Shown here: piece by piece, positions 1-64,000 of the stretch
Numbering within the stretch: the first letter of the stretch is position 1
How the letters are laid out: every line of letters begins with the position of its first letter
From: Deltaproteobacteria bacterium
Lineage (GTDB): Bacteria; Desulfobacterota; GWC2-55-46; DRQE01
DNA: 64,000 bases
Assembly: GCA_015492245.1 (NCBI GenBank)
Contig: WGFM01000012.1
Span: 62,001-126,000, forward strand
Reading direction: 5' to 3'
Program-made: the position numbers and the translations under genes
The notes under the pieces: model-generated
Database searches by the model: none
Seen by the model: the letters and a program-made list of their open reading frames with translations, nothing else
Told to the model about the DNA's origin: nothing

Positions 1-939
1 GTGAACATAAGCACCACCATAGTGGCATACGACTTTTTCTACAACCCGGTACCAGAAAAAGGCACCGGCTCTGGCGCGATAATAGACGAAAGGGGCTACA
101 TAGTAACCAACTACCATGTGGTGGCAAATGCCAGATACCTTGAGGTTACACTCCATGACGGCACGAAATACAGCGCAGAACTTGTGGGAATAGCACCGCA
201 GGATGACATTGCCCTGTTGAAGATAGATGCACAGGGCAGACCCCTTAAGACCATACCCTTCGGTGATTCTTCCACCCTCAGGGTGGGGCAGAAAGTGCTC
301 GTTATCGGTAACCCCTTCGGGCTGGAGAGAACCCTTACTGTGGGCATAATAAGCTCTCTTGGAAGAAAATTGAGAACAGGGGATGGCAGGCTCATAAGGG
401 GTGTAATCCAGACAGATGCTGCCATAAACCCTGGAAACTCGGGGGGACCACTTCTCGACACAGAGGGCAGGATGATAGGGGTGAGCACCGCCATATTCTC
501 ACCTGTGGGGGCAAATGTAGGGATAGGGTTTGCCATCCCTGCAAACAGGGTGAAAAGGGTGGTGGGTGAACTCATGGAAAAGGGATATGTGGCAAGACCA
601 TGGCTCGGTATAAGGGGGCAGAATGTGGATGAAAAGCTGGCACCCCTTCTTGGCCTCCCACAGGCAGGGGTGCTCATCGCAGAGGTGTTCCCCAGCAGTC
701 CTGCCCACAGGGCAGGACTTAAGGGAGGCACACACCGCAAAAGGGCAGGAAACCTTCTCTTCGTGGCAGGAGGAGACCTGATAGTCGCAATAGATGGAAA
801 GACCATAAAGACCGTGGATGACCTCGATGAGGTCATGGATGAGCTCAAGGTGGGCCAGAAGATAACCGTAACGATAATACGAAGAGGAAAGAGGACCGAA
901 AAAAGACTCACCCTCGAAGAGATGCCCCAGAGATTCTGA
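1..939 (+). CDS. HtrA/DegP-family periplasmic serine protease, 5'-truncated by window
   Basis: Trypsin-fold protease of the HtrA/Deg family, which degrades or holds misfolded envelope proteins. The triad is visible: His39 in NYHVV, Asp69 in DDIALL and Ser147 in GNSGGP, followed by one PDZ domain from about residue 205 to 305. The PDZ contains a small basic insertion (GGTHRKRAGN). The open frame starts at base 1 with GTG, but there is no signal peptide or membrane anchor, and family members usually have 50-80 more N-terminal residues, so the true start lies upstream and this GTG is probably internal. Only one PDZ is present, as in DegS or the short bacterial HtrAs, rather than the two of DegP. 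The downstream gene has its own promoter, so this is probably the end of a transcription unit. The family call is certain; which Deg subfamily it belongs to is not. Confidence 0.93.
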   Translation: MNISTTIVAYDFFYNPVPEKGTGSGAIIDERGYIVTNYHVVANARYLEVTLHDGTKYSAELVGIAPQDDIALLKIDAQGRPLKTIPFGDSSTLRVGQKVLVIGNPFGLERTLTVGIISSLGRKLRTGDGRLIRGVIQTDAAINPGNSGGPLLDTEGRMIGVSTAIFSPVGANVGIGFAIPANRVKRVVGELMEKGYVARPWLGIRGQNVDEKLAPLLGLPQAGVLIAEVFPSSPAHRAGLKGGTHRKRAGNLLFVAGGDLIVAIDGKTIKTVDDLDEVMDELKVGQKITVTIIRRGKRTEKRLTLEEMPQRF

Positions 940-1004
940 ACCCTCCGGGGTGTGGCCTCCCTATTCCTTCACTGCCATCTCCATATACTGCACAATTAAA
1001 AGGG

Positions 1005-1034
1005 TTTAAAAAGGGCTGATCAGTGTGATATAAT
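1005..1034 (+). promoter_or_regulatory. Sigma-70 promoter with extended -10
   Basis: A perfect TATAAT at 1029-1034 is preceded by TG one base upstream (1026-1027), giving an extended -10 element. A weak -35, TTTAAA, lies at 1005-1010 with an 18-base spacer. Transcription would begin near 1041, just before the small zinc-ribbon gene, and would drive the thioredoxin-radical SAM-resB-ccsA series. Confidence 0.6.
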
Positions 1035-1068
1035 TCACCAATACCGATAATAGATGGAGAAGACACAC

Positions 1069-1308
1069 ATGATGGATACCTCCATGGATGTATGTCCAAC
1101 ATGCGGTAGAAAGATAAAGACAGGCAACAGGCTGATTGTGCCGGCACTGGTTGGAGCCCTTGTGGGGCTTGGCGTGGGTGTGTGGTTTGTGTCCTGGTGG
1201 TTCGGCACGGAGGCAGGGTTCTTCCACTCCATGGCCATAATACACGAGGTTGCCGGCATGGTGCTCGGAACACTGGGTGGCCTTATAGTGGGTAGTATGA
1301 GAAAATGA
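1069..1308 (+). CDS. Small zinc-ribbon membrane protein
   Basis: A 79-residue protein of unknown function. The N-terminus carries a half zinc-ribbon, CPTCGRK, followed by two hydrophobic, glycine-rich segments (about residues 23-44 and 55-75) that should form a helical hairpin in the inner membrane. I chose ATG 1069 rather than the in-frame ATG at 1054, because GGAGAAG (1056-1062) sits at ribosome-binding distance only from the later start, and the predicted transcript begins near 1041. The stop overlaps the next start (ATGA), so it is translationally coupled to the TlpA-like gene. Nothing shows its role; its position suggests envelope redox or cytochrome maturation, but this is only inference. 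Confidence 0.6.
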   Translation: MMDTSMDVCPTCGRKIKTGNRLIVPALVGALVGLGVGVWFVSWWFGTEAGFFHSMAIIHEVAGMVLGTLGGLIVGSMRK

Positions 1309-1787
1309 AGAAGATACTCGTTCTGCTCTGTCTTCTGATAGTCTTTGGAGGATGCGGCAGCAATGAGGCCCCCAAGGAGGCCCCCGACTTCACCATAAAG
1401 GTGGTTGGTGGCGGGGGCGACAGGTGGCTGGGTAAGACAATCACCCTCTCGGAACTTCGGGGCAGGGCCGTGGTGATTCACTTTACCGCAAGCTGGTGTC
1501 ATGCCTGTGAGAGGATATTCCATGCCCTCACACAGGGATACCGGGAGGCATTTGTTATGGGCATAGGGGTGCTCGACAGAAAGGCAAACATCATAGATTT
1601 CATAAGGGCGCACAACATGTCCGCACCTGTAGGATATGACGAGGATGGCTCCATTACGCGCAACTATGGGGTCAACACCCTGCCCCTTACCATTTTCATA
1701 GACCGAGAGGGCAGGATAGTGGAGCGTGTTGTGGGTGTCATAGAAGGTGAGGCCCTGAAAGAGGCGATGAACAGGATTGCTGGCTGA
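1305..1787 (+). CDS. TlpA/ResA-like thioredoxin lipoprotein
   Basis: A 160-residue thioredoxin-fold protein on the outer face of the inner membrane or in the periplasm. A lipoprotein signal ends in FGGC (Cys17), the redox motif WCHAC is at 64-68, and the cis-proline is Pro127 (TLPLTIF). Proteins of the TlpA/ResA/CcsX group keep the cysteines of apocytochrome CxxCH motifs reduced before haem ligation. The presence of resB and ccsA two genes downstream supports exactly this job. The gene overlaps its upstream neighbour by ATGA and ends one base before the radical SAM gene. The active-site dipeptide His-Ala differs from the Cys-Glu-Pro-Cys of classical ResA, so the redox potential may differ. 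The family call is secure; the ResA role is inferred from context. Confidence 0.85.
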   Translation: MKKILVLLCLLIVFGGCGSNEAPKEAPDFTIKVVGGGGDRWLGKTITLSELRGRAVVIHFTASWCHACERIFHALTQGYREAFVMGIGVLDRKANIIDFIRAHNMSAPVGYDEDGSITRNYGVNTLPLTIFIDREGRIVERVVGVIEGEALKEAMNRIAG

Positions 1788-1788
1788 T

Positions 1789-3276
1789 ATGAAAAAACAA
1801 CGAATACTGCTAATAACCCCACCATTCCATGCAGGTGTGGTGGAGGTGGCCGGAAGATGGGTTCCGCTACACCTGGTCTACCTTGCAGGAAGCCTCAAGG
1901 AGGCAGGCTATGAGCCCTTCATCTATGACGCCATGACAAAGATGGTTGATCATGGTGAAATAGAGAAAAAGATAGAAGAGCTCATGCCCCACTATGTTGC
2001 AACCACATCGATTACCTGCACCCTTCCAGATGCACTGGAGATACTGAAAAGAGCAAAGAAGATAGAGCCTTCCATAAAGACCATACTCGGTGGAATACAC
2101 CCTACTTTCATGTACCAGGAGGTCTTCAGCCTTTCCGAGCATGTGGACTATGTGGTGCGTGGCGAGGGGGAAAGAACCATCGTGGAGCTTCTCAGCTGCC
2201 TCGAGGCAGGCTCGGAGCCAGGGGGTGTAAAGGGGGTTGCATACAGAAAGGATGGCTCTGTGGTTGTAACAGAAGAAAGGGAGTTGATGAGCCCGGAAGA
2301 GCTCGATGCCCTTCCCAGGGCATGGGAGCTTCTCGACTGGCAGGACTACAGATACTTTGTGATACCAGATTCGCGGCTCGGTGCCCTCGATACCTCGAGG
2401 GGATGTGATAAAGAGTGCAGCTTCTGCTCACAGCGCATGTTCTGGCGCCAGACATGGCGCCCTCGCTCACCCGAGAGCCTTATCGAGGACATAAAGACTC
2501 AGCACCACAGGTTCGGTGTAAATGTTGTCCTCCTTACAGACGATTATCCCACACATGACAGAACACGCTGGGAAAGGTTCCTGGATCTGCTCATAGAGGA
2601 ATCACTGGATGTTTTCATACTCATGGAGACAAGGGTGGAGGACATATTGAGAGACAGGGATATACTCTGTAAGTATAGAAAGGCAGGCATAATCCACATA
2701 TATGTGGGTATAGAGTCGGGAGAACAGTCCACAATAGATGTGTTCAAGAAGGATATAAGTGTTGAAGACGCGAAGACAGCACTGAGGCTGCTTAATGACC
2801 ATGGTATAATAACAGAGACCTCCCTTATACTGGGACTGCCGGATGATACGAAAGAGTCCATAGAAAAGAACCTCAAGATGGCGGTGGAATACAACCCCGA
2901 TTTCTGCCACTTTCTTGCAATCGCACCATGGCCCTATGCAGATATGTACGAGACCCTCAAACCATACATAAAGGTTAAAGACTATAGAAGATACAACCTC
3001 ATAGACCCTGTGGTAAGGCCAGAAGGGTTGAGCCTTGAGGAGATAGACAATGCCATAGTGGACTGCTACAGGCGGTTCTATATGGGTAAACTCAGGGAGG
3101 TAATCTCGATAAAGGATGAGTTCAAAAGAGACTACATGCTCGAGGCAATGAGACTTATGATGAGAAGCTCCTTCCTTGTAGAAAAGATGGGAGACCTTGG
3201 CAAGATACCAGAAGAGGTGGAAAGATACCTTGGCATCATGAGAGGAAAGACGGAAAAGAAGAAGGCAGCCATGTAG
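1789..3276 (+). CDS. B12-binding domain radical SAM enzyme
   Basis: A cobalamin-dependent radical SAM protein of about 495 residues. An N-terminal Rossmann-like B12-binding domain (about 1-140, including GGIHPT) is followed by the radical SAM core, with the cluster motif CxxxCxxC written GCDKECSFC (about residues 206-213). The C-terminal region after about 390 is helical. Relatives carry out methyl transfers or ring closures on lipids and tetrapyrroles (BchE, HpnJ and HpnR groups), but the substrate cannot be read from sequence. The longest frame opens with TTG 1777 inside the previous gene; ATG 1789, one base after that gene's stop, gives the usual MKK start. Its position between a thioredoxin and resB/ccsA is unusual for a lipid methylase. 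Confidence 0.85.
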   Translation: MKKQRILLITPPFHAGVVEVAGRWVPLHLVYLAGSLKEAGYEPFIYDAMTKMVDHGEIEKKIEELMPHYVATTSITCTLPDALEILKRAKKIEPSIKTILGGIHPTFMYQEVFSLSEHVDYVVRGEGERTIVELLSCLEAGSEPGGVKGVAYRKDGSVVVTEERELMSPEELDALPRAWELLDWQDYRYFVIPDSRLGALDTSRGCDKECSFCSQRMFWRQTWRPRSPESLIEDIKTQHHRFGVNVVLLTDDYPTHDRTRWERFLDLLIEESLDVFILMETRVEDILRDRDILCKYRKAGIIHIYVGIESGEQSTIDVFKKDISVEDAKTALRLLNDHGIITETSLILGLPDDTKESIEKNLKMAVEYNPDFCHFLAIAPWPYADMYETLKPYIKVKDYRRYNLIDPVVRPEGLSLEEIDNAIVDCYRRFYMGKLREVISIKDEFKRDYMLEAMRLMMRSSFLVEKMGDLGKIPEEVERYLGIMRGKTEKKKAAM

Positions 3277-3328
3277 AAGTTCCGGCCTCTTCCCCTCTAT
3301 TATCAGCCTGCCCCGTTTTGAAAACACT

Positions 3329-4318
3329 ATGGTGAAGAATATAATAGACTATCTCGGTTCAAAACGGCTTACCCTGACAATTCTTAAAACAGGCCCCATA
3401 GTTCCTGCAATACTTACCATACTGTGGATACTCGATCTAAGACCCCCTACATTCTACATGGTGTGGGCACCCCTCATGGCGTGGGGCATTGCCTTTCTTG
3501 TAAACCTTGTGGCAAGTCTGTTTGTGCAGCACTATGTCCACAGGGCAAACCTTCTGTTCCATGTATCCTTCGTTATAGTAGCCACCGGTATAGTTGTAAG
3601 CCTTCTCTACAGGTTCGAGGGAGAGGCAATAGTCGTTGAAGATGGCCTTTTCATGGGAGAAGAGGCAGAGTATGTAAGACACAATGCGGGAAGGTTCTTC
3701 AACACCCTTGCCCCCAGGGATGTGGGATTCCATGTGGAGCGCATAGAGCCTGTGTTCTGGCAGAACAGACTCTATTTTACAGGGTTGAAAGCCACTATAC
3801 GCTATCCACCGGCAACAGGAAGCACAACAGCCGGGATAGAACTCAACGGGGGACCAACCATAGGAGGTGCACGCCTCAGGCTTACAGGCTACGGCATATT
3901 CCCGGAGGTAGTCCTGGAAGAGGGTGGCAGGGTTGTGCTGAAAGACCTTCTCATGGTCGGTGTCTTCCCACCTGGAAATGAGGACCACATAATGTTGAAA
4001 AACTACAGGATGTACATGAGACTCTATCCTGATTATCATATGGACGAAAGAGGCAAACCCTCGACCAGAAGCATGTACATCAGAGGGCCTGCATTGTTTG
4101 TAAGGGTGGAGTGGCTCTACAACACCATCTATAGTGGCGTGTTAAGGCAGGGAGAGAGTGTAGGGTTCATGGATATGAAACTCACCTTCACCGGTGCAAG
4201 ACGCTTTGTGATGGTGGGAATAGTGAAAGACCCTGGCGAGTGGCTCGTCTTTACAGGGTTTCTGATTGCAGGTGCCTCTCTTCTTTTAAGACTCAAGGGC
4301 AGGAGTAGAAAGGGTTGA
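3329..4318 (+). CDS. resB: ResB-like cytochrome c biogenesis protein
   Basis: A 329-residue membrane protein of the ResB/Ccs1 family, the partner of CcsA in system II cytochrome c maturation. It has three N-terminal hydrophobic segments (about 22-36, 45-65 and 78-95), a long periplasmic domain, and a last membrane segment near 305-322 (EWLVFTGFLIAGASL) before a basic tail. This is the ResB topology, although shorter than the 400-600 residues common in the family. The ResB-CcsA pair moves haem across the membrane and attaches it to CxxCH apoproteins. The stop overlaps the ccsA start as TTGA, so the two are coupled. No convincing ribosome-binding site precedes ATG 3329. Its clients are probably the cytochromes encoded from 11025 onward. 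Confidence 0.83.
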   Translation: MVKNIIDYLGSKRLTLTILKTGPIVPAILTILWILDLRPPTFYMVWAPLMAWGIAFLVNLVASLFVQHYVHRANLLFHVSFVIVATGIVVSLLYRFEGEAIVVEDGLFMGEEAEYVRHNAGRFFNTLAPRDVGFHVERIEPVFWQNRLYFTGLKATIRYPPATGSTTAGIELNGGPTIGGARLRLTGYGIFPEVVLEEGGRVVLKDLLMVGVFPPGNEDHIMLKNYRMYMRLYPDYHMDERGKPSTRSMYIRGPALFVRVEWLYNTIYSGVLRQGESVGFMDMKLTFTGARRFVMVGIVKDPGEWLVFTGFLIAGASLLLRLKGRSRKG

Positions 4319-5091
4319 ACACTCTGGCATACATACCCCTCGCAGGGGCCATCCTCGTCATGGCAGCAGGGTTGATTGTAAGGAGATACAGAAGGTATCT
4401 GACGGTCGCCTCTCTGTTTCTTGTGGGCTATGTTATAGGTTACAGGTGGATTCACTCGGGGCATCCACCCATGCTCGGCACCTTCGAGAAAACCATCATG
4501 GCAGCATTTACACTTCTTGTAACATCCCTTGTTGTGGATAGAAAGGGGGTGTTCTCTGTGCACATCCTGGGTATGGCCATTTTTATCTTGCTTTACGGGT
4601 TGTTTTTTGATACTCAAATAAGACCGCTTGTTATATCGGAACAGAGTCTTCTGGTCTACTTTCATGTCCTGTTTGCATGGATGGGGTATGGCATCTATAC
4701 CTTGTGTTTTCTGGGTGCCCTGCATGTTCTGTGGAGTAAGAGATACAGGGATGAAGAGATAGTAAGGTGGACACTCGAAAGAGGGCTTCTCTATGGTGTT
4801 GTGGCCCAGAGTGTCTCCTTCTTTATAGGTTCCTATTATTCGTCAAGGTTGCACGGAAGCTGGTGGGTGTGGGATGCGGTGGAGTATCTGTTCCTTATAA
4901 GCTGGCTTCTCTATGGTGTTGCGCTGCATGGCAGGGTGCTCTTGAGATGGGATGACAGGAAGGTGGCTGGCTGGATCATTGCAGCCTTTGTTGCAACGAT
5001 TGTGCTCTACTGGGGGCTCGTATACATACCATGGGCCACATACCATGTGTTCGACATGGATATAAAGATGCACATGCCCTTTAGATGGTAA
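4315..5091 (+). CDS. ccsA: CcsA-type haem export/ligation protein
   Basis: A 258-residue polytopic membrane protein with about seven or eight hydrophobic helices. The Trp-rich haem-handling motif appears as GSWWVWDAVE (about residues 181-190), the counterpart of the WWD motif of the CcmC/CcmF/CcsA family. A conserved-type His lies in YFHVLFAWMG and another near the C-terminus (TYHVFDMD). It presents haem to ResB for stereospecific attachment to cytochromes c at the outer face of the inner membrane. Start: TTG 4315 overlaps the resB stop and is preceded by AGGAG at 4301-4305, nine bases upstream. It is the last gene of the tlpA-like-radical SAM-resB-ccsA series. Confidence 0.87.
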   Translation: MNTLAYIPLAGAILVMAAGLIVRRYRRYLTVASLFLVGYVIGYRWIHSGHPPMLGTFEKTIMAAFTLLVTSLVVDRKGVFSVHILGMAIFILLYGLFFDTQIRPLVISEQSLLVYFHVLFAWMGYGIYTLCFLGALHVLWSKRYRDEEIVRWTLERGLLYGVVAQSVSFFIGSYYSSRLHGSWWVWDAVEYLFLISWLLYGVALHGRVLLRWDDRKVAGWIIAAFVATIVLYWGLVYIPWATYHVFDMDIKMHMPFRW

Positions 5092-5130
5092 TCTGGGGGT
5101 AGAGCTTGCACTAAATAAAGGGTTGCATTC

Positions 5131-5159
5131 TTGCACAAAAGTGTGGTAAATAATCTAAT
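5131..5159 (+). promoter_or_regulatory. Sigma-70-like promoter of the cytochrome operon
   Basis: TTGCAC (5131-5136) and TCTAAT (5154-5159, five of six matches to the -10 consensus) are separated by exactly 17 bases. Transcription would start near 5166 and run directly into the hairpin at 5185-5231 before reaching the first gene of the cytochrome operon at 5266. No promoter-like pair was seen between that hairpin and the gene. Confidence 0.5.
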
Positions 5160-5184
5160 AGTAGTATGGAATTCTGAGGTGATG

Positions 5185-5231
5185 ATGCCTCATAGGGGTT
5201 GGTGTCCATTTCCCTTATGAGGCATTTTTTT
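5185..5231 (+). terminator. Intrinsic terminator, probably in the operon leader (attenuator)
   Basis: Arms ATGCCTCATA-GGGG (5185-5198) and TCCCTTATGAGGCAT (5211-5225) pair almost completely with one bulged base, and a run of seven T (5225-5231) follows: a strong factor-independent terminator. It lies between the predicted promoter (5131-5159) and the first cytochrome-operon gene (5266). A short competing pairing, TGAGG (5175-5179) with CCTCA (5188-5192), could hold the 5' arm and act as an antiterminator. It could alternatively simply end the ccsA transcript. Confidence 0.7.
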
Positions 5232-5265
5232 GAGAAACTCGTTTTTTAAAACAGGAGAGCTGCAG

Positions 5266-6678
5266 GTGAGATCGGTGGGGTTAAGGGTAGTAGTATGTGT
5301 TTTTTTGCTACTACTGGTTACATCCTGTAAGATTGTGCAAGAGAGACCCTCCTTTCCACTTTCGAAGGCAAGGGTTCTTGTATATATTCATACCGACTCG
5401 TTTTTCCCGCCTGATATAGATTTTACCATTTCAAAGATAGTGCTCGGCTCAGAGCGTGGAGATGCGCTGGTGTTCGAGGGCTCGAAAAGGATAAGCTCCA
5501 TGGAGGTGGCAAAAAGGCAGGTCTTCGTGGCAGAGGGATTCGTGGAGCCAGGGGACTACAACAGGCTTGTCGTAACACTTGAGTCTGTCTCCATAAGGCG
5601 AGGCGAGGGGCGTTCGTCACTCAGACTCGATAGAGAGGATATAGAGTTCAACCTTAAGCATCTTAGGCTTGCCAGATCAGAGAGCACAGTCCTGCAGATT
5701 GGCTGGAACCCTGAAAAGTCCATAAAGAAGAGGATAATATTCTCCCCGGCATTCAATGTGGAGCTCGAAAGGCCATCTGCAAGGGAGTTACTGCTTTTCG
5801 TATCGAACAGCGGAGCCAACTACATAAGCGTTATCGACAGAAGTTTGGAGCGCATTATAGGTGCTGTAACCGTGGGGTTGTATCCAACTGCCATGGCCAT
5901 AAACGAGACAGGGGACTTCCTCTATGTGCTTAATGCCGGAAGCAATACCATATCCATAGTGGACACCGCCCATATGAGGGTGAGGGATACAATAAACATA
6001 GATGTTGGCATAGAGCCAAGGGATATGGCATTCATGCCATCAGCAAAGAACTCGCTTGAGGGAAAGCTCTATGTAACCAACAGGCTTTACAACAATGTGA
6101 TAGTTGTGGATACATTCACCAGAAGGGTGATAAAGAGTATCGATGTGGGGCTTGCCCCTTCCTACATACTGGCAGACCCTGATAGAAAGGAGGTCTATGT
6201 TACGGCAGAGGATACCAACGAGCTCACAATCGTAGACACGGTGGATGATTCGGTAGCGGACACTGTGAAGGTGGACAGCAGACCAACAGGTATTACACGC
6301 TACAACGACAAGTTGTATGTGTTCTGTGAGGGAGGAAGCATAATAGAGGTTATCTCGCAGACTGACAGGAAGGTAACAAATGAGATAACCCTTACCGAGC
6401 CCCCAACGAGAGGGCTCAAGGGGTTTGGCGGAAGGATGTTCGTTGTGAGCAGGAGAGAAGGGATGATTACCTTTTTCAGCTCCGCAGATGTGATAACCAG
6501 AATACTCAGACTCGATGGTGAGCCGGTAGAACTGGCAACAGATGAGACGAGAAACAGGCTCTACATAACAGATTACAGGGATGGAGAGCTCATATTCATA
6601 GATCCCATAGGAGAGGTAATAGTAAAAGAGATCGTGGTGGGTAGCAAGCCTTACTGGGTTGTCCAGCTTGACAAGTGA
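5266..6678 (+). CDS. YVTN-type beta-propeller lipoprotein
   Basis: A lipoprotein of about 470 residues, first gene of the cytochrome operon. The signal ends in LLVTSC, followed by an N-terminal beta domain (about 25-165) that resembles DUF4382 proteins, including VEPGDYNRLVVTL. The rest is a repeat domain with blades such as YVLNAGSNTISIVD and YVTNRLYNNVIVVD, typical of YVTN seven-bladed propellers. GTG 5266 is preferred over TTG 5230, because AGGAG (5253-5257) sits eight bases upstream and the shorter product starts directly with a signal peptide. TTG 5230 also lies in the terminator's T run. Propellers of this sort often scaffold multiprotein surface complexes. It has no haem motif. The stop is one base before the next start, implying coupling to the beta-barrel gene. 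Confidence 0.8.
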   Translation: MRSVGLRVVVCVFLLLLVTSCKIVQERPSFPLSKARVLVYIHTDSFFPPDIDFTISKIVLGSERGDALVFEGSKRISSMEVAKRQVFVAEGFVEPGDYNRLVVTLESVSIRRGEGRSSLRLDREDIEFNLKHLRLARSESTVLQIGWNPEKSIKKRIIFSPAFNVELERPSARELLLFVSNSGANYISVIDRSLERIIGAVTVGLYPTAMAINETGDFLYVLNAGSNTISIVDTAHMRVRDTINIDVGIEPRDMAFMPSAKNSLEGKLYVTNRLYNNVIVVDTFTRRVIKSIDVGLAPSYILADPDRKEVYVTAEDTNELTIVDTVDDSVADTVKVDSRPTGITRYNDKLYVFCEGGSIIEVISQTDRKVTNEITLTEPPTRGLKGFGGRMFVVSRREGMITFFSSADVITRILRLDGEPVELATDETRNRLYITDYRDGELIFIDPIGEVIVKEIVVGSKPYWVVQLDK

Positions 6679-6679
6679 G

Positions 6680-8773
6680 ATGAGGATATATACAGGATTC
6701 ATTCTTTTCGGTGCAACCATGCTGGTGGTTCTGCTGCCGCTCTATAGTTATGCCTATCTGAATGCGAGGGCTGATGTGAACTATAGAGACACAAGTAGTA
6801 TTATTGGTGGTGTGGAAACGAGCACCCAGAGCTTTGATCAGCTCTATACACTTGGTGTGTCCAAGAGGCTCACCAATACCATAACGATACTCGGTGATGT
6901 GAGGGTGTTTATAACGGATGTGGACGGCAAGAAGAACGAAAGCTCTTACCCATTTCTGTCTTTGAGTTTTAATCCTCCCACAATGTATAAGCTCCGGTTC
7001 AGCTACAACCGTAACGAGTCATTGCCATCAGAGGGGGACAGGACAACCACTTCATTCATGAACGCATCCTTCACCATGTCACAGACAGAGTGGCCCTCCC
7101 TTGGGGTGGCCTATACCCGTTCGACCTCACAGGACCACAACACACCGAGAAAGCTCGATAGCGAAGACTCCACCCTTAACATAAATACATCCTACAGATT
7201 TACCCTTTTAGATACAGATGGCACACTGAGTTATTCCTTCAGATACTACAAGGTTGAAGACAAGGTGAGCGCTGCCAGGACAGACTCGCCCTATCACACA
7301 GTATCGTCTAATTTCCGTAGAACCTTTTTTTCTGGAAAGCTTCGTGCCAACGCCAATATAGGCTATAGCTATTATGAAACTGAGACAGAGAGTCTCGGAG
7401 GGGCAACAAGGTTTGAGGATGAGGTTGCGCCATCAGAGGGGCTTGCAGAGTTCAATCCACCTGATGCGACAAGTGTAACCCTCTCTCAGGAAACAGAGCT
7501 TATAGACAACAACAGAAATACCCCTGTAACACCCGAGATAAATCTTAACAATGCTGGCTGGAACATAGGTGTGGGGTTCATGAAGGCCGAGTCCCTGCAT
7601 GCCATATACCTTTACATAAACACCACGGTAACCGAAGAGTCCAACATAGTGGGTGGGCTTTACAATTTTGGATGGAGGCTTTATACAAGCTCTGACAACG
7701 CAGTATGGACTGACAGGGGCATCATAACGCCATCGTATAACAGCATATACAACAGATTCGAGTTTTCCTTCTCAGAGGCGAGCGCAAGATACTTCAAGGT
7801 TGTCAACACGGCTGGAGCAGGAACAGACGCCATAAGGGTTACAGAAATAGAGGGTATAGGCTACCAGCTCACCATCCCGAAAACCACTTTAGAGACCACA
7901 GAGACAAGGGAATTCGGAGGCATGACCCTGACCTACACTCCCTCAAAGAGGCTAACCATTGGGGCAAGGGTCAGGTATGACCACACCCTGAGGGAAGGCG
8001 ACACAGAAAGTGAATACACCACAGCATCTTATGGATTCAATACACGGTATGTAGTGGTACCTGTATATCTTGTTCTGTCCGGTGATTATTCCACATCAAC
8101 TGTGGATGTAGTTGATGGAACTAACACAGAAATCAATACATACTCGCTTGTTGCAACTTCTTCACCACTACCCACCATAAACGCCAATATGGGATTCAGG
8201 AGTTCCGAGTCCAGTGTAGATGGGGTTACCACAAGCACCAGTGATATAGTGTCAACCCATGTCTCCATGCGTGTCTACAGAGGAGTAGACCTGACACTTG
8301 GTGGAAGCCTCTCTTCCACCGGGAATCCCACGACAGGAACCGATACCGACTCAAGGACATTTTCATGGAACCTTAAGCTTGTTCCCTGGTCCTACCTCAC
8401 GCTCATATACGATGGGAGTGTGGTGCGCTCTACAACAGATAGTGCCACTACAGGAAGTAGCTCCTCCACAACCACGCAGAGCCAGTATCTTACCATGAGC
8501 TTTGTTCCCACAAGGGCGGTATTTGTGGGAAGCCGTATAAACATAGAGCCGACACAGATGCAGAACTATAATCTGATATGGACTCCCACGAGCAAGGTCA
8601 GGATGTCGCTGGACTATACAAGCAATCCATCAAGTGATACAGAGTCTGTAGGAACAGGTATAAGCTGGTATCCGGTGCGCAGGTTCTCCATAAGCACCGA
8701 CTATAACAAGACATGGAAGGACGATGACGAGACAGAAACAGTGTTTGTAAGGGGCTCACTCATCATAATATAA
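6680..8773 (+). CDS. Outer-membrane beta-barrel protein with inserted discoidin-like domain
   Basis: A protein of about 697 residues with a signal peptide (hydrophobic segment LVVLLPLYSYAYL) and then long runs of alternating Ser/Thr/Tyr-rich strands, e.g. LRFSYNRNES and NIGYSYYETETES, typical of a large outer-membrane barrel. Between about residues 280 and 390 the pattern changes: WRLYTSSDNAVWTD and ARYFKVVNTAG resemble an F5/8 type C (discoidin) carbohydrate-binding fold, after which strands resume to the C-terminus. ATG 6680, one base after the previous stop, starts a clean signal peptide; the open frame extends back to TTG 6659. In a multihaem cytochrome operon such a barrel is a candidate sheath for an electron conduit across the outer membrane. 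It is not recognisable as MtrB/PioB or OmbB by sight. Confidence 0.7.
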   Translation: MRIYTGFILFGATMLVVLLPLYSYAYLNARADVNYRDTSSIIGGVETSTQSFDQLYTLGVSKRLTNTITILGDVRVFITDVDGKKNESSYPFLSLSFNPPTMYKLRFSYNRNESLPSEGDRTTTSFMNASFTMSQTEWPSLGVAYTRSTSQDHNTPRKLDSEDSTLNINTSYRFTLLDTDGTLSYSFRYYKVEDKVSAARTDSPYHTVSSNFRRTFFSGKLRANANIGYSYYETETESLGGATRFEDEVAPSEGLAEFNPPDATSVTLSQETELIDNNRNTPVTPEINLNNAGWNIGVGFMKAESLHAIYLYINTTVTEESNIVGGLYNFGWRLYTSSDNAVWTDRGIITPSYNSIYNRFEFSFSEASARYFKVVNTAGAGTDAIRVTEIEGIGYQLTIPKTTLETTETREFGGMTLTYTPSKRLTIGARVRYDHTLREGDTESEYTTASYGFNTRYVVVPVYLVLSGDYSTSTVDVVDGTNTEINTYSLVATSSPLPTINANMGFRSSESSVDGVTTSTSDIVSTHVSMRVYRGVDLTLGGSLSSTGNPTTGTDTDSRTFSWNLKLVPWSYLTLIYDGSVVRSTTDSATTGSSSSTTTQSQYLTMSFVPTRAVFVGSRINIEPTQMQNYNLIWTPTSKVRMSLDYTSNPSSDTESVGTGISWYPVRRFSISTDYNKTWKDDDETETVFVRGSLIII

Positions 8774-8803
8774 ACACATAAATGCTTTGCAAGGAGAGGC
8801 GAA

Positions 8804-9394
8804 ATGGAGTATAATAACATTAAAATGGCAAGAATTGCAACAAGAATTGTGATTCCTTTCATTGCGGTTTTGCTGCTGGGTTGTTCGGCCAAGGTGGTGC
8901 GTTATGTGAATCCGGAGGCAAATTTCTCTTACATCAAAAAGGTGGCAGTGTTACCCTTCAACAACTTCAGCAGCGACAGATTCGCCGGAGAGAAGGTAAG
9001 GACAGCCATAATGGTGGAGCTTCTATCAAGGGGTGTCTTCGATGTGGTTGAAGAGGGAGAGGTTAACAAGGTTGTTAGCATGGTTTTAAGGGCTGCAGGT
9101 GCGCTTGAAGGTGGAGTGTTCGAGCCAGACAGAGAGACCATAAGGATACTCGGTGAGAGGCTTGGTGTGCAGGCCATCATAATTGGAAGTGTGGAGGAGT
9201 ACGGCGGAGGCAGAGAAGGCGTTGTGTCCATTTCAGCCAGAATGATAGATACGAGCTCTGGTATTGTGCTATGGCAGGCAAAGGCCTATGAGACGAGCTC
9301 CAGCGCATGGCGAAAGATATTAGGCATAGAGGAGCTCGACCGCACTGTGTTGACCACAAAGGCGGTAAGGAAGTTGCTCGATACACTCCTATAA
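8804..9394 (+). CDS. CsgG/GNA1162-like lipoprotein (first of three)
   Basis: A 196-residue lipoprotein with lipid Cys27 (VLLLGC). The core carries the signature of the CsgG/GNA1162 outer-membrane lipoprotein superfamily: KVAVLPFNNFS at the start of the domain, LGERLGVQAIIIGSV in the middle, then SISARMIDTSSGIVLW. CsgG forms the curli export pore, while GNA1162-like proteins have poorly known roles. The ribosome-binding site AGGAGAGG (8792-8799) fits ATG 8804. Two more paralogues lie in the same operon (9423 and 12747). The call to the superfamily is firm; pore formation or export is inference. Confidence 0.75.
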   Translation: MEYNNIKMARIATRIVIPFIAVLLLGCSAKVVRYVNPEANFSYIKKVAVLPFNNFSSDRFAGEKVRTAIMVELLSRGVFDVVEEGEVNKVVSMVLRAAGALEGGVFEPDRETIRILGERLGVQAIIIGSVEEYGGGREGVVSISARMIDTSSGIVLWQAKAYETSSSAWRKILGIEELDRTVLTTKAVRKLLDTLL

Positions 9395-9422
9395 GTGAGG
9401 ATGAGCAGGGGGTAGGTGAAAG

Positions 9423-11015
9423 ATGCGCAGGATGTTATCCATACTCTTCAACTCCACTGTCCTGACGGGTGCAGGGATTGGAGCATTCATGCTTGCTTGC
9501 ATGGTTACACACCTCCACGCTGGTTCCGAGCTCTACTCCTACAGAAGTGTAACACCTCTGCTTCCATATTACGGCTCCAAAGGTATGGCCAGCCCGAAGG
9601 TGGTAAAGAGTGTGGCCATATTGCCCCTTGAGAACCTGTCTGACAATCCTGCTGCAGACGAGATAATAAGGGACTACATAAAAAGAGAACTTACGGGAAA
9701 GGGCTGGGTACTTATAGCAAGGGATGCCGATATAGAGAGTTTTCTGGCAAAAAGAAGAATACGATATACAGGAGCAATAACACGGCTCGCGGTAAGAGAG
9801 ATGGGTAAGAGGCTTGGTGTGGATGCGGTGGTGGTCGGTTCGATTCTCTATTACACCAAGATACGCGACAAGATAATCGTAGGGGTAGCCCTGAGGGTAT
9901 TGAGCACAGCCGATGGCAGTATACTGTGGGCTGAAAACATTACATACACCGGGAAAGACTTCGAAGGACTGTTTGGACTCGGCGTGGTGAAGTCTCTCGA
10001 TGTCCTTGCAGACATGGTGGTAAGAGATATTGTGGGCAGTATGGCCGACAGGTTCTTCATAAGAGACTCTGCAATGAGTCCTTTCGAGATAGAGCGGGTT
10101 ATACTGCAGCCATCCATAGGGAGGGGGCCACAAAAACGGGAGATAAGGGTGAAGTTCCTTCCCCTGTCGGGAGAGCCTGAAAAAGTAAAGGCTGTAGTTG
10201 ATGGTAAAGTGTATATGCTTTCAAGGTATGGTAAGGAGTACAGAGGTTATATCCATGTTCCCGAGGCCGAAGGAACATACATGGTAAGCCTTGTTGCAAC
10301 AGATGAAAAGGGCGGATCCCACTTCTTCGACGCAGTAGGTGAGGCCGTTGTAGACAATACACCCCCCCAGATTGAGATGTATGCAACAAAAAAGATATTT
10401 TCAACACGAGACAGAAGAAATGGTTATGTTCTATTTGAAACCAGAGTCTTGAGTGTGGACAGCATAGAGGGCTGGCGTGTGGAGGTAAGAGATGAAGACG
10501 GTAAGGTGGTAAAGCTTGAGTATGGCTATGGAGCCATACCCCCAAAGTTTATATGGAAGGGTGAGTCTGAAGAGGGATGGGTGGTAAAGGACGGAAAGTA
10601 CTCTTTTAATCTTATTGTGGTAGACAACGCGGGCAATGAAACCCTGGTGGCCCGTAAGGTAAAGGTAAAGACCACGCCCCCAAGGATCAATGTATCTGTT
10701 GACATGGTAGAAGGGGTGATACTGTTCAACTTCGAGTCGGCAGAGCTGGAAGACATAAGAACATGGAGCCTTACCATACTCGACAAGGATGGGAAATTGA
10801 TGAAAACCGTTACCAACGATAAGGGGAAGTTGCCTGAGAAGGTGGAGTATCCTGTGGGTGATGATGTGGACATAAGAGACCTCAAGTTTATACTTAAGGC
10901 CACAGATGTGGCAGGCAATAAGCTCGAGCTGAAAAAGAGTGTGCCTTCAGTGTTTGCAACGAAGATGCCCTTCGCAAGGTTGAAAGGAAAGACCGATGTA
11001 TGGGAAGACTTTTAA
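9423..11015 (+). CDS. CsgG-like domain fused to Ig/FlgD-like repeats
   Basis: A 530-residue exported protein. It has an N-terminal signal/anchor (about 8-33), then a CsgG/GNA1162-like domain (about 60-225) with SVAILPLENLS, MGKRLGVDAVVVGSI and LSTADGSILW. The C-terminal half contains two or three beta-sandwich repeats with FlgD/Ig-like wording: GKYSFNLIVVDNAGNET and later RTWSLTILDKDGK with FILKATDVAGNK. This is much longer than simple CsgG-like lipoproteins; the Ig-like repeats could form a rigid extension or bind another component. There is no obvious lipobox at the signal end (AFMLACMV is possible but positioned early). An AGGTGA and an AGGGGGT element precede ATG 9423. Second of three paralogues in the operon. 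Confidence 0.7.
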   Translation: MRRMLSILFNSTVLTGAGIGAFMLACMVTHLHAGSELYSYRSVTPLLPYYGSKGMASPKVVKSVAILPLENLSDNPAADEIIRDYIKRELTGKGWVLIARDADIESFLAKRRIRYTGAITRLAVREMGKRLGVDAVVVGSILYYTKIRDKIIVGVALRVLSTADGSILWAENITYTGKDFEGLFGLGVVKSLDVLADMVVRDIVGSMADRFFIRDSAMSPFEIERVILQPSIGRGPQKREIRVKFLPLSGEPEKVKAVVDGKVYMLSRYGKEYRGYIHVPEAEGTYMVSLVATDEKGGSHFFDAVGEAVVDNTPPQIEMYATKKIFSTRDRRNGYVLFETRVLSVDSIEGWRVEVRDEDGKVVKLEYGYGAIPPKFIWKGESEEGWVVKDGKYSFNLIVVDNAGNETLVARKVKVKTTPPRINVSVDMVEGVILFNFESAELEDIRTWSLTILDKDGKLMKTVTNDKGKLPEKVEYPVGDDVDIRDLKFILKATDVAGNKLELKKSVPSVFATKMPFARLKGKTDVWEDF

Positions 11016-11024
11016 CATATCACT

Positions 11025-12155
11025 ATGTGGAAGTGTAGGTTGGAGGTTTACCGCAAGAGAGTATTGTATCTACTAGCCTGTTTCATCATATTGATCTACA
11101 GCAAGGCTGCATGGGCAGAGACAGACTGTGAGACCTGTCATTCGGGAACGGAGGCCCGAAAATGGGGTTTAAAGGATGTGTATGCCGGAATCTACAGTTA
11201 CAGATTCCGGCATAACAATGTGAGTAGAGAGTGTAGAAGATGCCATATTATAGAGGAGTTTCAGATAAAGGCAGAGAGTGAGCTATATTTTCCAGGTAGC
11301 ACCACGGAGGGTATATTCTTTCTAACAGGGCTTTCACTCGACAAGGAGTACGAGGTAGAGCTTAAGTTTAAAGATCAGCGTAAAGGTGTTGTGCAGAGGA
11401 AAGTGCTGAAACTTAAGCCATCACGTATAGCGGTGGAAAAGGGTGACGGCGCCCCGCCGAGTGTTAGGACCATAAGATTCCTTGGGATAAGAGAGGGTAT
11501 TATACCAGAAGGTATACTCTACTTCGAGACGGACAGACCTGCAGTGAGTGTGGTGGAGTACTGGAAAGACGAGCGATACAGGGAGAGGGTCGTGAACCTC
11601 AAGGTGTTCCTGAAGGAGCACACTGTAAGGCTTTCTGGCATCAGGAAGGCAGATAGGTACAGATACAGAGTAATAGTGATGGATGTTTTCGGGAACAGAA
11701 GTATAAGCGAGGGTGTTTTGTTTGCCGGAGAGAAAAAAGAGGGCATGGGAGTTGATGCTCTCGGTGAAGATGGAGGCAGGGTGGCAGAGACTGCCATAAA
11801 GGTCTTCAGACCTGCTCCTGCGGCAGACCTCTGTCTTCACCTGATGGCTCCTGAGCCGGTTATGGTGTCTGTAAGTATAAGAGAGATTATAGAGAACACC
11901 AAGCACGGCTATGGACTGAGATCAGCAAGGTATACAAATATTAATGTTTGCACCCAGTGCCACAGGGCAGGCATATCACATCCTGTAGGTGTAAGAAACA
12001 CCAGGGCTGATATAGACATACCGGAAGACCTGCCAACCATAGAGGCCGGGGTCATAACATGTGTTACATGCCACTACCCACATGGTGGAGATAAACCTTA
12101 CTTTGCAAGATTCGACTTCGATGAAATCTGTGAGATGTGTCATAAAGGGTTGTAA
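11025..12155 (+). CDS. Pentahaem c-type cytochrome with central beta domain
   Basis: A 376-residue secreted cytochrome. After the signal (cleavage likely after AWA, near residue 31) come CETCH (35-39) and CRRCH, then a long haem-free beta-rich region (about 90-290) with Ig/fibronectin-like wording such as VVEYWKDERY and YRYRVIVMDVFGN. At the C-terminus are CTQCH, CVTCH and CEMCH, the last two forming a paired-CXXCH unit. Five haems therefore sit in two groups separated by a spacer domain. The layout suggests a periplasmic or surface cytochrome bridging two partners rather than a compact redox shuttle. The gene follows the previous stop by nine bases. Function is inferred only from haem content and context. 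Confidence 0.85.
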   Translation: MWKCRLEVYRKRVLYLLACFIILIYSKAAWAETDCETCHSGTEARKWGLKDVYAGIYSYRFRHNNVSRECRRCHIIEEFQIKAESELYFPGSTTEGIFFLTGLSLDKEYEVELKFKDQRKGVVQRKVLKLKPSRIAVEKGDGAPPSVRTIRFLGIREGIIPEGILYFETDRPAVSVVEYWKDERYRERVVNLKVFLKEHTVRLSGIRKADRYRYRVIVMDVFGNRSISEGVLFAGEKKEGMGVDALGEDGGRVAETAIKVFRPAPAADLCLHLMAPEPVMVSVSIREIIENTKHGYGLRSARYTNINVCTQCHRAGISHPVGVRNTRADIDIPEDLPTIEAGVITCVTCHYPHGGDKPYFARFDFDEICEMCHKGL

Positions 12156-12192
12156 TAACAGGAAACCTACTTAGAAGTTTTAGGAGGCAGAT

Positions 12193-12750
12193 ATGGTTAA
12201 CAGAGCAAAGGAGAGAAGAAGGAGGCTGAACTATTCGATAAAGCGCCAGATGCAGATGAGGCTTTTCTTAAAGGTTCTTTCAGTGGTGTTGCTTGGGCTT
12301 GTGCTCTCCTCGGCCATATTTTTCTACATGTCCAACCAGGAGGTGGGAGAGACCTACAGGCAGTTCCATATACAGGCCAGAAATTTCCTTGATTTTCTCC
12401 TGCCGGGCATAGCAATAGCCTTTATGGTGGGACTTGTTGTTGCCATCTCAATAGCATTGTTTTTCCCCCATAAGATTGCGGGGCCTCTCTATAGAATAGA
12501 AAGAGAGGTGAAAGAGATGGTTGGAGAGGGGGACCTGAGGGTCAGGTTCACTGTGCGCGATGGTGATGAGGTGGGAGACCTTGCAGATGCACTGAATACG
12601 ATGGTGGGAAAGTTGCGAACAAAGATAGAAAGACTCAATGCCGTTGCGGATGAGCTTTCTGCCCTTTCAGAGGATCAGAACATAGACAGAGAAAGACTTA
12701 GAGAGACAGTAGGTATGCTGGAAAGAATACTCAAGGAGTTTAAACTGTGA
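12193..12750 (+). CDS. HAMP-domain membrane protein without output domain
   Basis: A 185-residue inner-membrane protein. A basic N-terminus precedes two transmembrane helices (about 27-46 and 68-92) with a short periplasmic loop of about 20 residues. Then comes a HAMP domain beginning HKIAGPLYRIEREV, with the second helix around GDEVGDLADALN, and a C-terminal coiled coil. No kinase, cyclase or methyl-accepting region follows, so this is an orphan HAMP protein. AGGAGG (12182-12187) gives a good start at ATG 12193, and the stop overlaps the next start as GTGA. Possible roles are sensing, or assembling a complex in the membrane; small HAMP proteins of this kind next to cytochromes have been seen in other genomes, but I know of no assigned function. 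Confidence 0.75.
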   Translation: MVNRAKERRRRLNYSIKRQMQMRLFLKVLSVVLLGLVLSSAIFFYMSNQEVGETYRQFHIQARNFLDFLLPGIAIAFMVGLVVAISIALFFPHKIAGPLYRIEREVKEMVGEGDLRVRFTVRDGDEVGDLADALNTMVGKLRTKIERLNAVADELSALSEDQNIDRERLRETVGMLERILKEFKL

Positions 12751-13313
12751 AGAGGACTGTGCACATAATATTGCTGTTTGTGCTGGTCTTTTCTGCATGG
12801 ACGGGATGCACACACAGAACTGATGGGCTTGACAAGCTTGTGAACTCTTCTGAGTACAGAAAACTCAAGAAGATAGCCGTGCTTCCCTTCAACAATATAA
12901 GTGGCAGAAAGGATGCAGGCAAGATGGTGGCAGATATATATGTTGCGGAACTATTTAGAAGTGGAAAGTATCGCGTTGAAGAACCTGGAAACATAAAACA
13001 GTTTCTCATACAGGAACACATAACCACCATAGGAGAGATGGAGATAGAGAGGCTCAAGGTCCTGGGCAGACGCCTCAAGGTGGATGCAGTTGTGGCAGGC
13101 ACTGTTGAGGAGTTCGATGATGGAAAGGGTGGGGTGCCTGTGGTTAGTATATCTGCAAGGATGGTGGATTCCAGGACGGGGCGTATCCTCTGGTACGAGC
13201 GTATAAAAAGAAGAGGTGATGATTATATAGTAATATTCGATATAGGACTTGTAAGCTCGGCCACAGCGCTTGCAAAAAAGATAGCAAAAGAGATGATAGA
13301 AAAAATAGATTAG
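12747..13313 (+). CDS. CsgG/GNA1162-like lipoprotein (third paralogue)
   Basis: A 188-residue lipoprotein with signal end AWTGC, starting at GTG 12747 in overlap with the HAMP gene stop. It repeats the family features of the 8804 gene almost block for block: KIAVLPFNNIS, LGRRLKVDAVVAGTVEEF and SISARMVDSRTGRILW. The close match to the first paralogue suggests duplication inside the operon. The three copies could form a mixed ring or serve different substrates; the sequence does not decide. Followed 11 bases later by the parvulin gene. Confidence 0.75.
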   Translation: MKRTVHIILLFVLVFSAWTGCTHRTDGLDKLVNSSEYRKLKKIAVLPFNNISGRKDAGKMVADIYVAELFRSGKYRVEEPGNIKQFLIQEHITTIGEMEIERLKVLGRRLKVDAVVAGTVEEFDDGKGGVPVVSISARMVDSRTGRILWYERIKRRGDDYIVIFDIGLVSSATALAKKIAKEMIEKID

Positions 13314-13324
13314 AAAGGAGCCTG

Positions 13325-14716
13325 GTGTATAAAAATATTATGAAAAGATACATACCACATTCCCTTCTTGTACCTGCTGTTTTGCTTGTTCTGTATGGAA
13401 ATGCAAATGCCCTTTCACTTTTTTCTGTATTCAAGAAGAAACCCTATGTTGCAAAGATAGGAGACAGGGTTATAACCACAGAGGCGTTCATGGAAGAGGT
13501 GCGAAGGCTTCATACCCTTGACAGGGTGGGCAAGAAACTCTCTGAAAGCGAAGAGATGTCCTTCAGAAAACAGAACTATCGGAAATTCCTTGACGAGATA
13601 ATAGAGAGGGAACTGATGATAATGGAGGCAGAGAACCTTGGGCTCCATGAAGACCCTGCCTTTCTGGAAGCCATGAGGGTGTTCAGGTTGAACCTGTTCC
13701 TCGACAGGCTCAGAAAAGAAGAGGTTGTCAAAAATGTCAAGATAACCGAAGACGATATACTCAACTATTACAGAGAAAAGCTAAAAAGGGGCGACAGAGA
13801 AAAGCCCACGCAGGAAGAAAGGTATGCCATAGAGAGGGCGCTATACACGGAAAAACTCAAAGAGAGGGAGAAAGAATACTTCAAGAGTCTTCGCAGGAGG
13901 GCGAGAATAAAGATATACGATGATGTGCTGAAGGCCCTGTCAGAGGATTCCTCCAGGAAGGAGGATTACAAGAAGGTTGTAGCCCGTATAAACGATAAGC
14001 CTGTATATGCGATGGAGCTCTTAAGAGAGTTGGAACGAGTCAAGAAGTATGATATGACAACGAAGAAGAAAACCCTCGATGGCCTTGTTCTCCGCAAGCT
14101 GCTCGATAAAGATGCCCTCCGCAGGGGGTATGAAAAGGACGCTGAGATAAGAAAGAGGATAGAACTTTACAGAAAGAAACTTCTTGTAGAGGTGTTCAAG
14201 AACAGGGTTATACTCCCCCTTGTAAAGGTGAAAGAGGAGGAGATAGAGCAGTACTATGAAAACAATAAAGAAGAATACAAAGAACCCGACAAGTTCAATA
14301 TAAGCATAATAGCCCTTCGCAACGGTGAGCTTGCAGACACCATAGCAAAAGAGCTCAAGAAGGGAGGAGACTTCGGCTATCTCGCCAGGGAGCATTCTGT
14401 AGATTCCTCTCGTGTCAATGGTGGTCTTGTTGGCTGGGTCTCAGAGAGGAGCCTGCCTCGCAATGTGCTGGCTCTTATAAAGAAGGCCAAGAAGGGTGAG
14501 ATTATAGGCCCCATTAGAAACAGAAGGCTTCTTATCATATACAATCTCAATGATTATAGAGAGGGAAAGCCTCTTCCTCTTGAAAAGGTGAGAAGAGATA
14601 TAGATATAACCATTGGAAGAAAGAAGTTCAAGGAGACCCTTGAGCTTTATCTGAAACGGTTGAAGAAGGTTGTCAAGATAGAGATAAACGAAAAGGAACT
14701 TGCTCGCTTCTACTAA
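13325..14716 (+). CDS. SurA/PrsA-like parvulin peptidyl-prolyl isomerase
   Basis: A 463-residue periplasmic folding factor. The signal ends near ANA (residue 29), followed by a helical SurA/PrsA-type N-terminal domain, YVAKIGDRVITTEAFMEEV, repeated in part later as VVARINDKPVYAMELL. A parvulin (PPIC) domain lies at about 305-400: FGYLAREHSVDSS and GGLVGWVSERSLP are typical, followed by GEIIGPIRNRRLL. It assists folding of exported proteins; inside a cytochrome operon its clients are probably the barrel or the multihaem proteins. Parvulins also occur in Geobacter cytochrome-nanowire gene neighbourhoods. GTG 13325 lies four bases after AAAGGAG (13314-13320); ATG 13340 is too far from that site. 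Confidence 0.85.
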   Translation: MYKNIMKRYIPHSLLVPAVLLVLYGNANALSLFSVFKKKPYVAKIGDRVITTEAFMEEVRRLHTLDRVGKKLSESEEMSFRKQNYRKFLDEIIERELMIMEAENLGLHEDPAFLEAMRVFRLNLFLDRLRKEEVVKNVKITEDDILNYYREKLKRGDREKPTQEERYAIERALYTEKLKEREKEYFKSLRRRARIKIYDDVLKALSEDSSRKEDYKKVVARINDKPVYAMELLRELERVKKYDMTTKKKTLDGLVLRKLLDKDALRRGYEKDAEIRKRIELYRKKLLVEVFKNRVILPLVKVKEEEIEQYYENNKEEYKEPDKFNISIIALRNGELADTIAKELKKGGDFGYLAREHSVDSSRVNGGLVGWVSERSLPRNVLALIKKAKKGEIIGPIRNRRLLIIYNLNDYREGKPLPLEKVRRDIDITIGRKKFKETLELYLKRLKKVVKIEINEKELARFY

Positions 14717-14731
14717 GCAGGGAGGTCTACT

Positions 14732-16660
14732 TTGAACAGGTATCTTTTTTCAACAGTTGTTTTGGTCGTACTGGTCTTTACCGCTGGGTGTTACGGGCCC
14801 CAGAGGGTGATCAAAAAGAGCTGTGTTGACTGCCACTCAGAGGAAGTGAAAAGATTCGGACAAGAGGGCACTCTCCATACTCCTGTTGCAGAGGGCAGGT
14901 GTGAGGGGTGCCATTCACCGCATGGTCTTATAGGGGGGGTTCTTCTCAAGGGTAAGGATGCCTCCCTGTGTTACCGCTGCCACAAGAAAGAGGATATGGA
15001 GGGCAAATCCACCCATACTCCCCTGAAAGAGGGAGAGTGTCTTACATGCCATGACCCCCACTCATCTCCATACAGGGCTATTACCATCAAAGGTGGAAAC
15101 GAGCTGTGCTATACATGCCATCCCAGGGAAGACTTCCAGGGCAATAGGGTTCACAGGGCAATGGACAGGGGGTGTAACAGTTGTCATGAGCCACATTCGT
15201 CTGAATATTCCTACAATCTGAAAGACGAGGGCAACAGGCTGTGTGCGGATTGTCATGATCCATTGAGTGCTTCTTTTAACAGAAGCCATTTCGACTACAA
15301 GGTTGCCGGTTCGGATTGTCTTTCCTGCCACACCCCCCACTATTCTAAGAGCAAGACTCTCATAAGAGACTTTGTCCACAAGCCTTTTGAGGACAAGACA
15401 TGCACAGAGTGTCATAATCCCGCAGACTCTGAAGAGCCTCTTGAGACCCGCCTCAAGGGCAGTGAGCTGTGTTATTCCTGCCACAGGGACCTCAAGGAGC
15501 GTTTTGATAAAAGAAGGCTTGTGCATTCACCGCTCGGTGAGTGCACAAGGTGTCATGACCCCCATGCCTCTGACCAGAAGATGGAGCTTGTCTCAAAAGA
15601 GGATGTCCTGTGCTACAGTTGCCATGGAGACACGAAGAAGAAGCAGGCAAAGAAATACATGCACACCCCTCTCAAGAAGGGGCAATGCAGTGGATGCCAT
15701 GAGCCACATTCTTCAGACACAGAGAAGTTCCTGAAGATGTCTACAGATACGCTCTGTTACGAGTGCCATAAAAAGACCGATTTTTCTGGCAAGGTGGTGC
15801 ACAGGCCGGTAAGAGAGAACGGGTGCATAAGGTGTCATGATGCTCATTCTTCTGAACAAGACTTTCTCATACTCAAGACCGAGGGAGAGCTCTGTTACAG
15901 TTGTCATGCCACAGAGAGGAGCAGTTTTGACAGGGTGAGTGTTCATCCAAGGGTAAAGCAGGGCAGGTGTTCTGCATGCCACATGCCGCACAGGTCTTCC
16001 TACGCAGGGCTTCTTACCGATAGTCCAGAACGGCTGTGTTTTGAATGCCACTTTACCACCATAAGGGAGGTTTCCAGAGAGGGACGCCACAAGGTATTCG
16101 AAGACGGCAGATGCCTGGCATGCCACAGTGCACATGCAAGCAACAGTCCCCACCAACTCCTTACCGATGTGCCTGAGGTATGTTACAGTTGTCATGAGCC
16201 TGTCAAGGAAGACCTTGCCAGAAGAAATGTACATCAGCCATTCGAGGCTGGCAAGTGCACAACATGCCATATGCCACATGGTAGCAAACTCAGGTGGGCA
16301 CTTTCAAGGCCACCTGACTCTCTCTGCTACTCATGCCATAAGGACTTCAGAGAAGAGATGGAAAGAGAGGGTGTGTTTGTTCACAAGGTTGTAAAGGATG
16401 GTGGTTGTGCTGAATGTCATAAATCCCATGCTACCAGAGAGCGGTGGCTGCTTAGAAGGGACGGGCGCACATTGTGTAACAACTGCCATGATACATCCAC
16501 AGAGGAGATTACCATTGCACACAGTAGTATAAAGATAGAGGGCTCTGATTGTCTCGGCTGCCACGAGCCGCACATGGGCAAGGACAGGAGCCTTCTTCAC
16601 AGGGTTTTGCATAAGCCCTTTAAAGATGGTGATTGTAAAAGGTGTCATAGCCGTATATAA
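14732..16660 (+). CDS. 26-haem outer-membrane lipoprotein cytochrome c
   Basis: A 642-residue lipoprotein (lipid Cys20, FTAGC) with 26 CxxCH motifs by my count, the first at residues 31-35 and the last four residues from the end. It is built from about thirteen paired-CXXCH units of 45-50 residues, each of the form H-x-P-(3-5)-G-x-CxxCH-x-PH-x-S-(8-12)-LCYxCH. The regular His before each pair probably supplies distal ligands. This gives one haem per 25 residues, the density of extended cytochrome wires. TTG 14732 follows GGGAGG (14720-14725). The lipoprotein signal and position after barrel, CsgG-like and parvulin genes suggest an outer-membrane or surface electron carrier. A redox partner or terminal acceptor cannot be named. 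Confidence 0.9.
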   Translation: MNRYLFSTVVLVVLVFTAGCYGPQRVIKKSCVDCHSEEVKRFGQEGTLHTPVAEGRCEGCHSPHGLIGGVLLKGKDASLCYRCHKKEDMEGKSTHTPLKEGECLTCHDPHSSPYRAITIKGGNELCYTCHPREDFQGNRVHRAMDRGCNSCHEPHSSEYSYNLKDEGNRLCADCHDPLSASFNRSHFDYKVAGSDCLSCHTPHYSKSKTLIRDFVHKPFEDKTCTECHNPADSEEPLETRLKGSELCYSCHRDLKERFDKRRLVHSPLGECTRCHDPHASDQKMELVSKEDVLCYSCHGDTKKKQAKKYMHTPLKKGQCSGCHEPHSSDTEKFLKMSTDTLCYECHKKTDFSGKVVHRPVRENGCIRCHDAHSSEQDFLILKTEGELCYSCHATERSSFDRVSVHPRVKQGRCSACHMPHRSSYAGLLTDSPERLCFECHFTTIREVSREGRHKVFEDGRCLACHSAHASNSPHQLLTDVPEVCYSCHEPVKEDLARRNVHQPFEAGKCTTCHMPHGSKLRWALSRPPDSLCYSCHKDFREEMEREGVFVHKVVKDGGCAECHKSHATRERWLLRRDGRTLCNNCHDTSTEEITIAHSSIKIEGSDCLGCHEPHMGKDRSLLHRVLHKPFKDGDCKRCHSRI

Positions 16661-16675
16661 TTTCGGAGTGGTATT

Positions 16676-17896
16676 TTGGTCATGAAGAGAACTATGACGA
16701 TCATATGCCTGACAGCACTGACAGGTCTGGTTTTTGTGTTCTACAGCGCCGCTTATGCCGCAAAGAAGGATACGCGCAGGCTCTGCCTGGAGTGTCATAA
16801 GGAAGTGGACGGTTTTTTTGATAAAAAGAGGGTGCACAAACCTGTTGCAGGGGGGCAGTGCACAGCCTGTCATAATCCACATGCATCGAAACACAAGGAC
16901 CTCATTGGGGCCGATAGAGAAGAGCTCTGCTATGGTTGTCATCCTAAGGACAGGCTTTTCAGGGGCAAAGTGGTGCACCAGCCGGTGGTGGAGGGGTTGT
17001 GCCTTGAATGTCATGCATCTCACTCGAGCGACAACCCCTGGCTTCTGCGGGGTAAGGAGGTGGAGCTCTGTTTCGGATGCCATAAGAAAGAAGAGATACA
17101 GGGAAGGAAGTTCGTGCATCCTGAAGTGGAAAGTGGCAGGTGTACCACCTGCCATGATCCACATGGTTCCACACTGATGGGGCTTATAGTAAAGGAGAAT
17201 ATGTGTATATCCTGCCATAATGCAGGCTCTGATGGTCTTAAGATGGCTCACTCAGGGCTTAATGTGAAAGGCACCAGATGCCTCTCATGCCATAGTCCCC
17301 ATTCTTCAGATAACGCTGGTATAGTAAAGGCCAATGTGCACAAGCCATTTGCCGAGAAAAGGTGCGATGTGTGCCACGAACCGGGCTCAAAGGAAGTTGC
17401 AAGAAAGGGCTACAATATGTGTCTTGCCTGTCATGATGGCACCATGCAGAGCTTTTACAAGAGATACAACCATCTCATGGCAGGTAAGGAGGGCAACTTC
17501 TGTGCCGATTGCCATACCCCTCATGCAAGCGATGAGAGGGCACTGCTCAAAGATAGAGAGGACAAGACATGCTGGCAGTGTCATGAGGATACAGAAGGGT
17601 TTACACACAGTGCAAGGTATGTGCATCCAGACCTCAAGAAGTGTCTTGATTGCCATGTTTCTCACGGTTCGAACGCAAGATATATGCTCACCGCGGGAGA
17701 CAACACATGCTCGATGGAGGGATGTCATCCCTCACAGGGGAGGTTCACACATCCGGTGGGAGAGAAGGCCATAGACCCTCGCTCCAGGGAGCCCATGAAT
17801 TGCTCCACATGCCACAATCCCATGGGCTCGCCAGAGGAGTTTATACTGAGGGCAGGAAAGGTTGTGGAGCTATGCATAAAATGTCATCAAATATAG
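16676..17896 (+). CDS. Multihaem cytochrome c with 15 CxxCH plus one CX4CH
   Basis: A 406-residue secreted cytochrome with a cleavable signal (after about AYA, residue 28). It has 15 CxxCH motifs, first at 37-41 and last three residues from the end, and one CX4CH (CSMEGCH, 345-351), a spacing known to bind haem in some cytochromes c3. Thus 15 or 16 haems. The paired-CXXCH units match those of the 26-haem protein (CHNPHAS, CHASHSS, CHDPHGS), so the two are paralogues, one lipid-anchored and one soluble or polymerising. GGAG (16665-16668) fits TTG 16676 at seven bases; ATG 16682 is an alternative. The stop overlaps the NHL-repeat gene by 16 bases. Confidence 0.88.
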   Translation: MVMKRTMTIICLTALTGLVFVFYSAAYAAKKDTRRLCLECHKEVDGFFDKKRVHKPVAGGQCTACHNPHASKHKDLIGADREELCYGCHPKDRLFRGKVVHQPVVEGLCLECHASHSSDNPWLLRGKEVELCFGCHKKEEIQGRKFVHPEVESGRCTTCHDPHGSTLMGLIVKENMCISCHNAGSDGLKMAHSGLNVKGTRCLSCHSPHSSDNAGIVKANVHKPFAEKRCDVCHEPGSKEVARKGYNMCLACHDGTMQSFYKRYNHLMAGKEGNFCADCHTPHASDERALLKDREDKTCWQCHEDTEGFTHSARYVHPDLKKCLDCHVSHGSNARYMLTAGDNTCSMEGCHPSQGRFTHPVGEKAIDPRSREPMNCSTCHNPMGSPEEFILRAGKVVELCIKCHQI

Positions 17897-18801
17897 TTGA
17901 TGCTGTAAAAACAAATGTCCTGATAATAGTAGTGTTGCTTGTGGCACTCTGTGGTGGTAGTGCCTACGGGGTGGAAACAAAGAAAGTAAGGCTTGCCCAT
18001 CTTATAGCTACAGATGAGTTCATGGGGAGATTTAACGAACCTGGCAGTGTCTTCTACGATGGATTGAAAAAGAGACTCTATGTTACAGATAGCGGAAACA
18101 AAAGGCTTGTTTCTTTTGATGAGGAGTTCAGGTATCTCTCCGAGCTTTCACACAAAGGTTTTTCCATACCACTTAGTATAGTAAAGACATCCACAGGAGA
18201 GTTCTACATAACAGATGCCGAGACAGGTCAGATAAAGTTTGTGGATGTTAAGAACAGGACCATAGTGCCCCTAAGGATAAAAGGTATGGACGAGAAGGAA
18301 CGATTTGTGGCAGGCAGACTCGCCCTGGATGAGAAGGAGAATCTTGTGGTAACCGACAGGCTCAACAGAAGGATACTCGTTTTAAGAAGAGATGGCACAC
18401 TGCTTAAGACCATAGAGCCAGGTGTTGAAGGGCTTTATGGTTTTGTGGATGTGAAGGTGGATGAGAAGGGCTATATATATGCGGTGGATACTCTTGGACG
18501 TAAGGTATACATGTTCGACAGGACAGGCAAACTTGTAAGAAGATTTGGTGCAGATAACCGGATCATGCGTTTTCCCGTAAGTGTTGCTGTGGACTCGAGG
18601 GGATATGTATATGTGCTTGACAGGCATAGCGGAAGAATACTGGTCTTTAGCGGCAGAGGAGACCTGCAATACCTTCTTTTACGAAAAGGTGTATCTCCAG
18701 GGGAGCTTTACAATCCTGGCTATATATACATAGATGTGGAGGACAGAATCTATACCATAGATGGTAACAGGGTGCAGATATTTGTAGAAGGCGATCAATA
18801 A
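17881..18801 (+). CDS. Secreted NHL-repeat beta-propeller protein
   Basis: A protein of about 306 residues with a signal peptide (NVLIIVVLLVALCGGSAYG) and six or so NHL-type blades, for example RLYVTDSGNKRLVSFD, YIYAVDTLGRKVYMFD and YVYVLDRHSGRILVF. The frame is open back to 17650, but ATG 17881 gives a normal signal peptide and has GGAG at 17866-17869, so translation starts inside the end of the cytochrome gene. NHL propellers recur next to multihaem cytochromes in metal-reducing bacteria and may bind or scaffold them. This is the second propeller of the operon, of a different type from the YVTN protein at 5266. No enzymatic residues are apparent. Confidence 0.83.
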   Translation: MSSNIVDAVKTNVLIIVVLLVALCGGSAYGVETKKVRLAHLIATDEFMGRFNEPGSVFYDGLKKRLYVTDSGNKRLVSFDEEFRYLSELSHKGFSIPLSIVKTSTGEFYITDAETGQIKFVDVKNRTIVPLRIKGMDEKERFVAGRLALDEKENLVVTDRLNRRILVLRRDGTLLKTIEPGVEGLYGFVDVKVDEKGYIYAVDTLGRKVYMFDRTGKLVRRFGADNRIMRFPVSVAVDSRGYVYVLDRHSGRILVFSGRGDLQYLLLRKGVSPGELYNPGYIYIDVEDRIYTIDGNRVQIFVEGDQ

Positions 18802-18802
18802 T

Positions 18803-19477
18803 ATGTTGAGAGGGGCTGTATACATCTTTCTCCTTTTGCTGATTGCGGGTTGTGTGGTGAAGGAAGTACAGGAGCCCACACCAGAGCCAGGGCTTACCAC
18901 CATTCCGGTCTACCAGAAGGGTACCTATGCTTTCAGCACCAGACAGGCCATAGGGCTTCTTGAAAAGAGGAAAGAACTTGAGAAGAAAAGACGTGAGGAG
19001 ATAAAAAGAAGGATAAAGGAGGCCCAGATATCCGGGCTCGATGACCCATGGATTCCACCCCAGCCTGTAGATCCAGATACACTGCCACCAGCGCTCAAGG
19101 ACTTTCCAAAGGATACATACGGTTATCCTGACTGGACAAGGGCTGTGGATGAAAAACTTATAGAACCACGGAACTATGTTACAGAGGATAAGCCAGACAC
19201 CGAACCCCTTGATCTTGATATACTCTTCGAGATCAACGACAGGCTCATGGCAAATGTTCGTTTTTCCCATAAGGTCCACACCTTCTGGCTTTCATGCAAG
19301 AACTGTCATCCCGGCATATTCAAGGAGAAAAGAGGCGCCAACAAGTTCAATATGTACGACATCTGGAATGGTGAGTACTGTGGCAGGTGCCATGGCAAGG
19401 TGGCTTTCCAGCCAAAGGGGTTTGATAATTGTCAGAGATGCCATAATGTCAGAAAGAAGACCATGGGCATAAGGTAA
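18803..19477 (+). CDS. Trihaem c7-type cytochrome lipoprotein
   Basis: A 224-residue lipoprotein, last gene of the operon, one base after the previous stop. Lipid Cys17 (LIAGC) is followed by a linker with a highly charged coiled-coil stretch (about 54-74) and a Pro-rich segment. At the C-terminus is a three-haem domain of the cytochrome c7 type: CKNCH (165-169), CGRCH (193-197) and CQRCH (210-214), with FSHKVHTF supplying the usual distal histidines. The long tether could let the haem domain reach across the periplasm from a membrane anchor. It probably passes electrons between periplasmic carriers and the larger cytochromes; this role is inferred. Confidence 0.87.
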   Translation: MLRGAVYIFLLLLIAGCVVKEVQEPTPEPGLTTIPVYQKGTYAFSTRQAIGLLEKRKELEKKRREEIKRRIKEAQISGLDDPWIPPQPVDPDTLPPALKDFPKDTYGYPDWTRAVDEKLIEPRNYVTEDKPDTEPLDLDILFEINDRLMANVRFSHKVHTFWLSCKNCHPGIFKEKRGANKFNMYDIWNGEYCGRCHGKVAFQPKGFDNCQRCHNVRKKTMGIR

Positions 19478-19520
19478 GAGCTGGCTGTCTCTCTGTGTCC
19501 CCTTGCCATACAAAAAGATG

Positions 19521-19549
19521 TTGCTCTGCGTATCTGTTTATGGCATAAT
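19521..19549 (+). promoter_or_regulatory. Sigma-70 promoter with extended -10
   Basis: TTGCTC (19521-19526), 17-base spacer, CATAAT (19544-19549) preceded by TG at 19541-19542 (extended -10). It lies in the 107-base gap after the cytochrome operon and gives the HD-GYP regulator its own transcript, starting near 19556. Confidence 0.55.
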
Positions 19550-19584
19550 TTTTATATACCCCATATGGGTAGGAGGAGCCATCG

Positions 19585-20652
19585 GTGAAACTCGACTACA
19601 AACATAAGGCTGTCTCTGAGACCAATGGAAGCGAAGGCAACGGTTACAGTGCCAGGGTGCTTGTAGTAGATGATAATGTGCAGAATGTTGAACTTGTGGA
19701 GGCACTCCTTGTATCCAAGGGATACCGGGTTATAAAGGCGTACAGTGGCAGGGAGGCGCTCAAGAAGGTCGAGGAGGTTCTTCCTGATATAATCCTTCTT
19801 GATATTATAATGCCACAGATGGATGGTTACGAGGTCTGCAGGCGTCTTAAGGAAAAAAAGGAGACCCGTTTCATCCCCATAGTTATGCTCACAGCCCTCG
19901 ATGGGGTGGATGACAAGGTAAGGGGCATAGAGGCAGGGGCAGACGACTTTATAACCAAGCCATTCCAGAAGCCAGAGCTTCTTGCAAGGATAAAGTCCCT
20001 CATAAAGATGAAGATGCTGTTCGATGAGCTGGAGAACGCACAGAATGTGCTGTTCTCTCTCGCTCTGGCTCTTGACTACAACGATCCATATACACATGGA
20101 CACTCACAGCGTGTCTCCGAGCTGTCTGCAAGGCTTGCTCAATATATAGGGCTTCCTTCTTCACAGCAGGAGATAATAAGAAATGCAGGCATACTCCATG
20201 ACATAGGAAAGATAGCAACGGACAAGAACATACTTCATAAGCCAGGGGCTCTTAACATAAACGAGTACACACATGTGAAACAGCATCCTGTAATAGGCGA
20301 GAGGATATGCAGGCCCCTTAAGTTTGCAAAGCCACTGCTTCCCATCATAAGGGGACACCACGAAAGGTTCAACGGCACGGGCTATCCTGATGGGCTTGAG
20401 GGCGATGGCATCCCCCTGGGTGCGCGAATACTGGCCATTGTGGATGTATACGATGCACTCACCTCGGTAAGACCCTACCGCGGGGAGATACCTTCAGAGG
20501 TGGCCGTGGAAGTGATGAAAGCAGAGGCACTTAAGGGCTACTGGGACAAGGAGCTTCTGAAGGCATTCTCAAGCATGATCAAGGAGAGCGAGGAAGAGTT
20601 GCGCTCAACAGAGCTGACAGATGGCACAGGTGTCTTCAGAGAATGCGATTGA
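19585..20652 (+). CDS. Response regulator with HD-GYP c-di-GMP phosphodiesterase domain
   Basis: A 355-residue cytoplasmic regulator. The receiver domain (about 24-140) has the acidic pocket VVDD and phospho-acceptor Asp73 (LLDIIMP), with Lys125. The HD-GYP domain (about 150-335) has HD at 205-206, Lys209, HHE at 258-260 and GYP at 266-268, so the metal and substrate residues are in place and it should hydrolyse cyclic di-GMP. GTG 19585 is preceded by AGGAGGAG. A cognate kinase is not adjacent. Its position right after the cytochrome operon suggests that surface electron transfer or attachment may respond to c-di-GMP, but it has its own promoter, so the link is not proven. Confidence 0.92.
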   Translation: MKLDYKHKAVSETNGSEGNGYSARVLVVDDNVQNVELVEALLVSKGYRVIKAYSGREALKKVEEVLPDIILLDIIMPQMDGYEVCRRLKEKKETRFIPIVMLTALDGVDDKVRGIEAGADDFITKPFQKPELLARIKSLIKMKMLFDELENAQNVLFSLALALDYNDPYTHGHSQRVSELSARLAQYIGLPSSQQEIIRNAGILHDIGKIATDKNILHKPGALNINEYTHVKQHPVIGERICRPLKFAKPLLPIIRGHHERFNGTGYPDGLEGDGIPLGARILAIVDVYDALTSVRPYRGEIPSEVAVEVMKAEALKGYWDKELLKAFSSMIKESEEELRSTELTDGTGVFRECD

Positions 20653-20742
20653 CCCCTCATGGTCATGTTGAGTCCACATGGCTAAAATCCTTCCATAGCA
20701 AGCAATCCATCGTGTAAGCCCCTATTTACAGCCTGTTTTCTC

Positions 20743-20776
20743 TTGAAAAAGGCCATACTTGCTGTTAACATATAAT
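20743..20776 (+). promoter_or_regulatory. Possible promoter upstream of rpmE
   Basis: A perfect TATAAT (20771-20776) lies 34 bases before the L31 gene. The best -35-like hexamer, TTGAAA (20743-20748), is 22 bases away, which is too long, so this is a -10 without a convincing partner. The rest of the 157-base gap holds nothing else I recognise. Confidence 0.35.
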
Positions 20777-20809
20777 ACTTAAATTATCTGGAGAGGAGTG
20801 TGTTTGAAG

Positions 20810-21013
20810 ATGAAAGAAGGTATTCATCCCTCATACGAAGGGACCACCATAAAGTGTGCCTGTGGTTTCGAGATAACCACCCGCTCCACCAGGAAGGCTA
20901 TAAAGGTGGAGATATGCTCGAACTGTCATCCCTTCTACACCGGCAAGATGAAGTTTGTGGACACAGCGGGCAGGGTCGAAAGGTTCAGACGCAAGTATGG
21001 TAACAAAAGTTAG
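20810..21013 (+). CDS. rpmE: 50S ribosomal protein L31
   Basis: A 67-residue ribosomal protein L31 of the zinc-binding (C+) type: MKEGIHPSY start, CAC near residue 17 and CSNCHPF near 36, followed by the basic tail RFRRKYG. It binds at the central protuberance of the large subunit. ATG 20810 gives the family's usual N-terminus; TTG 20804 and GTG 20798 are in frame upstream, and AGGAG (20794-20798) would suit TTG 20804 slightly better. First gene of the rpmE-thyX-prfA-murA-his series. Confidence 0.95.
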
Positions 21014-21030
21014 CACCCCAGGGAGAAGTT

Positions 21031-21714
21031 GTGAAGGTAGCTCTCCTGAAGTTCACACCAGAACCCCAGAAGACCGTCTGCCTTGCGGCAAAACTCTGTT
21101 ATTCTGACTCCAATATAGACGAGCTCGAGGACAGGCTCAAAGGTGTCTCAACAGATGAGTTCCTCAGAAAGATAATCCGCATGGGGCATCTATCTGTTCT
21201 TGAGCATGCAAGCTTCACCTTCGGCATAGAGGGCATATCACGGGCAACATCCCACCAGCTTGTGCGCCACAGGATAGCCTCGTACTCACAGCAGAGCCAG
21301 CGGTATGTTCGCTCCAGGGATGAATATGTGATACCACCATCTGTAGAGAAGAACGAGGATTTCTGTGCAAGGTTCAAAGATGTGGTGGAGGATATATACC
21401 AGTTCTACCAGGAGATGGTAGAGGCCGGTATACCCGGAGAGGATGCACGCTATGTGCTTCCCAATGCAGCAACCACGAAGATTATAGTAACCATGAACGC
21501 AAGGGAGTTGCTTCATTTTTTCAGACTTCGCTGTTGCGAGCGTGCCCAGTGGGAGATAAGGGAGATGGCAACCCGTATGCTCGAGCTCGTAAAGAAAGAT
21601 GCCCCGGTCATATTCGAGGATGCAGGCCCATCGTGCGTGGCGGGCGCCTGCAGCGAGGGAGAGATGACCTGTGGAAGACCCCTCGAGACAAGAAGAAAGT
21701 TCAAAAACCTTTAA
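21031..21714 (+). CDS. thyX: Flavin-dependent thymidylate synthase
   Basis: ThyX makes dTMP from dUMP with methylene-tetrahydrofolate and FAD/NADPH, replacing ThyA. The signature RHRxxSxxxxSxR is present as [14 protein letters not shown] starting at residue 79, with the nucleophile-equivalent Ser88. The length of 227 residues is normal. GTG 21031 is preceded by a GGGAG element. Sitting between rpmE and prfA, it fits a low-oxygen lifestyle where ThyX is common; no thyA is seen in the window. Confidence 0.95.
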
Positions 21715-21721
21715 TAAAACC

Positions 21722-22798
21722 ATGTTACTCGAGAAACTCAAAGAGGTAGAAAACAAGTATATAGAGCTATCGAGACTCCTGGGAGACCCGAAGCTCATGG
21801 AGGACAGGGCTCGTTACCAGAGGTATGCCCGCGAGTATGCCTCGCTCAAGGAGATTGTGGAGGCCTACAGGGAGCTCAAGAAGGTGGAGGAAGAGGTAGA
21901 GGAGAACAGGAAATTGCTGGAGGAAAAAGACGAAGAGCTCAGAGCCCTTGCAAAGGAGGAGATTTCATGGCTTGAGAAGCGTAGAGAGGGGATCACCCAG
22001 AGGCTCAGGCTCATGCTTATACCGAAAGACCCGAATGACGAGCGCAACATAATACTGGAGATAAGGGCCGGTGCAGGCGGGGAGGAGAGCGCCATATTTG
22101 CTGCAGAGCTTTTCAGGATGTATACCCGTTATGCAGAAAAGAGGGGCTGGAAGGTGGAAGTGTTGAGCGCAAGTGCCACAGGGCTTGATGGCTATAAAGA
22201 GGTTATAGCCATGATAAGGGGCAGGGGTGCATATTCGCGGTTCAAGTACGAGAGCGGTGTGCACAGGGTCCAGCGGGTGCCAGAGACAGAGAGCTCGGGC
22301 AGAATACATACATCCACTGTTACCGTTGCCATACTGCCAGAGGCAGAGGATGTGGAGGTGGATATAAGGGACGAGGAAATCCGTATAGACACATACCGGG
22401 CAAGCGGGCATGGCGGGCAGAATGTCAACAAGGTGGAGACGGCGGTAAGGATTACGCATCTACCAACTGGCATGGTTGTTACATGCCAGGATGAAAAGAG
22501 CCAGCACAAAAACCGCGAGAAGGCCATGAAGATACTGCGCAGCCGCCTCTACGATATAAAGCTAAGAGAGCAGCAGGAAAAGATTGCCTCGGAGCGGCGT
22601 CAGCAGGTGGGGACAGGCGAGAGGTCTGAGAAGATAAGAACCTACAACTTTCCGCAGAACAGGGTTACAGACCATCGTATAGGGCTCACCATCTACAAGC
22701 TGGTAGAAATACTCGATGGGGAGCTGGATGAACTTACAGACTCGCTTATAGCACACTACCAGACAGAAGAACTTAAAAGGATGGGTATGGATGGATAA
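21722..22798 (+). CDS. prfA: Peptide chain release factor 1
   Basis: RF1 recognises UAA/UAG and triggers peptide release. The stop-codon-reading tripeptide PxT occurs as VQRVPETES, and the catalytic GGQ as [10 protein letters not shown], in a protein of 358 residues, the standard RF1 length. The open frame extends upstream to 21671, inside thyX, but ATG 21722 ([10 protein letters not shown]) is the family start. The gene overlaps murA by eight bases. The methyltransferase PrmC, which methylates the GGQ glutamine and is often encoded between prfA and murA, is absent here. Confidence 0.96.
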
Positions 22799-24047
22799 GC
22801 TCCTGATAGAGGGTGGAAGAAGGCTCATAGGAGAGGTGGAGGTAAGTGGCTCGAAGAACTCGGCACTTCCCATAATGGCTGCCACCATTCTTGCAGAGGG
22901 GGTGCACAGGCTGGGCAATGTGCCGGAACTCAAGGATGTGGAGACATTTTCGGCCCTCCTTTCTTCTTTAGGGTGTGGTGTGGAAAGTGTTGGGGATGGC
23001 ACCCTTACCGTTGACTCTACAGAGATAGGAGAACCTGTTGCACCCTATGAGCTTGTAAAGACCATGCGGGCGAGCATACTGGTGCTTGGCCCCCTTGTGG
23101 CGAGGTGTGGAAGGGCAAGGGTGAGTCTGCCAGGGGGGTGTGCCATAGGGGCAAGGCCCGTGAACCTGCACCTTAAGGGGCTTGAGCTCATGGGTGCAGA
23201 GGTAAGGATAGAGCATGGCTACATAGATGTAAGGGCAGAAAAGCTAAAGGGTGTGCATATATACCTGGACTATCCAACCGTTACGGGCACGGAGAACTTA
23301 ATGCTTGCCGCCACCCTCGCAAGTGGTGAGACACTTATAGAGAATGCAGCCCTTGAACCAGAGGTGGTGGAGCTTGCAAGGGCGCTCAAGAAGATGGGTG
23401 CAACAATAGATGGCGAGGGCACGGACAGGATAAGGATAAGAGGGGTTGAAGGGCTCAATCCCCTTGAATACACCGTTATGCCCGATAGAATAGAGGCAGG
23501 CACCCTTATGGTGGCATCTGCCATGACAAGGGGCAATGTGCTCATAAAGAACTGCCCCCATGAGTACATGGACTCGGTTGTTACAAAACTCGGGGAGGCT
23601 GGCACAGAGGTCGAAAAGGAGGATGGAGGCATAAGGGTTGTGGGCTCATACCCTATAAGAAGCGTGGACATAAAGACCTACCCCTACCCTGGCTTCCCCA
23701 CAGACATGCAGGCACAGATGATGGCCATGATGTGCATGTCCACAGGGTTGAGTGTTATAACGGAGACGGTCTTCGAGAACAGGTTCATGCATGTGGCAGA
23801 GCTCAAGCGCATGGGAGCAGATATAATGGTGGATGGTAGATACGCAATAGTAAAGGGTAGGGAGAGGCTCAGTGGGGCACCTGTGATGGCAACGGATCTC
23901 AGGGCATCCGCCTCGCTTGTGCTCGCAGGGCTCGTTGCAGACGGGCAGACAGAGGTCTCAAGGATATACCATCTTGACCGTGGCTACGAAAGGCTGGAAG
24001 AGAAACTTAGATGCTTGGGGGCAGAGATAAAGAGGGTGAAGGAATGA
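22791..24047 (+). CDS. murA: UDP-N-acetylglucosamine 1-carboxyvinyltransferase
   Basis: MurA commits UDP-GlcNAc to peptidoglycan synthesis by transferring enolpyruvate from PEP. The N-terminal [12 protein letters not shown] motif and the catalytic cysteine, Cys117 in [11 protein letters not shown], are present, so the enzyme should be of the fosfomycin-sensitive Cys type. Later motifs, e.g. DRIEAGTLM and GFPTDMQAQ, are intact. Length 418 residues is normal. It starts inside the end of prfA and overlaps hisG by four bases (ATGA). Confidence 0.97.
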
Positions 24048-24694
24048 AAAGAGAAGACCTTTTGAGCATAGCCCTTCCAAAGGGTAGAATTCTGCAGGAG
24101 GCCGTAGGTCTATTTGCAGGGATGGGTATAGACATAAAGGACATACTGGAGGATCCAAGGAGGCTTGTCTTCGAGCTGCCAGAAGAGGGCATGAGGTTCA
24201 TGCTCATAAGAACCCAGGATGTGCCTGTATATGTTGAATACGGTGCGGTAGATATGGGTATTGCAGGAAAGGATGTGCTCTACGAGCAGCGCAGAGACCT
24301 TTACGAGCCCCTCGACCTCGGTATAGGCCGTTGCAGGATGGTGGTTGCAGAGCCAGAGGAGCTTAAGGAGAGGGATGATCCCTCTGGATGGACACACATT
24401 AAGATTGCAACAAAGTATCCCAACATAGCCACAGAGTATTTCCTGGAGAGGGGCATAGAGGTGGAGATAATAAGACTCTACGGCTCCATAGAACTTGCCC
24501 CACTGTTCGGGCTTTCCGAAAGGATTGTAGACCTTGTGCAGACAGGCGAGACCCTCAGAAAAAACGGCCTTGTCGAGGTGGAGACAGTAATGGAGGTTAC
24601 TGCAAAACTTGTATGCAACAGGGCAAGCCTTAAGACAAAGCCGTCTCGCATAAAGGACTTTATAGAAAGGTTGAGAGGAGTCGTTGAAGGATGA
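24044..24694 (+). CDS. hisG: ATP phosphoribosyltransferase, short form
   Basis: First enzyme of histidine synthesis, condensing ATP and PRPP. At 216 residues it is the short HisG (HisGS), with [10 protein letters not shown] near the start and the PRPP loop around [12 protein letters not shown]. It lacks the C-terminal ACT-like regulatory domain of long HisG. Short HisG normally needs the HisRS-like subunit HisZ for activity and feedback, and no hisZ is in the window, so it should be encoded elsewhere. ATG 24044 overlaps the murA stop; the open frame upstream to 24011 is not needed. Confidence 0.94.
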
Positions 24695-25983
24695 GGCTTG
24701 TAAGGGCAAGGGATAGAGGGTTTGACACCATACTCGATGAGCTCCTCTCAAGGGCAGCTACCATGGAGAAAGAGGTGGAAGAGGTGGTGGAGGCCATCCT
24801 CTGTGATGTAAGAGAGAGGGGCGATGAGGCAATCGTTGAATACACCCACAGGTTCGATTGCGTCAATATAAGGGGAAAGATAGAGATCAAGAAGAGGGAG
24901 TTCAACAAGGCGCTCAAGAGGCTTTCCAGGGAAGATGTGGGGGCCATAGAGGAGACCGTGGAGAGGGTCTACCAGTTCCACTCACACCAGCGGCTTGACT
25001 CCTGGTTCATGACCGATGAGCATGGAAACCTTCTTGGCCAGAGGGTTACCCCTGTAGAGCGTGCAGGCATATATGTGCCAGGGGGCAAGGCGAGTTATCC
25101 ATCCACGGTTATAATGAACGGGGTGCCTGCAAAGGTTGCAGGCGTGAGTGAGCTCTTCATGGTAACCCCACCAGGAGAGGATGGCTCTTTGGACCCCTGG
25201 GTGCTTGTGGCCTCCCAGGTGGTTGGTGTGGACAGGGTCTTCAGGGTAGGTGGGGTGCAGGCTGTAGCAGGGCTTGCCTATGGAACGGAGACCATACCAA
25301 GGGTGGACAAGATCGTGGGCCCTGGCAACATATATGTTGCGACGGCAAAGAAGAAGGTCTACGGCACGGTGGATATAGACATGATAGCAGGCCCAAGCGA
25401 GGTGCTCATAATAAACGACGGCACAGGAGACCCACAGTGGATGGCCATGGACCTACTGTCCCAGGCTGAACACGACGAGCTCGCCTCCTCCATACTCATG
25501 ACCACCTCGGAGAGGATGGCAAGAAGGGTGATAAGGGAGCTCAGGAGGTTTATTAGAGGGCTTGAGAGAAGAGAGATTGCAGAAAGCTCTATTAAGAGAT
25601 ACGGGCTGGCGATAGTTGTGGATGGGCTCGATGAGGCGGTGGAGCTGTCAAACCGCATAGCCCCTGAACACCTTGAGCTCTTCGTGGAGAATCCACTTGA
25701 GCTGCTTGGGGGTATAAGGAATGCAGGCAGCATATTCCTTGGAAGCCACACCCCCGAGGCATTTGGCGACTATGTGGCAGGCCCGAACCACACCCTTCCA
25801 ACAGGCTCTACGGCAAGGTTCTTCTCTCCCCTGGGGGTATACGACTTTCTCAAGTTCTCAGGGGTAACCCTTATGACACGGAAGGGTTTCGATGCACTCG
25901 CACCACTGGTAGAGAGGCTTGCCAGGGCAGAGGGGCTTGAGGCACACAGACTGAGTGTTGCCATAAGAAAGAAGGAGAGGTAG
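24691..25983 (+). CDS. hisD: Histidinol dehydrogenase
   Basis: Catalyses the last two oxidations of histidine synthesis, from L-histidinol to histidine, with NAD and zinc. At 430 residues it is of normal length. Characteristic blocks include GIYVPGGKASYPST, the dinucleotide-binding KIVGPGNIYVA, LLSQAEHD (metal-binding Gln/His) and NRIAPEHLEL with the catalytic Glu-His pair, then GPNHTLPTG. The start overlaps the hisG stop (ATGA). Confidence 0.97.
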   Translation: MRLVRARDRGFDTILDELLSRAATMEKEVEEVVEAILCDVRERGDEAIVEYTHRFDCVNIRGKIEIKKREFNKALKRLSREDVGAIEETVERVYQFHSHQRLDSWFMTDEHGNLLGQRVTPVERAGIYVPGGKASYPSTVIMNGVPAKVAGVSELFMVTPPGEDGSLDPWVLVASQVVGVDRVFRVGGVQAVAGLAYGTETIPRVDKIVGPGNIYVATAKKKVYGTVDIDMIAGPSEVLIINDGTGDPQWMAMDLLSQAEHDELASSILMTTSERMARRVIRELRRFIRGLERREIAESSIKRYGLAIVVDGLDEAVELSNRIAPEHLELFVENPLELLGGIRNAGSIFLGSHTPEAFGDYVAGPNHTLPTGSTARFFSPLGVYDFLKFSGVTLMTRKGFDALAPLVERLARAEGLEAHRLSVAIRKKER

Positions 25984-25985
25984 AT

Positions 25986-26594
25986 ATGGCACGCAAAGGG
26001 AAGGCGAGGAGAAAGACCAGAGAGACGGACATAACAGTGGAGATAGAGCTCGATGGTTGGGGCAGGGCATCTATTGAGACTGGAATACCCTTCTTCGACC
26101 ACATGCTCGATAGCCTGTGCCGCCACGGACTATTCAACCTCAGGATAAAGGCGAGGGGAGACATCGAGGTGGACTACCACCACACGGTGGAGGATACAGG
26201 CCTTGTTCTTGGGCAGGCCGTGGCAGAAGCACTTGGTGATAAGGAGGGCATACAGAGGTTTGGCCAGGCAAAGGTGCCCATGATGGATGCCCTTGCAGAG
26301 GTGGTGGCAGATATTGGTGGAAGACCCCACCTTGAATACAGGGTGAGGCTGCCACGAAGAAGACCGAAGACCGATGAGGGCATGCCACCACTCAATGCCA
26401 CACTTGTGGAGGAGTTTCTGCGTGCATTCTCCTCTACACTGGGTGCAGACATCCATGTGATACTCCACTATGGTAGAGACCTGCACCACTCCATAGAGGC
26501 CATATTCAAGGCCCTTGCGAGGGCACTGATGGAGGCAACGAGAAAGAATACAAGGATAAAAGGGGTTCTTTCAACAAAGGGATGCCTGAGGTAG
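25986..26594 (+). CDS. hisB: Imidazoleglycerol-phosphate dehydratase
   Basis: Monofunctional HisB of 202 residues; no histidinol-phosphatase domain is fused to it. The two metal-binding His clusters are seen: FFDHMLDSLCRH and DYHHTVED near the N-terminus, and DLHHSIEAIFKA near the C-terminus. It dehydrates IGP to imidazole-acetol phosphate. AAGGAGAGG (25973-25981) precedes ATG 25986. The end overlaps hisH by 13 bases. Confidence 0.97.
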   Translation: MARKGKARRKTRETDITVEIELDGWGRASIETGIPFFDHMLDSLCRHGLFNLRIKARGDIEVDYHHTVEDTGLVLGQAVAEALGDKEGIQRFGQAKVPMMDALAEVVADIGGRPHLEYRVRLPRRRPKTDEGMPPLNATLVEEFLRAFSSTLGADIHVILHYGRDLHHSIEAIFKALARALMEATRKNTRIKGVLSTKGCLR

Positions 26595-27214
26595 CCATAA
26601 TAGACTACGGAATGGGAAACCTGAGAAGCGTTGCCAAGGGCTTCGAGCGTGTTGGGGCAGAGGCCGTGGTAACAGCCCGAAGAGAGGACATACTTGCTGC
26701 AACACACCTTGTGTTGCCAGGGGTTGGTGCCTTCAGGGCCTGTATGGAAGGGGTGGAAAGGCTGGGGCTTACAGATGTCATAAGGGAGTTTATAGCCACA
26801 GGAAGACCCTTTCTGGGGATATGCCTTGGGCTACAGCTACTGTTTGAAGAGAGCGAGGAAGGTGGCATCCACCGTGGGCTCGGCATAATAAAGGGAAGGG
26901 TGAAGGGGTTCACCACAGATATGAGGGAGCCCGGTGGAGCACCCCTTAAGGTGCCACATATGGGATGGAACACCATAAAGATAAAGAAGAAGGGGTCAGC
27001 CCTCCTCGAGGGTATACCCGAGGAGGCCTACTTCTATTTTGTCCACTCCTACTATGTGGTGCCAGACAGGGGGGAGTGTGTGCTTACCACGACAGACTAC
27101 GGGATGGAGTTTACAAGCAGTATCGAAAGAGGCAACATCTTTGGCGTGCAGTTTCATCCTGAAAAGAGCCAGTCTGTGGGACTGAAACTGCTTGAGAACT
27201 TCAGCAGACTTTAA
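26582..27214 (+). CDS. hisH: Imidazole glycerol phosphate synthase, glutaminase subunit
   Basis: Class I glutamine amidotransferase subunit that supplies ammonia to HisF. The nucleophile is Cys81 in GICLGLQLL; the His-Glu part of the triad is in GVQFHPEKS. The oxyanion region LPGVGAF is present. At 210 residues it has the normal length. It begins inside hisB and is followed by hisA after five bases. HisF is encoded two genes on. Confidence 0.97.
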   Translation: MPEVAIIDYGMGNLRSVAKGFERVGAEAVVTARREDILAATHLVLPGVGAFRACMEGVERLGLTDVIREFIATGRPFLGICLGLQLLFEESEEGGIHRGLGIIKGRVKGFTTDMREPGGAPLKVPHMGWNTIKIKKKGSALLEGIPEEAYFYFVHSYYVVPDRGECVLTTTDYGMEFTSSIERGNIFGVQFHPEKSQSVGLKLLENFSRL

Positions 27215-27219
27215 CTTAT

Positions 27220-27939
27220 ATGCTTATAATACCTGCCATAGACATTAAGAAGGGCAGATGCGTTCGTCTCAGACAGGGCCGCATGGAGGATGAGACGGTC
27301 TACTATGACTCACCCCCTGAGGTTGCCCGCATGTGGAAGGACAAGGGGGCAGCTGTGGTGCATGTGGTGGACCTCGATGGTGCGCTGAAGGGTGAGCCCG
27401 TAAGCTACGGGCTTATAGAGGAGATTGCAGAAACAGTGGATGTGAGGCTTCAGGTGGGTGGAGGGATAAGGACACAGGAGGTTGCAGAGGCATATCTATC
27501 GCTTGAAGGGGTGGAGCGTATAGTGCTTGGCACAGTGGCAATAGAGAACCCCGTGCTTGTGGAAGAGCTTGGCAGAAGATACCCTGGCAGAATAGCTGTG
27601 GGTATAGATGTTAAGGATGGCAGGGTTGCAATAAAGGGGTGGGTTGAGGTGGCATCCCTATCACCAGGTGGGCTTGCCAGAAGATTCAAGGAGAAAGGGG
27701 TTGAGTGGTTCGTATACACCGAGATTTCAAGGGATGGGATGCTGATGGGCCCTGACCTCGATGGGATAAGAAGGTTCGCGGACGAGGTGGGCAGCGGGGT
27801 CATAGCATCAGGTGGGGTTACCACCATGGCTGATATAGAAGGGCTCAGGGAGTGTGGTGTCCAGGGGGTCATAATAGGCAGGGCCCTCTATGATGGCACC
27901 ATAGAACTTGAAGAGGCTATAGAGAGGGCTTGTAGTTAA
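27220..27939 (+). CDS. hisA: ProFAR isomerase
   Basis: A 239-residue (beta/alpha)8-barrel that isomerises ProFAR to PRFAR. It has the Asp at the N-terminal strand (PAIDIKKG) and the opposite catalytic residue in [10 protein letters not shown], plus phosphate-binding loops QVGGGIRT and ASGGVTTM typical of HisA rather than TrpF. Start ATG 27220 has no clear ribosome-binding site, in keeping with translation coupled to hisH. Confidence 0.96.
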
Positions 27940-27941
27940 CC

Positions 27942-28700
27942 ATGCTTGCAAAGAGGATAATACCCTGTCTCGATGTCAAGGATGGAAGGGTGGTAAAGGG
28001 TATAAGCTTTGTAAGGCTCAGGGATGCCGGAGACCCTGTAGAATGTGCCCGTATATACGACGAGCAGGGTGCGGATGAGCTCGTGTTTCTTGACATAACC
28101 GCATCGAGCGAGGGTAGAAAGACGATGCTCGAGGTGGCAAGAAGAACCGCAGAGGTCGTCTTCATGCCTGTAACCGTGGGTGGAGGCATAAACACCATAG
28201 AGGATATAAGGGCCCTCCTCATCGCAGGGGCAGACAAGGTCTCCATAAACACCGCTGCTGTGAAAGAGCCTGGGTTCGTAAGGGAGGCGGCAGAGAGGTT
28301 CGGCTCACAGTGTATAGTTGTTGCCATAGATGCAAAGAGAAGGGATGGCACCTGGGAGGTATATACCCACGGAGGGAGAAGACCAACAGGCATAGACGCT
28401 GTCTGGTGGGCGAAGAGGGTAGAAGAACTTGGTGCCGGAGAGATACTCCTTACGAGCATGGACATGGACGGCACAAAGGATGGCTACGATATAGAGCTCA
28501 CAAGGGCGGTGGCAGAGGGGGTGAGCATACCTGTGATAGCCTCTGGCGGGGCAGGCCGGCTCGAACACCTCTACGAGGCATTTGTCCGTGGTATGGCAGA
28601 TGCCGCCCTTGCAGCCAGCATATTCCACTTCGGTGAGTTCACCATAAGAGAGACGAAGGAGTACCTCGGAGAAAGGGGTATAACGGTAAGACCGGGATGA
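27942..28700 (+). CDS. hisF: Imidazole glycerol phosphate synthase, cyclase subunit
   Basis: A 252-residue barrel that uses ammonia from HisH to close the imidazole ring. The catalytic aspartates are in [16 protein letters not shown] and [15 protein letters not shown]; phosphate loops TVGGGINT and ASGGAG are intact. Near identity to family blocks makes the call certain. It overlaps the DUF2127 gene by ATGA and is the last histidine gene of this cluster; hisIE is 4.4 kb away. Confidence 0.98.
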
Positions 28701-29170
28701 CAGAACAGAACAGGGCATATTTTCTCAAGGTCATAATTGCACAGAAGTTCATAGTAGGTATCATAGAGTTTGCACTGGCACTCGGTGTGCTCGCCCTTCT
28801 CGATAAGGATATAGGGGCCATGGCAGAATGGTTTGCAGGATACTGCAATCTGGATGCTGACAAGGGATATGCAAGATACTTCATAGAGAAGGCAGGCCTT
28901 GTAGGCAATAACATCATAGTCGGGGCATCAGGGGTGTTGTTTCTCTTCGGTGTGCTCGCCTTCGTGGAAGGATACGGTCTTTACATAAGAAGAAGATGGG
29001 CAGAATGGCTCACCGTTGTGTCCACCTCCCTTTTCATTCCCTTCGAGCTCTACGAGGTAATAAGAGAGATAACCATCGTAAAGGTTGGAATACTTGTTTT
29101 CAACTGTGCGGTGGTCTACTATCTTGCAAAACACAAGGAACTCTTCAGTTCCGCAGGGCGCACCCCTTGA
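28697..29170 (+). CDS. DUF2127-like membrane protein
   Basis: A 157-residue inner-membrane protein with four predicted helices (about 13-35, 69-92, 101-118 and 125-144), resembling the DUF2127 family, whose function is unknown. The pattern of a basic RRRWAEW loop between helices 2 and 3 is typical. It is translationally coupled to hisF (ATGA overlap) but nothing links it to histidine synthesis. Its last codons overlap the -35 element of the downstream promoter. Confidence 0.65.
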
Positions 29171-29194
29171 CAACAGAGGATTCAGGGATATTAA
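29167..29194 (+). promoter_or_regulatory. Sigma-70 promoter of the superoxide dismutase gene
   Basis: Consensus TTGACA (29167-29172), 16-base spacer, TATTAA (29189-29194). It lies at the end of the DUF2127 gene and about 55 bases before the dismutase start, giving that gene its own transcript. Confidence 0.55.
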
Positions 29195-29249
29195 TCTTGT
29201 AAGGACATGGGAAGGTGTTCCTGAAAACCTTTAAAGACGGAGGTGTATC

Positions 29250-29840
29250 ATGGGTTATGTGGCAAAGGAGTTCAGCCTGAAGGGGCTTCGAGGCATATCG
29301 GATGAACAGATTGGCCAGCACATAGATGTTCTTTACAGAGGATATGTAAAGAAACTCAACGAGATAAGGGAGAGGCTCGAGAGGGTGGAGCTTTCCAGTG
29401 CCAACCAGGTCTTCAGCGAGCTCCGCTCACTCAAGGTGGAAGAGAGCTTTGCCATGAACGGAGTGATACTGCATGAACTCTATTTCGAGAACCTTGGCGG
29501 CAACGGAACCCTTGAAGGCGGTGCGCTGAAGGAGCTTATAGCGAAGGACTTCGGCTCTTTCGAGCGCTGGCAGGAAGAGTTCAAGGCCTGTGCAATGGCC
29601 TCGAGGGGATGGGTTGTGCTGGGAATGTGCCTGAACGAGGACAGGCTTGTCAACTGGTGTCTCGACACCCATTCCGTAGGGCTTCCGGCAGGCCTCAGGC
29701 CTGTGCTCGTCATAGATGTGTACGAGCATGCCTACATGGTAGACTATGGTGTCAAAAGGCCACCCTATGTGGAGGCCTTCATGGAGAACATAAACTGGCA
29801 GGTATGTGAGGGAAGGCTTGCAAGGGTGGTTTCCCCCTGA
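29250..29840 (+). CDS. Divergent Fe/Mn superoxide dismutase
   Basis: A 196-residue protein of the Fe/Mn SOD family, removing superoxide. The four metal ligands can be placed: His24 (GQHIDV), His75 (VILHELYFENL), and Asp156 with His160 (DVYEHAY). Compared with ordinary SodA/SodB, the usual HH pair six residues after the first ligand is replaced by LY, and the region near residues 115-145 does not contain the normal glutamine-rich block, so the second shell is unusual. GGAGGTG (29239-29245) precedes ATG 29250. Activity and metal preference are uncertain; relatives of this divergent form exist in anaerobes. The gene converges on the E2 gene of the opposite strand. Confidence 0.82.
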   Translation: MGYVAKEFSLKGLRGISDEQIGQHIDVLYRGYVKKLNEIRERLERVELSSANQVFSELRSLKVEESFAMNGVILHELYFENLGGNGTLEGGALKELIAKDFGSFERWQEEFKACAMASRGWVVLGMCLNEDRLVNWCLDTHSVGLPAGLRPVLVIDVYEHAYMVDYGVKRPPYVEAFMENINWQVCEGRLARVVSP

Positions 29841-29845
29841 GGGGG
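29833..29845. terminator. Small GC hairpin between convergent genes
   Basis: CCCCC-TGA-GGGGG, whose loop is the dismutase stop codon. Five pairs, no T run on either strand, so at best a weak terminator or transcription barrier between the converging dismutase and E2 genes. Confidence 0.25.
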
Positions 29846-29848
29846 CTA

Positions 29849-31009
29849 TTAGCTCTCTATGAAAAGCAGGCCCGGGTCCTCAAGGTAGCCCTTTACACGG
29901 TTCAGGTAGGTGGCAGCCTCGCTGCCATCTACCACCCTGTGGTCGAAGGTGAGTGAAAGGGGTAGAATCTTTCTTATCCTTATCTCGCCATCCTTCACCC
30001 AGGGGCGGTCCTCTATCCTGCCTGTGCCAAGGATTGCCACATCAGGCAGGTTTATTATGGGTGTTGCAAAGAGCCCGCCGAAGGTGCCATAGTTACTTAT
30101 GGTAAAGGTGCTGCCCTTTAGCTCTTCAACCGAGAGCTCTCGCTTTCTTGCCCTCTCGCTCAGGCTTTCGAGCTCTTCGGCAAGCACGAGTATGGATTTT
30201 CCTTCCACATCCCTTATGACAGGCACCATGAGCCCCTCGGGGGTATCCACTGCTATACCTATGTTGTAGTACTTCTTCACCACTATCTCCAGCGTTTCCT
30301 CATCCACCCCTGCGTTCATAAGCGGGTGTTCTTTGAGTGCGTGTTGGACGGCCTTTATGAAGAAGGGCAGGAATGTAAGCCTTATGCCACGGCGCCTGGC
30401 CTCTTCCTTCTCTCGTCTTCTTATATTCCACAGTTCTGTAACATCTGCAAGGTCCATGCCTGTAACGAATGCCTTTGTGTGGAGTGAAAGGGAGAGGTTT
30501 TTTGCAATGCTCTTTCTTACACCCTTAAGGGGTATGCGCTCTATTGGGCCGTATCTGTCTGTGGATGGTCTTTCGGCCTTCTGGGCAAGGTTACGCACAT
30601 CCTCTTCTGTTATCCAGCCGCCCTTTCCCGTGCCCTTCACCTCTTTAAGGTCCACCCCGAGGCGGCGGGCGAGTCTTCGCACCATGGGGGTTGCAAGTAT
30701 CTCTTCCTCCTGAGGAAGGCTTCCCACAACAGAGAGAGACCCCTTCTTCTCTTCCTCCTTTGCCTCCTCCTCTTCGAGCTCAAGCTCAACAAGGGTGTCG
30801 CCCACCTCGACGGTCTCACCCTCTTTGTGTCCTATCTTTACTATGCGTCCCTTCTTTGGTGACGGAACCTCTACTATCGCCTTGTCTGTCTCCACCTCAA
30901 CGAGTGTCTGGTGTTCCTCAACGCTCTCTCCCTCTTCGACATGCCACCTGACTATCTCGCCTTCTGCTATACCCTCGCCAAGGTCAGGCAGAGTGAACTC
31001 GAAGCGCAT
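29849..31009 (-). CDS. 2-oxoacid dehydrogenase E2 (dihydrolipoamide acyltransferase)
   Basis: A 386-residue E2 component. The lipoyl domain (1-80) has the lipoylated lysine Lys43 (ETDKAIV). After an acidic linker comes the peripheral subunit-binding domain (about 103-140, ATPMVRRLARRLG), then the catalytic domain ending with DHRVVDG. One lipoyl domain only. It forms the core of a pyruvate, branched-chain or acetoin dehydrogenase; the substrate is not decided by sequence alone. Cotranscribed after E1beta (14-base gap). The E3 dihydrolipoamide dehydrogenase is not in the window and must come from elsewhere. Confidence 0.93.
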   Translation of the reverse strand: MRFEFTLPDLGEGIAEGEIVRWHVEEGESVEEHQTLVEVETDKAIVEVPSPKKGRIVKIGHKEGETVEVGDTLVELELEEEEAKEEEKKGSLSVVGSLPQEEEILATPMVRRLARRLGVDLKEVKGTGKGGWITEEDVRNLAQKAERPSTDRYGPIERIPLKGVRKSIAKNLSLSLHTKAFVTGMDLADVTELWNIRRREKEEARRRGIRLTFLPFFIKAVQHALKEHPLMNAGVDEETLEIVVKKYYNIGIAVDTPEGLMVPVIRDVEGKSILVLAEELESLSERARKRELSVEELKGSTFTISNYGTFGGLFATPIINLPDVAILGTGRIEDRPWVKDGEIRIRKILPLSLTFDHRVVDGSEAATYLNRVKGYLEDPGLLFIES

Positions 31010-31023
31010 GTAAGCCTCCTTTC

Positions 31024-31986
31024 TTAATAGTTCATTACCTCCTCGAAGGCCCTCCTTATCTTCTCTACCGATGGCATGTAGTGGTCTTCGAGTATTGCCA
31101 TGGGCACCACCCCATCAGGGGCTGTAACCCTCATTACAGGGGAGCGAAGGTGGAGCATGGCGAGTTCTGCAAAGAAGGCCGAAAGTTCTGCCCCAACCCC
31201 ACAGAAGCCTGTTGCCTCGTGCACTACGACGGTTCTGCCGGTCTTCTTTACAGAGTTAAGGAGGGTCTCTTCGTCGAAGGGTTTGAGTGTCTGCAGGTCT
31301 ATCACCTCCACATCGAACCCCTCGGTTGCCTCCATCGTTCTGTGGAGCATGGTGCCCCAGCTTATGGCGGTAATACTTCCTCCCTCTTTTACTACCTCTG
31401 CATGTCCCAGGGGTATGGTGTAGTCCTCCTGGGGTAGCTCTGTCTTTATGGTCCTGTAGAGTCTCGATGGCTCGAGAAACACTACCGGGTCTTCATCCCT
31501 TATGGCAGACTTGAGAAGCCCCTTTGCATTGTATGGGGTGGAGGGCACAACCACCTTCACACCTGGCATGTGGCAGAAGATGGCCTCCGTGGAATCTGAA
31601 TGGAGTTCTGGCCCCTTTATGCCCACCCCGTAGGGTGTCCTTACCACGATGGGGGCGCTGTATCTGCCCCTTGAACGGGAATGTATCCTTGCAGCATGGG
31701 AGAATATCTGCTCTATGGCCTCGTATATGAAGGCCATGAACTGTATCTCCACAACAGGCCTGAGCCCCCAGAGGGCCATGCCCACTGCTGCGCCCACCAT
31801 GCCAAGCTCGCTCAACGGGGTGTCCACCACACGCTCTGCCCCGAACCTCTCCAGAAGCCCTGCCGTTACCCTGAATACCCCGCCGTCTCTGCCAATATCC
31901 TCGCCAAGGAGGACCACCCTTTCGTCCCTTTCCATCTCTTCAGCGAGTGCCCGGTTTATGGCATCCACAAGGTTTGCCTTTGCCAT
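31024..31986 (-). CDS. 2-oxoacid dehydrogenase E1 beta subunit
   Basis: A 320-residue transketolase-like subunit that with E1alpha decarboxylates a 2-oxoacid using thiamine diphosphate. It shows the N-terminal block ALAEEMERDERVVLLGEDIG with the Glu that activates the cofactor, DTPLSELGMVG and, at the C-terminus, PDGVVPMAILEDHYMP. Similar to PdhB/BkdA2 in length and pattern. It lies five bases after E1alpha and before E2, on the minus strand. Confidence 0.93.
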   Translation of the reverse strand: MAKANLVDAINRALAEEMERDERVVLLGEDIGRDGGVFRVTAGLLERFGAERVVDTPLSELGMVGAAVGMALWGLRPVVEIQFMAFIYEAIEQIFSHAARIHSRSRGRYSAPIVVRTPYGVGIKGPELHSDSTEAIFCHMPGVKVVVPSTPYNAKGLLKSAIRDEDPVVFLEPSRLYRTIKTELPQEDYTIPLGHAEVVKEGGSITAISWGTMLHRTMEATEGFDVEVIDLQTLKPFDEETLLNSVKKTGRTVVVHEATGFCGVGAELSAFFAELAMLHLRSPVMRVTAPDGVVPMAILEDHYMPSVEKIRRAFEEVMNY

Positions 31987-31991
31987 GTGTT

Positions 31992-33047
31992 TCAGAGCTC
32001 CTTCAGTTCCCGCCTCTGGCGACCACTTGGGGTGTGGCTTGTGTAGATGAGTATGTCAGATGGCTCTGGTGGGCTCACAGCTTCTGCCTTCTCTATGGCG
32101 CTGTCTACCACCTCTTCAGAGTGTTTTACCACCTCTTTCTCGTAGTCTTCTGTCCACAGCCCCATTCTCTGCATCACAAGGCGTAGCCTCAAAAGGGGCT
32201 CTCTCTTTTTCCACTCTTCCACCTCCCCAGGGTCTCTGTAGCGTGAGGCATCGTCTGCGGTGGTATGGTCATCGAGCCTGTAGGTGAAGCACTCTATCAG
32301 GGTGGGCCCCTCGCCCCTTTTTGCCCTATTGAGGGCATCGAGGGTGGCCCTGTAGACGGCGAATATGTCGTTTCCATCCACCTGTATGCCCTCGAACCCG
32401 TATGAGAAGGCCTTCTGCGCTATGGTCCTGGAGGCGGTCTGGCGGGTTCTGGGCACAGATATGGCCCACTGGTTGTTCTGGCACAGGAAGACCGTGTTGG
32501 CTTTGAACACACCTGCCATGTTGAGCCCCTCGTGAAAGTCCCCCCTGGAAGAACCACCGTCTCCAAAGTAGCAGAGGGCGGCAGCCCTTGCCCCCTCAAG
32601 CCTCATTGCCCAGCCGCATCCTGTGGCATGGGGTATGTGGGTGCCTACAGGTATGCTCATGGGCACGATATTCATCCCATGGGGTATCTTCATGCCCCGT
32701 TCATCACCCATCCAGTATCTCAAGAGAAGCTCCATGGGATAGCCCAGAGCCGCGAGGACACCACTTTCCCGAAAGGTGGGAAACACCCAGTCTTTAGCAT
32801 CGAGGGCAAGGGCACTGCCCACCTGACTTGCCTCCTGCCCGTAGATGGAAGGATAGGTGCCGATTCTGCCCTCCCGCTGGAGGGAGAGACACCTTGAGTT
32901 GAATGTCCTGGAAAGGACGAGCCTTTCGAAAAAGCTCCTTACAAGCCATTCTGAAAAGCCATCAAAGAGAGACTCATCGAGGTTGCCTGCCTCGTCCACT
33001 ATCTGAAGGTATCTCACCTCGAAACTATCGATGACCCTGTAAGGCAT
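31992..33047 (-). CDS. 2-oxoacid dehydrogenase E1 alpha subunit
   Basis: A 351-residue E1alpha. The thiamine-diphosphate motif [13 protein letters not shown]...NN is centred near residue 170, and the phosphorylation-loop-like [11 protein letters not shown] follows at about 258. It resembles the PdhA of Gram-positive bacteria and BkdA1; the specificity is open. First gene of the E1alpha-E1beta-E2 operon. Transcription from the promoter at 33066-33094 would begin only about a dozen bases before ATG 33047, leaving no room for a usual ribosome-binding site. Confidence 0.92.
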
Positions 33048-33065
33048 ACAGAAAAAGTTTAGCAG

Positions 33066-33094
33066 GTAATACCAGGGTGGTCAACCAGTGTCAA
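33066..33094 (-). promoter_or_regulatory. Sigma-70 promoter of the 2-oxoacid dehydrogenase operon
   Basis: On the minus strand: TTGACA (33094-33089), exactly 17 bases, TATTAC (33071-33066) preceded by TGG, an extended -10. The predicted transcript starts near 33058, about 11-12 bases before the E1alpha start. Confidence 0.6.
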
Positions 33095-33139
33095 AATAAG
33101 TGCTGGATTTGGGCAGGGGGATGTCATAAAATATGTTCC

Positions 33140-33793
33140 ATGGTGGATACAGGAAGAATAAGGTTCGATGAGCAGGGGCTCGTTCCAGCCATTGCGCAGG
33201 ACTGGCTCACAGGCGAGGTCCTCATGCTCGCCTATATGGACAGGGAGGCCCTTGAGAAGACCATCGAGACAGGCAGGGTGCACTACTACAGCAGAAGCCG
33301 CAAAAGACTGTGGCTCAAGGGCGAGACCTCTGGAAACTTCCAGGAACTTGTAAGCCTATACCATGACTGCGATGGCGATACCCTTCTCCTTAAGGTCAAA
33401 CAGCAGGGTGTTGCCTGCCATACAGGCGAGAGAAGCTGTTTCTTCACCCCTGTTACAGAAGAAGACGCAGCGGTGGGAGCAGAAATAATAGTAAGGCTAT
33501 TCAACACCATAAAGGATAGGAAAGGGGCATCTTCAGAGAAATCCTACACCGCTTCACTCTATGAGAAGGGGCTTCCAAAGATAGCAGAGAAGATATACGA
33601 GGAGGCATCGGAACTCATAGTTGCCGCAAAGAAGGAGGGTAGAGAAAATATCGTCCATGAGCTCTGTGATCTCTGGTACCATACCCTTGTGCTCCTGGGT
33701 TACAAGGGGGTGGAACTTGAAGATGTCTTCAAAGAGCTTGGAAGAAGGTCTGGGAGATCGGGTATAGAGGAGAAGATAAACAGGAAAAAGTAG
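33140..33793 (+). CDS. hisIE: Bifunctional phosphoribosyl-AMP cyclohydrolase / phosphoribosyl-ATP pyrophosphatase
   Basis: A 217-residue fusion carrying steps two and three of histidine synthesis. HisI part (1-115): Zn/Mg-binding region [13 protein letters not shown] and [10 protein letters not shown]. HisE part (about 125-215): [19 protein letters not shown] with the acidic helix that binds the metal, and [14 protein letters not shown]. The frame is open upstream to 33077, but ATG 33140 is the first methionine that gives the family's N-terminus; no clear ribosome-binding site is visible. It is separated from the other his genes by the dismutase and the minus-strand dehydrogenase operon. Confidence 0.93.
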
Positions 33794-33809
33794 GAAAGGA
33801 GAGGGTTGT

Positions 33810-34145
33810 ATGGATTGCATCTTCTGCAAGATAATAGATGGAGAGATACCATCCACGAAACTGTATGAGGACGAGGGGTTTGTTGTCATAAAGGATATAA
33901 ACCCCCAGGCACCTGTGCACCTTCTGATAATACCCAAGAGACATTACTCCACACTCGTTGACTGTAACGATTCGGAGATACTTGGTGGCCTGGTGGATGT
34001 TGCGAAAAGGGTTGCCACAGAAGAGGGTCTTTCTGACAGGGGGTTTCGCCTTGTGGTGAACACAAACGAGGAGGGCGGCCAGACGGTCTTTCACCTCCAC
34101 ATGCATCTTCTTGCAGGAAGGTCTCTTTCAGGAAGGATGGGCTAA
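33810..34145 (+). CDS. HIT-family nucleotide hydrolase
   Basis: A 111-residue HIT protein of the Hint/HinT branch. The histidine triad is HLHMHLLAG near the C-terminus, and the N-terminal DCIFCKIIDGEIPS is the conserved zinc/substrate-binding block. These enzymes hydrolyse purine nucleoside phosphoramidates or adenylated intermediates. AAAGGAGAGG precedes ATG 33810. The stop overlaps the end of the convergent threonine dehydratase gene by four bases. Confidence 0.95.
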   Translation: MDCIFCKIIDGEIPSTKLYEDEGFVVIKDINPQAPVHLLIIPKRHYSTLVDCNDSEILGGLVDVAKRVATEEGLSDRGFRLVVNTNEEGGQTVFHLHMHLLAGRSLSGRMG

Positions 34146-35347
34146 CAGGTAAGCTCGTATCCCAGCATCCCGAGCCTTTCTCTTATCCGCTCTGTGTGCT
34201 CTCTGCCCTCCACCTCAACGACAAGTTCCACCCTTGTTCTGCCCACAGGGACATCCAGTGCATCCCTGTTGTGGGTTACCTGAAGGATGTTGGCACGCAT
34301 ACCAGCAACCTCAGAGGCCAGGGCTGCAAGCTCGCCAGGTGCATCCTCTATGACAGTGGTTATGGAACATACCCTGCCCTCCTTTACAAGCCCCTTGTGA
34401 AGTATCCTGTCGAGGGTTGTAACATCTATGTTGCCACCGCTTAACACCACAACCAGCTTTCTTATGCCCTCAAGGGGTATCTTCTTTTCCATAAGGGCTG
34501 CCATACCTGTGGCCCCTGCCCCCTCGACGACGAGTTTCTTCCGTTCCATGAGCTTGACTATGGCCTCTGCAATGGTCTCTTCTTCAACGGTTACAGCACA
34601 GTCCACATACCGTTCTACAAGGGGCAGGGTCTTGCTGCCCACCTGTTTTATGTTTACGCCATCTGCTATCGAGGGCTTTGTCTGGACTGCCACCGGGCGG
34701 TGGTGTTTGAGTGCCTCACTCAAGGATGGCGAAAGGGTGGACTCTACCCCCACAAGTTTCACCCCACCGCTGTGCTCCTTTATCCATGTGGCAATACCTG
34801 CTATGAGCCCGCCTCCACCCACAGGAACCACCACACAGTCCACCCCTGCAAGGGATGAGAGTATCTCCACCCCTATGGTGCCCTGGCCTGCCATCACAAC
34901 CTCGTCATCGAAGGGGTGGATGAAGGCAAGCCTTCTGGTTCTGGAAAGATGGAGGGCATGCTCGTAGGCTTCAGAAAATGTTCTGCCATGAAGAACGACC
35001 TCTGCCCCATAGCCCCTTGTTGCCATGTATTTCACTATGGGGGTGGTCTCTGGCATGACGATGGTTGCCCTGATGCCCACAAGCCCCGATGCCCAGGCCA
35101 CACCCTGTGCATGGTTGCCAGATGATGCGGCAACCACTCCACGGGCCTTCTCCTCTGCTGTAAGCGATGAGATACGGTTGTACGCACCCCTTACCTTGAA
35201 GGAGCCAGTCTTCTGAAGATTCTCGAGCTTAAGATAGACCTCTACGCCGAACATCCTGGAGAAAGAGGTGGAATATACAATGGGAGTTTCGTGCACCACC
35301 CCTTTAAGCCTTCTGTGTGCCCTTTCTATAAGCCCAACAAGTTCCAT
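34142..35347 (-). CDS. ilvA: Threonine ammonia-lyase (threonine dehydratase)
   Basis: A 401-residue PLP enzyme converting threonine to 2-oxobutyrate for isoleucine synthesis, or for degradation. Lys51 in TGSFKVRGAYN holds PLP, SSGNHAQGVA and the phosphate cup PVGGGGLIAG follow, and a C-terminal ACT domain begins near residue 325 (TTVIEDAPGELAALA). This is the short form with one ACT domain (TdcB/IlvA1-like), so whether it is biosynthetic or catabolic is uncertain. The frame is open to 35410, but ATG 35347, four bases after the methyltransferase stop, is the family start. Confidence 0.92.
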   Translation of the reverse strand: MELVGLIERAHRRLKGVVHETPIVYSTSFSRMFGVEVYLKLENLQKTGSFKVRGAYNRISSLTAEEKARGVVAASSGNHAQGVAWASGLVGIRATIVMPETTPIVKYMATRGYGAEVVLHGRTFSEAYEHALHLSRTRRLAFIHPFDDEVVMAGQGTIGVEILSSLAGVDCVVVPVGGGGLIAGIATWIKEHSGGVKLVGVESTLSPSLSEALKHHRPVAVQTKPSIADGVNIKQVGSKTLPLVERYVDCAVTVEEETIAEAIVKLMERKKLVVEGAGATGMAALMEKKIPLEGIRKLVVVLSGGNIDVTTLDRILHKGLVKEGRVCSITTVIEDAPGELAALASEVAGMRANILQVTHNRDALDVPVGRTRVELVVEVEGREHTERIRERLGMLGYELTC

Positions 35348-35351
35348 AGGG

Positions 35352-36092
35352 TTACCCCATCCTCTGACGCAGGGCCTCAAATAGTGCAATGGTGGATGCC
35401 TGGGCTGCATTGAGGGAGTTCAGCCTGCCCCTCATGGGTATGTGGCAGAGTATATCACACTCCTGGCGCAGTAACCTTCTTATACCCTTTGCCTCACCAC
35501 CTACAACGAGGGCTATGTCCATCGTGAGGTCTACCCTGTATATTGGGGTCTCTGTGTCTGCCTCAAGCCCCACCACCCATATGCCCTCATCTTTGAGCAA
35601 CCTTGCAACCCCTGTAAGGTTTGTTGCAAGTGCTATGGGGGTGTGCTCTGTGGCCCCGGCAGAACTCTTGACCACAACCGGTGTTACATGGCATGCCCTC
35701 CTTCTGGGGATTATTATGCCATGTATGCCCGCACAGTGGGCACTCCTTACTATGGAGCCCAGGTTTACAGGGTCTTCGATGGAGTCGAGCAGAAGGATGA
35801 ATGCCCTATCTCCAGAGGCCCTCCACACATCCAGAATATCTTCAGGCTCCCTGTAGGGAAACCCTCCCTTTACAAGTGCCACCACACCCTGGTGAGAAGA
35901 ACCTCCGGCGATGGAGCCGATTCTTTCTTTTTCCACCCTTTCTATGTCTATGCCGAGCCCTGTGGCAACCTCTTCTATCTCCTTTATGGCCCTGTCCTCC
36001 CTTTCCCTGTAGATATAGATGGTCTTTATCCTGCGGGCTGTGGCCGAACGCAGTGCCTCTCTCAGGGGGTTTATGCCGTAAATGGTCCTCAT
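35352..36092 (-). CDS. rlmB: TrmH/RlmB-family 23S rRNA 2'-O-methyltransferase
   Basis: A 246-residue SPOUT methyltransferase. The N-terminal substrate-binding part (YGINPLREALR) matches RlmB, and the knot domain shows motif 1 LDSIEDPVNLGSIVRSA, motif 2 ALVVGGEAKGIRRL and motif 3 IPMRGRLNSLNAAQA. RlmB methylates G2251 of 23S rRNA in E. coli. The overlap with the TPR gene (four bases) shows coupling. The family is certain, the exact target likely. Confidence 0.9.
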   Translation of the reverse strand: MRTIYGINPLREALRSATARRIKTIYIYREREDRAIKEIEEVATGLGIDIERVEKERIGSIAGGSSHQGVVALVKGGFPYREPEDILDVWRASGDRAFILLLDSIEDPVNLGSIVRSAHCAGIHGIIIPRRRACHVTPVVVKSSAGATEHTPIALATNLTGVARLLKDEGIWVVGLEADTETPIYRVDLTMDIALVVGGEAKGIRRLLRQECDILCHIPMRGRLNSLNAAQASTIALFEALRQRMG

Positions 36093-36766
36093 GGCACCAC
36101 CGGTATGCCCTTTTTGAGGTCTTCTATCTTCTCCCTGGTCTGTTCTGCCTTCTCTTTGTCGCCCATGAGGGTGTAGAGTTCGAGGAGATGCTCCTCTATA
36201 CGGAGCATGCCCCGAATGTTGGCAGGTGGTGTGCGTATTGCTGCATCCTCGAAGAGCCTTTCTGCCTGTACAAGGTTGCCCCGCCGCATCTCTATTATGC
36301 CGAGGGAGTCAAGATATATGTAGCTTCTTTCAGTGTCCAGTGTGAGCCCACGGGATATGGTTACATAGGCGTCTGTGTAGCGCCCCGTCTCTATGTAGAC
36401 CCAGCCAAGGTTGTTGTAGAAGACCCCTTTGGAGGGGTCTATTTCTATGGCCTTGAGGTAGTATCTTTCAGCCTCTGGATGGTTCTGCATCTTGAGGTAC
36501 ACATTGCCCAGCCCGAAGTATGCCAGGGCGCTTCTGGGGTTGAGCCTTAGCGCCTCGTTGTATTCCCTTATTGCTGCCCCGAGGGCTCCGCCTGCCTCGT
36601 ATGCGGTTGCAAGCCTTATGTGTTCAGTGTATGTAAGGGGGCTCTTCTTGGATACCCTCACGAACTGCCTGGAACAGGAGGTGAGAAGAAGTAGTGCCAC
36701 CGCAACAAGTATCAATACGAAGCGGCGGGTCTTATAAGAAGGGTTGCAAAACCTGTCTTCTTCCAT
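36089..36766 (-). CDS. TPR-repeat lipoprotein, PA2778-type partner
   Basis: A 225-residue lipoprotein with signal end LLLTSC and about four TPR units: AIREYNEALRLNPRSALAYFGLGNVY, AERYYLKAIEIDP, AYVTISRGLTLD and AERLFEDAAIR. Its first 55 bases overlap the upstream C39-like gene. A TTG at 36715 would avoid the overlap but would remove the basic KTRR that a signal peptide needs, so ATG 36766 is kept. In many genomes a C39-like peptidase and a TPR region occur in one PA2778-family protein; here they are two overlapping genes. The TPRs probably bind a protein partner in the periplasm. Confidence 0.78.
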   Translation of the reverse strand: MEEDRFCNPSYKTRRFVLILVAVALLLLTSCSRQFVRVSKKSPLTYTEHIRLATAYEAGGALGAAIREYNEALRLNPRSALAYFGLGNVYLKMQNHPEAERYYLKAIEIDPSKGVFYNNLGWVYIETGRYTDAYVTISRGLTLDTERSYIYLDSLGIIEMRRGNLVQAERLFEDAAIRTPPANIRGMLRIEEHLLELYTLMGDKEKAEQTREKIEDLKKGIPVVP

Positions 36767-37272
36767 ATCTTCTCGAGCCTCTTGTAGGGGATGAACTCTG
36801 GACGGGCCTTTCCGGAATGGACTATAATGCCACCCCTTGAGTCATCGTAGCCTCTAACCACCATGAAGTGGCCTATACGGTAGCTGCCCACACCGAGGTC
36901 CACAAATATTATGAGAGGGAGGTCGCCCTTTATCCTCTCTTTGAGGTCATCCACCGAGCCCCTGTAGTATCTTGCAGTGAGCCCCTGTTTTTTTGCAAAA
37001 AGCAGCATGTCTATCGCAAGGCTGCCGCCAAGCCGCTCGGTGGACAGCTCTGTGGCTATCCTGTCAGGAGACAGCTTCAGCCCGTAATAACCGAGCACAC
37101 CGGCAAGGGAGGCAGGCCCGCACATAAGCCTCTTCTGTGTATAGAGAGGAACCCCCTCTATCATGTATCCATCGAAACTCCCCGCAGGGGGAAGCCTGTA
37201 TGTGGATGCACAGGATACGGATAGCACACCCACACAGATATAGAACACAGCCCTCGAAAGAGCAGGCTTCAT
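36712..37272 (-). CDS. C39-like cysteine peptidase lipoprotein, PA2778 family
   Basis: A 186-residue lipoprotein (Cys21, SVSC). The papain-like core of the C39 type has Gln46, catalytic Cys51 in MCGPASLAGVLGYYG, and His135 in GHFMVVRGYDD. The third residue, normally Asp/Asn, seems to be in the IIVHSG segment and is not obvious, so activity is likely but unproven. It matches the peptidase half of PA2778-family proteins, and its neighbours are a TPR lipoprotein and a PA2779-like gene, which are the usual partners. The substrate is unknown. It is transcribed from the minus-strand promoter at 37710-37739. Confidence 0.8.
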   Translation of the reverse strand: MKPALSRAVFYICVGVLSVSCASTYRLPPAGSFDGYMIEGVPLYTQKRLMCGPASLAGVLGYYGLKLSPDRIATELSTERLGGSLAIDMLLFAKKQGLTARYYRGSVDDLKERIKGDLPLIIFVDLGVGSYRIGHFMVVRGYDDSRGGIIVHSGKARPEFIPYKRLEKIWKKTGFATLLIRPAASY

Positions 37273-37281
37273 GGTTAAGGC

Positions 37282-37674
37282 TTATTCATCCTTCTCTATT
37301 ACTATCTTGTGGTCTGTAATGTGCAGTAATACCAGAACCAGGATGACAACGACCAGAAGCCCTATGACGGCTCCCAGGGCATCGCCACCCGGGTAGAGAC
37401 TTTCGATGTTCTGGGCGAAACTGTGGAGTTCTTCATCGCTGAGGGAGTCAAGCTTTGAATATATTTCTTTTTCCGTAAGTCCAATATCTTCAAGACGCTC
37501 CTTGACTATCTTTGTCTCGAGCACACGCTGGATCTTTGCCATGTCATCAGCCCTGATGCCGGAGAACTCTCCCGAGCCCACCACATATGCCATCGTCTTT
37601 ACAGGAAAGAGGTTGAGGGTGAACATGAATGCTACCAGGTAGAGCGCCATAAACTTTAGGAGTCTTTTCTTCAT
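37282..37674 (-). CDS. PA2779-family small membrane protein
   Basis: A 130-residue protein with an N-terminal hydrophobic signal/helix (about 8-28), a helical middle region (EKEIYSKLDSLSDEELHSFAQNIES) and a C-terminal membrane helix (about 98-118) with a short charged tail. Length, layout and position directly upstream of a PA2778-like peptidase gene match the PA2779 family, whose function is unknown. First gene of this minus-strand operon. Confidence 0.75.
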   Translation of the reverse strand: MKKRLLKFMALYLVAFMFTLNLFPVKTMAYVVGSGEFSGIRADDMAKIQRVLETKIVKERLEDIGLTEKEIYSKLDSLSDEELHSFAQNIESLYPGGDALGAVIGLLVVVILVLVLLHITDHKIVIEKDE

Positions 37675-37709
37675 GCCGCTGCCTCCTTTCTACCGAAGAT
37701 TTTTTATTA

Positions 37710-37739
37710 AATAAATCACAAAATCTTGCAGACTGTCAA
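37710..37739 (-). promoter_or_regulatory. Minus-strand promoter of the PA2779/PA2778 operon
   Basis: On the minus strand: TTGACA (37739-37734), 18-base spacer, TTTATT (37715-37710). The transcript would start about 30 bases before ATG 37674. Confidence 0.45.
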
Positions 37740-37749
37740 TACAGAAAAA

Positions 37750-37767
37750 AGGCTTTCAAAAAAGCCT
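37750..37767. repeat. Perfect inverted repeat between divergent promoters
   Basis: AGGCTTT (37750-37756), CAAA, AAAGCCT (37761-37767): seven perfect pairs with a four-base loop, flanked by A runs on the plus strand. It sits between the minus-strand -35 and the plus-strand -10, so an operator for a shared regulator is possible. On the minus strand it has terminator form (T run after the stem), which would block transcription coming from the lipoprotein side. Confidence 0.5.
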
Positions 37768-37773
37768 GTATGA

Positions 37774-37782
37774 TGATATAGT
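37774..37782 (+). promoter_or_regulatory. Extended -10 promoter of the DUF2155 lipoprotein gene
   Basis: TATAGT (37777-37782) preceded by TGA (37774-37776), an extended -10. There is only a poor -35 (TTTCAA, 37754-37759), which falls inside the inverted repeat. Start near 37790, about 30 bases before ATG 37821. Confidence 0.45.
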
Positions 37783-37820
37783 AATCTGAGTCAGTCTGGC
37801 CTACGGAAGGAGGAAAGCTT

Positions 37821-38387
37821 ATGTTAAGGAATATAGTGTTTGTATTCATGGCAACCCTGTTGTTTGCTGGCGGGTGTTCTGCTGAAGGAGAGAAGACCGC
37901 AAGGAAAGAGAGCCCACCTGCCACAGAGAAGCTGCAGGCAAAGGAGGAGGGTGGCAAGCTGCCCGAAGGACATCCCGCCATCAAAAGGGGTGGCAACAAG
38001 AACATGGTGAATCATGGCGGTATGAAGACCCAGAGGCAGGTGGTGGTCAGTGATGAGGTGAAGACAAAATGGAAGGCCGTGGAACTTGAGATTACAGACC
38101 GCAAACTGAATACAAAGGATATTGTAAAGGTTGAGATAGGCAAGGAGGTTGGGGTTGGCAAGACAGGATACTCCATAAGGGTGGAGGCGTTCCTGCCAGA
38201 CTATGCCGTATTCAGTGATCACATAGGCTCGCGCTCTGCAGAACCCAACAACCCTGCAGTACTCGTTGAGCTCCTAAGAGATGACAGGAGTGTGGCAAAG
38301 GGCTGGGTGTTCAAGAAGTTCCCAACTTTCAACTCCTATCAGCACGAAAGGTTCGCATTAGCGCTCCTCGTGCCACAGGCAGAGTAG
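37821..38387 (+). CDS. DUF2155-domain lipoprotein
   Basis: A 188-residue lipoprotein (Cys19, FAGGC). A charged, low-complexity linker (about 20-75) is followed by a beta domain from KWKAVELEITDRK to the end, with EPNNPAVLVELLRD and KGWVFKKFP. These features match DUF2155 proteins of Proteobacteria and Nitrospirota; no function is established. AAGGAGG precedes ATG 37821. It is probably monocistronic, as a promoter candidate lies before the next gene. Confidence 0.75.
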   Translation: MLRNIVFVFMATLLFAGGCSAEGEKTARKESPPATEKLQAKEEGGKLPEGHPAIKRGGNKNMVNHGGMKTQRQVVVSDEVKTKWKAVELEITDRKLNTKDIVKVEIGKEVGVGKTGYSIRVEAFLPDYAVFSDHIGSRSAEPNNPAVLVELLRDDRSVAKGWVFKKFPTFNSYQHERFALALLVPQAE

Positions 38388-38400
38388 CCCTGCCAGATGG

Positions 38401-38429
38401 TTGCAATTTGTGGTAAACCGAGATATGTT
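38401..38429 (+). promoter_or_regulatory. Possible promoter of the DUF4390-NtrYX operon
   Basis: TTGCAA (38401-38406), 17-base spacer, TATGTT (38424-38429); four of six matches in each box. It lies in the 79-base gap before the DUF4390 gene. Confidence 0.4.
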
Positions 38430-38466
38430 ATTAAGGCTCGAAATCTTATACCCCTCTTTGGCATAG

Positions 38467-39021
38467 ATGATTTTCTTGAGAAGAGTTTGTCTTGCTATAG
38501 TAATGTTTATCCTTATAGTTTACTGCTCACCTGCACAGGGGGCCGATATAACGAGGCTCAAGGTGGAGCATTCGCCTCAATTCAGGGTCTCTTTTTTCAT
38601 AAAGGATGCCTTCACCAAAGATATAGAAGAGGCCATAAAGAGTGGTATACCCACCTCCTTCACCTTCATTATAAAACTCTACAGGAAGAAGACCCTCTGG
38701 CCCGATGAACTTGTGGGCTCCTGGAGGTTCGACCATACGGTAAGATACGATATCCTCAAGGAGGTATACGAGGTGGTGCTCGCTGAAAAGAACACCACCG
38801 AGAAGGTGAAGGATAGGAAAAAGATGCATATCCTCATGTCCACGGTCAGTGATATGGTTATCTCTCCTACACCTGTACTCAAAGAGGGCGAGGTATATGA
38901 GCTGAGGATCAAGGCAAAACTCTATACCGTAAGGCTCCCCTTCCTTCTGAAATATGTCCTGTTCTTCCTTAAGTTCTGGGATGTTGAGTCAAGTTGGTAT
39001 GTCTATAGATTCACTGTTTAG
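38467..39021 (+). CDS. DUF4390-domain exported protein
   Basis: A 184-residue protein with an N-terminal signal (about 4-25, ending SPAQGA) and a beta-rich domain that matches DUF4390: VSFFIKDAFTKDIEEAIKSGIPTSFTF is typical of the start and FLLKYVLFFLKFWDVES of the end. DUF4390 genes commonly stand directly before ntrY-ntrX pairs, as here (19-base gap), so the protein may act in the periplasm with the NtrY sensor; this is by association only. Confidence 0.75.
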   Translation: MIFLRRVCLAIVMFILIVYCSPAQGADITRLKVEHSPQFRVSFFIKDAFTKDIEEAIKSGIPTSFTFIIKLYRKKTLWPDELVGSWRFDHTVRYDILKEVYEVVLAEKNTTEKVKDRKKMHILMSTVSDMVISPTPVLKEGEVYELRIKAKLYTVRLPFLLKYVLFFLKFWDVESSWYVYRFTV

Positions 39022-39040
39022 CTAAAAGATCGAGCGTGCC

Positions 39041-41263
39041 ATGACCGAAAGCTCAAACCATATGCGAAAACAGCGCCTGAGGAAACGGCAGAGAGAGCTG
39101 TACATAGTACTGGCCATAGTGTCCCTCATAGCCATCCTAACCTATGTAGAATCCCACATAGCCATGATAAGTGAGAACATACCGGTCCAGACCAATATAT
39201 TCGTATTTGGACTCATAAACATAAACATCATATTGCTCGTGGTGTTAATATTCCTCATACTGCGCAATGCCGCAAAACTGTTCTTCGAGAGCAGAAGAAA
39301 ACTTATGGGCTCCAAGCTCAGGAACAAGCTGGTTGGTGCCTTCGTGGGTTTCACGATAATACCGACGCTTCTTCTGTTCTTCGTGGTCATAGGGTTTATA
39401 AACAAGAGTATCGACAGCTGGTTCGATATAAGGGTGGAGGACTCACTCAAAGAGTCCATAGAGCTTGCCCGCAACTACTACAGGGATACATCGCGCAGGA
39501 TGCTCGCTGGGGCAAGACAGGTGGCAAAGGCCGTGGCCACAGAGGGTCTTGACGCAAAAGACGAGGGGTTGACAAGCCTCATCTATTCAACACTTGAAAA
39601 ACAGGATATATCTGCGGTTGAGATATACTCTGCCGATGGCAGGATGCTCGGATACAGTATGGCTGAGAGTGTCAACCAGAACATGGTGCCCCCTCTGGAT
39701 GAGAATACCGTAAAGGATGTGATCAACAACGGTGCGAAGACCATAATACAGACAATAAACGCAGGAGATGTGGTAAGAGGCATTGTGCCGGTGATGGCAG
39801 ACGAGAAGGTTGTGGGCGCAGTTGTTACAAGTTACTACATACCACAGAGCCTTGTTATGAAGATGAAGGAGATTACCAGTGCCTTCGAAAGCTACAAGCA
39901 ACTCAAGATATTGAGATACCCCATAAAGACGAGCTACTTCGTAATACTTCTGGTTATAACCCTCATCATAGTATTCTTCTCCATATGGATAGGCAGCTAC
40001 ATAGCCAGGGAGATAACGGTGCCCATATTCGAGCTTGCAGAGGGAACCCATGCCGTGGCAAGCGGCAACCTGAACTACAGAATAGATGTGGCATCGAATG
40101 ACGAGATAGGACTGCTGGTCAAATCCTTCAACCGTATGACCGAGGACCTGCGGGCAGGAAAGACACGCCTTGAAGAGGCAAACCTGAGCCTCAGGAGGAT
40201 AAACGCAGAGCTGGACAGCAGGCGAAGATACATAGAGATAGTCTTAAGCAACATACCAGCAGGGGTGCTGTCCATAGACAAGGATGGTAGAATCACCTCT
40301 CTTAACAAGGTTGCCAGGGAACTCCTGGGGCTTGAAGGACAGGGTGTTAACGACAGACACTACAGGGCAGTCCTGAGGGCAGAAGAGCAAGAGGTCTTTG
40401 ACAAGATGCTCCTGGAACTCAAGGACAGGGGGGGTGAGTCCATAGAGAGGCAGATAAAGGTGGCACTTAAAGACAGGGTGATAACGGTGCTGCTTAACCT
40501 CAATGTGCTGAGAGACGAGAACGGCAACTACCTGGGTGTGGTGGCGGTGCTCGATGACCTTACAGACCTTCTCAAGACCCAGAGGATGCTCGCATGGAAA
40601 GAGGTGGCAAAAAGGATCGCCCATGAGATAAAAAACCCCCTTACACCCATAAAGCTGTCTGCCCAGAGGTTGAGAAGAAAATACCTCGATAAACTCCATA
40701 CCGAAGAGAGGGTCTTCGATGAGTGCACCAGGACCATAATACAGCAGACCGAAGAGCTCAAGGCCCTTGTCAACGAGTTCTCAAGCTTTGCAAGGATGCC
40801 CTCTGTGAACCCGGCACCGAATGACCTCAACTCCATAATAGAGGATACGGTTTCCCTCTACAGGGCAGGACACAAGAACATAGAGTTCAGGATAGATACA
40901 GACTCCATGCTGCCCGTCATAGAGATAGACAGGGAGAAGATAAAGAGGGTGCTCATAAACCTTATAGATAATGCCATCGACTCGATGGAAGAAGGTGGGA
41001 CCATTTCCGTAGAGACCCACTATGATAGCACCCTTGGCATCGCACGCCTTGAGGTGAGTGATACCGGCTGTGGCATACCAGCGGAGAACAAGGCACGCCT
41101 CTTCGAGCCATATTTCTCCACAAAGAAGACGGGAACAGGGCTGGGACTTGCCATAGTGAACGAGATAATAACAGACCATAACGGATACATAAGGGTGAAA
41201 GACAACCATCCCAGGGGCACAAGGTTTGTTATAGAACTACCGGTAAGGGTGGGGACGGTATGA
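39041..41263 (+). CDS. NtrY-like sensor histidine kinase
   Basis: A 740-residue membrane kinase. Four membrane helices (about 20-38, 52-74, 100-121 and 299-321) enclose a periplasmic sensor region from 122 to 298. A HAMP domain (about 320-375), a PAS domain (about 395-510), and a kinase core with the phospho-acceptor His528 in RIAHEIKNPLTP follow. The ATPase domain has the N box LINLIDNAIDS, DTGCGIP and GTGLGLAIV. The layout is that of NtrY of nitrogen-responsive and redox-responsive NtrYX systems. It overlaps its response regulator gene by ATGA. The signal sensed cannot be read from sequence. Confidence 0.92.
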   Translation: MTESSNHMRKQRLRKRQRELYIVLAIVSLIAILTYVESHIAMISENIPVQTNIFVFGLININIILLVVLIFLILRNAAKLFFESRRKLMGSKLRNKLVGAFVGFTIIPTLLLFFVVIGFINKSIDSWFDIRVEDSLKESIELARNYYRDTSRRMLAGARQVAKAVATEGLDAKDEGLTSLIYSTLEKQDISAVEIYSADGRMLGYSMAESVNQNMVPPLDENTVKDVINNGAKTIIQTINAGDVVRGIVPVMADEKVVGAVVTSYYIPQSLVMKMKEITSAFESYKQLKILRYPIKTSYFVILLVITLIIVFFSIWIGSYIAREITVPIFELAEGTHAVASGNLNYRIDVASNDEIGLLVKSFNRMTEDLRAGKTRLEEANLSLRRINAELDSRRRYIEIVLSNIPAGVLSIDKDGRITSLNKVARELLGLEGQGVNDRHYRAVLRAEEQEVFDKMLLELKDRGGESIERQIKVALKDRVITVLLNLNVLRDENGNYLGVVAVLDDLTDLLKTQRMLAWKEVAKRIAHEIKNPLTPIKLSAQRLRRKYLDKLHTEERVFDECTRTIIQQTEELKALVNEFSSFARMPSVNPAPNDLNSIIEDTVSLYRAGHKNIEFRIDTDSMLPVIEIDREKIKRVLINLIDNAIDSMEEGGTISVETHYDSTLGIARLEVSDTGCGIPAENKARLFEPYFSTKKTGTGLGLAIVNEIITDHNGYIRVKDNHPRGTRFVIELPVRVGTV

Positions 41264-42624
41264 GTAAAACCATACTGATAGTGGATGATGAGAAACATAT
41301 AAGGGATACACTTGGGGGCGTGCTCTCAGATGAGGGCTACAGGGTTATGACCGTAAAAGATGGGGAAGAGGCCATTGAGCAGTTCTCTGATGGCAGGGCA
41401 GAGCTGGTGCTGCTCGACATATGGCTTCCAGGTATGGACGGTATAGAGGTGCTCAAAGAACTCAAAAGAAGGCAGCCGGCAGTGCCGGTAATAATGATTT
41501 CAGGCCACGGTAATGTAGAGACCGCTGTGAAGGCCACAAAGCTGGGGGCCTATGACTTTCTCGAAAAACCCCTTTCCCTTGAAAAAGTGCTCCTGACCGT
41601 AGAACACGCCCTGGAACAGAAAAGACTGGTAGAAGAGAACCGCGAGTTTCTGGAACGAGCAAGAAGAGAGTACGCCATCATAGGGAACTCGAGGGTTATG
41701 AAACAGCTTGAAGAAGACATAAAACGGGTTGCAACCACCAACTCATGGGTGCTCATAACAGGTGAGAACGGCACCGGAAAGGAACTTGTGGCAAGAAATA
41801 TCCACCTGTACTCAAGAAGATCAGGCAAACCCTTCGTTGCGGTAAATTGTGCCGCGATACCGGATGAGCTGATAGAGAGTGAACTCTTTGGCTACGAGAA
41901 GGGGGCATTTACAGGGGCGAGTGGCTCAAAGAAGGGCAAGTTCGATATGGCAGAGGGGGGAACCATATTCCTCGATGAAATTGGAGACATGAGCCTCAAG
42001 ACACAGGCAAAGATATTGAGAATACTGCAGGAAAGAAGCTTCGAACGAGTGGGAGGAACCAGAACCATAACCGTGGATGTAAGGGTTATAGCAGCAACAA
42101 ACAAGGACCTGGAAGAAGAAATCCGCAGGGGAAACTTCCGTGAAGACCTCTACTACAGACTCAATGTGATACCCTTCCATGTTCCACCCCTGAGGGAGAG
42201 AAGAGAGGATATACCACTTTTTGTTGAACACTACATAAAGGAATTCTCCCTTGCAACGGCCAGAGAGGATATACCACACCTTACAGATGCGGCCATGAGT
42301 GCCCTCCTCCACTACCACTGGCCCGGTAATGTGAGGGAGTTGAAAAACCTCATGGAAAGACTGGTAATAATGGTGCGATCAAACACCATAACCATCGATG
42401 ACCTGCCACAGTATATAAGGGAACACCTTCCAGAGAACACCGAAGATTCCAACCCCTTCAAAAGCGAGACCCTCAGGGAGGCAAGAAAATACTTTGAAAA
42501 AGAGTTCATAAAAAGAAAACTCAGGGAGTATAACTGGAACATCTCCAGAACAGCAGATGCAATAGGCATAGAGAGAAGCCACCTCTACAGAAAGATTAAA
42601 TCCTACGACATCGAGCAGGATTGA
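41260..42624 (+). CDS. NtrX-like sigma-54-dependent response regulator
   Basis: A 454-residue transcription activator. The receiver domain has Asp53 (LLDIWLP) and Lys103; the AAA+ domain has Walker A GENGTGKE (168-175) and GAFTGA (215-220), the loop that contacts sigma-54; the C-terminus is a Fis-type helix-turn-helix (NISRTADAIGIERSHLYRKI). Coupled to the NtrY-like kinase by an ATGA overlap, so the two form one signalling pair. Targets are unknown; no clear -24/-12 promoter was found in the window. Confidence 0.94.
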   Translation: MSKTILIVDDEKHIRDTLGGVLSDEGYRVMTVKDGEEAIEQFSDGRAELVLLDIWLPGMDGIEVLKELKRRQPAVPVIMISGHGNVETAVKATKLGAYDFLEKPLSLEKVLLTVEHALEQKRLVEENREFLERARREYAIIGNSRVMKQLEEDIKRVATTNSWVLITGENGTGKELVARNIHLYSRRSGKPFVAVNCAAIPDELIESELFGYEKGAFTGASGSKKGKFDMAEGGTIFLDEIGDMSLKTQAKILRILQERSFERVGGTRTITVDVRVIAATNKDLEEEIRRGNFREDLYYRLNVIPFHVPPLRERREDIPLFVEHYIKEFSLATAREDIPHLTDAAMSALLHYHWPGNVRELKNLMERLVIMVRSNTITIDDLPQYIREHLPENTEDSNPFKSETLREARKYFEKEFIKRKLREYNWNISRTADAIGIERSHLYRKIKSYDIEQD

Positions 42625-42665
42625 CAAGACGGTTAACAAAAAATTACAACACGAACTCCCTGTAT

Positions 42666-42694
42666 TTGACAACATGGATGTTTTGTGCTATGAA
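42666..42694 (+). promoter_or_regulatory. Sigma-70 promoter of the second response regulator gene
   Basis: Consensus TTGACA (42666-42671), 17-base spacer, TATGAA (42689-42694) with TGC just before it (extended -10). The 158-base gap between the two regulators contains nothing else I can name. Confidence 0.5.
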
Positions 42695-42782
42695 GTAAGG
42701 GATGCCTCATGGCTGTATAAACGGCATGTTATTGCATTCTACATGTATCAACATTTGGTTAACACAGAGGTTGCTGACATCG

Positions 42783-44168
42783 ATGAGGAAGCCCATTGTA
42801 TTGATCGTTGATGACGAGCCCGAGGTAAGGGAGTTCCTCAAGTTCATCCTGAAGGAACACTATGAGGTCGTATCTGTCTCGGATGGACTTGAGGCCGTGG
42901 AGGTTGTAAAGAGCATGCCTGTGGATCTTGTCCTCATGGACATCAAGCTTCCCTACATGGATGGGTTCAGTGCCATAAGGGCTCTGAAAGAAGTTGACCC
43001 CGATATAGGCATAATCGTTATATCCGCCACAGACAGTGCCCAGAGTGCGGTGGATACCATAAAGATGGGTGCCTATGATTACCTTACAAAGCCCTTCGAT
43101 ACAGACAGGCTGCTTTCCATAATAAAGCGTTATTCCGAGAGGGTGAACCTGAGAAGAGAGATAGCCTTTTTGAGGAACGAGTTGCGGGACAAACTGGGTT
43201 ACCACAGCATAATAAGCAAGACACCAAGGATGAAGAGGGTGTTCGAGCTCATAAAGCGTGTGAGCACCACATCGGCCAATGTGCTCATCGTAGGTGAGAG
43301 TGGCACTGGAAAGGAGCTTGTTGCAAGGGCCATACACAGCCTGAGCCCGAGGAAGGACAAGCCCTTTGTGCCTGTAAACTGCGGGGCTGTTCCATCGGAG
43401 CTCATGGAAAGTGAATTTTTCGGCTATGAGAAGGGGGCATTTACAGGGGCTGTAACGAGGAGGATCGGCAGGTTCGAGTATGCCGATGGGGGAACACTCT
43501 TCCTGGACGAGGTCTCGAGCCTGCCGCTGCATCTGCAGGCAAAGCTTCTGAGGGTGCTGCAGGAAAGAAGTTTTGAGCGTGTAGGTGGAAACATGCCCAT
43601 AGAGGTGGATGTAAGGGTTATAGCAGCAACAAACACCAACCTGGAGGAGGCTGTAAGGAGTGGGCGGTTTCGTGAAGACCTCTACTACAGGCTCAAGGTG
43701 GTGCCCATAGAGCTGCCGCCATTGAGGGAGAGGAGAGAGGACATACCCCTTCTTGTGGAGTATTTTCTCGAAAGGCACTGCAAAAAGTGTAACAAGAACA
43801 TAAGGGGTATATCCAGGGCGGTGATGGATGCGCTTGTGGAGTATCCATGGCCGGGCAATGTGAGGGAACTGGAAAACCTCATAGAGAGGATGGTGGTGCT
43901 TGCAAGGGATGGGGCAGAGATAGTCTACGAGGACCTGCCGGTGGAGATTATATGCTCAGACACAGGGGCTGTAAGATCAGCCTATGAGATAGACGACTAC
44001 AAGGAGGCCTGCAGGACCTTCGAGAAACACTACATACTCAACATGCTGAAGAGGACCAACTGGAACTGCATGCAGGCTGCAAATCTCATGAAGATACACA
44101 GAAACACCCTTCTCTACAAGATGAAGGAGCTGGGTATAAAGAGGGGGATTTCCCGCCATAAGTACTGA
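42783..44168 (+). CDS. Second sigma-54-dependent response regulator
   Basis: A 461-residue activator with the same domain order as its neighbour: receiver (Asp53 in LMDIKLP), AAA+ with Walker A GESGTGKE and GAFTGA (217-222), and a Fis-type helix-turn-helix near the C-terminus (NCMQAANLMKIHRNTLLYKM). It lacks an adjacent kinase. The frame is open to 42702, but ATG 42783 (MRKPIVLIVDDEPE) is the natural start; the earlier part is untypical. The tandem probably arose by duplication, since blocks such as LRVLQERSFERVGG are shared, but it has its own promoter and so may answer another sensor. Confidence 0.93.
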   Translation: MRKPIVLIVDDEPEVREFLKFILKEHYEVVSVSDGLEAVEVVKSMPVDLVLMDIKLPYMDGFSAIRALKEVDPDIGIIVISATDSAQSAVDTIKMGAYDYLTKPFDTDRLLSIIKRYSERVNLRREIAFLRNELRDKLGYHSIISKTPRMKRVFELIKRVSTTSANVLIVGESGTGKELVARAIHSLSPRKDKPFVPVNCGAVPSELMESEFFGYEKGAFTGAVTRRIGRFEYADGGTLFLDEVSSLPLHLQAKLLRVLQERSFERVGGNMPIEVDVRVIAATNTNLEEAVRSGRFREDLYYRLKVVPIELPPLRERREDIPLLVEYFLERHCKKCNKNIRGISRAVMDALVEYPWPGNVRELENLIERMVVLARDGAEIVYEDLPVEIICSDTGAVRSAYEIDDYKEACRTFEKHYILNMLKRTNWNCMQAANLMKIHRNTLLYKMKELGIKRGISRHKY

Positions 44169-44262
44169 AACAGGCCCTCCTTTAAGGTTTGCAAAATATA
44201 CGGTTTTGTGGTAAAAAACTCTTATAAATTCCTGTATATTTCCACATCAAGGAGGCATACCC

Positions 44263-45015
44263 TTGGCAGGACACTCCAAATGGGCCAATATAAGACACAA
44301 AAAACAGAGGGCCGATGCAAGAAGAGGAAGGCTCTTCTCCAGGCTTTCCAAGGAAATCATGGTGGCAGCCAAGCTCGGTGGTGGGGACCCTGATACAAAC
44401 CCGAGATTGCGGGCAGCCATAGAGAGGGCAAAGGGTGAGAACCTGCCCGCTGAAAACATAGAGAGGGCGATAAAAAGGGGCACCGGAGAGCTCGAGGGGG
44501 TAAGCTACGAGGAGGGCATCTACGAGGGATACGCCCCAGGGGGTGTTGCAGTGCTCGTAAGGTATCTGACAGACAACCGTAACCGCACACTTTCAGAGGT
44601 GAGGGGTGTGTTCTCAAAGTGTGGTGGAAGGATGGGTGAGAGTGGCTCGGTGAGCTGGCTCTTCGAGAAAAAGGGGTTCTTCACCTTCGATATAGACGAG
44701 GTGGATGAGGACACCCTCACAGAGGTATCGATAGAGGGTGGCGCAGAGGATATAAAGAAGAATACAGAGGATGGGGTCTTCGAGGTATACACCGCCCCGG
44801 AGGACTTTGCAGCCCTCAAGAGGGCCTTCGATGAGAAGGGGCTGAACTACAGTGTGGCAGAGGTGAGCATGATACCCAGAAACACGGTTCGTGTGGAGGG
44901 AGATAGGGCAAGGAAGGTCATACGCCTTGTGGAAGAGCTTGAAGATCTCGACGATGTGCAGGAGGTATATGCCAATTTCGATATGCCATCTGAAGAGATG
45001 GAAAAAGTAGCGTAA
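44263..45015 (+). CDS. yebC: YebC/PmpR-family protein
   Basis: A 250-residue YebC/PmpR protein, reading MAGHSKWANIRHKKQRAD from TTG 44263 with AAGGAGG (44249-44255) in front. The three-domain structure of the family is covered fully. Members are described as transcription regulators and more recently as factors that relieve ribosome stalling. It stands directly upstream of ruvC, the standard neighbourhood of yebC in many bacteria. Confidence 0.96.
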   Translation: MAGHSKWANIRHKKQRADARRGRLFSRLSKEIMVAAKLGGGDPDTNPRLRAAIERAKGENLPAENIERAIKRGTGELEGVSYEEGIYEGYAPGGVAVLVRYLTDNRNRTLSEVRGVFSKCGGRMGESGSVSWLFEKKGFFTFDIDEVDEDTLTEVSIEGGAEDIKKNTEDGVFEVYTAPEDFAALKRAFDEKGLNYSVAEVSMIPRNTVRVEGDRARKVIRLVEELEDLDDVQEVYANFDMPSEEMEKVA

Positions 45016-45027
45016 GGAAGGTTTTTT

Positions 45028-45546
45028 GTGGTGAGGGTTCTGGGAATAGACCCTGGCACAAGGGTTACAGGCTATGGTATAGTGGAGCCGAGGGACAGGG
45101 GGTTGAGCTATGTGGGTGGTGGCCAGATAAAGCCCCCGCAGAATGGGGTCCTCTCGAGAAGGCTTTTTATCCTTTCAGAAGAAATATCTAACATAATAGA
45201 AGAATACGGACCCACATGTGTTGCCGTGGAGGGTCTTTATTTTGCCCGCAATGTGAGAAGCGCCATGATGCTCGGGCATGCAAGGGGTGTGGTGTTGATG
45301 AATGCCGCAAGGTTCGGGCTCGAGGTCTTCGAGTACAGCCCCTCCACAGTAAAGCAGAGTATTACAGGGTACGGCAACGCATCGAAGGAACAGGTGCAGG
45401 GCATGGTAAGAAGGCTCCTTAGAAGTGAGGGGATAGACAGGCTCGATACCTCCGATGCCCTTGCAGTTGCCATATGCCACATACACCACCTGACATGCTC
45501 GGGGAAGGACAGGAAGGCTTCCCCTTGTAACAGTTTTCCACTATGA
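45028..45546 (+). CDS. ruvC: Crossover junction endodeoxyribonuclease RuvC
   Basis: A 172-residue Holliday-junction resolvase. Acidic active-site residues are Asp8 (LGIDPGT), Glu68 (VAVEGLYFARN) and the C-terminal pair in RLDTSDALAVAICH. GTG 45028 or GTG 45031 starts translation after AAGGAAGG. It cleaves four-way junctions moved by RuvAB, which are encoded next. The stop overlaps the ruvA start (ATGA). Confidence 0.96.
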   Translation: MVRVLGIDPGTRVTGYGIVEPRDRGLSYVGGGQIKPPQNGVLSRRLFILSEEISNIIEEYGPTCVAVEGLYFARNVRSAMMLGHARGVVLMNAARFGLEVFEYSPSTVKQSITGYGNASKEQVQGMVRRLLRSEGIDRLDTSDALAVAICHIHHLTCSGKDRKASPCNSFPL

Positions 45547-46127
45547 TAGCCCGTTTGGAAGGCAGGCTTGTAAGCAAAACACCTGACTCCGCAATAGTGG
45601 ATGTTGGAGGGGTCGGCTACGAGGTGTTCATACCGCTTTCCACCTATTACGGGCTTCCAAAGGAGAGTGGCAGGGTAAGTTTCCATACCATAACGGTCAT
45701 AAGGGACGATACCATAGAGCTCTATGGGTTCCTCAGCCAGGAAGAAAAGAGTATCTTCAGGCTCCTCATCTCTGTTACAGGGGTGGGACCAAGGCTTGCA
45801 AGAAACATCCTCTCGGGGTTGTCCATAGAGAGGCTCGTAGGGTCCATAAGAGATGAGGATGTGGCGGCTCTAAAGAGGCTTCCAGGGGTGGGTAAGAAGA
45901 CCGCCCAGAGGGTCATAATGGAGCTCAAGGACAGGCTGAAAGAGGGACCCGAGAGGAGAGAAAAGAGGATCGAAGGTGGGCTCAAAGGGGATGTGGTATC
46001 GGCACTGAGAAACCTTGGCTACAGGCTCAGAGAGGCAGAAGAGGCTGTGGAAGAGGCCGCAGGCACAGAAGACACACAGGATTTCAAGGCCCTGCTCAAG
46101 GGGGCGTTGAAGAGACTTTCAGAGTAA
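45543..46127 (+). CDS. ruvA: Holliday junction DNA helicase subunit RuvA
   Basis: A 194-residue junction-binding subunit: an N-terminal OB fold ([12 protein letters not shown]), two helix-hairpin-helix motifs ([13 protein letters not shown] and [13 protein letters not shown]), and the C-terminal three-helix domain that contacts RuvB ([20 protein letters not shown]). It is followed by ruvB after 13 bases. Confidence 0.97.
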
Positions 46128-46140
46128 GGGGACCCTATCC

Positions 46141-47175
46141 ATGGAAGAGAAGGAAAGAGAGTCCACGCCATTGAGGCTTGAGGACGAGGAGACCTTCGAA
46201 GCAGGGCTAAGACCAGGAAGGCTTGTTGAATACATAGGCCAGGAGCGGCTCAAGGAGAACCTCAAGGTGTTCATAGAGGCCGCAAGGGGCAGGGGCGAGC
46301 CCCTCGATCATGTGCTCTTTTACGGCCCACCAGGGCTTGGCAAGACCACCCTTGCACATATAATATCCAACGAGCTGGGAACCAGTATTCGTGTAACCTC
46401 AGGGCCTGCAATCGAGCGGGCAGGAGACCTTGCAGCGATACTGACCAATATCGAGGACAGAGATGTGCTCTTCATAGACGAGATACACAGGCTGCCGAAC
46501 CAGGTGGAAGAGCTGCTCTATCCTGCCATGGAGGACTATGAGATAGACATAATGATAGGCCAGGGGCCATCTGCAAGGTCAGTAAGGCTTGAGCTTGCAA
46601 GGTTCACACTCATAGGGGCAACCACAAGGGCAGGGCTTCTGACATCTCCCCTTCGGGACAGGTTCGGTGTGATAATGAGGCTCGAGTTCTACAGCCATGG
46701 GGAGCTCAAGAAGATAGTCATCCGTTCGGCAGGTATACTGGGCATACAGATAACAGAGGATGGCGCAGAGGAGATAGCCAGAAGGTCTCGCGGCACACCG
46801 AGGATTGCAAACAGGCTGCTTAAGAGGGTCAGGGACTACGCAGAGGTAAGATCCGATGGCATAATAACAGAGGATGTGGCAAGGATGGCGCTCAGGATGC
46901 TCGATATAGACGAGCGCGGCTTCGACAGGATGGACCGTATCATACTCGCCACCATTATAGAGAAGTTCGGCGGAGGCCCTGTTGGCATAGACTCTCTCGC
47001 AACAGCCCTCCATGAAGACAAGGACGCCCTGGAAGACCTCTACGAGCCATACCTCATACAGGAGGGCTTTATCAAAAGAACACCCCGTGGAAGGGTGGCA
47101 ACAAGGCTTGCTTACGAGCACATGGGTAAGGAGTCAGAAAGGAAAGAGGATGACACGCAGCGTGGACTCTTCTAA
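46141..47175 (+). CDS. ruvB: Holliday junction branch migration ATPase RuvB
   Basis: A 344-residue AAA+ motor. Walker [10 protein letters not shown], Walker [10 protein letters not shown], sensor 1 region IGATTRAG and the C-terminal winged helix ([13 protein letters not shown]) are all present. It drives branch migration with RuvA. The last 26 bases overlap queH if the latter begins at 47150. Confidence 0.98.
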
Positions 47176-47707
47176 GAAGAAGATGCTCGTGCATATGTGC
47201 TGTGGGCCCTGCTCCATATATCCCTTAAAGAGGGTCCTGGAGGAGAGATACCATGTGGTGGGTTTCTTCTACAACCCGAACATACATCCCGAGGACGAGT
47301 TCCGCAGGAGGCTTGAGGCAGTAAAGAGACTCTCAGAGCTCATGGAGGTGGAGGTGATACTGTTCGAAGACTACATGCCCCAGCCATTCTTCGAAGGGGT
47401 GAGTAGAGGCGAGGATAAAAACTCAAGATGTATGCATTGTTACACCATAAGGCTTGAGAAGACCGCAGAGGTGGCAAAAGAGCTGGAGTTCGACTGCTTC
47501 TCCTCTTCGTTACTTTACAGCAAATACCAGGCACATCAGCTGATAACAGGGATAGGCCTGGAGCTTTCGGAACGATGCTCCATACCCTTCTACTACGAGG
47601 ACTTCAGATCAGGCTGGCGCAGGGGCATCGAAGAGTCAAGAAGGATGTCTCTCTACAGGCAACGCTACTGTGGCTGTATATTCAGCAAGATCGAAAGGGG
47701 GCTATGA
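47150..47707 (+). CDS. queH: Epoxyqueuosine reductase QueH
   Basis: A protein of about 185 residues of the QueH (formerly DUF208) family, which reduces epoxyqueuosine to queuosine in tRNA by an iron-sulfur mechanism unrelated to QueG. It shows the N-terminal [20 protein letters not shown] in the middle and RYCGCIFS near the end, the full cysteine set of the family. Start: ATG 47150 has GGAAAGAGG just before it; ATG 47183, after the ruvB stop, gives the more compact family N-terminus (MLVHMCC) and is possible. Confidence 0.9.
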
Positions 47708-47716
47708 GTAGCTGAT

Positions 47717-48922
47717 ATGGATAACTTCAGCCTCGAGCTCATAAGGGCCACACCTACACACCTTAAAGAGGTGGAGCTTGTGGAGAGAAAGGGCGTGGGA
47801 CACCCAGACTACATATGCGATGCCGTGATGGAGAGCATCTCAGTTGCCCTGAGCAGGGTCTACATAAAGGAGTTTGGTGATGTATTGCATCACAATATAG
47901 ACAAGGGGCTTCTTGTGGCTGGCTCGGTGGAAAAAGGGTTTGGTGTGGGCAGGGTTATTACACCCATGGAACTTATCATAGGTGATAGGGCCACATTCAG
48001 CGTGGGCAGGAAAAAGATAGATGTCGAGGCAGTTGCAAAAGAGTGTGTAAAACGGTGGTTCAGAGAAAATCTCAAGAGGGTGGATCCGGAAAGGGATGTA
48101 AGGGTAAGGGTTGTGCTCAAGCCAGGCTCTGTGGAACTACAGGAGATATTCAAAGAGAAGGAAAGGATAAAGGCTGCAAACGATACATCCGCTGCCGTGG
48201 GCTATGCACCCCTTACACCGGTAGAGAGGGCTGTATACGAGTGCGAGAGGTTTCTAAACAGCACTGCCTTCAAGACCAGCTTTCCAGAGAGCGGCGAGGA
48301 TGTAAAGGTGATGGGCTTCAGATACCGTGAAGAGCTGAACCTTACCGTGGCAATGCCATTCATAGCAGAGATGATAAGGTCGGAGAAGGAATACTTCTCG
48401 AAGAAGAAAGAGGTGCTGGTAGCCCTTAAAAGATTCGCAAAGAACCTTCCCTTCAGAAGGGTGAACATAGACTTCAACACCCTCGATAGACCTGGAAGGG
48501 GTATGGGCGGGGTGTATCTTACGGTGCTCGGCACCTCGGCAGAGAGTGCAGACTCTGGCCAGGTGGGCAGGGGCAACAGGGTCAACGGGGTAATATCCCT
48601 TAACAGGCCCTCCGGCTCCGAGGCCGCTGCAGGCAAGAACCCGGTAAGCCATGTGGGAAAGATATACAGCATACTCTCACACCTTATGGCAAAGGAGGTA
48701 TACGAAAGGGTGGATGGCGTGGCAGAGGTCTATGTGTGGCTGTTAAGCGAGATAGGGCTTCCCATAAACAGGCCAAAGAGTGTATCGGTGCAGATACTTT
48801 CAGAGGACACACTCCACCATGGAAGGGTCAGAAAGGATGTGCTCAAGATAGTGGACGAGTTCATGGCCGGCATGGAGCACTTCACAGGAGAACTCGCAAG
48901 GGGCGAGCACCCGATATGTTAA
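47717..48922 (+). CDS. Archaeal-type methionine adenosyltransferase
   Basis: A 401-residue AdoMet synthetase of the archaeal (MAT) type, not the MetK found in most bacteria. Typical blocks are ERKGVGHPDYICD near the start (with the His that binds ATP), NDTSAAVGYAPL, and GRGNRVNGVISLNRPSG in the C-terminal half. It makes S-adenosylmethionine from methionine and ATP. Bacterial holders of this form are few, mostly anaerobes or thermophiles. Nearby genes include radical SAM enzymes and methyltransferases which use its product. Whether the genome also has MetK is not visible. Confidence 0.92.
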   Translation: MDNFSLELIRATPTHLKEVELVERKGVGHPDYICDAVMESISVALSRVYIKEFGDVLHHNIDKGLLVAGSVEKGFGVGRVITPMELIIGDRATFSVGRKKIDVEAVAKECVKRWFRENLKRVDPERDVRVRVVLKPGSVELQEIFKEKERIKAANDTSAAVGYAPLTPVERAVYECERFLNSTAFKTSFPESGEDVKVMGFRYREELNLTVAMPFIAEMIRSEKEYFSKKKEVLVALKRFAKNLPFRRVNIDFNTLDRPGRGMGGVYLTVLGTSAESADSGQVGRGNRVNGVISLNRPSGSEAAAGKNPVSHVGKIYSILSHLMAKEVYERVDGVAEVYVWLLSEIGLPINRPKSVSVQILSEDTLHHGRVRKDVLKIVDEFMAGMEHFTGELARGEHPIC

Positions 48923-48950
48923 AAAACTACCGGCTGGAGGTACTGGTTAG

Positions 48951-49310
48951 ATGGATAGAGAAAGAAGGGAAAGATTGAGGCAGAATCTACAGGAGCTTAA
49001 GCGAAGACTCTGGGTAGAACTGAGGGAGGAATACTTCAAGAGACTCGGCGAGGAATACAGCGAGCAGTTTCACAACCCCCAGGATACAGAAGACCTCTCG
49101 CTGATAGACCTCATAGAGGATACAGGGCTTACCATAGCGGACATACACAAGGAAAGACTCGTGCAGATCGAGGAGGCACTGCGTAAACTCGAAGAGGACA
49201 CCTATGGCGTGTGCGATGAGTGTGGCAAAGAGATAGACGAGGAAAGACTCAGGGTTATGCCCTTTGCCACCTGCTGCGTGGAGTGCCAGAGCACAAGGGA
49301 GTCCTCCTGA
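48951..49310 (+). CDS. DksA/TraR-family zinc finger protein
   Basis: A 119-residue protein with an N-terminal coiled coil (about 1-35 and 64-84) and a C4 zinc finger, Cys88-x2-Cys91 ... Cys109-x2-Cys112 (CDECG and CCVEC). DksA-like proteins enter the secondary channel of RNA polymerase and tune transcription. The coiled-coil tip has IDLIEDTG instead of the DXXDXA of DksA, so it may not respond with ppGpp in the same way. A GGAGG lies about a dozen bases before ATG 48951. Confidence 0.88.
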   Translation: MDRERRERLRQNLQELKRRLWVELREEYFKRLGEEYSEQFHNPQDTEDLSLIDLIEDTGLTIADIHKERLVQIEEALRKLEEDTYGVCDECGKEIDEERLRVMPFATCCVECQSTRESS

Positions 49311-49344
49311 GCCCATTCATTCCCGGTATAGTCGAAGGAGTACT

Positions 49345-50280
49345 TTGGAAGAGGCGAAGCCTGTCATGTCGTCATTCACACCAGGATATATAAAGCTATA
49401 CGATAGAGGCATGCTTAAGGAGAGGATAGACAGACTCCAGGAGATGCTCAAGGGCTGCACAGTATGCCCCTGGATGTGCAGGGTGGACAGAACCTCCGGC
49501 AAGGTAGGCCGCTGCAGGGTCGGGGCATTGCCAAGGGTTGCAAGCCATCATCCCCACTTCGGCGAAGAACCACCACTTGTTGGCTCAGGCGGGAGTGGAA
49601 CCATATTCCTTGCATACTGCAACATGCGGTGTATATTCTGCCAGAACTATGACATAAGCCATGTGGGCACAGGCAGGGAGGTATCCATAGAGGCTCTTTC
49701 AGAAATGATGCTCGAGCTCAAAGGCGCAGGTTGCCACAACATAAACCTTGTAACCCCAACACACCAGATACCACAGATAGTGGCAGCACTGCCAGGGGCC
49801 ATAGCGAGAGGGCTTGATCTACCACTTGTATACAACTGTGGGGGATACGAGTCTACAGAGACATTGAGTCTACTCGATGGTATATTCGATATATACATGC
49901 CGGATATAAAATACAGTGATAACAGGATGGCAAGGAAGTATTCAGGGGTGCCGGACTACTGGGATGTGGTAAGAGCCGCCGTGAAGGAGATGCACAGGCA
50001 GGTGGGAGACCTGGTGATGGACGAATATGGCGTGGCACAGCGTGGGCTTCTTATAAGACACCTGGTGCTTCCCGAAGGGGTGGCAGGCACACGGGCCGTT
50101 GTGGAGTTTGTAGCAAAGGAGATATCGAGAAACTCCTATGTGAACATAATGGACCAGTACTACCCATGCTACAGGGCAGAACCCCCGCTCCATAGAAGGA
50201 TAACAGAAGAGGAGTTCAGAGATGCCCTGGAGTCAGCCCGCAGAGTGGGGCTTACAAGGCTCTGCGGTATCACAGAATAG
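49345..50280 (+). CDS. PflX/PflA-like radical SAM protein
   Basis: A radical SAM protein of about 311 residues related to pyruvate formate-lyase activating enzymes of the PflX/COG1313 type. An N-terminal cysteine set, Cys38-x2-Cys41-x3-Cys45 ... Cys57, precedes the radical SAM cluster motif CNMRCIFC (92-99). The substrate is unknown, and no glycyl-radical enzyme is adjacent. The frame opens at 49264 inside the dksA-like gene; TTG 49345 follows AAGGAG (49335-49340) at four bases, and ATG 49366 is the alternative. It sits 11 bases before the Nudix gene. Confidence 0.85.
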   Translation: MEEAKPVMSSFTPGYIKLYDRGMLKERIDRLQEMLKGCTVCPWMCRVDRTSGKVGRCRVGALPRVASHHPHFGEEPPLVGSGGSGTIFLAYCNMRCIFCQNYDISHVGTGREVSIEALSEMMLELKGAGCHNINLVTPTHQIPQIVAALPGAIARGLDLPLVYNCGGYESTETLSLLDGIFDIYMPDIKYSDNRMARKYSGVPDYWDVVRAAVKEMHRQVGDLVMDEYGVAQRGLLIRHLVLPEGVAGTRAVVEFVAKEISRNSYVNIMDQYYPCYRAEPPLHRRITEEEFRDALESARRVGLTRLCGITE

Positions 50281-50291
50281 AGGCAGACCCC

Positions 50292-50768
50292 GTGAAGAAG
50301 GAGAAGGCGAGAAGACAGCTATCTGCCGGTGGAGTGGTGGTAAGAAGGGCCAGAAGGGGCTGGGAGGTTGTCCTCATAGAGGTGAGGGGTAAGAGCGGAA
50401 GGCTGCGCTGGACACTTCCAAAGGGGCTTGTGGAAGAGGGAGAGAACATGGCACACACCGCACACCGGGAGGTGAAAGAAGAGACAGGGGTGGATGGAAA
50501 GATTATAGAGAAGATAGACTCCATACACTACTTCTATGCATTCAGAGACGGGGATACACTCAACAGATACTTCAAGATAGTCTACTTCTTCCTTATGGAG
50601 TATGCCGGGGGAGACACAAGAGATCACGATACCGAGGTCATCGAGGCACGGTGGTTTCCCTTCGAGGAGGCGATAAAGAAGGTATCCTTCGAAGACGAGC
50701 AGGATATACTCAGGAAGGCAAAGGAGATACTTGTAAGGAGAAATATGTGGCAGGAGGAAAAACAATAG
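50292..50768 (+). CDS. Nudix hydrolase
   Basis: A 158-residue Nudix protein from GTG 50292. The Nudix box runs [22 protein letters not shown], fitting Gx5Ex7REUXEExGU (middle of the protein, about 45-67). It may be a dinucleoside polyphosphate (AP4A-type) or RNA-cap hydrolase; the ending with [19 protein letters not shown] resembles AP4A-like members. It is followed seven bases later by purL. Family firm, substrate open. Confidence 0.9.
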
Positions 50769-50775
50769 GAGAGGT

Positions 50776-53004
50776 ATGGAAGACATGGAGACAACACCTG
50801 AACTCATAGAAGAGCATGGCATTACAGAGGACGAATACCAGAGGATAGTGGAACTGCTTGGCAGAGAGCCCAACCTTGTTGAGCTGGGCATATTCTCTGT
50901 TATGTGGAGTGAACACTGCAGTTACAAGTCCTCGAGGCTACACCTTGGAAAGTTTCCCACAGAGGGGGAGAGGGTCATACAGGGCCCTGGAGAGAACGCA
51001 GGGGTCGTGGACATAGGCGATGGGCTCTGTGTGGTCTTCAAGATAGAGAGCCACAACCATCCCTCGTTCATAGAGCCATACCAGGGGGCTGCAACAGGGG
51101 TGGGCGGCATACTGAGAGACATATTCACCATGGGGGCAAGGCCCATAGCGCTTCTGGACTCTCTGAGGTTCGGCTCGCCCGACCAGAAGAAGACCTCCTA
51201 TCTTCTTAAAGGCGTGGTCTCTGGCATTGCCGATTATGGCAACTGCGTGGGTATACCAACAGTGGGTGGAGAGCTGTACTTTCACCCCTCCTACAACGGC
51301 AACTGTCTTGTGAATGTTATGGCACTGGGTATAGCAAAGAAGGAGAGTATCTTCAGGGCCCTGGCAGAGGGGGTGGGCAACCCTGTCATATATGTGGGCT
51401 CTCCAACAGGTAGAGACGGCATACACGGGGCCACCATGGCAAGCGATGTGTTCGGCGAAGGTGGGGAGGAAAGGCGTCCCACCGTGCAGGTGGGAGACCC
51501 CTTTACAGAAAAGCTCCTTCTTGAGGCATGTCTCGAGGCCTTCGGGACAGGTTGTGTGGTAGGGGTGCAGGACATGGGGGCTGCAGGGCTTACCTCATCG
51601 AGCTCTGAGATGGCCGCAAGGGCAAACTCTGGCATAGAGATAGATGTTGAAAAGGTGCCACGAAGAGAAGAAGGTATGACACCCTATGAGGTGATGCTCT
51701 CCGAGTCGCAGGAGAGGATGCTCTTTGTTGCAAGAAAGGGGGGTGAGGAGAGGCTGCTTGAGATATTCAGAAAGTGGGACCTCAATGCCGCCATAATAGG
51801 TAGAGTGATAGAGGAACAGGTGATGAGGATAAAAGAGGGTGATAAGGTGGTGGCAGAAATCCCTGTAGGTGCACTCACAGAGGATGCACCGAGGTATAGA
51901 AGACCCTCGAGAAGACCCACATGGCAGGATGATCTGAACAGGCTCGATACCGATGGCATCCCCCTGCCACAGGACTACGCAAGGGTGCTCGAGAGGCTTC
52001 TGTCCTCTCTTAACATAGCATCAGGAGAGTGGATATACACCCAGTATGATCACATGGTGAGGACCAACACGGTGGTGCTGCCAGGTGGAGATGCTGCGGT
52101 TCTGAGGATAAAGGGCACACAGAAGGCAGTAGCCCTTACAGTGGACTGTAACCCCAGGTATTGCTACTTAGACCCCTACAGGGGTGGGCTCATAGCCGTG
52201 TTCGAGGCGGCAAGAAATCTTACGGTAAGTGGGGCAACCCCCATAGGGCTTACAGACTGCCTCAACTTTGGAAGCCCCGAAAGGGAAGAGGTGATGTGGC
52301 AGTTTGAGAAAGCCATAGAGGGGATGAGGGATGCCTGCTGCAGGCTCGGTGTGCCGGTTGTGAGCGGTAATGTGAGTTTCTACAACGAGACAGGGGGTGT
52401 CTCTGTATATCCCACACCTGTAGTTGGCATGGTGGGGCTTATAGAGGATGTGGAAAGATGTATGACCCCATGGTTCAAGAAAGATGGAGACATGGTGGCC
52501 CTTCTTGGCTGGCACGCAGAGGAGTTTGGAGGTAGTGAGTATCTTTCTGTAGAACACGGGCTTGAAAGGGGCATGCCAGAGCTCGATGTGGATAGAGAAC
52601 TAAGGGTGCAGGAGGCTTGTAGGCAGTGTATAATGGATGGTATAATAAACGCTGCCCATGATACATCAGAGGGCGGGCTTGCGGTTGCCCTTGCAGAGAT
52701 GTGCTTTGGGCCCGAGAGGACCTTCGGTGTCAGGATAGGACTCCGTAAAAGAGATATAAGGGCCGATGCCCTGCTCTTTGGCGAGGCACAATCGAGGATA
52801 CTCGTAAGTTTCAGCCCCGAAAACGGAGAGAAGGTGGCAGAGGTGGCAGAGAAGAGGGGTGTGAACCTTGATGTCCTTGGAACCGTTGGGGGTGAAAGGT
52901 TCGTTGTGGATGGGCTCATGGATGTGGAGGTAGAAAGACTCAGGAGCCTCTGGAAGGGAGGCCTCGAAGGGTTTATCGAAGGGGGCAAGGTGAAGGATGT
53001 CTGA
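50776..53004 (+). CDS. purL: Phosphoribosylformylglycinamidine synthase subunit PurL (small form)
   Basis: A 742-residue PurL that uses ATP to make FGAM in purine synthesis. Typical blocks include [40 protein letters not shown] and the second-half ATP motif [10 protein letters not shown]. At this length it is the small PurL, which needs PurQ and PurS as separate subunits; neither is in the window. ATG 50776 (alternatively 50785) follows GGAGAGG. The end overlaps purF by eight bases. Confidence 0.97.
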
Positions 53005-54394
53005 TGGGTTCCATGATGAGTGCGGTATAGTGGGTGTATACAACCACCCCGAGGCGTCGAACATAGCCTATCTCGGGCTATATGCCCTCCAGCACCGTGG
53101 ACAGGAAAGTGCCGGCATAGCATCCTCGGATGGAAAGAGGCTTTATTCCCACAAGGAGATGGGCCTTGTTGCAGACATATTCACAGGAGAGATACTCAAG
53201 AGGCTTCCTGGCAGGAGTGCAATAGGCCATGTAAGGTATTCCACGGCAGGGGAGTCCCACATACGCAATGCACAGCCCTTTGTGGTGGACTATGCGCGGG
53301 GCTCTATTGCCTTAGCACACAATGGAAACCTTGTGAACGCATCGATACTGCGCGATGAGCTCGAGGCCTACGGGTCCATATTCCAGTCCAACATGGACAC
53401 AGAGGTCATAATGCACCTTATAGCCTCAAGCAGGGAAGAGACCCTTACGGGCCGTCTCGTCCATGCGCTTGCAAGGGTAAGGGGTGCGTACTCACTGGTG
53501 ATACTCACAGATAGCTGTCTTATAGCAACAAGGGACCCATACGGGTTCAGACCCCTTGTCCTGGGGCGCCTCAGGGATGGCTGGGTGGTTTCGTCCGAGA
53601 CCTGTGCCTTCGACCTCATAGAGGCAGACTACATGAGAGAGATAGAGGCAGGCGAACTCCTCATAATAAACGAAAAGGGGCTTTCCTCTCACAAGCCCTC
53701 TCCAAAGGCCCCCTATTCACCCTGTATATTCGAGTTCATATACTTTGCAAGACCAGACAGCAATGTCTTCGGCGCCAATGTCCATACCATAAGGAAGAAC
53801 CTGGGAAGAGAACTGGCACGGGAGCATCCTGTAGAGGCGGATGTGGTAATCCCTGTGCCAGACTCGGGGGTGGGAGCCGCCATAGGGTATGCAGAAGAGT
53901 CCGGGATACCCTTCGACATGGGGCTTGTGAGAAACCACTACATAGGAAGAACATTCATAGAGCCACAGGACTCCATAAGAGACTTCGGTGTCAAGATAAA
54001 GCTCAACCCTGTAAGGGATGTCATAGAGGGCAAGAGGATTGTTGTGGTGGACGACTCCATAGTGAGGGGCACCACGAGTAGAAAGATTATAAAGATGATA
54101 CGCAACGCAGGGGCAAAAAAGGTACACTTAAGGATAAGCTCCCCACCAACCAGGGCATCATGCTTCTACGGTATAGACACGCCAACGAAGGATGAACTCA
54201 TAGCAGCAAAAAAGTCCGTGGAAGAGATAAACGGTTTTCTCGCAACAGATACACTTTCGTATCTGAGTATGGATGGCCTCTACAGGGCCGTAAAGGAGGC
54301 AGGCTCGAGCTTCTGTGATGCCTGTTTCACAGGCGAATATCCCGTGGAGATACCACAGGAGAAGAGACAGCCACAACTTATACTGTTTAAGTAG
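52997..54394 (+). CDS. purF: Amidophosphoribosyltransferase
   Basis: A 465-residue PurF, first committed enzyme of purine synthesis. A short propeptide precedes the N-terminal nucleophile Cys9 ([10 protein letters not shown]). The PRPP loop [15 protein letters not shown] is intact. Four cysteines in [21 protein letters not shown] and [10 protein letters not shown] match those binding the [4Fe-4S] cluster in Bacillus-type PurF, so it should be an oxygen-sensitive iron-sulfur form. Coupled to purL by overlap; the next gene starts immediately after its stop. Confidence 0.97.
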
Positions 54395-55009
54395 ATGAAG
54401 ACCGTCAGGCACTACATATCCATAACGATTGTTTCTCTCATCTTTGCAGGTTGCACCATGCTGGCAGAGAGGCCCGGGCAACCCGAAGAAGTGGACTACT
54501 ACACCATACTCGAAAGATGGACCCGCACAGAAAGGGTCTACAGCGGGGTTGAGGTTGCCCTCCATATAGATGTGGTCTATATGGGTAGAGAGACGAGGGC
54601 CGCCTACATTGAAGAGTATGCAGGAAGGCTCGGCCTGACCGAAGAGAAGAAAGAAGGCCTTAAAAGGACAGAGCTCTCTAAACTCGAAGAGTATAACGAG
54701 TTCATCCTGGTTGCAGCCACACCTGTAGAAGAGTGGAACGACTTGGACAGTAAGGACTCCATATGGAGGCTCTACCTTGTTGACGAGGATGGCGAGAGGG
54801 TGGAGCCTGTTAAGATAGAGAGACTCGATAAGGACGCCCTCTCAAGGGAGTTCTTTCCCTTTATAGATGAGTGGAGCACTCCATACAGGGTCATATTCCC
54901 ACGCCTTACACCAGAGGGACACACAATAGGTGATGATAGTGAGTATATAAGGCTTAAGGTCTCTGGCATAAAGGGCTCTACAGAGCTTCTCTGGACCCTG
55001 AGGGAGTGA
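54395..55009 (+). CDS. Lipoprotein of unknown function
   Basis: A 204-residue lipoprotein (signal end IFAGC, Cys20). The body is predicted mixed alpha/beta, with a charged helix near 80-95 and a C-terminal beta region including SRE-FFPF-IDEW and RLKVSGIKGSTELLW. I do not recognise the family. It starts directly at the purF stop (TAG-ATG) and lies 20 bases before the cyclase gene, so it may be a periplasmic or outer-membrane partner of the CHASE2 cyclase, but that is a guess from position. Confidence 0.65.
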   Translation: MKTVRHYISITIVSLIFAGCTMLAERPGQPEEVDYYTILERWTRTERVYSGVEVALHIDVVYMGRETRAAYIEEYAGRLGLTEEKKEGLKRTELSKLEEYNEFILVAATPVEEWNDLDSKDSIWRLYLVDEDGERVEPVKIERLDKDALSREFFPFIDEWSTPYRVIFPRLTPEGHTIGDDSEYIRLKVSGIKGSTELLWTLRE

Positions 55010-55029
55010 ACTCCACACACTTTTGATAT

Positions 55030-57156
55030 ATGTTTTCCAGCCAACATACCCAAAGGCTTTTCTTCTACCTCATAGCCTTCCTTGTATCCACGGTGGTGCT
55101 TCTGTTGTATATCGTTAACCCCACCCTTCTCGGTTTCATAGACTCGAGTGGAAGGGACTTTGTATACAGGATGCGTCCACAACTCACACCACCTGAGAAC
55201 ATCCTGATAGTGGCCATAGATGAAGAGAGCATAGACGAGCTTGGTAGATGGCCCTGGAAGAGGATGTATATTGCACGGCTTGTGGAGGGCCTCGGGGAGG
55301 CAAGGGTTGTGGCCATGGACATTGTGTTTTCTGAACGAGAGGATGAAGAAACAGACAGCACCCTTCAAGCTGCCATAAAAGAGGCCGACAATGTGGTGCT
55401 TGGATACTTCATGCGCAATCTGGAGGGCCCACCACCGCGGCAATCAGTCCTTGAGCAGCTCGAAAGGTCTGCCATAAGGAAGGTTGCATCCATCGATGCC
55501 ACAGGGACAGACCCCCTTCAGTTTGTGCCCCGTTATTCAGGGATAGAGCCAAATATCCCGGAGATTGGAAGGTTCGCAAAGGGGTTTGGCTCGTTCAACA
55601 TAATACCAGATGAGGATGGGGTATACAGGCGCTCCCATCTTGTCCTGGGCTACAGGGACGGGCTCTACCCTGCACTGTCCCTTGAAGCACTCAGAAGATA
55701 CTACAATAGAGATATTGTGTTGAGGGTTGCCTCCTATGGGCTCGACAGCATAGGGCTTGGTGATAAGAATATCCCCCTTGAGGGAGATGGTTCCCTGGGA
55801 CTCAACTTCTATGGAGGTGGTGGCACATTCACCACCTACTCGGCTGTGGACATAATAAAGGGACGGGTTGCACCAGGAGAGTTCAGAGACAAGCTTGTCT
55901 TCGTTGGTGCAACAGAACTGGGTATATACGACATGCGTCCCATCCCTGTGGATGTGGTATACCCGGGGGTCGAGGTGCATGCAACGGTAAGTGCAAATGT
56001 GATGGAGGATAGATACCTTGGAGATAGCCTCACCACGGGGCTTCTTGGGGCACTCCTTGTGGTGGTGCTTCCATTCATCATGGCCATTGTAACAGGCAGG
56101 GTGAGCAACAGGTATGCAGGGCTTGGAATATTCGCGGCTGTGGCCATCCTTACCATAGCCCTGGAGGTGGCCCTTTTTATACACTACAGTATCCTTTTGA
56201 GCACCCTCTATCCTCTGCTTTCCCTTTCTCTGGGGTATGTGGCTACAGAGGCATATAGAAACATGGTTGTCGAAAGAAAGAGCAGGTTCTACAGGAAGGC
56301 CTTTTCAACCTATGTGCCTCCACAGGTGGTGGAGGAAATCGTGCGCGAGCCAGAGCGCCTGAGCCTTGGTGGAGAAAAAAGAGAGATAACGGTGCTCTTT
56401 GCAGATATAAGGGATTTTACCACGCTCGCTGAATCCATGGAGCCAGAAAGGCTTGTAACCCTTCTGCACGAGTATCTTACCCCTTTAACGGAGATACTCT
56501 TCAGAGAAAGGGGCACACTGGATAAATACATAGGTGATGCCATAATGGCCATATTCAATGCCCCACACAGGCTCGATGACCATGCCCACAGGGCATGCAG
56601 GGTGGCCATTGAGATGAGGGGGAAGATTTCAGAGCTCGGAAGAGAGTGTCAAAGACAGGGTTGTCCGTCCCTCAATATGGGGGTGGGCATAAACACCGGC
56701 GAGGCGGTGGTGGGCAACATGGGCACAGAACTGCGCTTCGACTACACTGCCATAGGAGATACGGTAAACCTTGCCTCAAGGCTCGAGGGTATGAACAGGC
56801 TGTATGGCACAGGGATTATAGTCAGCCAGGCCACCTTCGAGAGAACCGAAGATGGCTTCCTCTTCAGAGAACTTGATCTGGTGAGGGTGAAGGGCAAGAA
56901 GAGACCTGTAAGAATCTATGAGCTTGTGGGGCACAAAGACGAGGCCCTCATGGAAGGACTTGTAAGACCATTCGAAGATGGCTTGAGGCTCTACAGGCTC
57001 TCACGCTTTGCGGAGGCAAAGGGTCTGTTCCAGGCAATACTCGAGAGGTTTCCCGAAGATGGCCCATCACTACTTTATGTAAGAAGGTGTGAGGAGTTTG
57101 CAGAGAGCCCGCCTCCCGAGGGCTGGGACGGTGTCTACAGGGCAGGAGAGAAATGA
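55030..57156 (+). CDS. CHASE2-domain class III adenylate/guanylate cyclase
   Basis: A 708-residue membrane cyclase. An N-terminal helix (about 10-30) precedes a periplasmic CHASE2 sensor (about 35-335, with IVAIDEESIDELGRWPW and VAMDIVFSE). Three helices follow (about 338-358, 365-385 and 390-410), then the catalytic class III domain (about 450-640). Metal Asp residues lie in LFADIRDFT and KYIGDAIMA; RFDYTAIGDTVNLASRLE carries the transition-state Asn and Arg. The Lys in DKYIGD and the Asp in FDYTAIG suggest ATP rather than GTP as substrate. The remaining tail is TPR-like. It should make cAMP in response to an unknown periplasmic signal. Overlaps the next gene by ATGA. Confidence 0.92.
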   Translation: MFSSQHTQRLFFYLIAFLVSTVVLLLYIVNPTLLGFIDSSGRDFVYRMRPQLTPPENILIVAIDEESIDELGRWPWKRMYIARLVEGLGEARVVAMDIVFSEREDEETDSTLQAAIKEADNVVLGYFMRNLEGPPPRQSVLEQLERSAIRKVASIDATGTDPLQFVPRYSGIEPNIPEIGRFAKGFGSFNIIPDEDGVYRRSHLVLGYRDGLYPALSLEALRRYYNRDIVLRVASYGLDSIGLGDKNIPLEGDGSLGLNFYGGGGTFTTYSAVDIIKGRVAPGEFRDKLVFVGATELGIYDMRPIPVDVVYPGVEVHATVSANVMEDRYLGDSLTTGLLGALLVVVLPFIMAIVTGRVSNRYAGLGIFAAVAILTIALEVALFIHYSILLSTLYPLLSLSLGYVATEAYRNMVVERKSRFYRKAFSTYVPPQVVEEIVREPERLSLGGEKREITVLFADIRDFTTLAESMEPERLVTLLHEYLTPLTEILFRERGTLDKYIGDAIMAIFNAPHRLDDHAHRACRVAIEMRGKISELGRECQRQGCPSLNMGVGINTGEAVVGNMGTELRFDYTAIGDTVNLASRLEGMNRLYGTGIIVSQATFERTEDGFLFRELDLVRVKGKKRPVRIYELVGHKDEALMEGLVRPFEDGLRLYRLSRFAEAKGLFQAILERFPEDGPSLLYVRRCEEFAESPPPEGWDGVYRAGEK

Positions 57157-57686
57157 AGAACATACTCATCACAGGAAGACCCCGTGTGGGAAAGTCCACA
57201 CTTGTAAGACGCATAATCGAGGGGCTCAAACATAGGGGGTACACCAGCCTCGGCGGATTCTATACCAAGGAGATAAGGGAAGGCGAACAGAGAAAGGGCT
57301 TTGAGGTACACACCCTGGATGGCAGGACCTGTATACTCGCCCATGTGGACATAAAAGGCCCTGTAAGGTGTGGCAGATACGGTGTAGACCTTGCCTGCCT
57401 CGAGCGTGTTGCCCTTCCAGCCCTTGAAGATGCCATAAGAAGGGGGCTTACAGTATTCATAGACGAGATAGGCTACATGGAGCTCAAGTCCCGAGGGTTC
57501 AGGGCCCTTGTAGTTGAGGCCATGGACTCTCCATCCACAGTTGTCGCAACGGTTACCCGCTCTAAGCTTCCTTTTACAGAAAGGCTCGAGGGCAGGCCAG
57601 ATGTTACACTCATAACACTGAGGGTGGCCAACAGGGACACCCTGCCTGATATTATCGTAAGGATGGTTCTCGAGGCCGAAGAATAG
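57153..57686 (+). CDS. THEP1-like nucleoside-triphosphatase
   Basis: A 177-residue P-loop protein of the THEP1 type (NTPase first found in Aquifex), with Walker A GRPRVGKST and Walker B TVFIDEIGYMEL. These hydrolyse NTPs broadly in vitro; the physiological role is not known. Its start overlaps the cyclase stop (ATGA), and its stop lies two bases from the end of the convergent M16 gene. Confidence 0.88.
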   Translation: MKNILITGRPRVGKSTLVRRIIEGLKHRGYTSLGGFYTKEIREGEQRKGFEVHTLDGRTCILAHVDIKGPVRCGRYGVDLACLERVALPALEDAIRRGLTVFIDEIGYMELKSRGFRALVVEAMDSPSTVVATVTRSKLPFTERLEGRPDVTLITLRVANRDTLPDIIVRMVLEAEE

Positions 57687-57688
57687 GT

Positions 57689-60322
57689 CTATTCAGCCCC
57701 CACGGTGGATATTACATACCGTTTGAGGTCTATGTATCGTTTTATCGCCCTTTCGATGTCCTCTGTTGTTATGGACTCTATGACCTGTGGATATTTCTTG
57801 AAGTGGTCATAGCCCAGGCCCAGGAGTTCGTTCAGTGCCATGTCAGAGGCCTGGCTCTTCACCCCCTGAAGACTCATTTCGTATCTACCCACAAGGGCCC
57901 TCTTTGCCCTCTCCAGCTCTTCAGGGGTTAGCCCCTTCTTTCTCAACTTCTTTAGCTCCTTTAAGATGGACTTTATGGCCCTCTTCTTCTTTTCCGAGGC
58001 ACAGCCTATGTAGACACCGAACATGCCCGTGTCCACCCCTGCCTTTATGAAGGCACTCACAGAGTAGGCAAGGCCCTGCCTGTCCCTTAACTCCACAAAC
58101 AGCCTTCCACCCTGAGAGCCCAGCGCCTCTGCCACGATTTCCATGGCATAGCGGTCCCTATCCCTGAGCGACGGACCCACAAACCCTATGCCTATGTGGG
58201 TCTGTTCCTTCTGTCTTACCTCACCTGTGGATATTCTACCCTTTGGTTTTTTCGCAGCAGCATGTTTCGGAAGGGCCGTGCCATCTCTTTTGAACCCTGA
58301 GAAGGCAGCCTTTATCTTCTCTATCACATGGTCAGGGTCCACATCCCCCACCACAGTGAGTATCATGCGCTGGGGAACGAAGACCCTTCTGTAGTGCTCT
58401 ACTATGTGGGCCCTCTTGAAGGTTGACACCGTTGTGTATTCACCAAGCACAGGCATGCCATAGGGGTGTTTCTTGAACAGTTCCCTGTAGAGTAGCTTGA
58501 AGGTGTAGCCTGGCAGATAGTCCTCCTCTCGCTCTATGGCTGCAAGGATGTCTTTCCGCAGCTTTTCTATCTCTTCTTCAGGAAAGGTGGGGTTGAGCAC
58601 CACATCTGCGAATATCTCCAGGGCTTCATCGAAGAATCGGGAGAGAAAGACCCCGCTGACACCGGTCGAGTTTCTTCCTGAAAACCCACTCAGAGAGCCT
58701 GCCATGTCCTCTATCCTGCGGGCTATCTCGACCCTTGTCATCTTCTCTGTGCCCCTTGTTAGCATCCTGGCAACGAAGTTGCTCAGCCCGTTGGTCTTCT
58801 TTGTCTCGAACATGAGTCCACCTGGAAACACACCGTAGAGTGCCACCGTGGGGTTGGAGTGGTCTTCCTTTACTATGAGGGTTATACCGTTCTCAAGCTC
58901 AACCTTTCTTATACCCTGCTGTGTCTTCTCCGGAATACCAGGGGCTTTCTTCACTCTAAAAGAGGCGAGTATGGCGGAAGATATGGTCTCTTCGTCTATG
59001 GATACATCTGTTCTTTCTGGCAGGAGAAGTGATACCGTAAGGTTACGGGGGTTAAAGTATTTTGCCACGACCCTTTTCACATCCCTCTCTGTTACGGCCC
59101 TTATTCTTTCAAGGTAGTTTCTTTCGAACTCTATGCTGCCTGATACAGTCTGGTAGTAGCCCAGCTGACGGGCCCTGCCCTGCATGGTCTCGCGTGCATA
59201 GACGAAATCACTCTCTATGGACAATTTCACCCTTTTCAGCTCCTCGGGGGCCACGCCTTCTTCGAGCAGTCCCTCGAGCTCACGGGTTATCTCCTTGAGT
59301 GTTTCCTCCACACGGGCTGTATCGAGGGTTGCGGTTATGAGGAAGAGCCCGCTATCTCTGGGTGTCATGGCATAGGCGGATATGGTGTGCACAAGCTCTT
59401 TTTCGAGCTTGAGCCGTTTGAAGAGCCTCGATGTTACACCCCCTGCAAGTATGCCGGAGAGCACATCCAGCGGGTAGCTGTCCTCATCTATCACAGGGGG
59501 TATGTGAAATGCCAGGGCAAGGCGTGTCTGTTTTATGTCTCTCTTTATAAGGGTAACCCTCAGGGAGTCCTGTGGTGGCTCCTGGGGCCGTAGCCTTTCA
59601 GGTGGGGGGAAGCCCCTGAACCCCTTGAATGCCTCTTTTATGCTATCGAGGGCATCTTCGGTGTTTACATCTCCCACCACAACAAGGGTCATGTTGGAAG
59701 GCACATACCACTTTTCGAAGAACCGTAGCATATCGTCCCTTGTGAGGGAACTCACCGTCTCTCTGTATCCTATGACAGGCCTTCTGTAGGGGTGCACGGT
59801 GTATGCCTTCTCGAAGATGGTCTTGTAGAGTTTTCTTCCAGGGTCATCCTCACCCATGCGGAGTTCTTCGAGGACCACCTCGAGCTCTTTTTTCAACTCC
59901 TCGGGGTCAAAGGTAGAGTGCTGTATGGCATCGCTTATTATGTCGAGTCCTTTGTGGAAGTATCGGCTTGCAACGGCAAGGTGGTAGACCGTGTAGTCGA
60001 AGGAGGTGAATGCGTTTATGTAGCCACCGGCGGATTCCACCTCGCGGGCTATCTGGCCTATGCCCCGTCTTTCTGTGCCCTTGAAGAGCATATGCTCGAA
60101 CACATGGGCTATGCCTGCCTCCCCTGGCTCTTCGTCCGCACTGCCAGCCCCGACCCACATCTGTATGGCAACCACAGGGGAGGTGTGGTTCTCATCCACT
60201 ATTACGGTGAGCCCGTTGGGAAGAACAGTGGTTGTTATGCGGGCATCTGCATTATTTGCAGATAAGGGGATGAAAATCAGCAGAAAAAGTGCTATTATAA
60301 GAGAGTTTGCTCTTGTAATCAT
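57689..60322 (-). CDS. Two-domain M16 zinc peptidase, exported
   Basis: An 877-residue pitrilysin-type protease with a signal peptide (about 5-27). The zinc motif HxxEH is His73-Val-Phe-Glu76-His77, with the third ligand Glu in the helix EVVLEELRMGE. The second half (about 445-870) is an M16C-like domain without the motif, so the active and inactive halves that are separate subunits in mitochondrial-type MPP are one chain here. It probably degrades peptides in the periplasm. AGGCGG precedes the minus-strand ATG at 60322. Possible promoter at 60351-60377. Confidence 0.92.
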   Translation of the reverse strand: MITRANSLIIALFLLIFIPLSANNADARITTTVLPNGLTVIVDENHTSPVVAIQMWVGAGSADEEPGEAGIAHVFEHMLFKGTERRGIGQIAREVESAGGYINAFTSFDYTVYHLAVASRYFHKGLDIISDAIQHSTFDPEELKKELEVVLEELRMGEDDPGRKLYKTIFEKAYTVHPYRRPVIGYRETVSSLTRDDMLRFFEKWYVPSNMTLVVVGDVNTEDALDSIKEAFKGFRGFPPPERLRPQEPPQDSLRVTLIKRDIKQTRLALAFHIPPVIDEDSYPLDVLSGILAGGVTSRLFKRLKLEKELVHTISAYAMTPRDSGLFLITATLDTARVEETLKEITRELEGLLEEGVAPEELKRVKLSIESDFVYARETMQGRARQLGYYQTVSGSIEFERNYLERIRAVTERDVKRVVAKYFNPRNLTVSLLLPERTDVSIDEETISSAILASFRVKKAPGIPEKTQQGIRKVELENGITLIVKEDHSNPTVALYGVFPGGLMFETKKTNGLSNFVARMLTRGTEKMTRVEIARRIEDMAGSLSGFSGRNSTGVSGVFLSRFFDEALEIFADVVLNPTFPEEEIEKLRKDILAAIEREEDYLPGYTFKLLYRELFKKHPYGMPVLGEYTTVSTFKRAHIVEHYRRVFVPQRMILTVVGDVDPDHVIEKIKAAFSGFKRDGTALPKHAAAKKPKGRISTGEVRQKEQTHIGIGFVGPSLRDRDRYAMEIVAEALGSQGGRLFVELRDRQGLAYSVSAFIKAGVDTGMFGVYIGCASEKKKRAIKSILKELKKLRKKGLTPEELERAKRALVGRYEMSLQGVKSQASDMALNELLGLGYDHFKKYPQVIESITTEDIERAIKRYIDLKRYVISTVGAE

Positions 60323-60350
60323 GGTCTTACCGCCTTTTTTTACACATAAG

Positions 60351-60377
60351 GATATACCATAGAGGATCTTTTTTCAA
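60351..60377 (-). promoter_or_regulatory. Possible minus-strand promoter of the M16 peptidase gene
   Basis: On the minus strand: TTGAAA (60377-60372), a short 15-base spacer, TATATC (60356-60351) preceded by TGG (extended -10). The spacer is shorter than ideal. I found no clear plus-strand pair for pncA in the same 71-base gap. Confidence 0.35.
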
Positions 60378-60393
60378 CAGAAAGGAGGAAGCG

Positions 60394-60978
60394 GTGGAAA
60401 CCAGGGCTCTCGTTGTAGTGGATTTTCAGAACGATTTCTGTCCTGGTGGCTCTCTACCGGTGCCAGAGGGCGACAGGATAGCAGACATCCTCAATGGCTA
60501 CATGGAAAGGTTCACCGAAGAGGGGCTTCCCATCTTTGCCTCGAGGGACTGGCATCCCCCCAAGACGAGCCACTTCAAGGAATACGGCGGGATATGGCCG
60601 CCACACTGTGTTATGGGCACCAGGGGGGCAGAGTTTCACCCTGCGTTGAGGCTGCCTCCATCTGCCATAATACTCACCAAGGGCGACAGACCCGATGAGG
60701 ACGCATACTCGGTCTTCCAGGCACATACAGATGATGGAAAGGGCTTCAAAGAGGTGCTCGAAGAGATGAACATAGGACACCTCCATGTGGGAGGACTTGC
60801 AACAGACTACTGTGTGAGGGCAACCGTGCTCGATGCACTAAGGGAAGGCCTGAGGGTAACCCTCCTTCTCGATGCCATAAAGGGGGTGGATGTGGAAGAG
60901 GGAGACTCTGTGCGGGCCATAGAAGAGATGAGACAGAATGGGGCAGACACGATAACGATGGAGCAGTTGTCCCTTTAA
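60394..60978 (+). CDS. pncA: Nicotinamidase
   Basis: A 194-residue isochorismatase-fold amidase that deaminates nicotinamide for NAD salvage. The catalytic triad is Asp10 (VVVDFQNDF), Lys96 (LTKGD) and Cys140 (ATDYCVRAT); metal ligands Asp52, His54 and His60 (RDWHPPKTSHF) are present. GTG 60394 follows AAAGGAGG. Distinguished from other isochorismatase-like hydrolases by the metal site, which they lack. Confidence 0.94.
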   Translation: METRALVVVDFQNDFCPGGSLPVPEGDRIADILNGYMERFTEEGLPIFASRDWHPPKTSHFKEYGGIWPPHCVMGTRGAEFHPALRLPPSAIILTKGDRPDEDAYSVFQAHTDDGKGFKEVLEEMNIGHLHVGGLATDYCVRATVLDALREGLRVTLLLDAIKGVDVEEGDSVRAIEEMRQNGADTITMEQLSL

Positions 60979-61008
60979 GGGGCTGGAAAAGTTTTCTACC
61001 CAAACTTC

Positions 61009-61037
61009 TTGACTTTTAACATATATTTGAGTATTCA
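61009..61037 (+). promoter_or_regulatory. Possible promoter of the aroD-gap-pgk series
   Basis: TTGACT (61009-61014), 17-base spacer, TATTCA (61032-61037), in a 77-base AT-rich gap before aroD. The -10 match is poor; the -35 is good. Confidence 0.4.
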
Positions 61038-61055
61038 TAAATGTGTTAAATAAAG

Positions 61056-62784
<1,729 letters not shown>

Positions 62785-62810
62785 GAAGCCTTTTTAAGGA
62801 GGTAATCGTC

Positions 62811-64000
62811 TTGGTAATAGAAGAGCTTACCTATTTGGACGATCTGGAAATAAAACACAAGAGGGTTTTCATAAGGGTGGACTTCAATGTGCCCATGGAT
62901 GACAAGGGCAATATAGCAGACGATACACGGATAAGGAGTGTGCTGCCCACCATAAACTACGCACTCGATGAAGGGGCAAAGATAATACTTGCCTCACATC
63001 TTGGAAGACCGGGGGGCAAGAGGGTGGAAAACTTAAGCCTTGCCCCTGTGGCAAAAAGGCTCTCCAGGCTCCTTGAAAAGGAGGTGAAACTCGCCCCCGA
63101 TTGTGTAGGCCCGGAGGTTGAAAAGATGGTGGCAGCCATGAAGCCGGGAGATATAGTGCTGCTTGAGAACCTGAGGTTCCGTCCTGAAGAAGAGGCAAAC
63201 GACGATGAGTTCGGCAGGAAACTGGCAGGTCTTGCAGATGTCTACATAAACGATGCCTTCGCGACAGCCCACAGGGCACACGCATCGAATGTGGCAATTA
63301 CCAAGTATATCGATGTGGTGGGTGCAGGGTTTCTCATGAAGAAAGAGCTTGCCTACTTTTCAAAGGCATTCGAGGACCCTGTAAGACCCTTTGTGGCGAT
63401 AATAGGTGGAAAGAAGGTCTCCGATAAGGTTAGTGTGCTGGTGAATCTCTGTGATAGGGCGGATAAACTCATAATAGGTGGTGGCATGGCACTAACCTTC
63501 TTCAAGGCCCTTGGCTATGAGGTTGGCAACTCCTTTGTAGACGACACCGCCCTGCCAAAGGCAAGAGAGGTGATAGAGAAGGCAAGGGAGCACAACATAA
63601 AACTCTTCCTGCCCGTGGACTTCGTTGTTGCAGACAGATTCAGCCCCTCTGCCGAGACGAAGGTTGTAACCTACCAGGAGATACCAAAGGACTGGATGGC
63701 ACTCGATATAGGGCCTGCAACGGTAACCCTTTTCAGCGAGGCCCTCCAGAACGCAAAGACCATAATATGGAACGGCCCAATGGGTGTATACGAGATGGAC
63801 GCCTTCAGCCGTGGCACCTTTGCAATGGTAACGAGTGTGGCAAATACCTATGCCATGACCATAGTGGGCGGTGGGGATACGGATGTGGCGATCCACAGGG
63901 CAGGAGAGTTCGCAAAGATGAGCTATATATCCACAGGGGGTGGAGCCTTCCTTGATCTCCTCAAGGGAAATGAGCTCCCAGGGATAGTTTGCCTGAAGAG
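62811..64000 (+). CDS. pgk: Phosphoglycerate kinase, truncated by window end
   Basis: Reads from TTG 62811 (AAGGAGG at 62796-62802) to the window edge without a stop, about 396 residues, so nearly complete. N-terminal domain: [22 protein letters not shown] and [10 protein letters not shown], which bind 3-phosphoglycerate. C-terminal domain: [19 protein letters not shown] and the nucleotide loop [10 protein letters not shown]. Catalyses ATP formation from 1,3-bisphosphoglycerate. The usual GAP-PGK gene order suggests tpiA may follow outside the window. Confidence 0.96.

Follow-up and report, generated by a model that had tools for sequence, protein, structure and literature searches.

How nanowire cytochromes exit the cell and are linked to the periplasm is the open question addressed here. 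In Geobacter sulfurreducens, osc is the OmcS companion cluster (primary paper Shen et al. 2025, as relayed by two papers that cite it, PMC12977616 and PMC13194489), with which such bacteria place electron-conducting cytochrome wires on the cell surface; the former paper links the block GSU2500-GSU2493 with OmcS maturation and secretion, and the latter attributes folding to OscH, secretion to OscE/F/G and morphology to OscD. In the SEEP-SRB1 26-haem operon, the described core consists of a 26-haem cytochrome, a 16-haem cytochrome, a prolyl isomerase and a six-bladed propeller (Skennerton 2017, PMC5539420), and the cluster was subsequently presented as the OetABI electron conduit (Murali 2023, PMC10553843). 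PelC forms a ring of 12 lipoproteins on the PelB barrel, which is 16-stranded and bears a TPR part (PMC12141448). The twelve-gene operon analyzed here is a somewhat enlarged version of the osc/oet cluster; the combination of genes, which the first-pass annotation did not recognise, has thus already been published.

The operon occupies positions 5266-19477 of the window, i.e. the whole stretch of 64,000 nucleotides that was analyzed, and comprises twelve tightly packed genes on the (+) strand, with gaps of 1-37 bp and short overlaps at g6/g7 and g10/g11 (ORF listing of the window):

5266-6678, +: g1, YVTN/YncE-type beta-propeller lipoprotein in the OscD position (domains, gene order); an upstream TTG at 5230 is also a possible start
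6680-8773, +: g2, outer-membrane beta-barrel of ~28 strands in the OscE / OetI position (AlphaFold model, fold match to MtrB 6r2q_B, gene order)
7397-7879, +: low-confidence insert of g2, model residues 240-400 (model and weak F5/8 type C likeness)
8804-9394, +: g3, PelC/GNA1162/LpoB-fold lipoprotein in the OscF position (domains, profile, model)
9423-11015, +: g4, in the OscG position, with a single PelC/CsgG-like domain at residues ~57-209 and Ig/FlgD-like repeats after it
11025-12155, +: g5, 5-haem cytochrome that travels with g6 (motif count, neighbourhood)
12193-12750, +: g6, two-helix inner-membrane HAMP protein without an output domain (domains)
12747-13313, +: g7, third PelC/CsgG-like lipoprotein, counterpart of the second domain in two-domain OscG
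13325-14716, +: g8, SurA_N plus parvulin periplasmic prolyl isomerase in the OscH position (domains, gene order)
14732-16660, +: g9, 26-haem MtrA-like cytochrome in the OscI position (domains, motif count, profile); a probable lipoprotein and candidate OetB
16676-17896, +: g10, 16-haem cytochrome (15 CxxCH and 1 CX4CH) in the OscJ position (motif count, alignment); candidate OetA
17708-17728, +: CX4CH haem site of g10, residues 345-351, CSMEGCH (alignment)
17881-18801, +: g11, NHL six-bladed propeller in the OscK position (domains, gene order)
18803-19477, +: g12, lipoprotein whose C-terminal domain is a 3-haem cytochrome c7 (motif count, domains)

All twelve open reading frames lie where the first-pass annotation had placed them, on the same strand, and a recount of haem motifs by script yielded the same numbers, i.e. 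5 in g5, 26 in g9, 15 CxxCH and one CX4CH in g10 and 3 in g12, or 49 CxxCH and one CX4CH altogether. The assigned domains (YncE/YVTN propeller, PF03783/GNA1162/LpoB-like, HAMP, SurA_N plus PPIC rotamase, Paired_CXXCH, NHL and cytochrome c7) agree with the protein types proposed at that stage (YVTN, CsgG/GNA1162-like, HAMP, parvulin, NHL); the proposed barrel has no Pfam, NCBIfam or convincing PDB match by sequence, yet its predicted model is an all-strand barrel. Promoter and terminator scans of the locus gave signals at or near background.

The genome consists of 35 contigs totalling 1.88 Mb and is 100% complete. Immediately 5' of the operon, ResB/ResC-type (system II) cytochrome c maturation genes are found (3329-5091); these were rejected as a part of the system because they are absent beside the cluster in the fetched relatives. 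The gene immediately 3' (19585-20652) encodes a response regulator with an HD-GYP-type domain, a possible partner of the HAMP protein g6. Elsewhere in the window are an AdoMet synthetase of the PF01941 (archaeal-type) family, despite the genome being bacterial (47717-48922), and a protein with CHASE2 and adenylate/guanylate cyclase domains (55030-57156).

Gene order and distribution of the cluster

A profile search of 395 genomes of the window's phylum identified relatives of the 26-haem protein in 65 of them (E<=1e-60), and single 26-haem loci were also found in Nitrospirota and Acidobacteriota. About 40 loci, each covering ~20 kb around the best 26-haem matches, were compared, with genes assigned by iterative profiles. 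The first-pass annotation had proposed a comparison of gene order in related genomes; in all 31 loci with enough upstream sequence (30 distinct genomes, L004 and L081 being one contig), the barrel, first PelC-like (CsgGa), second PelC-like (CsgG4), prolyl isomerase and 26-haem genes follow in this order, so the arrangement is not due to chance. The rule across the fetched loci is propeller, barrel, PelC-like, PelC-like, parvulin, 26-haem, 16-haem, NHL, with the propeller downstream instead in some lineages. The window has both the OscD-G order at the 5' side (propeller, barrel, PelC/CsgG-like genes) and the contiguous parvulin, 26-haem, 16-haem and NHL genes. In two Geobacter-type loci (L087 and L090), the 5' hexahaem gene encodes a full-length homologue of OmcS (E about 1e-110 and 1e-106, respectively) beside the same eight-gene order, which identifies the block as osc, GSU2500-GSU2493. 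Together with the published gene contents, this indicates that Oet and Osc are two names of one conserved cluster, and that the Oet conduit and the Osc secretion cluster are probably the same module, present in at least three phyla.

Several features are specific to the lineage of the window. Among the aligned loci, the CX4CH motif at residue 345 of g10 is restricted to the window and to relatives from its class (L004/L081, L092, L095, L097 and L098), the first two representing the MAG Dive100_bin4.97 (G119) of the same family; in other lineages the aligned column is CxxCH, and a missing haem in g10 was accordingly rejected, the CX4CH occupying a conserved haem site. Of the 10 genomes with g6, 9 have g5 next to it; these include L083, in which the two genes sit 3' of the cluster, and L100, in which the contig ends within the cytochrome gene. 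The HAMP protein is predicted to have two transmembrane helices, and the 5-haem/HAMP pair (11025-12750 in the window) recurs like a two-gene cassette across several families; this pair and the tethered 3-haem protein are, from the gene comparison, additions of particular lineages to the cluster.

PelC-like lipoproteins, the barrel and the multihaem cytochromes

When the g3 and g7 families were compared with the PDB as profiles, PelC came first (9h80, E 6e-10; 5t11, 5t10, 5t0z), followed by GNA1162, and no CsgG chain was found in this search. The AlphaFold model of g3 (pLDDT 83.5; mature length about 165 residues) reached a target TM-score of up to 0.80 with PelC compared to 0.30-0.45 with CsgG. 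Thus, of the first-pass description of three CsgG-like proteins, the shared core fold and PF03783 likeness stand, g7 being just over the cut-off of this CsgG Pfam model, but by profile and predicted fold the proteins appear closest to the PelC ring lipoproteins, and a curli-type CsgG pore was rejected. A true CsgG-family gene (E 9e-35) is present in the same genome, apart from the PelC-like trio (G000:C6:74013-74594).

In the 19 loci without g7, the g4 protein contains two PelC-like domains, whereas another 19 loci, among which L004 and L081 are one contig, have g7 together with an intact g4 that contains one. Therefore, every 26-haem cluster that could be judged encodes at least three PelC-like domains, either with two of them fused and the third on its own (Geobacter type) or in three separate genes (window type). 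An extra or odd trio was accordingly rejected, as g7 takes the place of the second domain in a two-domain g4. The split and fused forms largely track the 26-haem tree (4 changes vs. 15 in shuffles), some of these changes being contig truncations (L088, L112).

For the 26-haem profile, the best solved chain was 6r2q_A (E 9e-27), which is MtrA in the 6r2q complex, the molecule name in the record being misleading. The model of g2 has ~28 strands at middling confidence (pLDDT 62, pTM 0.49), and its best PDB fold match is MtrB (6r2q_B, E 5e-9, TM 0.44), with other large barrels close behind and TonB receptors scoring nearly equal. Its insert, residues 240-400, shows a weak F5/8 type C (discoidin-like) likeness (E 0.15 and 0.077) and might be disordered or F5/8C-like. 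None of g5, g9 and g10 passed the OmcA/MtrC model (g5, 19.3 bits vs. the cut-off of 209.3).

Three loci (L007, L011 and L094) encode the 26- and 16-haem proteins as a single 42-haem fusion of 1044-1079 residues (L011:9869-13108; L007:5060-8194; L094 is G154:C53). These fusions argue that the two proteins work as one wire. The fusion genes belong to a second type of cluster that includes a 9-haem protein, a barrel and two PelC-like lipoproteins, without a parvulin; G154 carries both types, about 20 kb apart.

Probable export of nanowire cytochromes and conduction of electrons

The first-pass annotation regarded the system as complete, which was an overstatement because the operon has no nanowire (OmcS-type) cytochrome, the candidates for which are encoded in other parts of the genome. 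Positions 1 to 26 kb of the window contain no OmcS-type hexahaem gene; a hexahaem gene is located near the cluster in only 15 of 31 loci and so is not an obligate feature. Four OmcS-like hexahaem genes are present elsewhere in the genome (G000:C21:26976-33724, L131; G000:C30:6534-9426, L132), two of them adjoining NHL genes, and a profile of the four proteins finds OmcS (E 8e-18). One OmcS-like pair is interleaved with TPR and NHL genes, one of the latter being an NHL-OmpA fusion. OmcS-like and full-length 26-haem genes occurred together in 22/27 genomes compared to 3.3 expected (395 genomes, shared ancestry ignored); outside the window's class, 15 of the 20 genomes with OmcS-like genes have the 26-haem gene, and inside it the co-occurrence was 7/7 vs. 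0/10.

The explanation we favour, at about even chances, is that the operon encodes a system which both exports nanowires and conducts electrons. It draws on gene content, gene order, folds and co-occurrence, and on the published osc and OetABI roles: the eight-gene order is that of the Geobacter-order loci beside full-length OmcS homologues, the 26-haem protein and the barrel model are nearest MtrA and MtrB, the 42-haem fusions exist, OmcS-like genes co-occur, and g3 and g7 are nearest PelC. From these we infer the following scheme. The parvulin g8 would chaperone secreted OmcS-type hexahaem cytochromes in the periplasm; g3, g7 and the N-terminal domain of g4 may assemble into a mixed PelC-like ring beneath the g2 barrel; and OmcS-type monomers, encoded elsewhere in the genome, would exit via this ring/barrel gate and polymerise outside. 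The 26- and 16-haem MtrA-like proteins would form one long periplasmic wire, docked in the barrel and feeding the filament, which the tethered c7 protein g12 and the 5-haem g5 might load or unload, while the propellers g1 and g11 could be a scaffold for the wire or shape the filament. Because dsrA was not found over the cut-off in this genome, electrons would more likely leave the cell for an external acceptor or partner than enter it to drive sulfate reduction; for the same reason, the genome is probably not that of a SEEP-SRB1-type sulfate-reducing partner of anaerobic methane oxidisers, an identity that is disfavoured.

The putative export role is taken by analogy from Geobacter and from the osc paper as relayed by those citing it. 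Counting against the combined function, the operon itself contains no nanowire gene, a 26-haem protein and an exported cytochrome would not easily occupy one barrel simultaneously, the model of g2 is middling with TonB receptors nearly matching the MtrB score, and Skennerton 2017 (PMC5539420) reports several studies of metal reduction in which the operon showed no expression. The first-pass proposal of a machine for the passage of electrons, and perhaps of cytochromes, through the outer membrane is in line with the published osc/oet work and with the MtrA/MtrB-like pair, although the combination is not a new one. Further elaboration into a hybrid machine, in which three different PelC-fold domains ring-gate an MtrB-sized barrel that is both the cytochrome exit and the socket of the 42-haem (26+16) wire, we consider rather unlikely; if it existed, the filament would be electrically connected during extrusion, and the Oet (conduit) and Osc (secretion) readings would be two views of one complex.

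A pure electron conduit, as in the OetABI model already in print (PMC10553843), would have the barrel hold the MtrA-like wire while the lipoproteins merely brace it, without secretion. This possibility is favoured by the fusions, which fit a fixed wire, and by MtrA and MtrB being the closest proteins of known structure to the cytochrome and the barrel, but the parvulin and the PelC-like ring proteins, constant in 31/31 loci, are not parts of Mtr-type conduits, OmcS-like genes strongly co-occur, and Osc genes are reported (PMC13194489) as necessary for nanowire folding and secretion; we accordingly view it as doubtful. Somewhat less probable still is a pure secretion machine for nanowire cytochromes, where the 26- and 16-haem proteins would store electrons in the periplasm or aid folding in a redox-dependent way, with no conduit through the barrel. 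It would accord with the Osc literature as cited in PMC12977616 and PMC13194489, with the Geobacter proteins being listed as periplasmic in PMC13194489, with the PelC-like ring and with the parvulin missing from the 42-haem type, which implies that export and conduit functions may be separable; however, it leaves the MtrA and MtrB likeness unexplained, and the 26-haem protein in the window's class is a probable lipoprotein. A PelBC-kind polysaccharide exporter, located by chance among cytochrome genes, has PelC as the nearest fold in its favour but was rejected as very improbable given the size of the barrel, the absent TPRs and the tie of the cluster to 26-haem and OmcS-like genes.

Comparison with described systems

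The osc/oet cluster was known; what is added here is the domain count, the range of CX4CH, the 5-haem/HAMP pair and the tethered 3-haem protein, the MtrA/MtrB likeness and the OmcS co-occurrence. For the combined exporter and conduit, the gain is a count of the parts, which include three or more PelC-fold domains, and a ring-on-barrel model that can be put to the test.

The PelC-like proteins share the core fold of the CsgG curli channel but have no room for the CsgG membrane hairpins. As in the PelBC exporter (PelC 5t11, 9h80), PelC-fold lipoproteins adjoin an outer-membrane barrel; in the window, however, the modelled barrel has ~28 strands and no TPRs, the PelC-like domains are of three different kinds, and the context is one of cytochromes. 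In relation to MtrCAB (PDB 6r2q), the cytochrome is nearest MtrA and the barrel model, of middling confidence, nearest MtrB; the operon differs in having 26 rather than 10 haems in the former, no MtrC-like protein among g5, g9 and g10, and ring lipoproteins and a parvulin in addition. The 26-haem and 16-haem proteins, prolyl isomerase, six-bladed propeller and outer-membrane barrel are common to the window and the OetABI / SEEP-SRB1 operon, in contrast to which the OmcX/OmcS genes are unlinked in the window's genome. Finally, the eight genes of Geobacter osc, as described in the citing papers (YVTN, barrel, two PelC-like, parvulin, 26-haem, 16-haem, NHL), are found in the window in identical order. 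The OmcS-type gene does not adjoin them, and the 16-haem protein has one CX4CH; a separate g7 stands in place of the second PelC-like domain of OscG, the protein in the OscG position (g4) bears Ig-like repeats, and the window adds the 5-haem/HAMP pair and the 3-haem lipoprotein.
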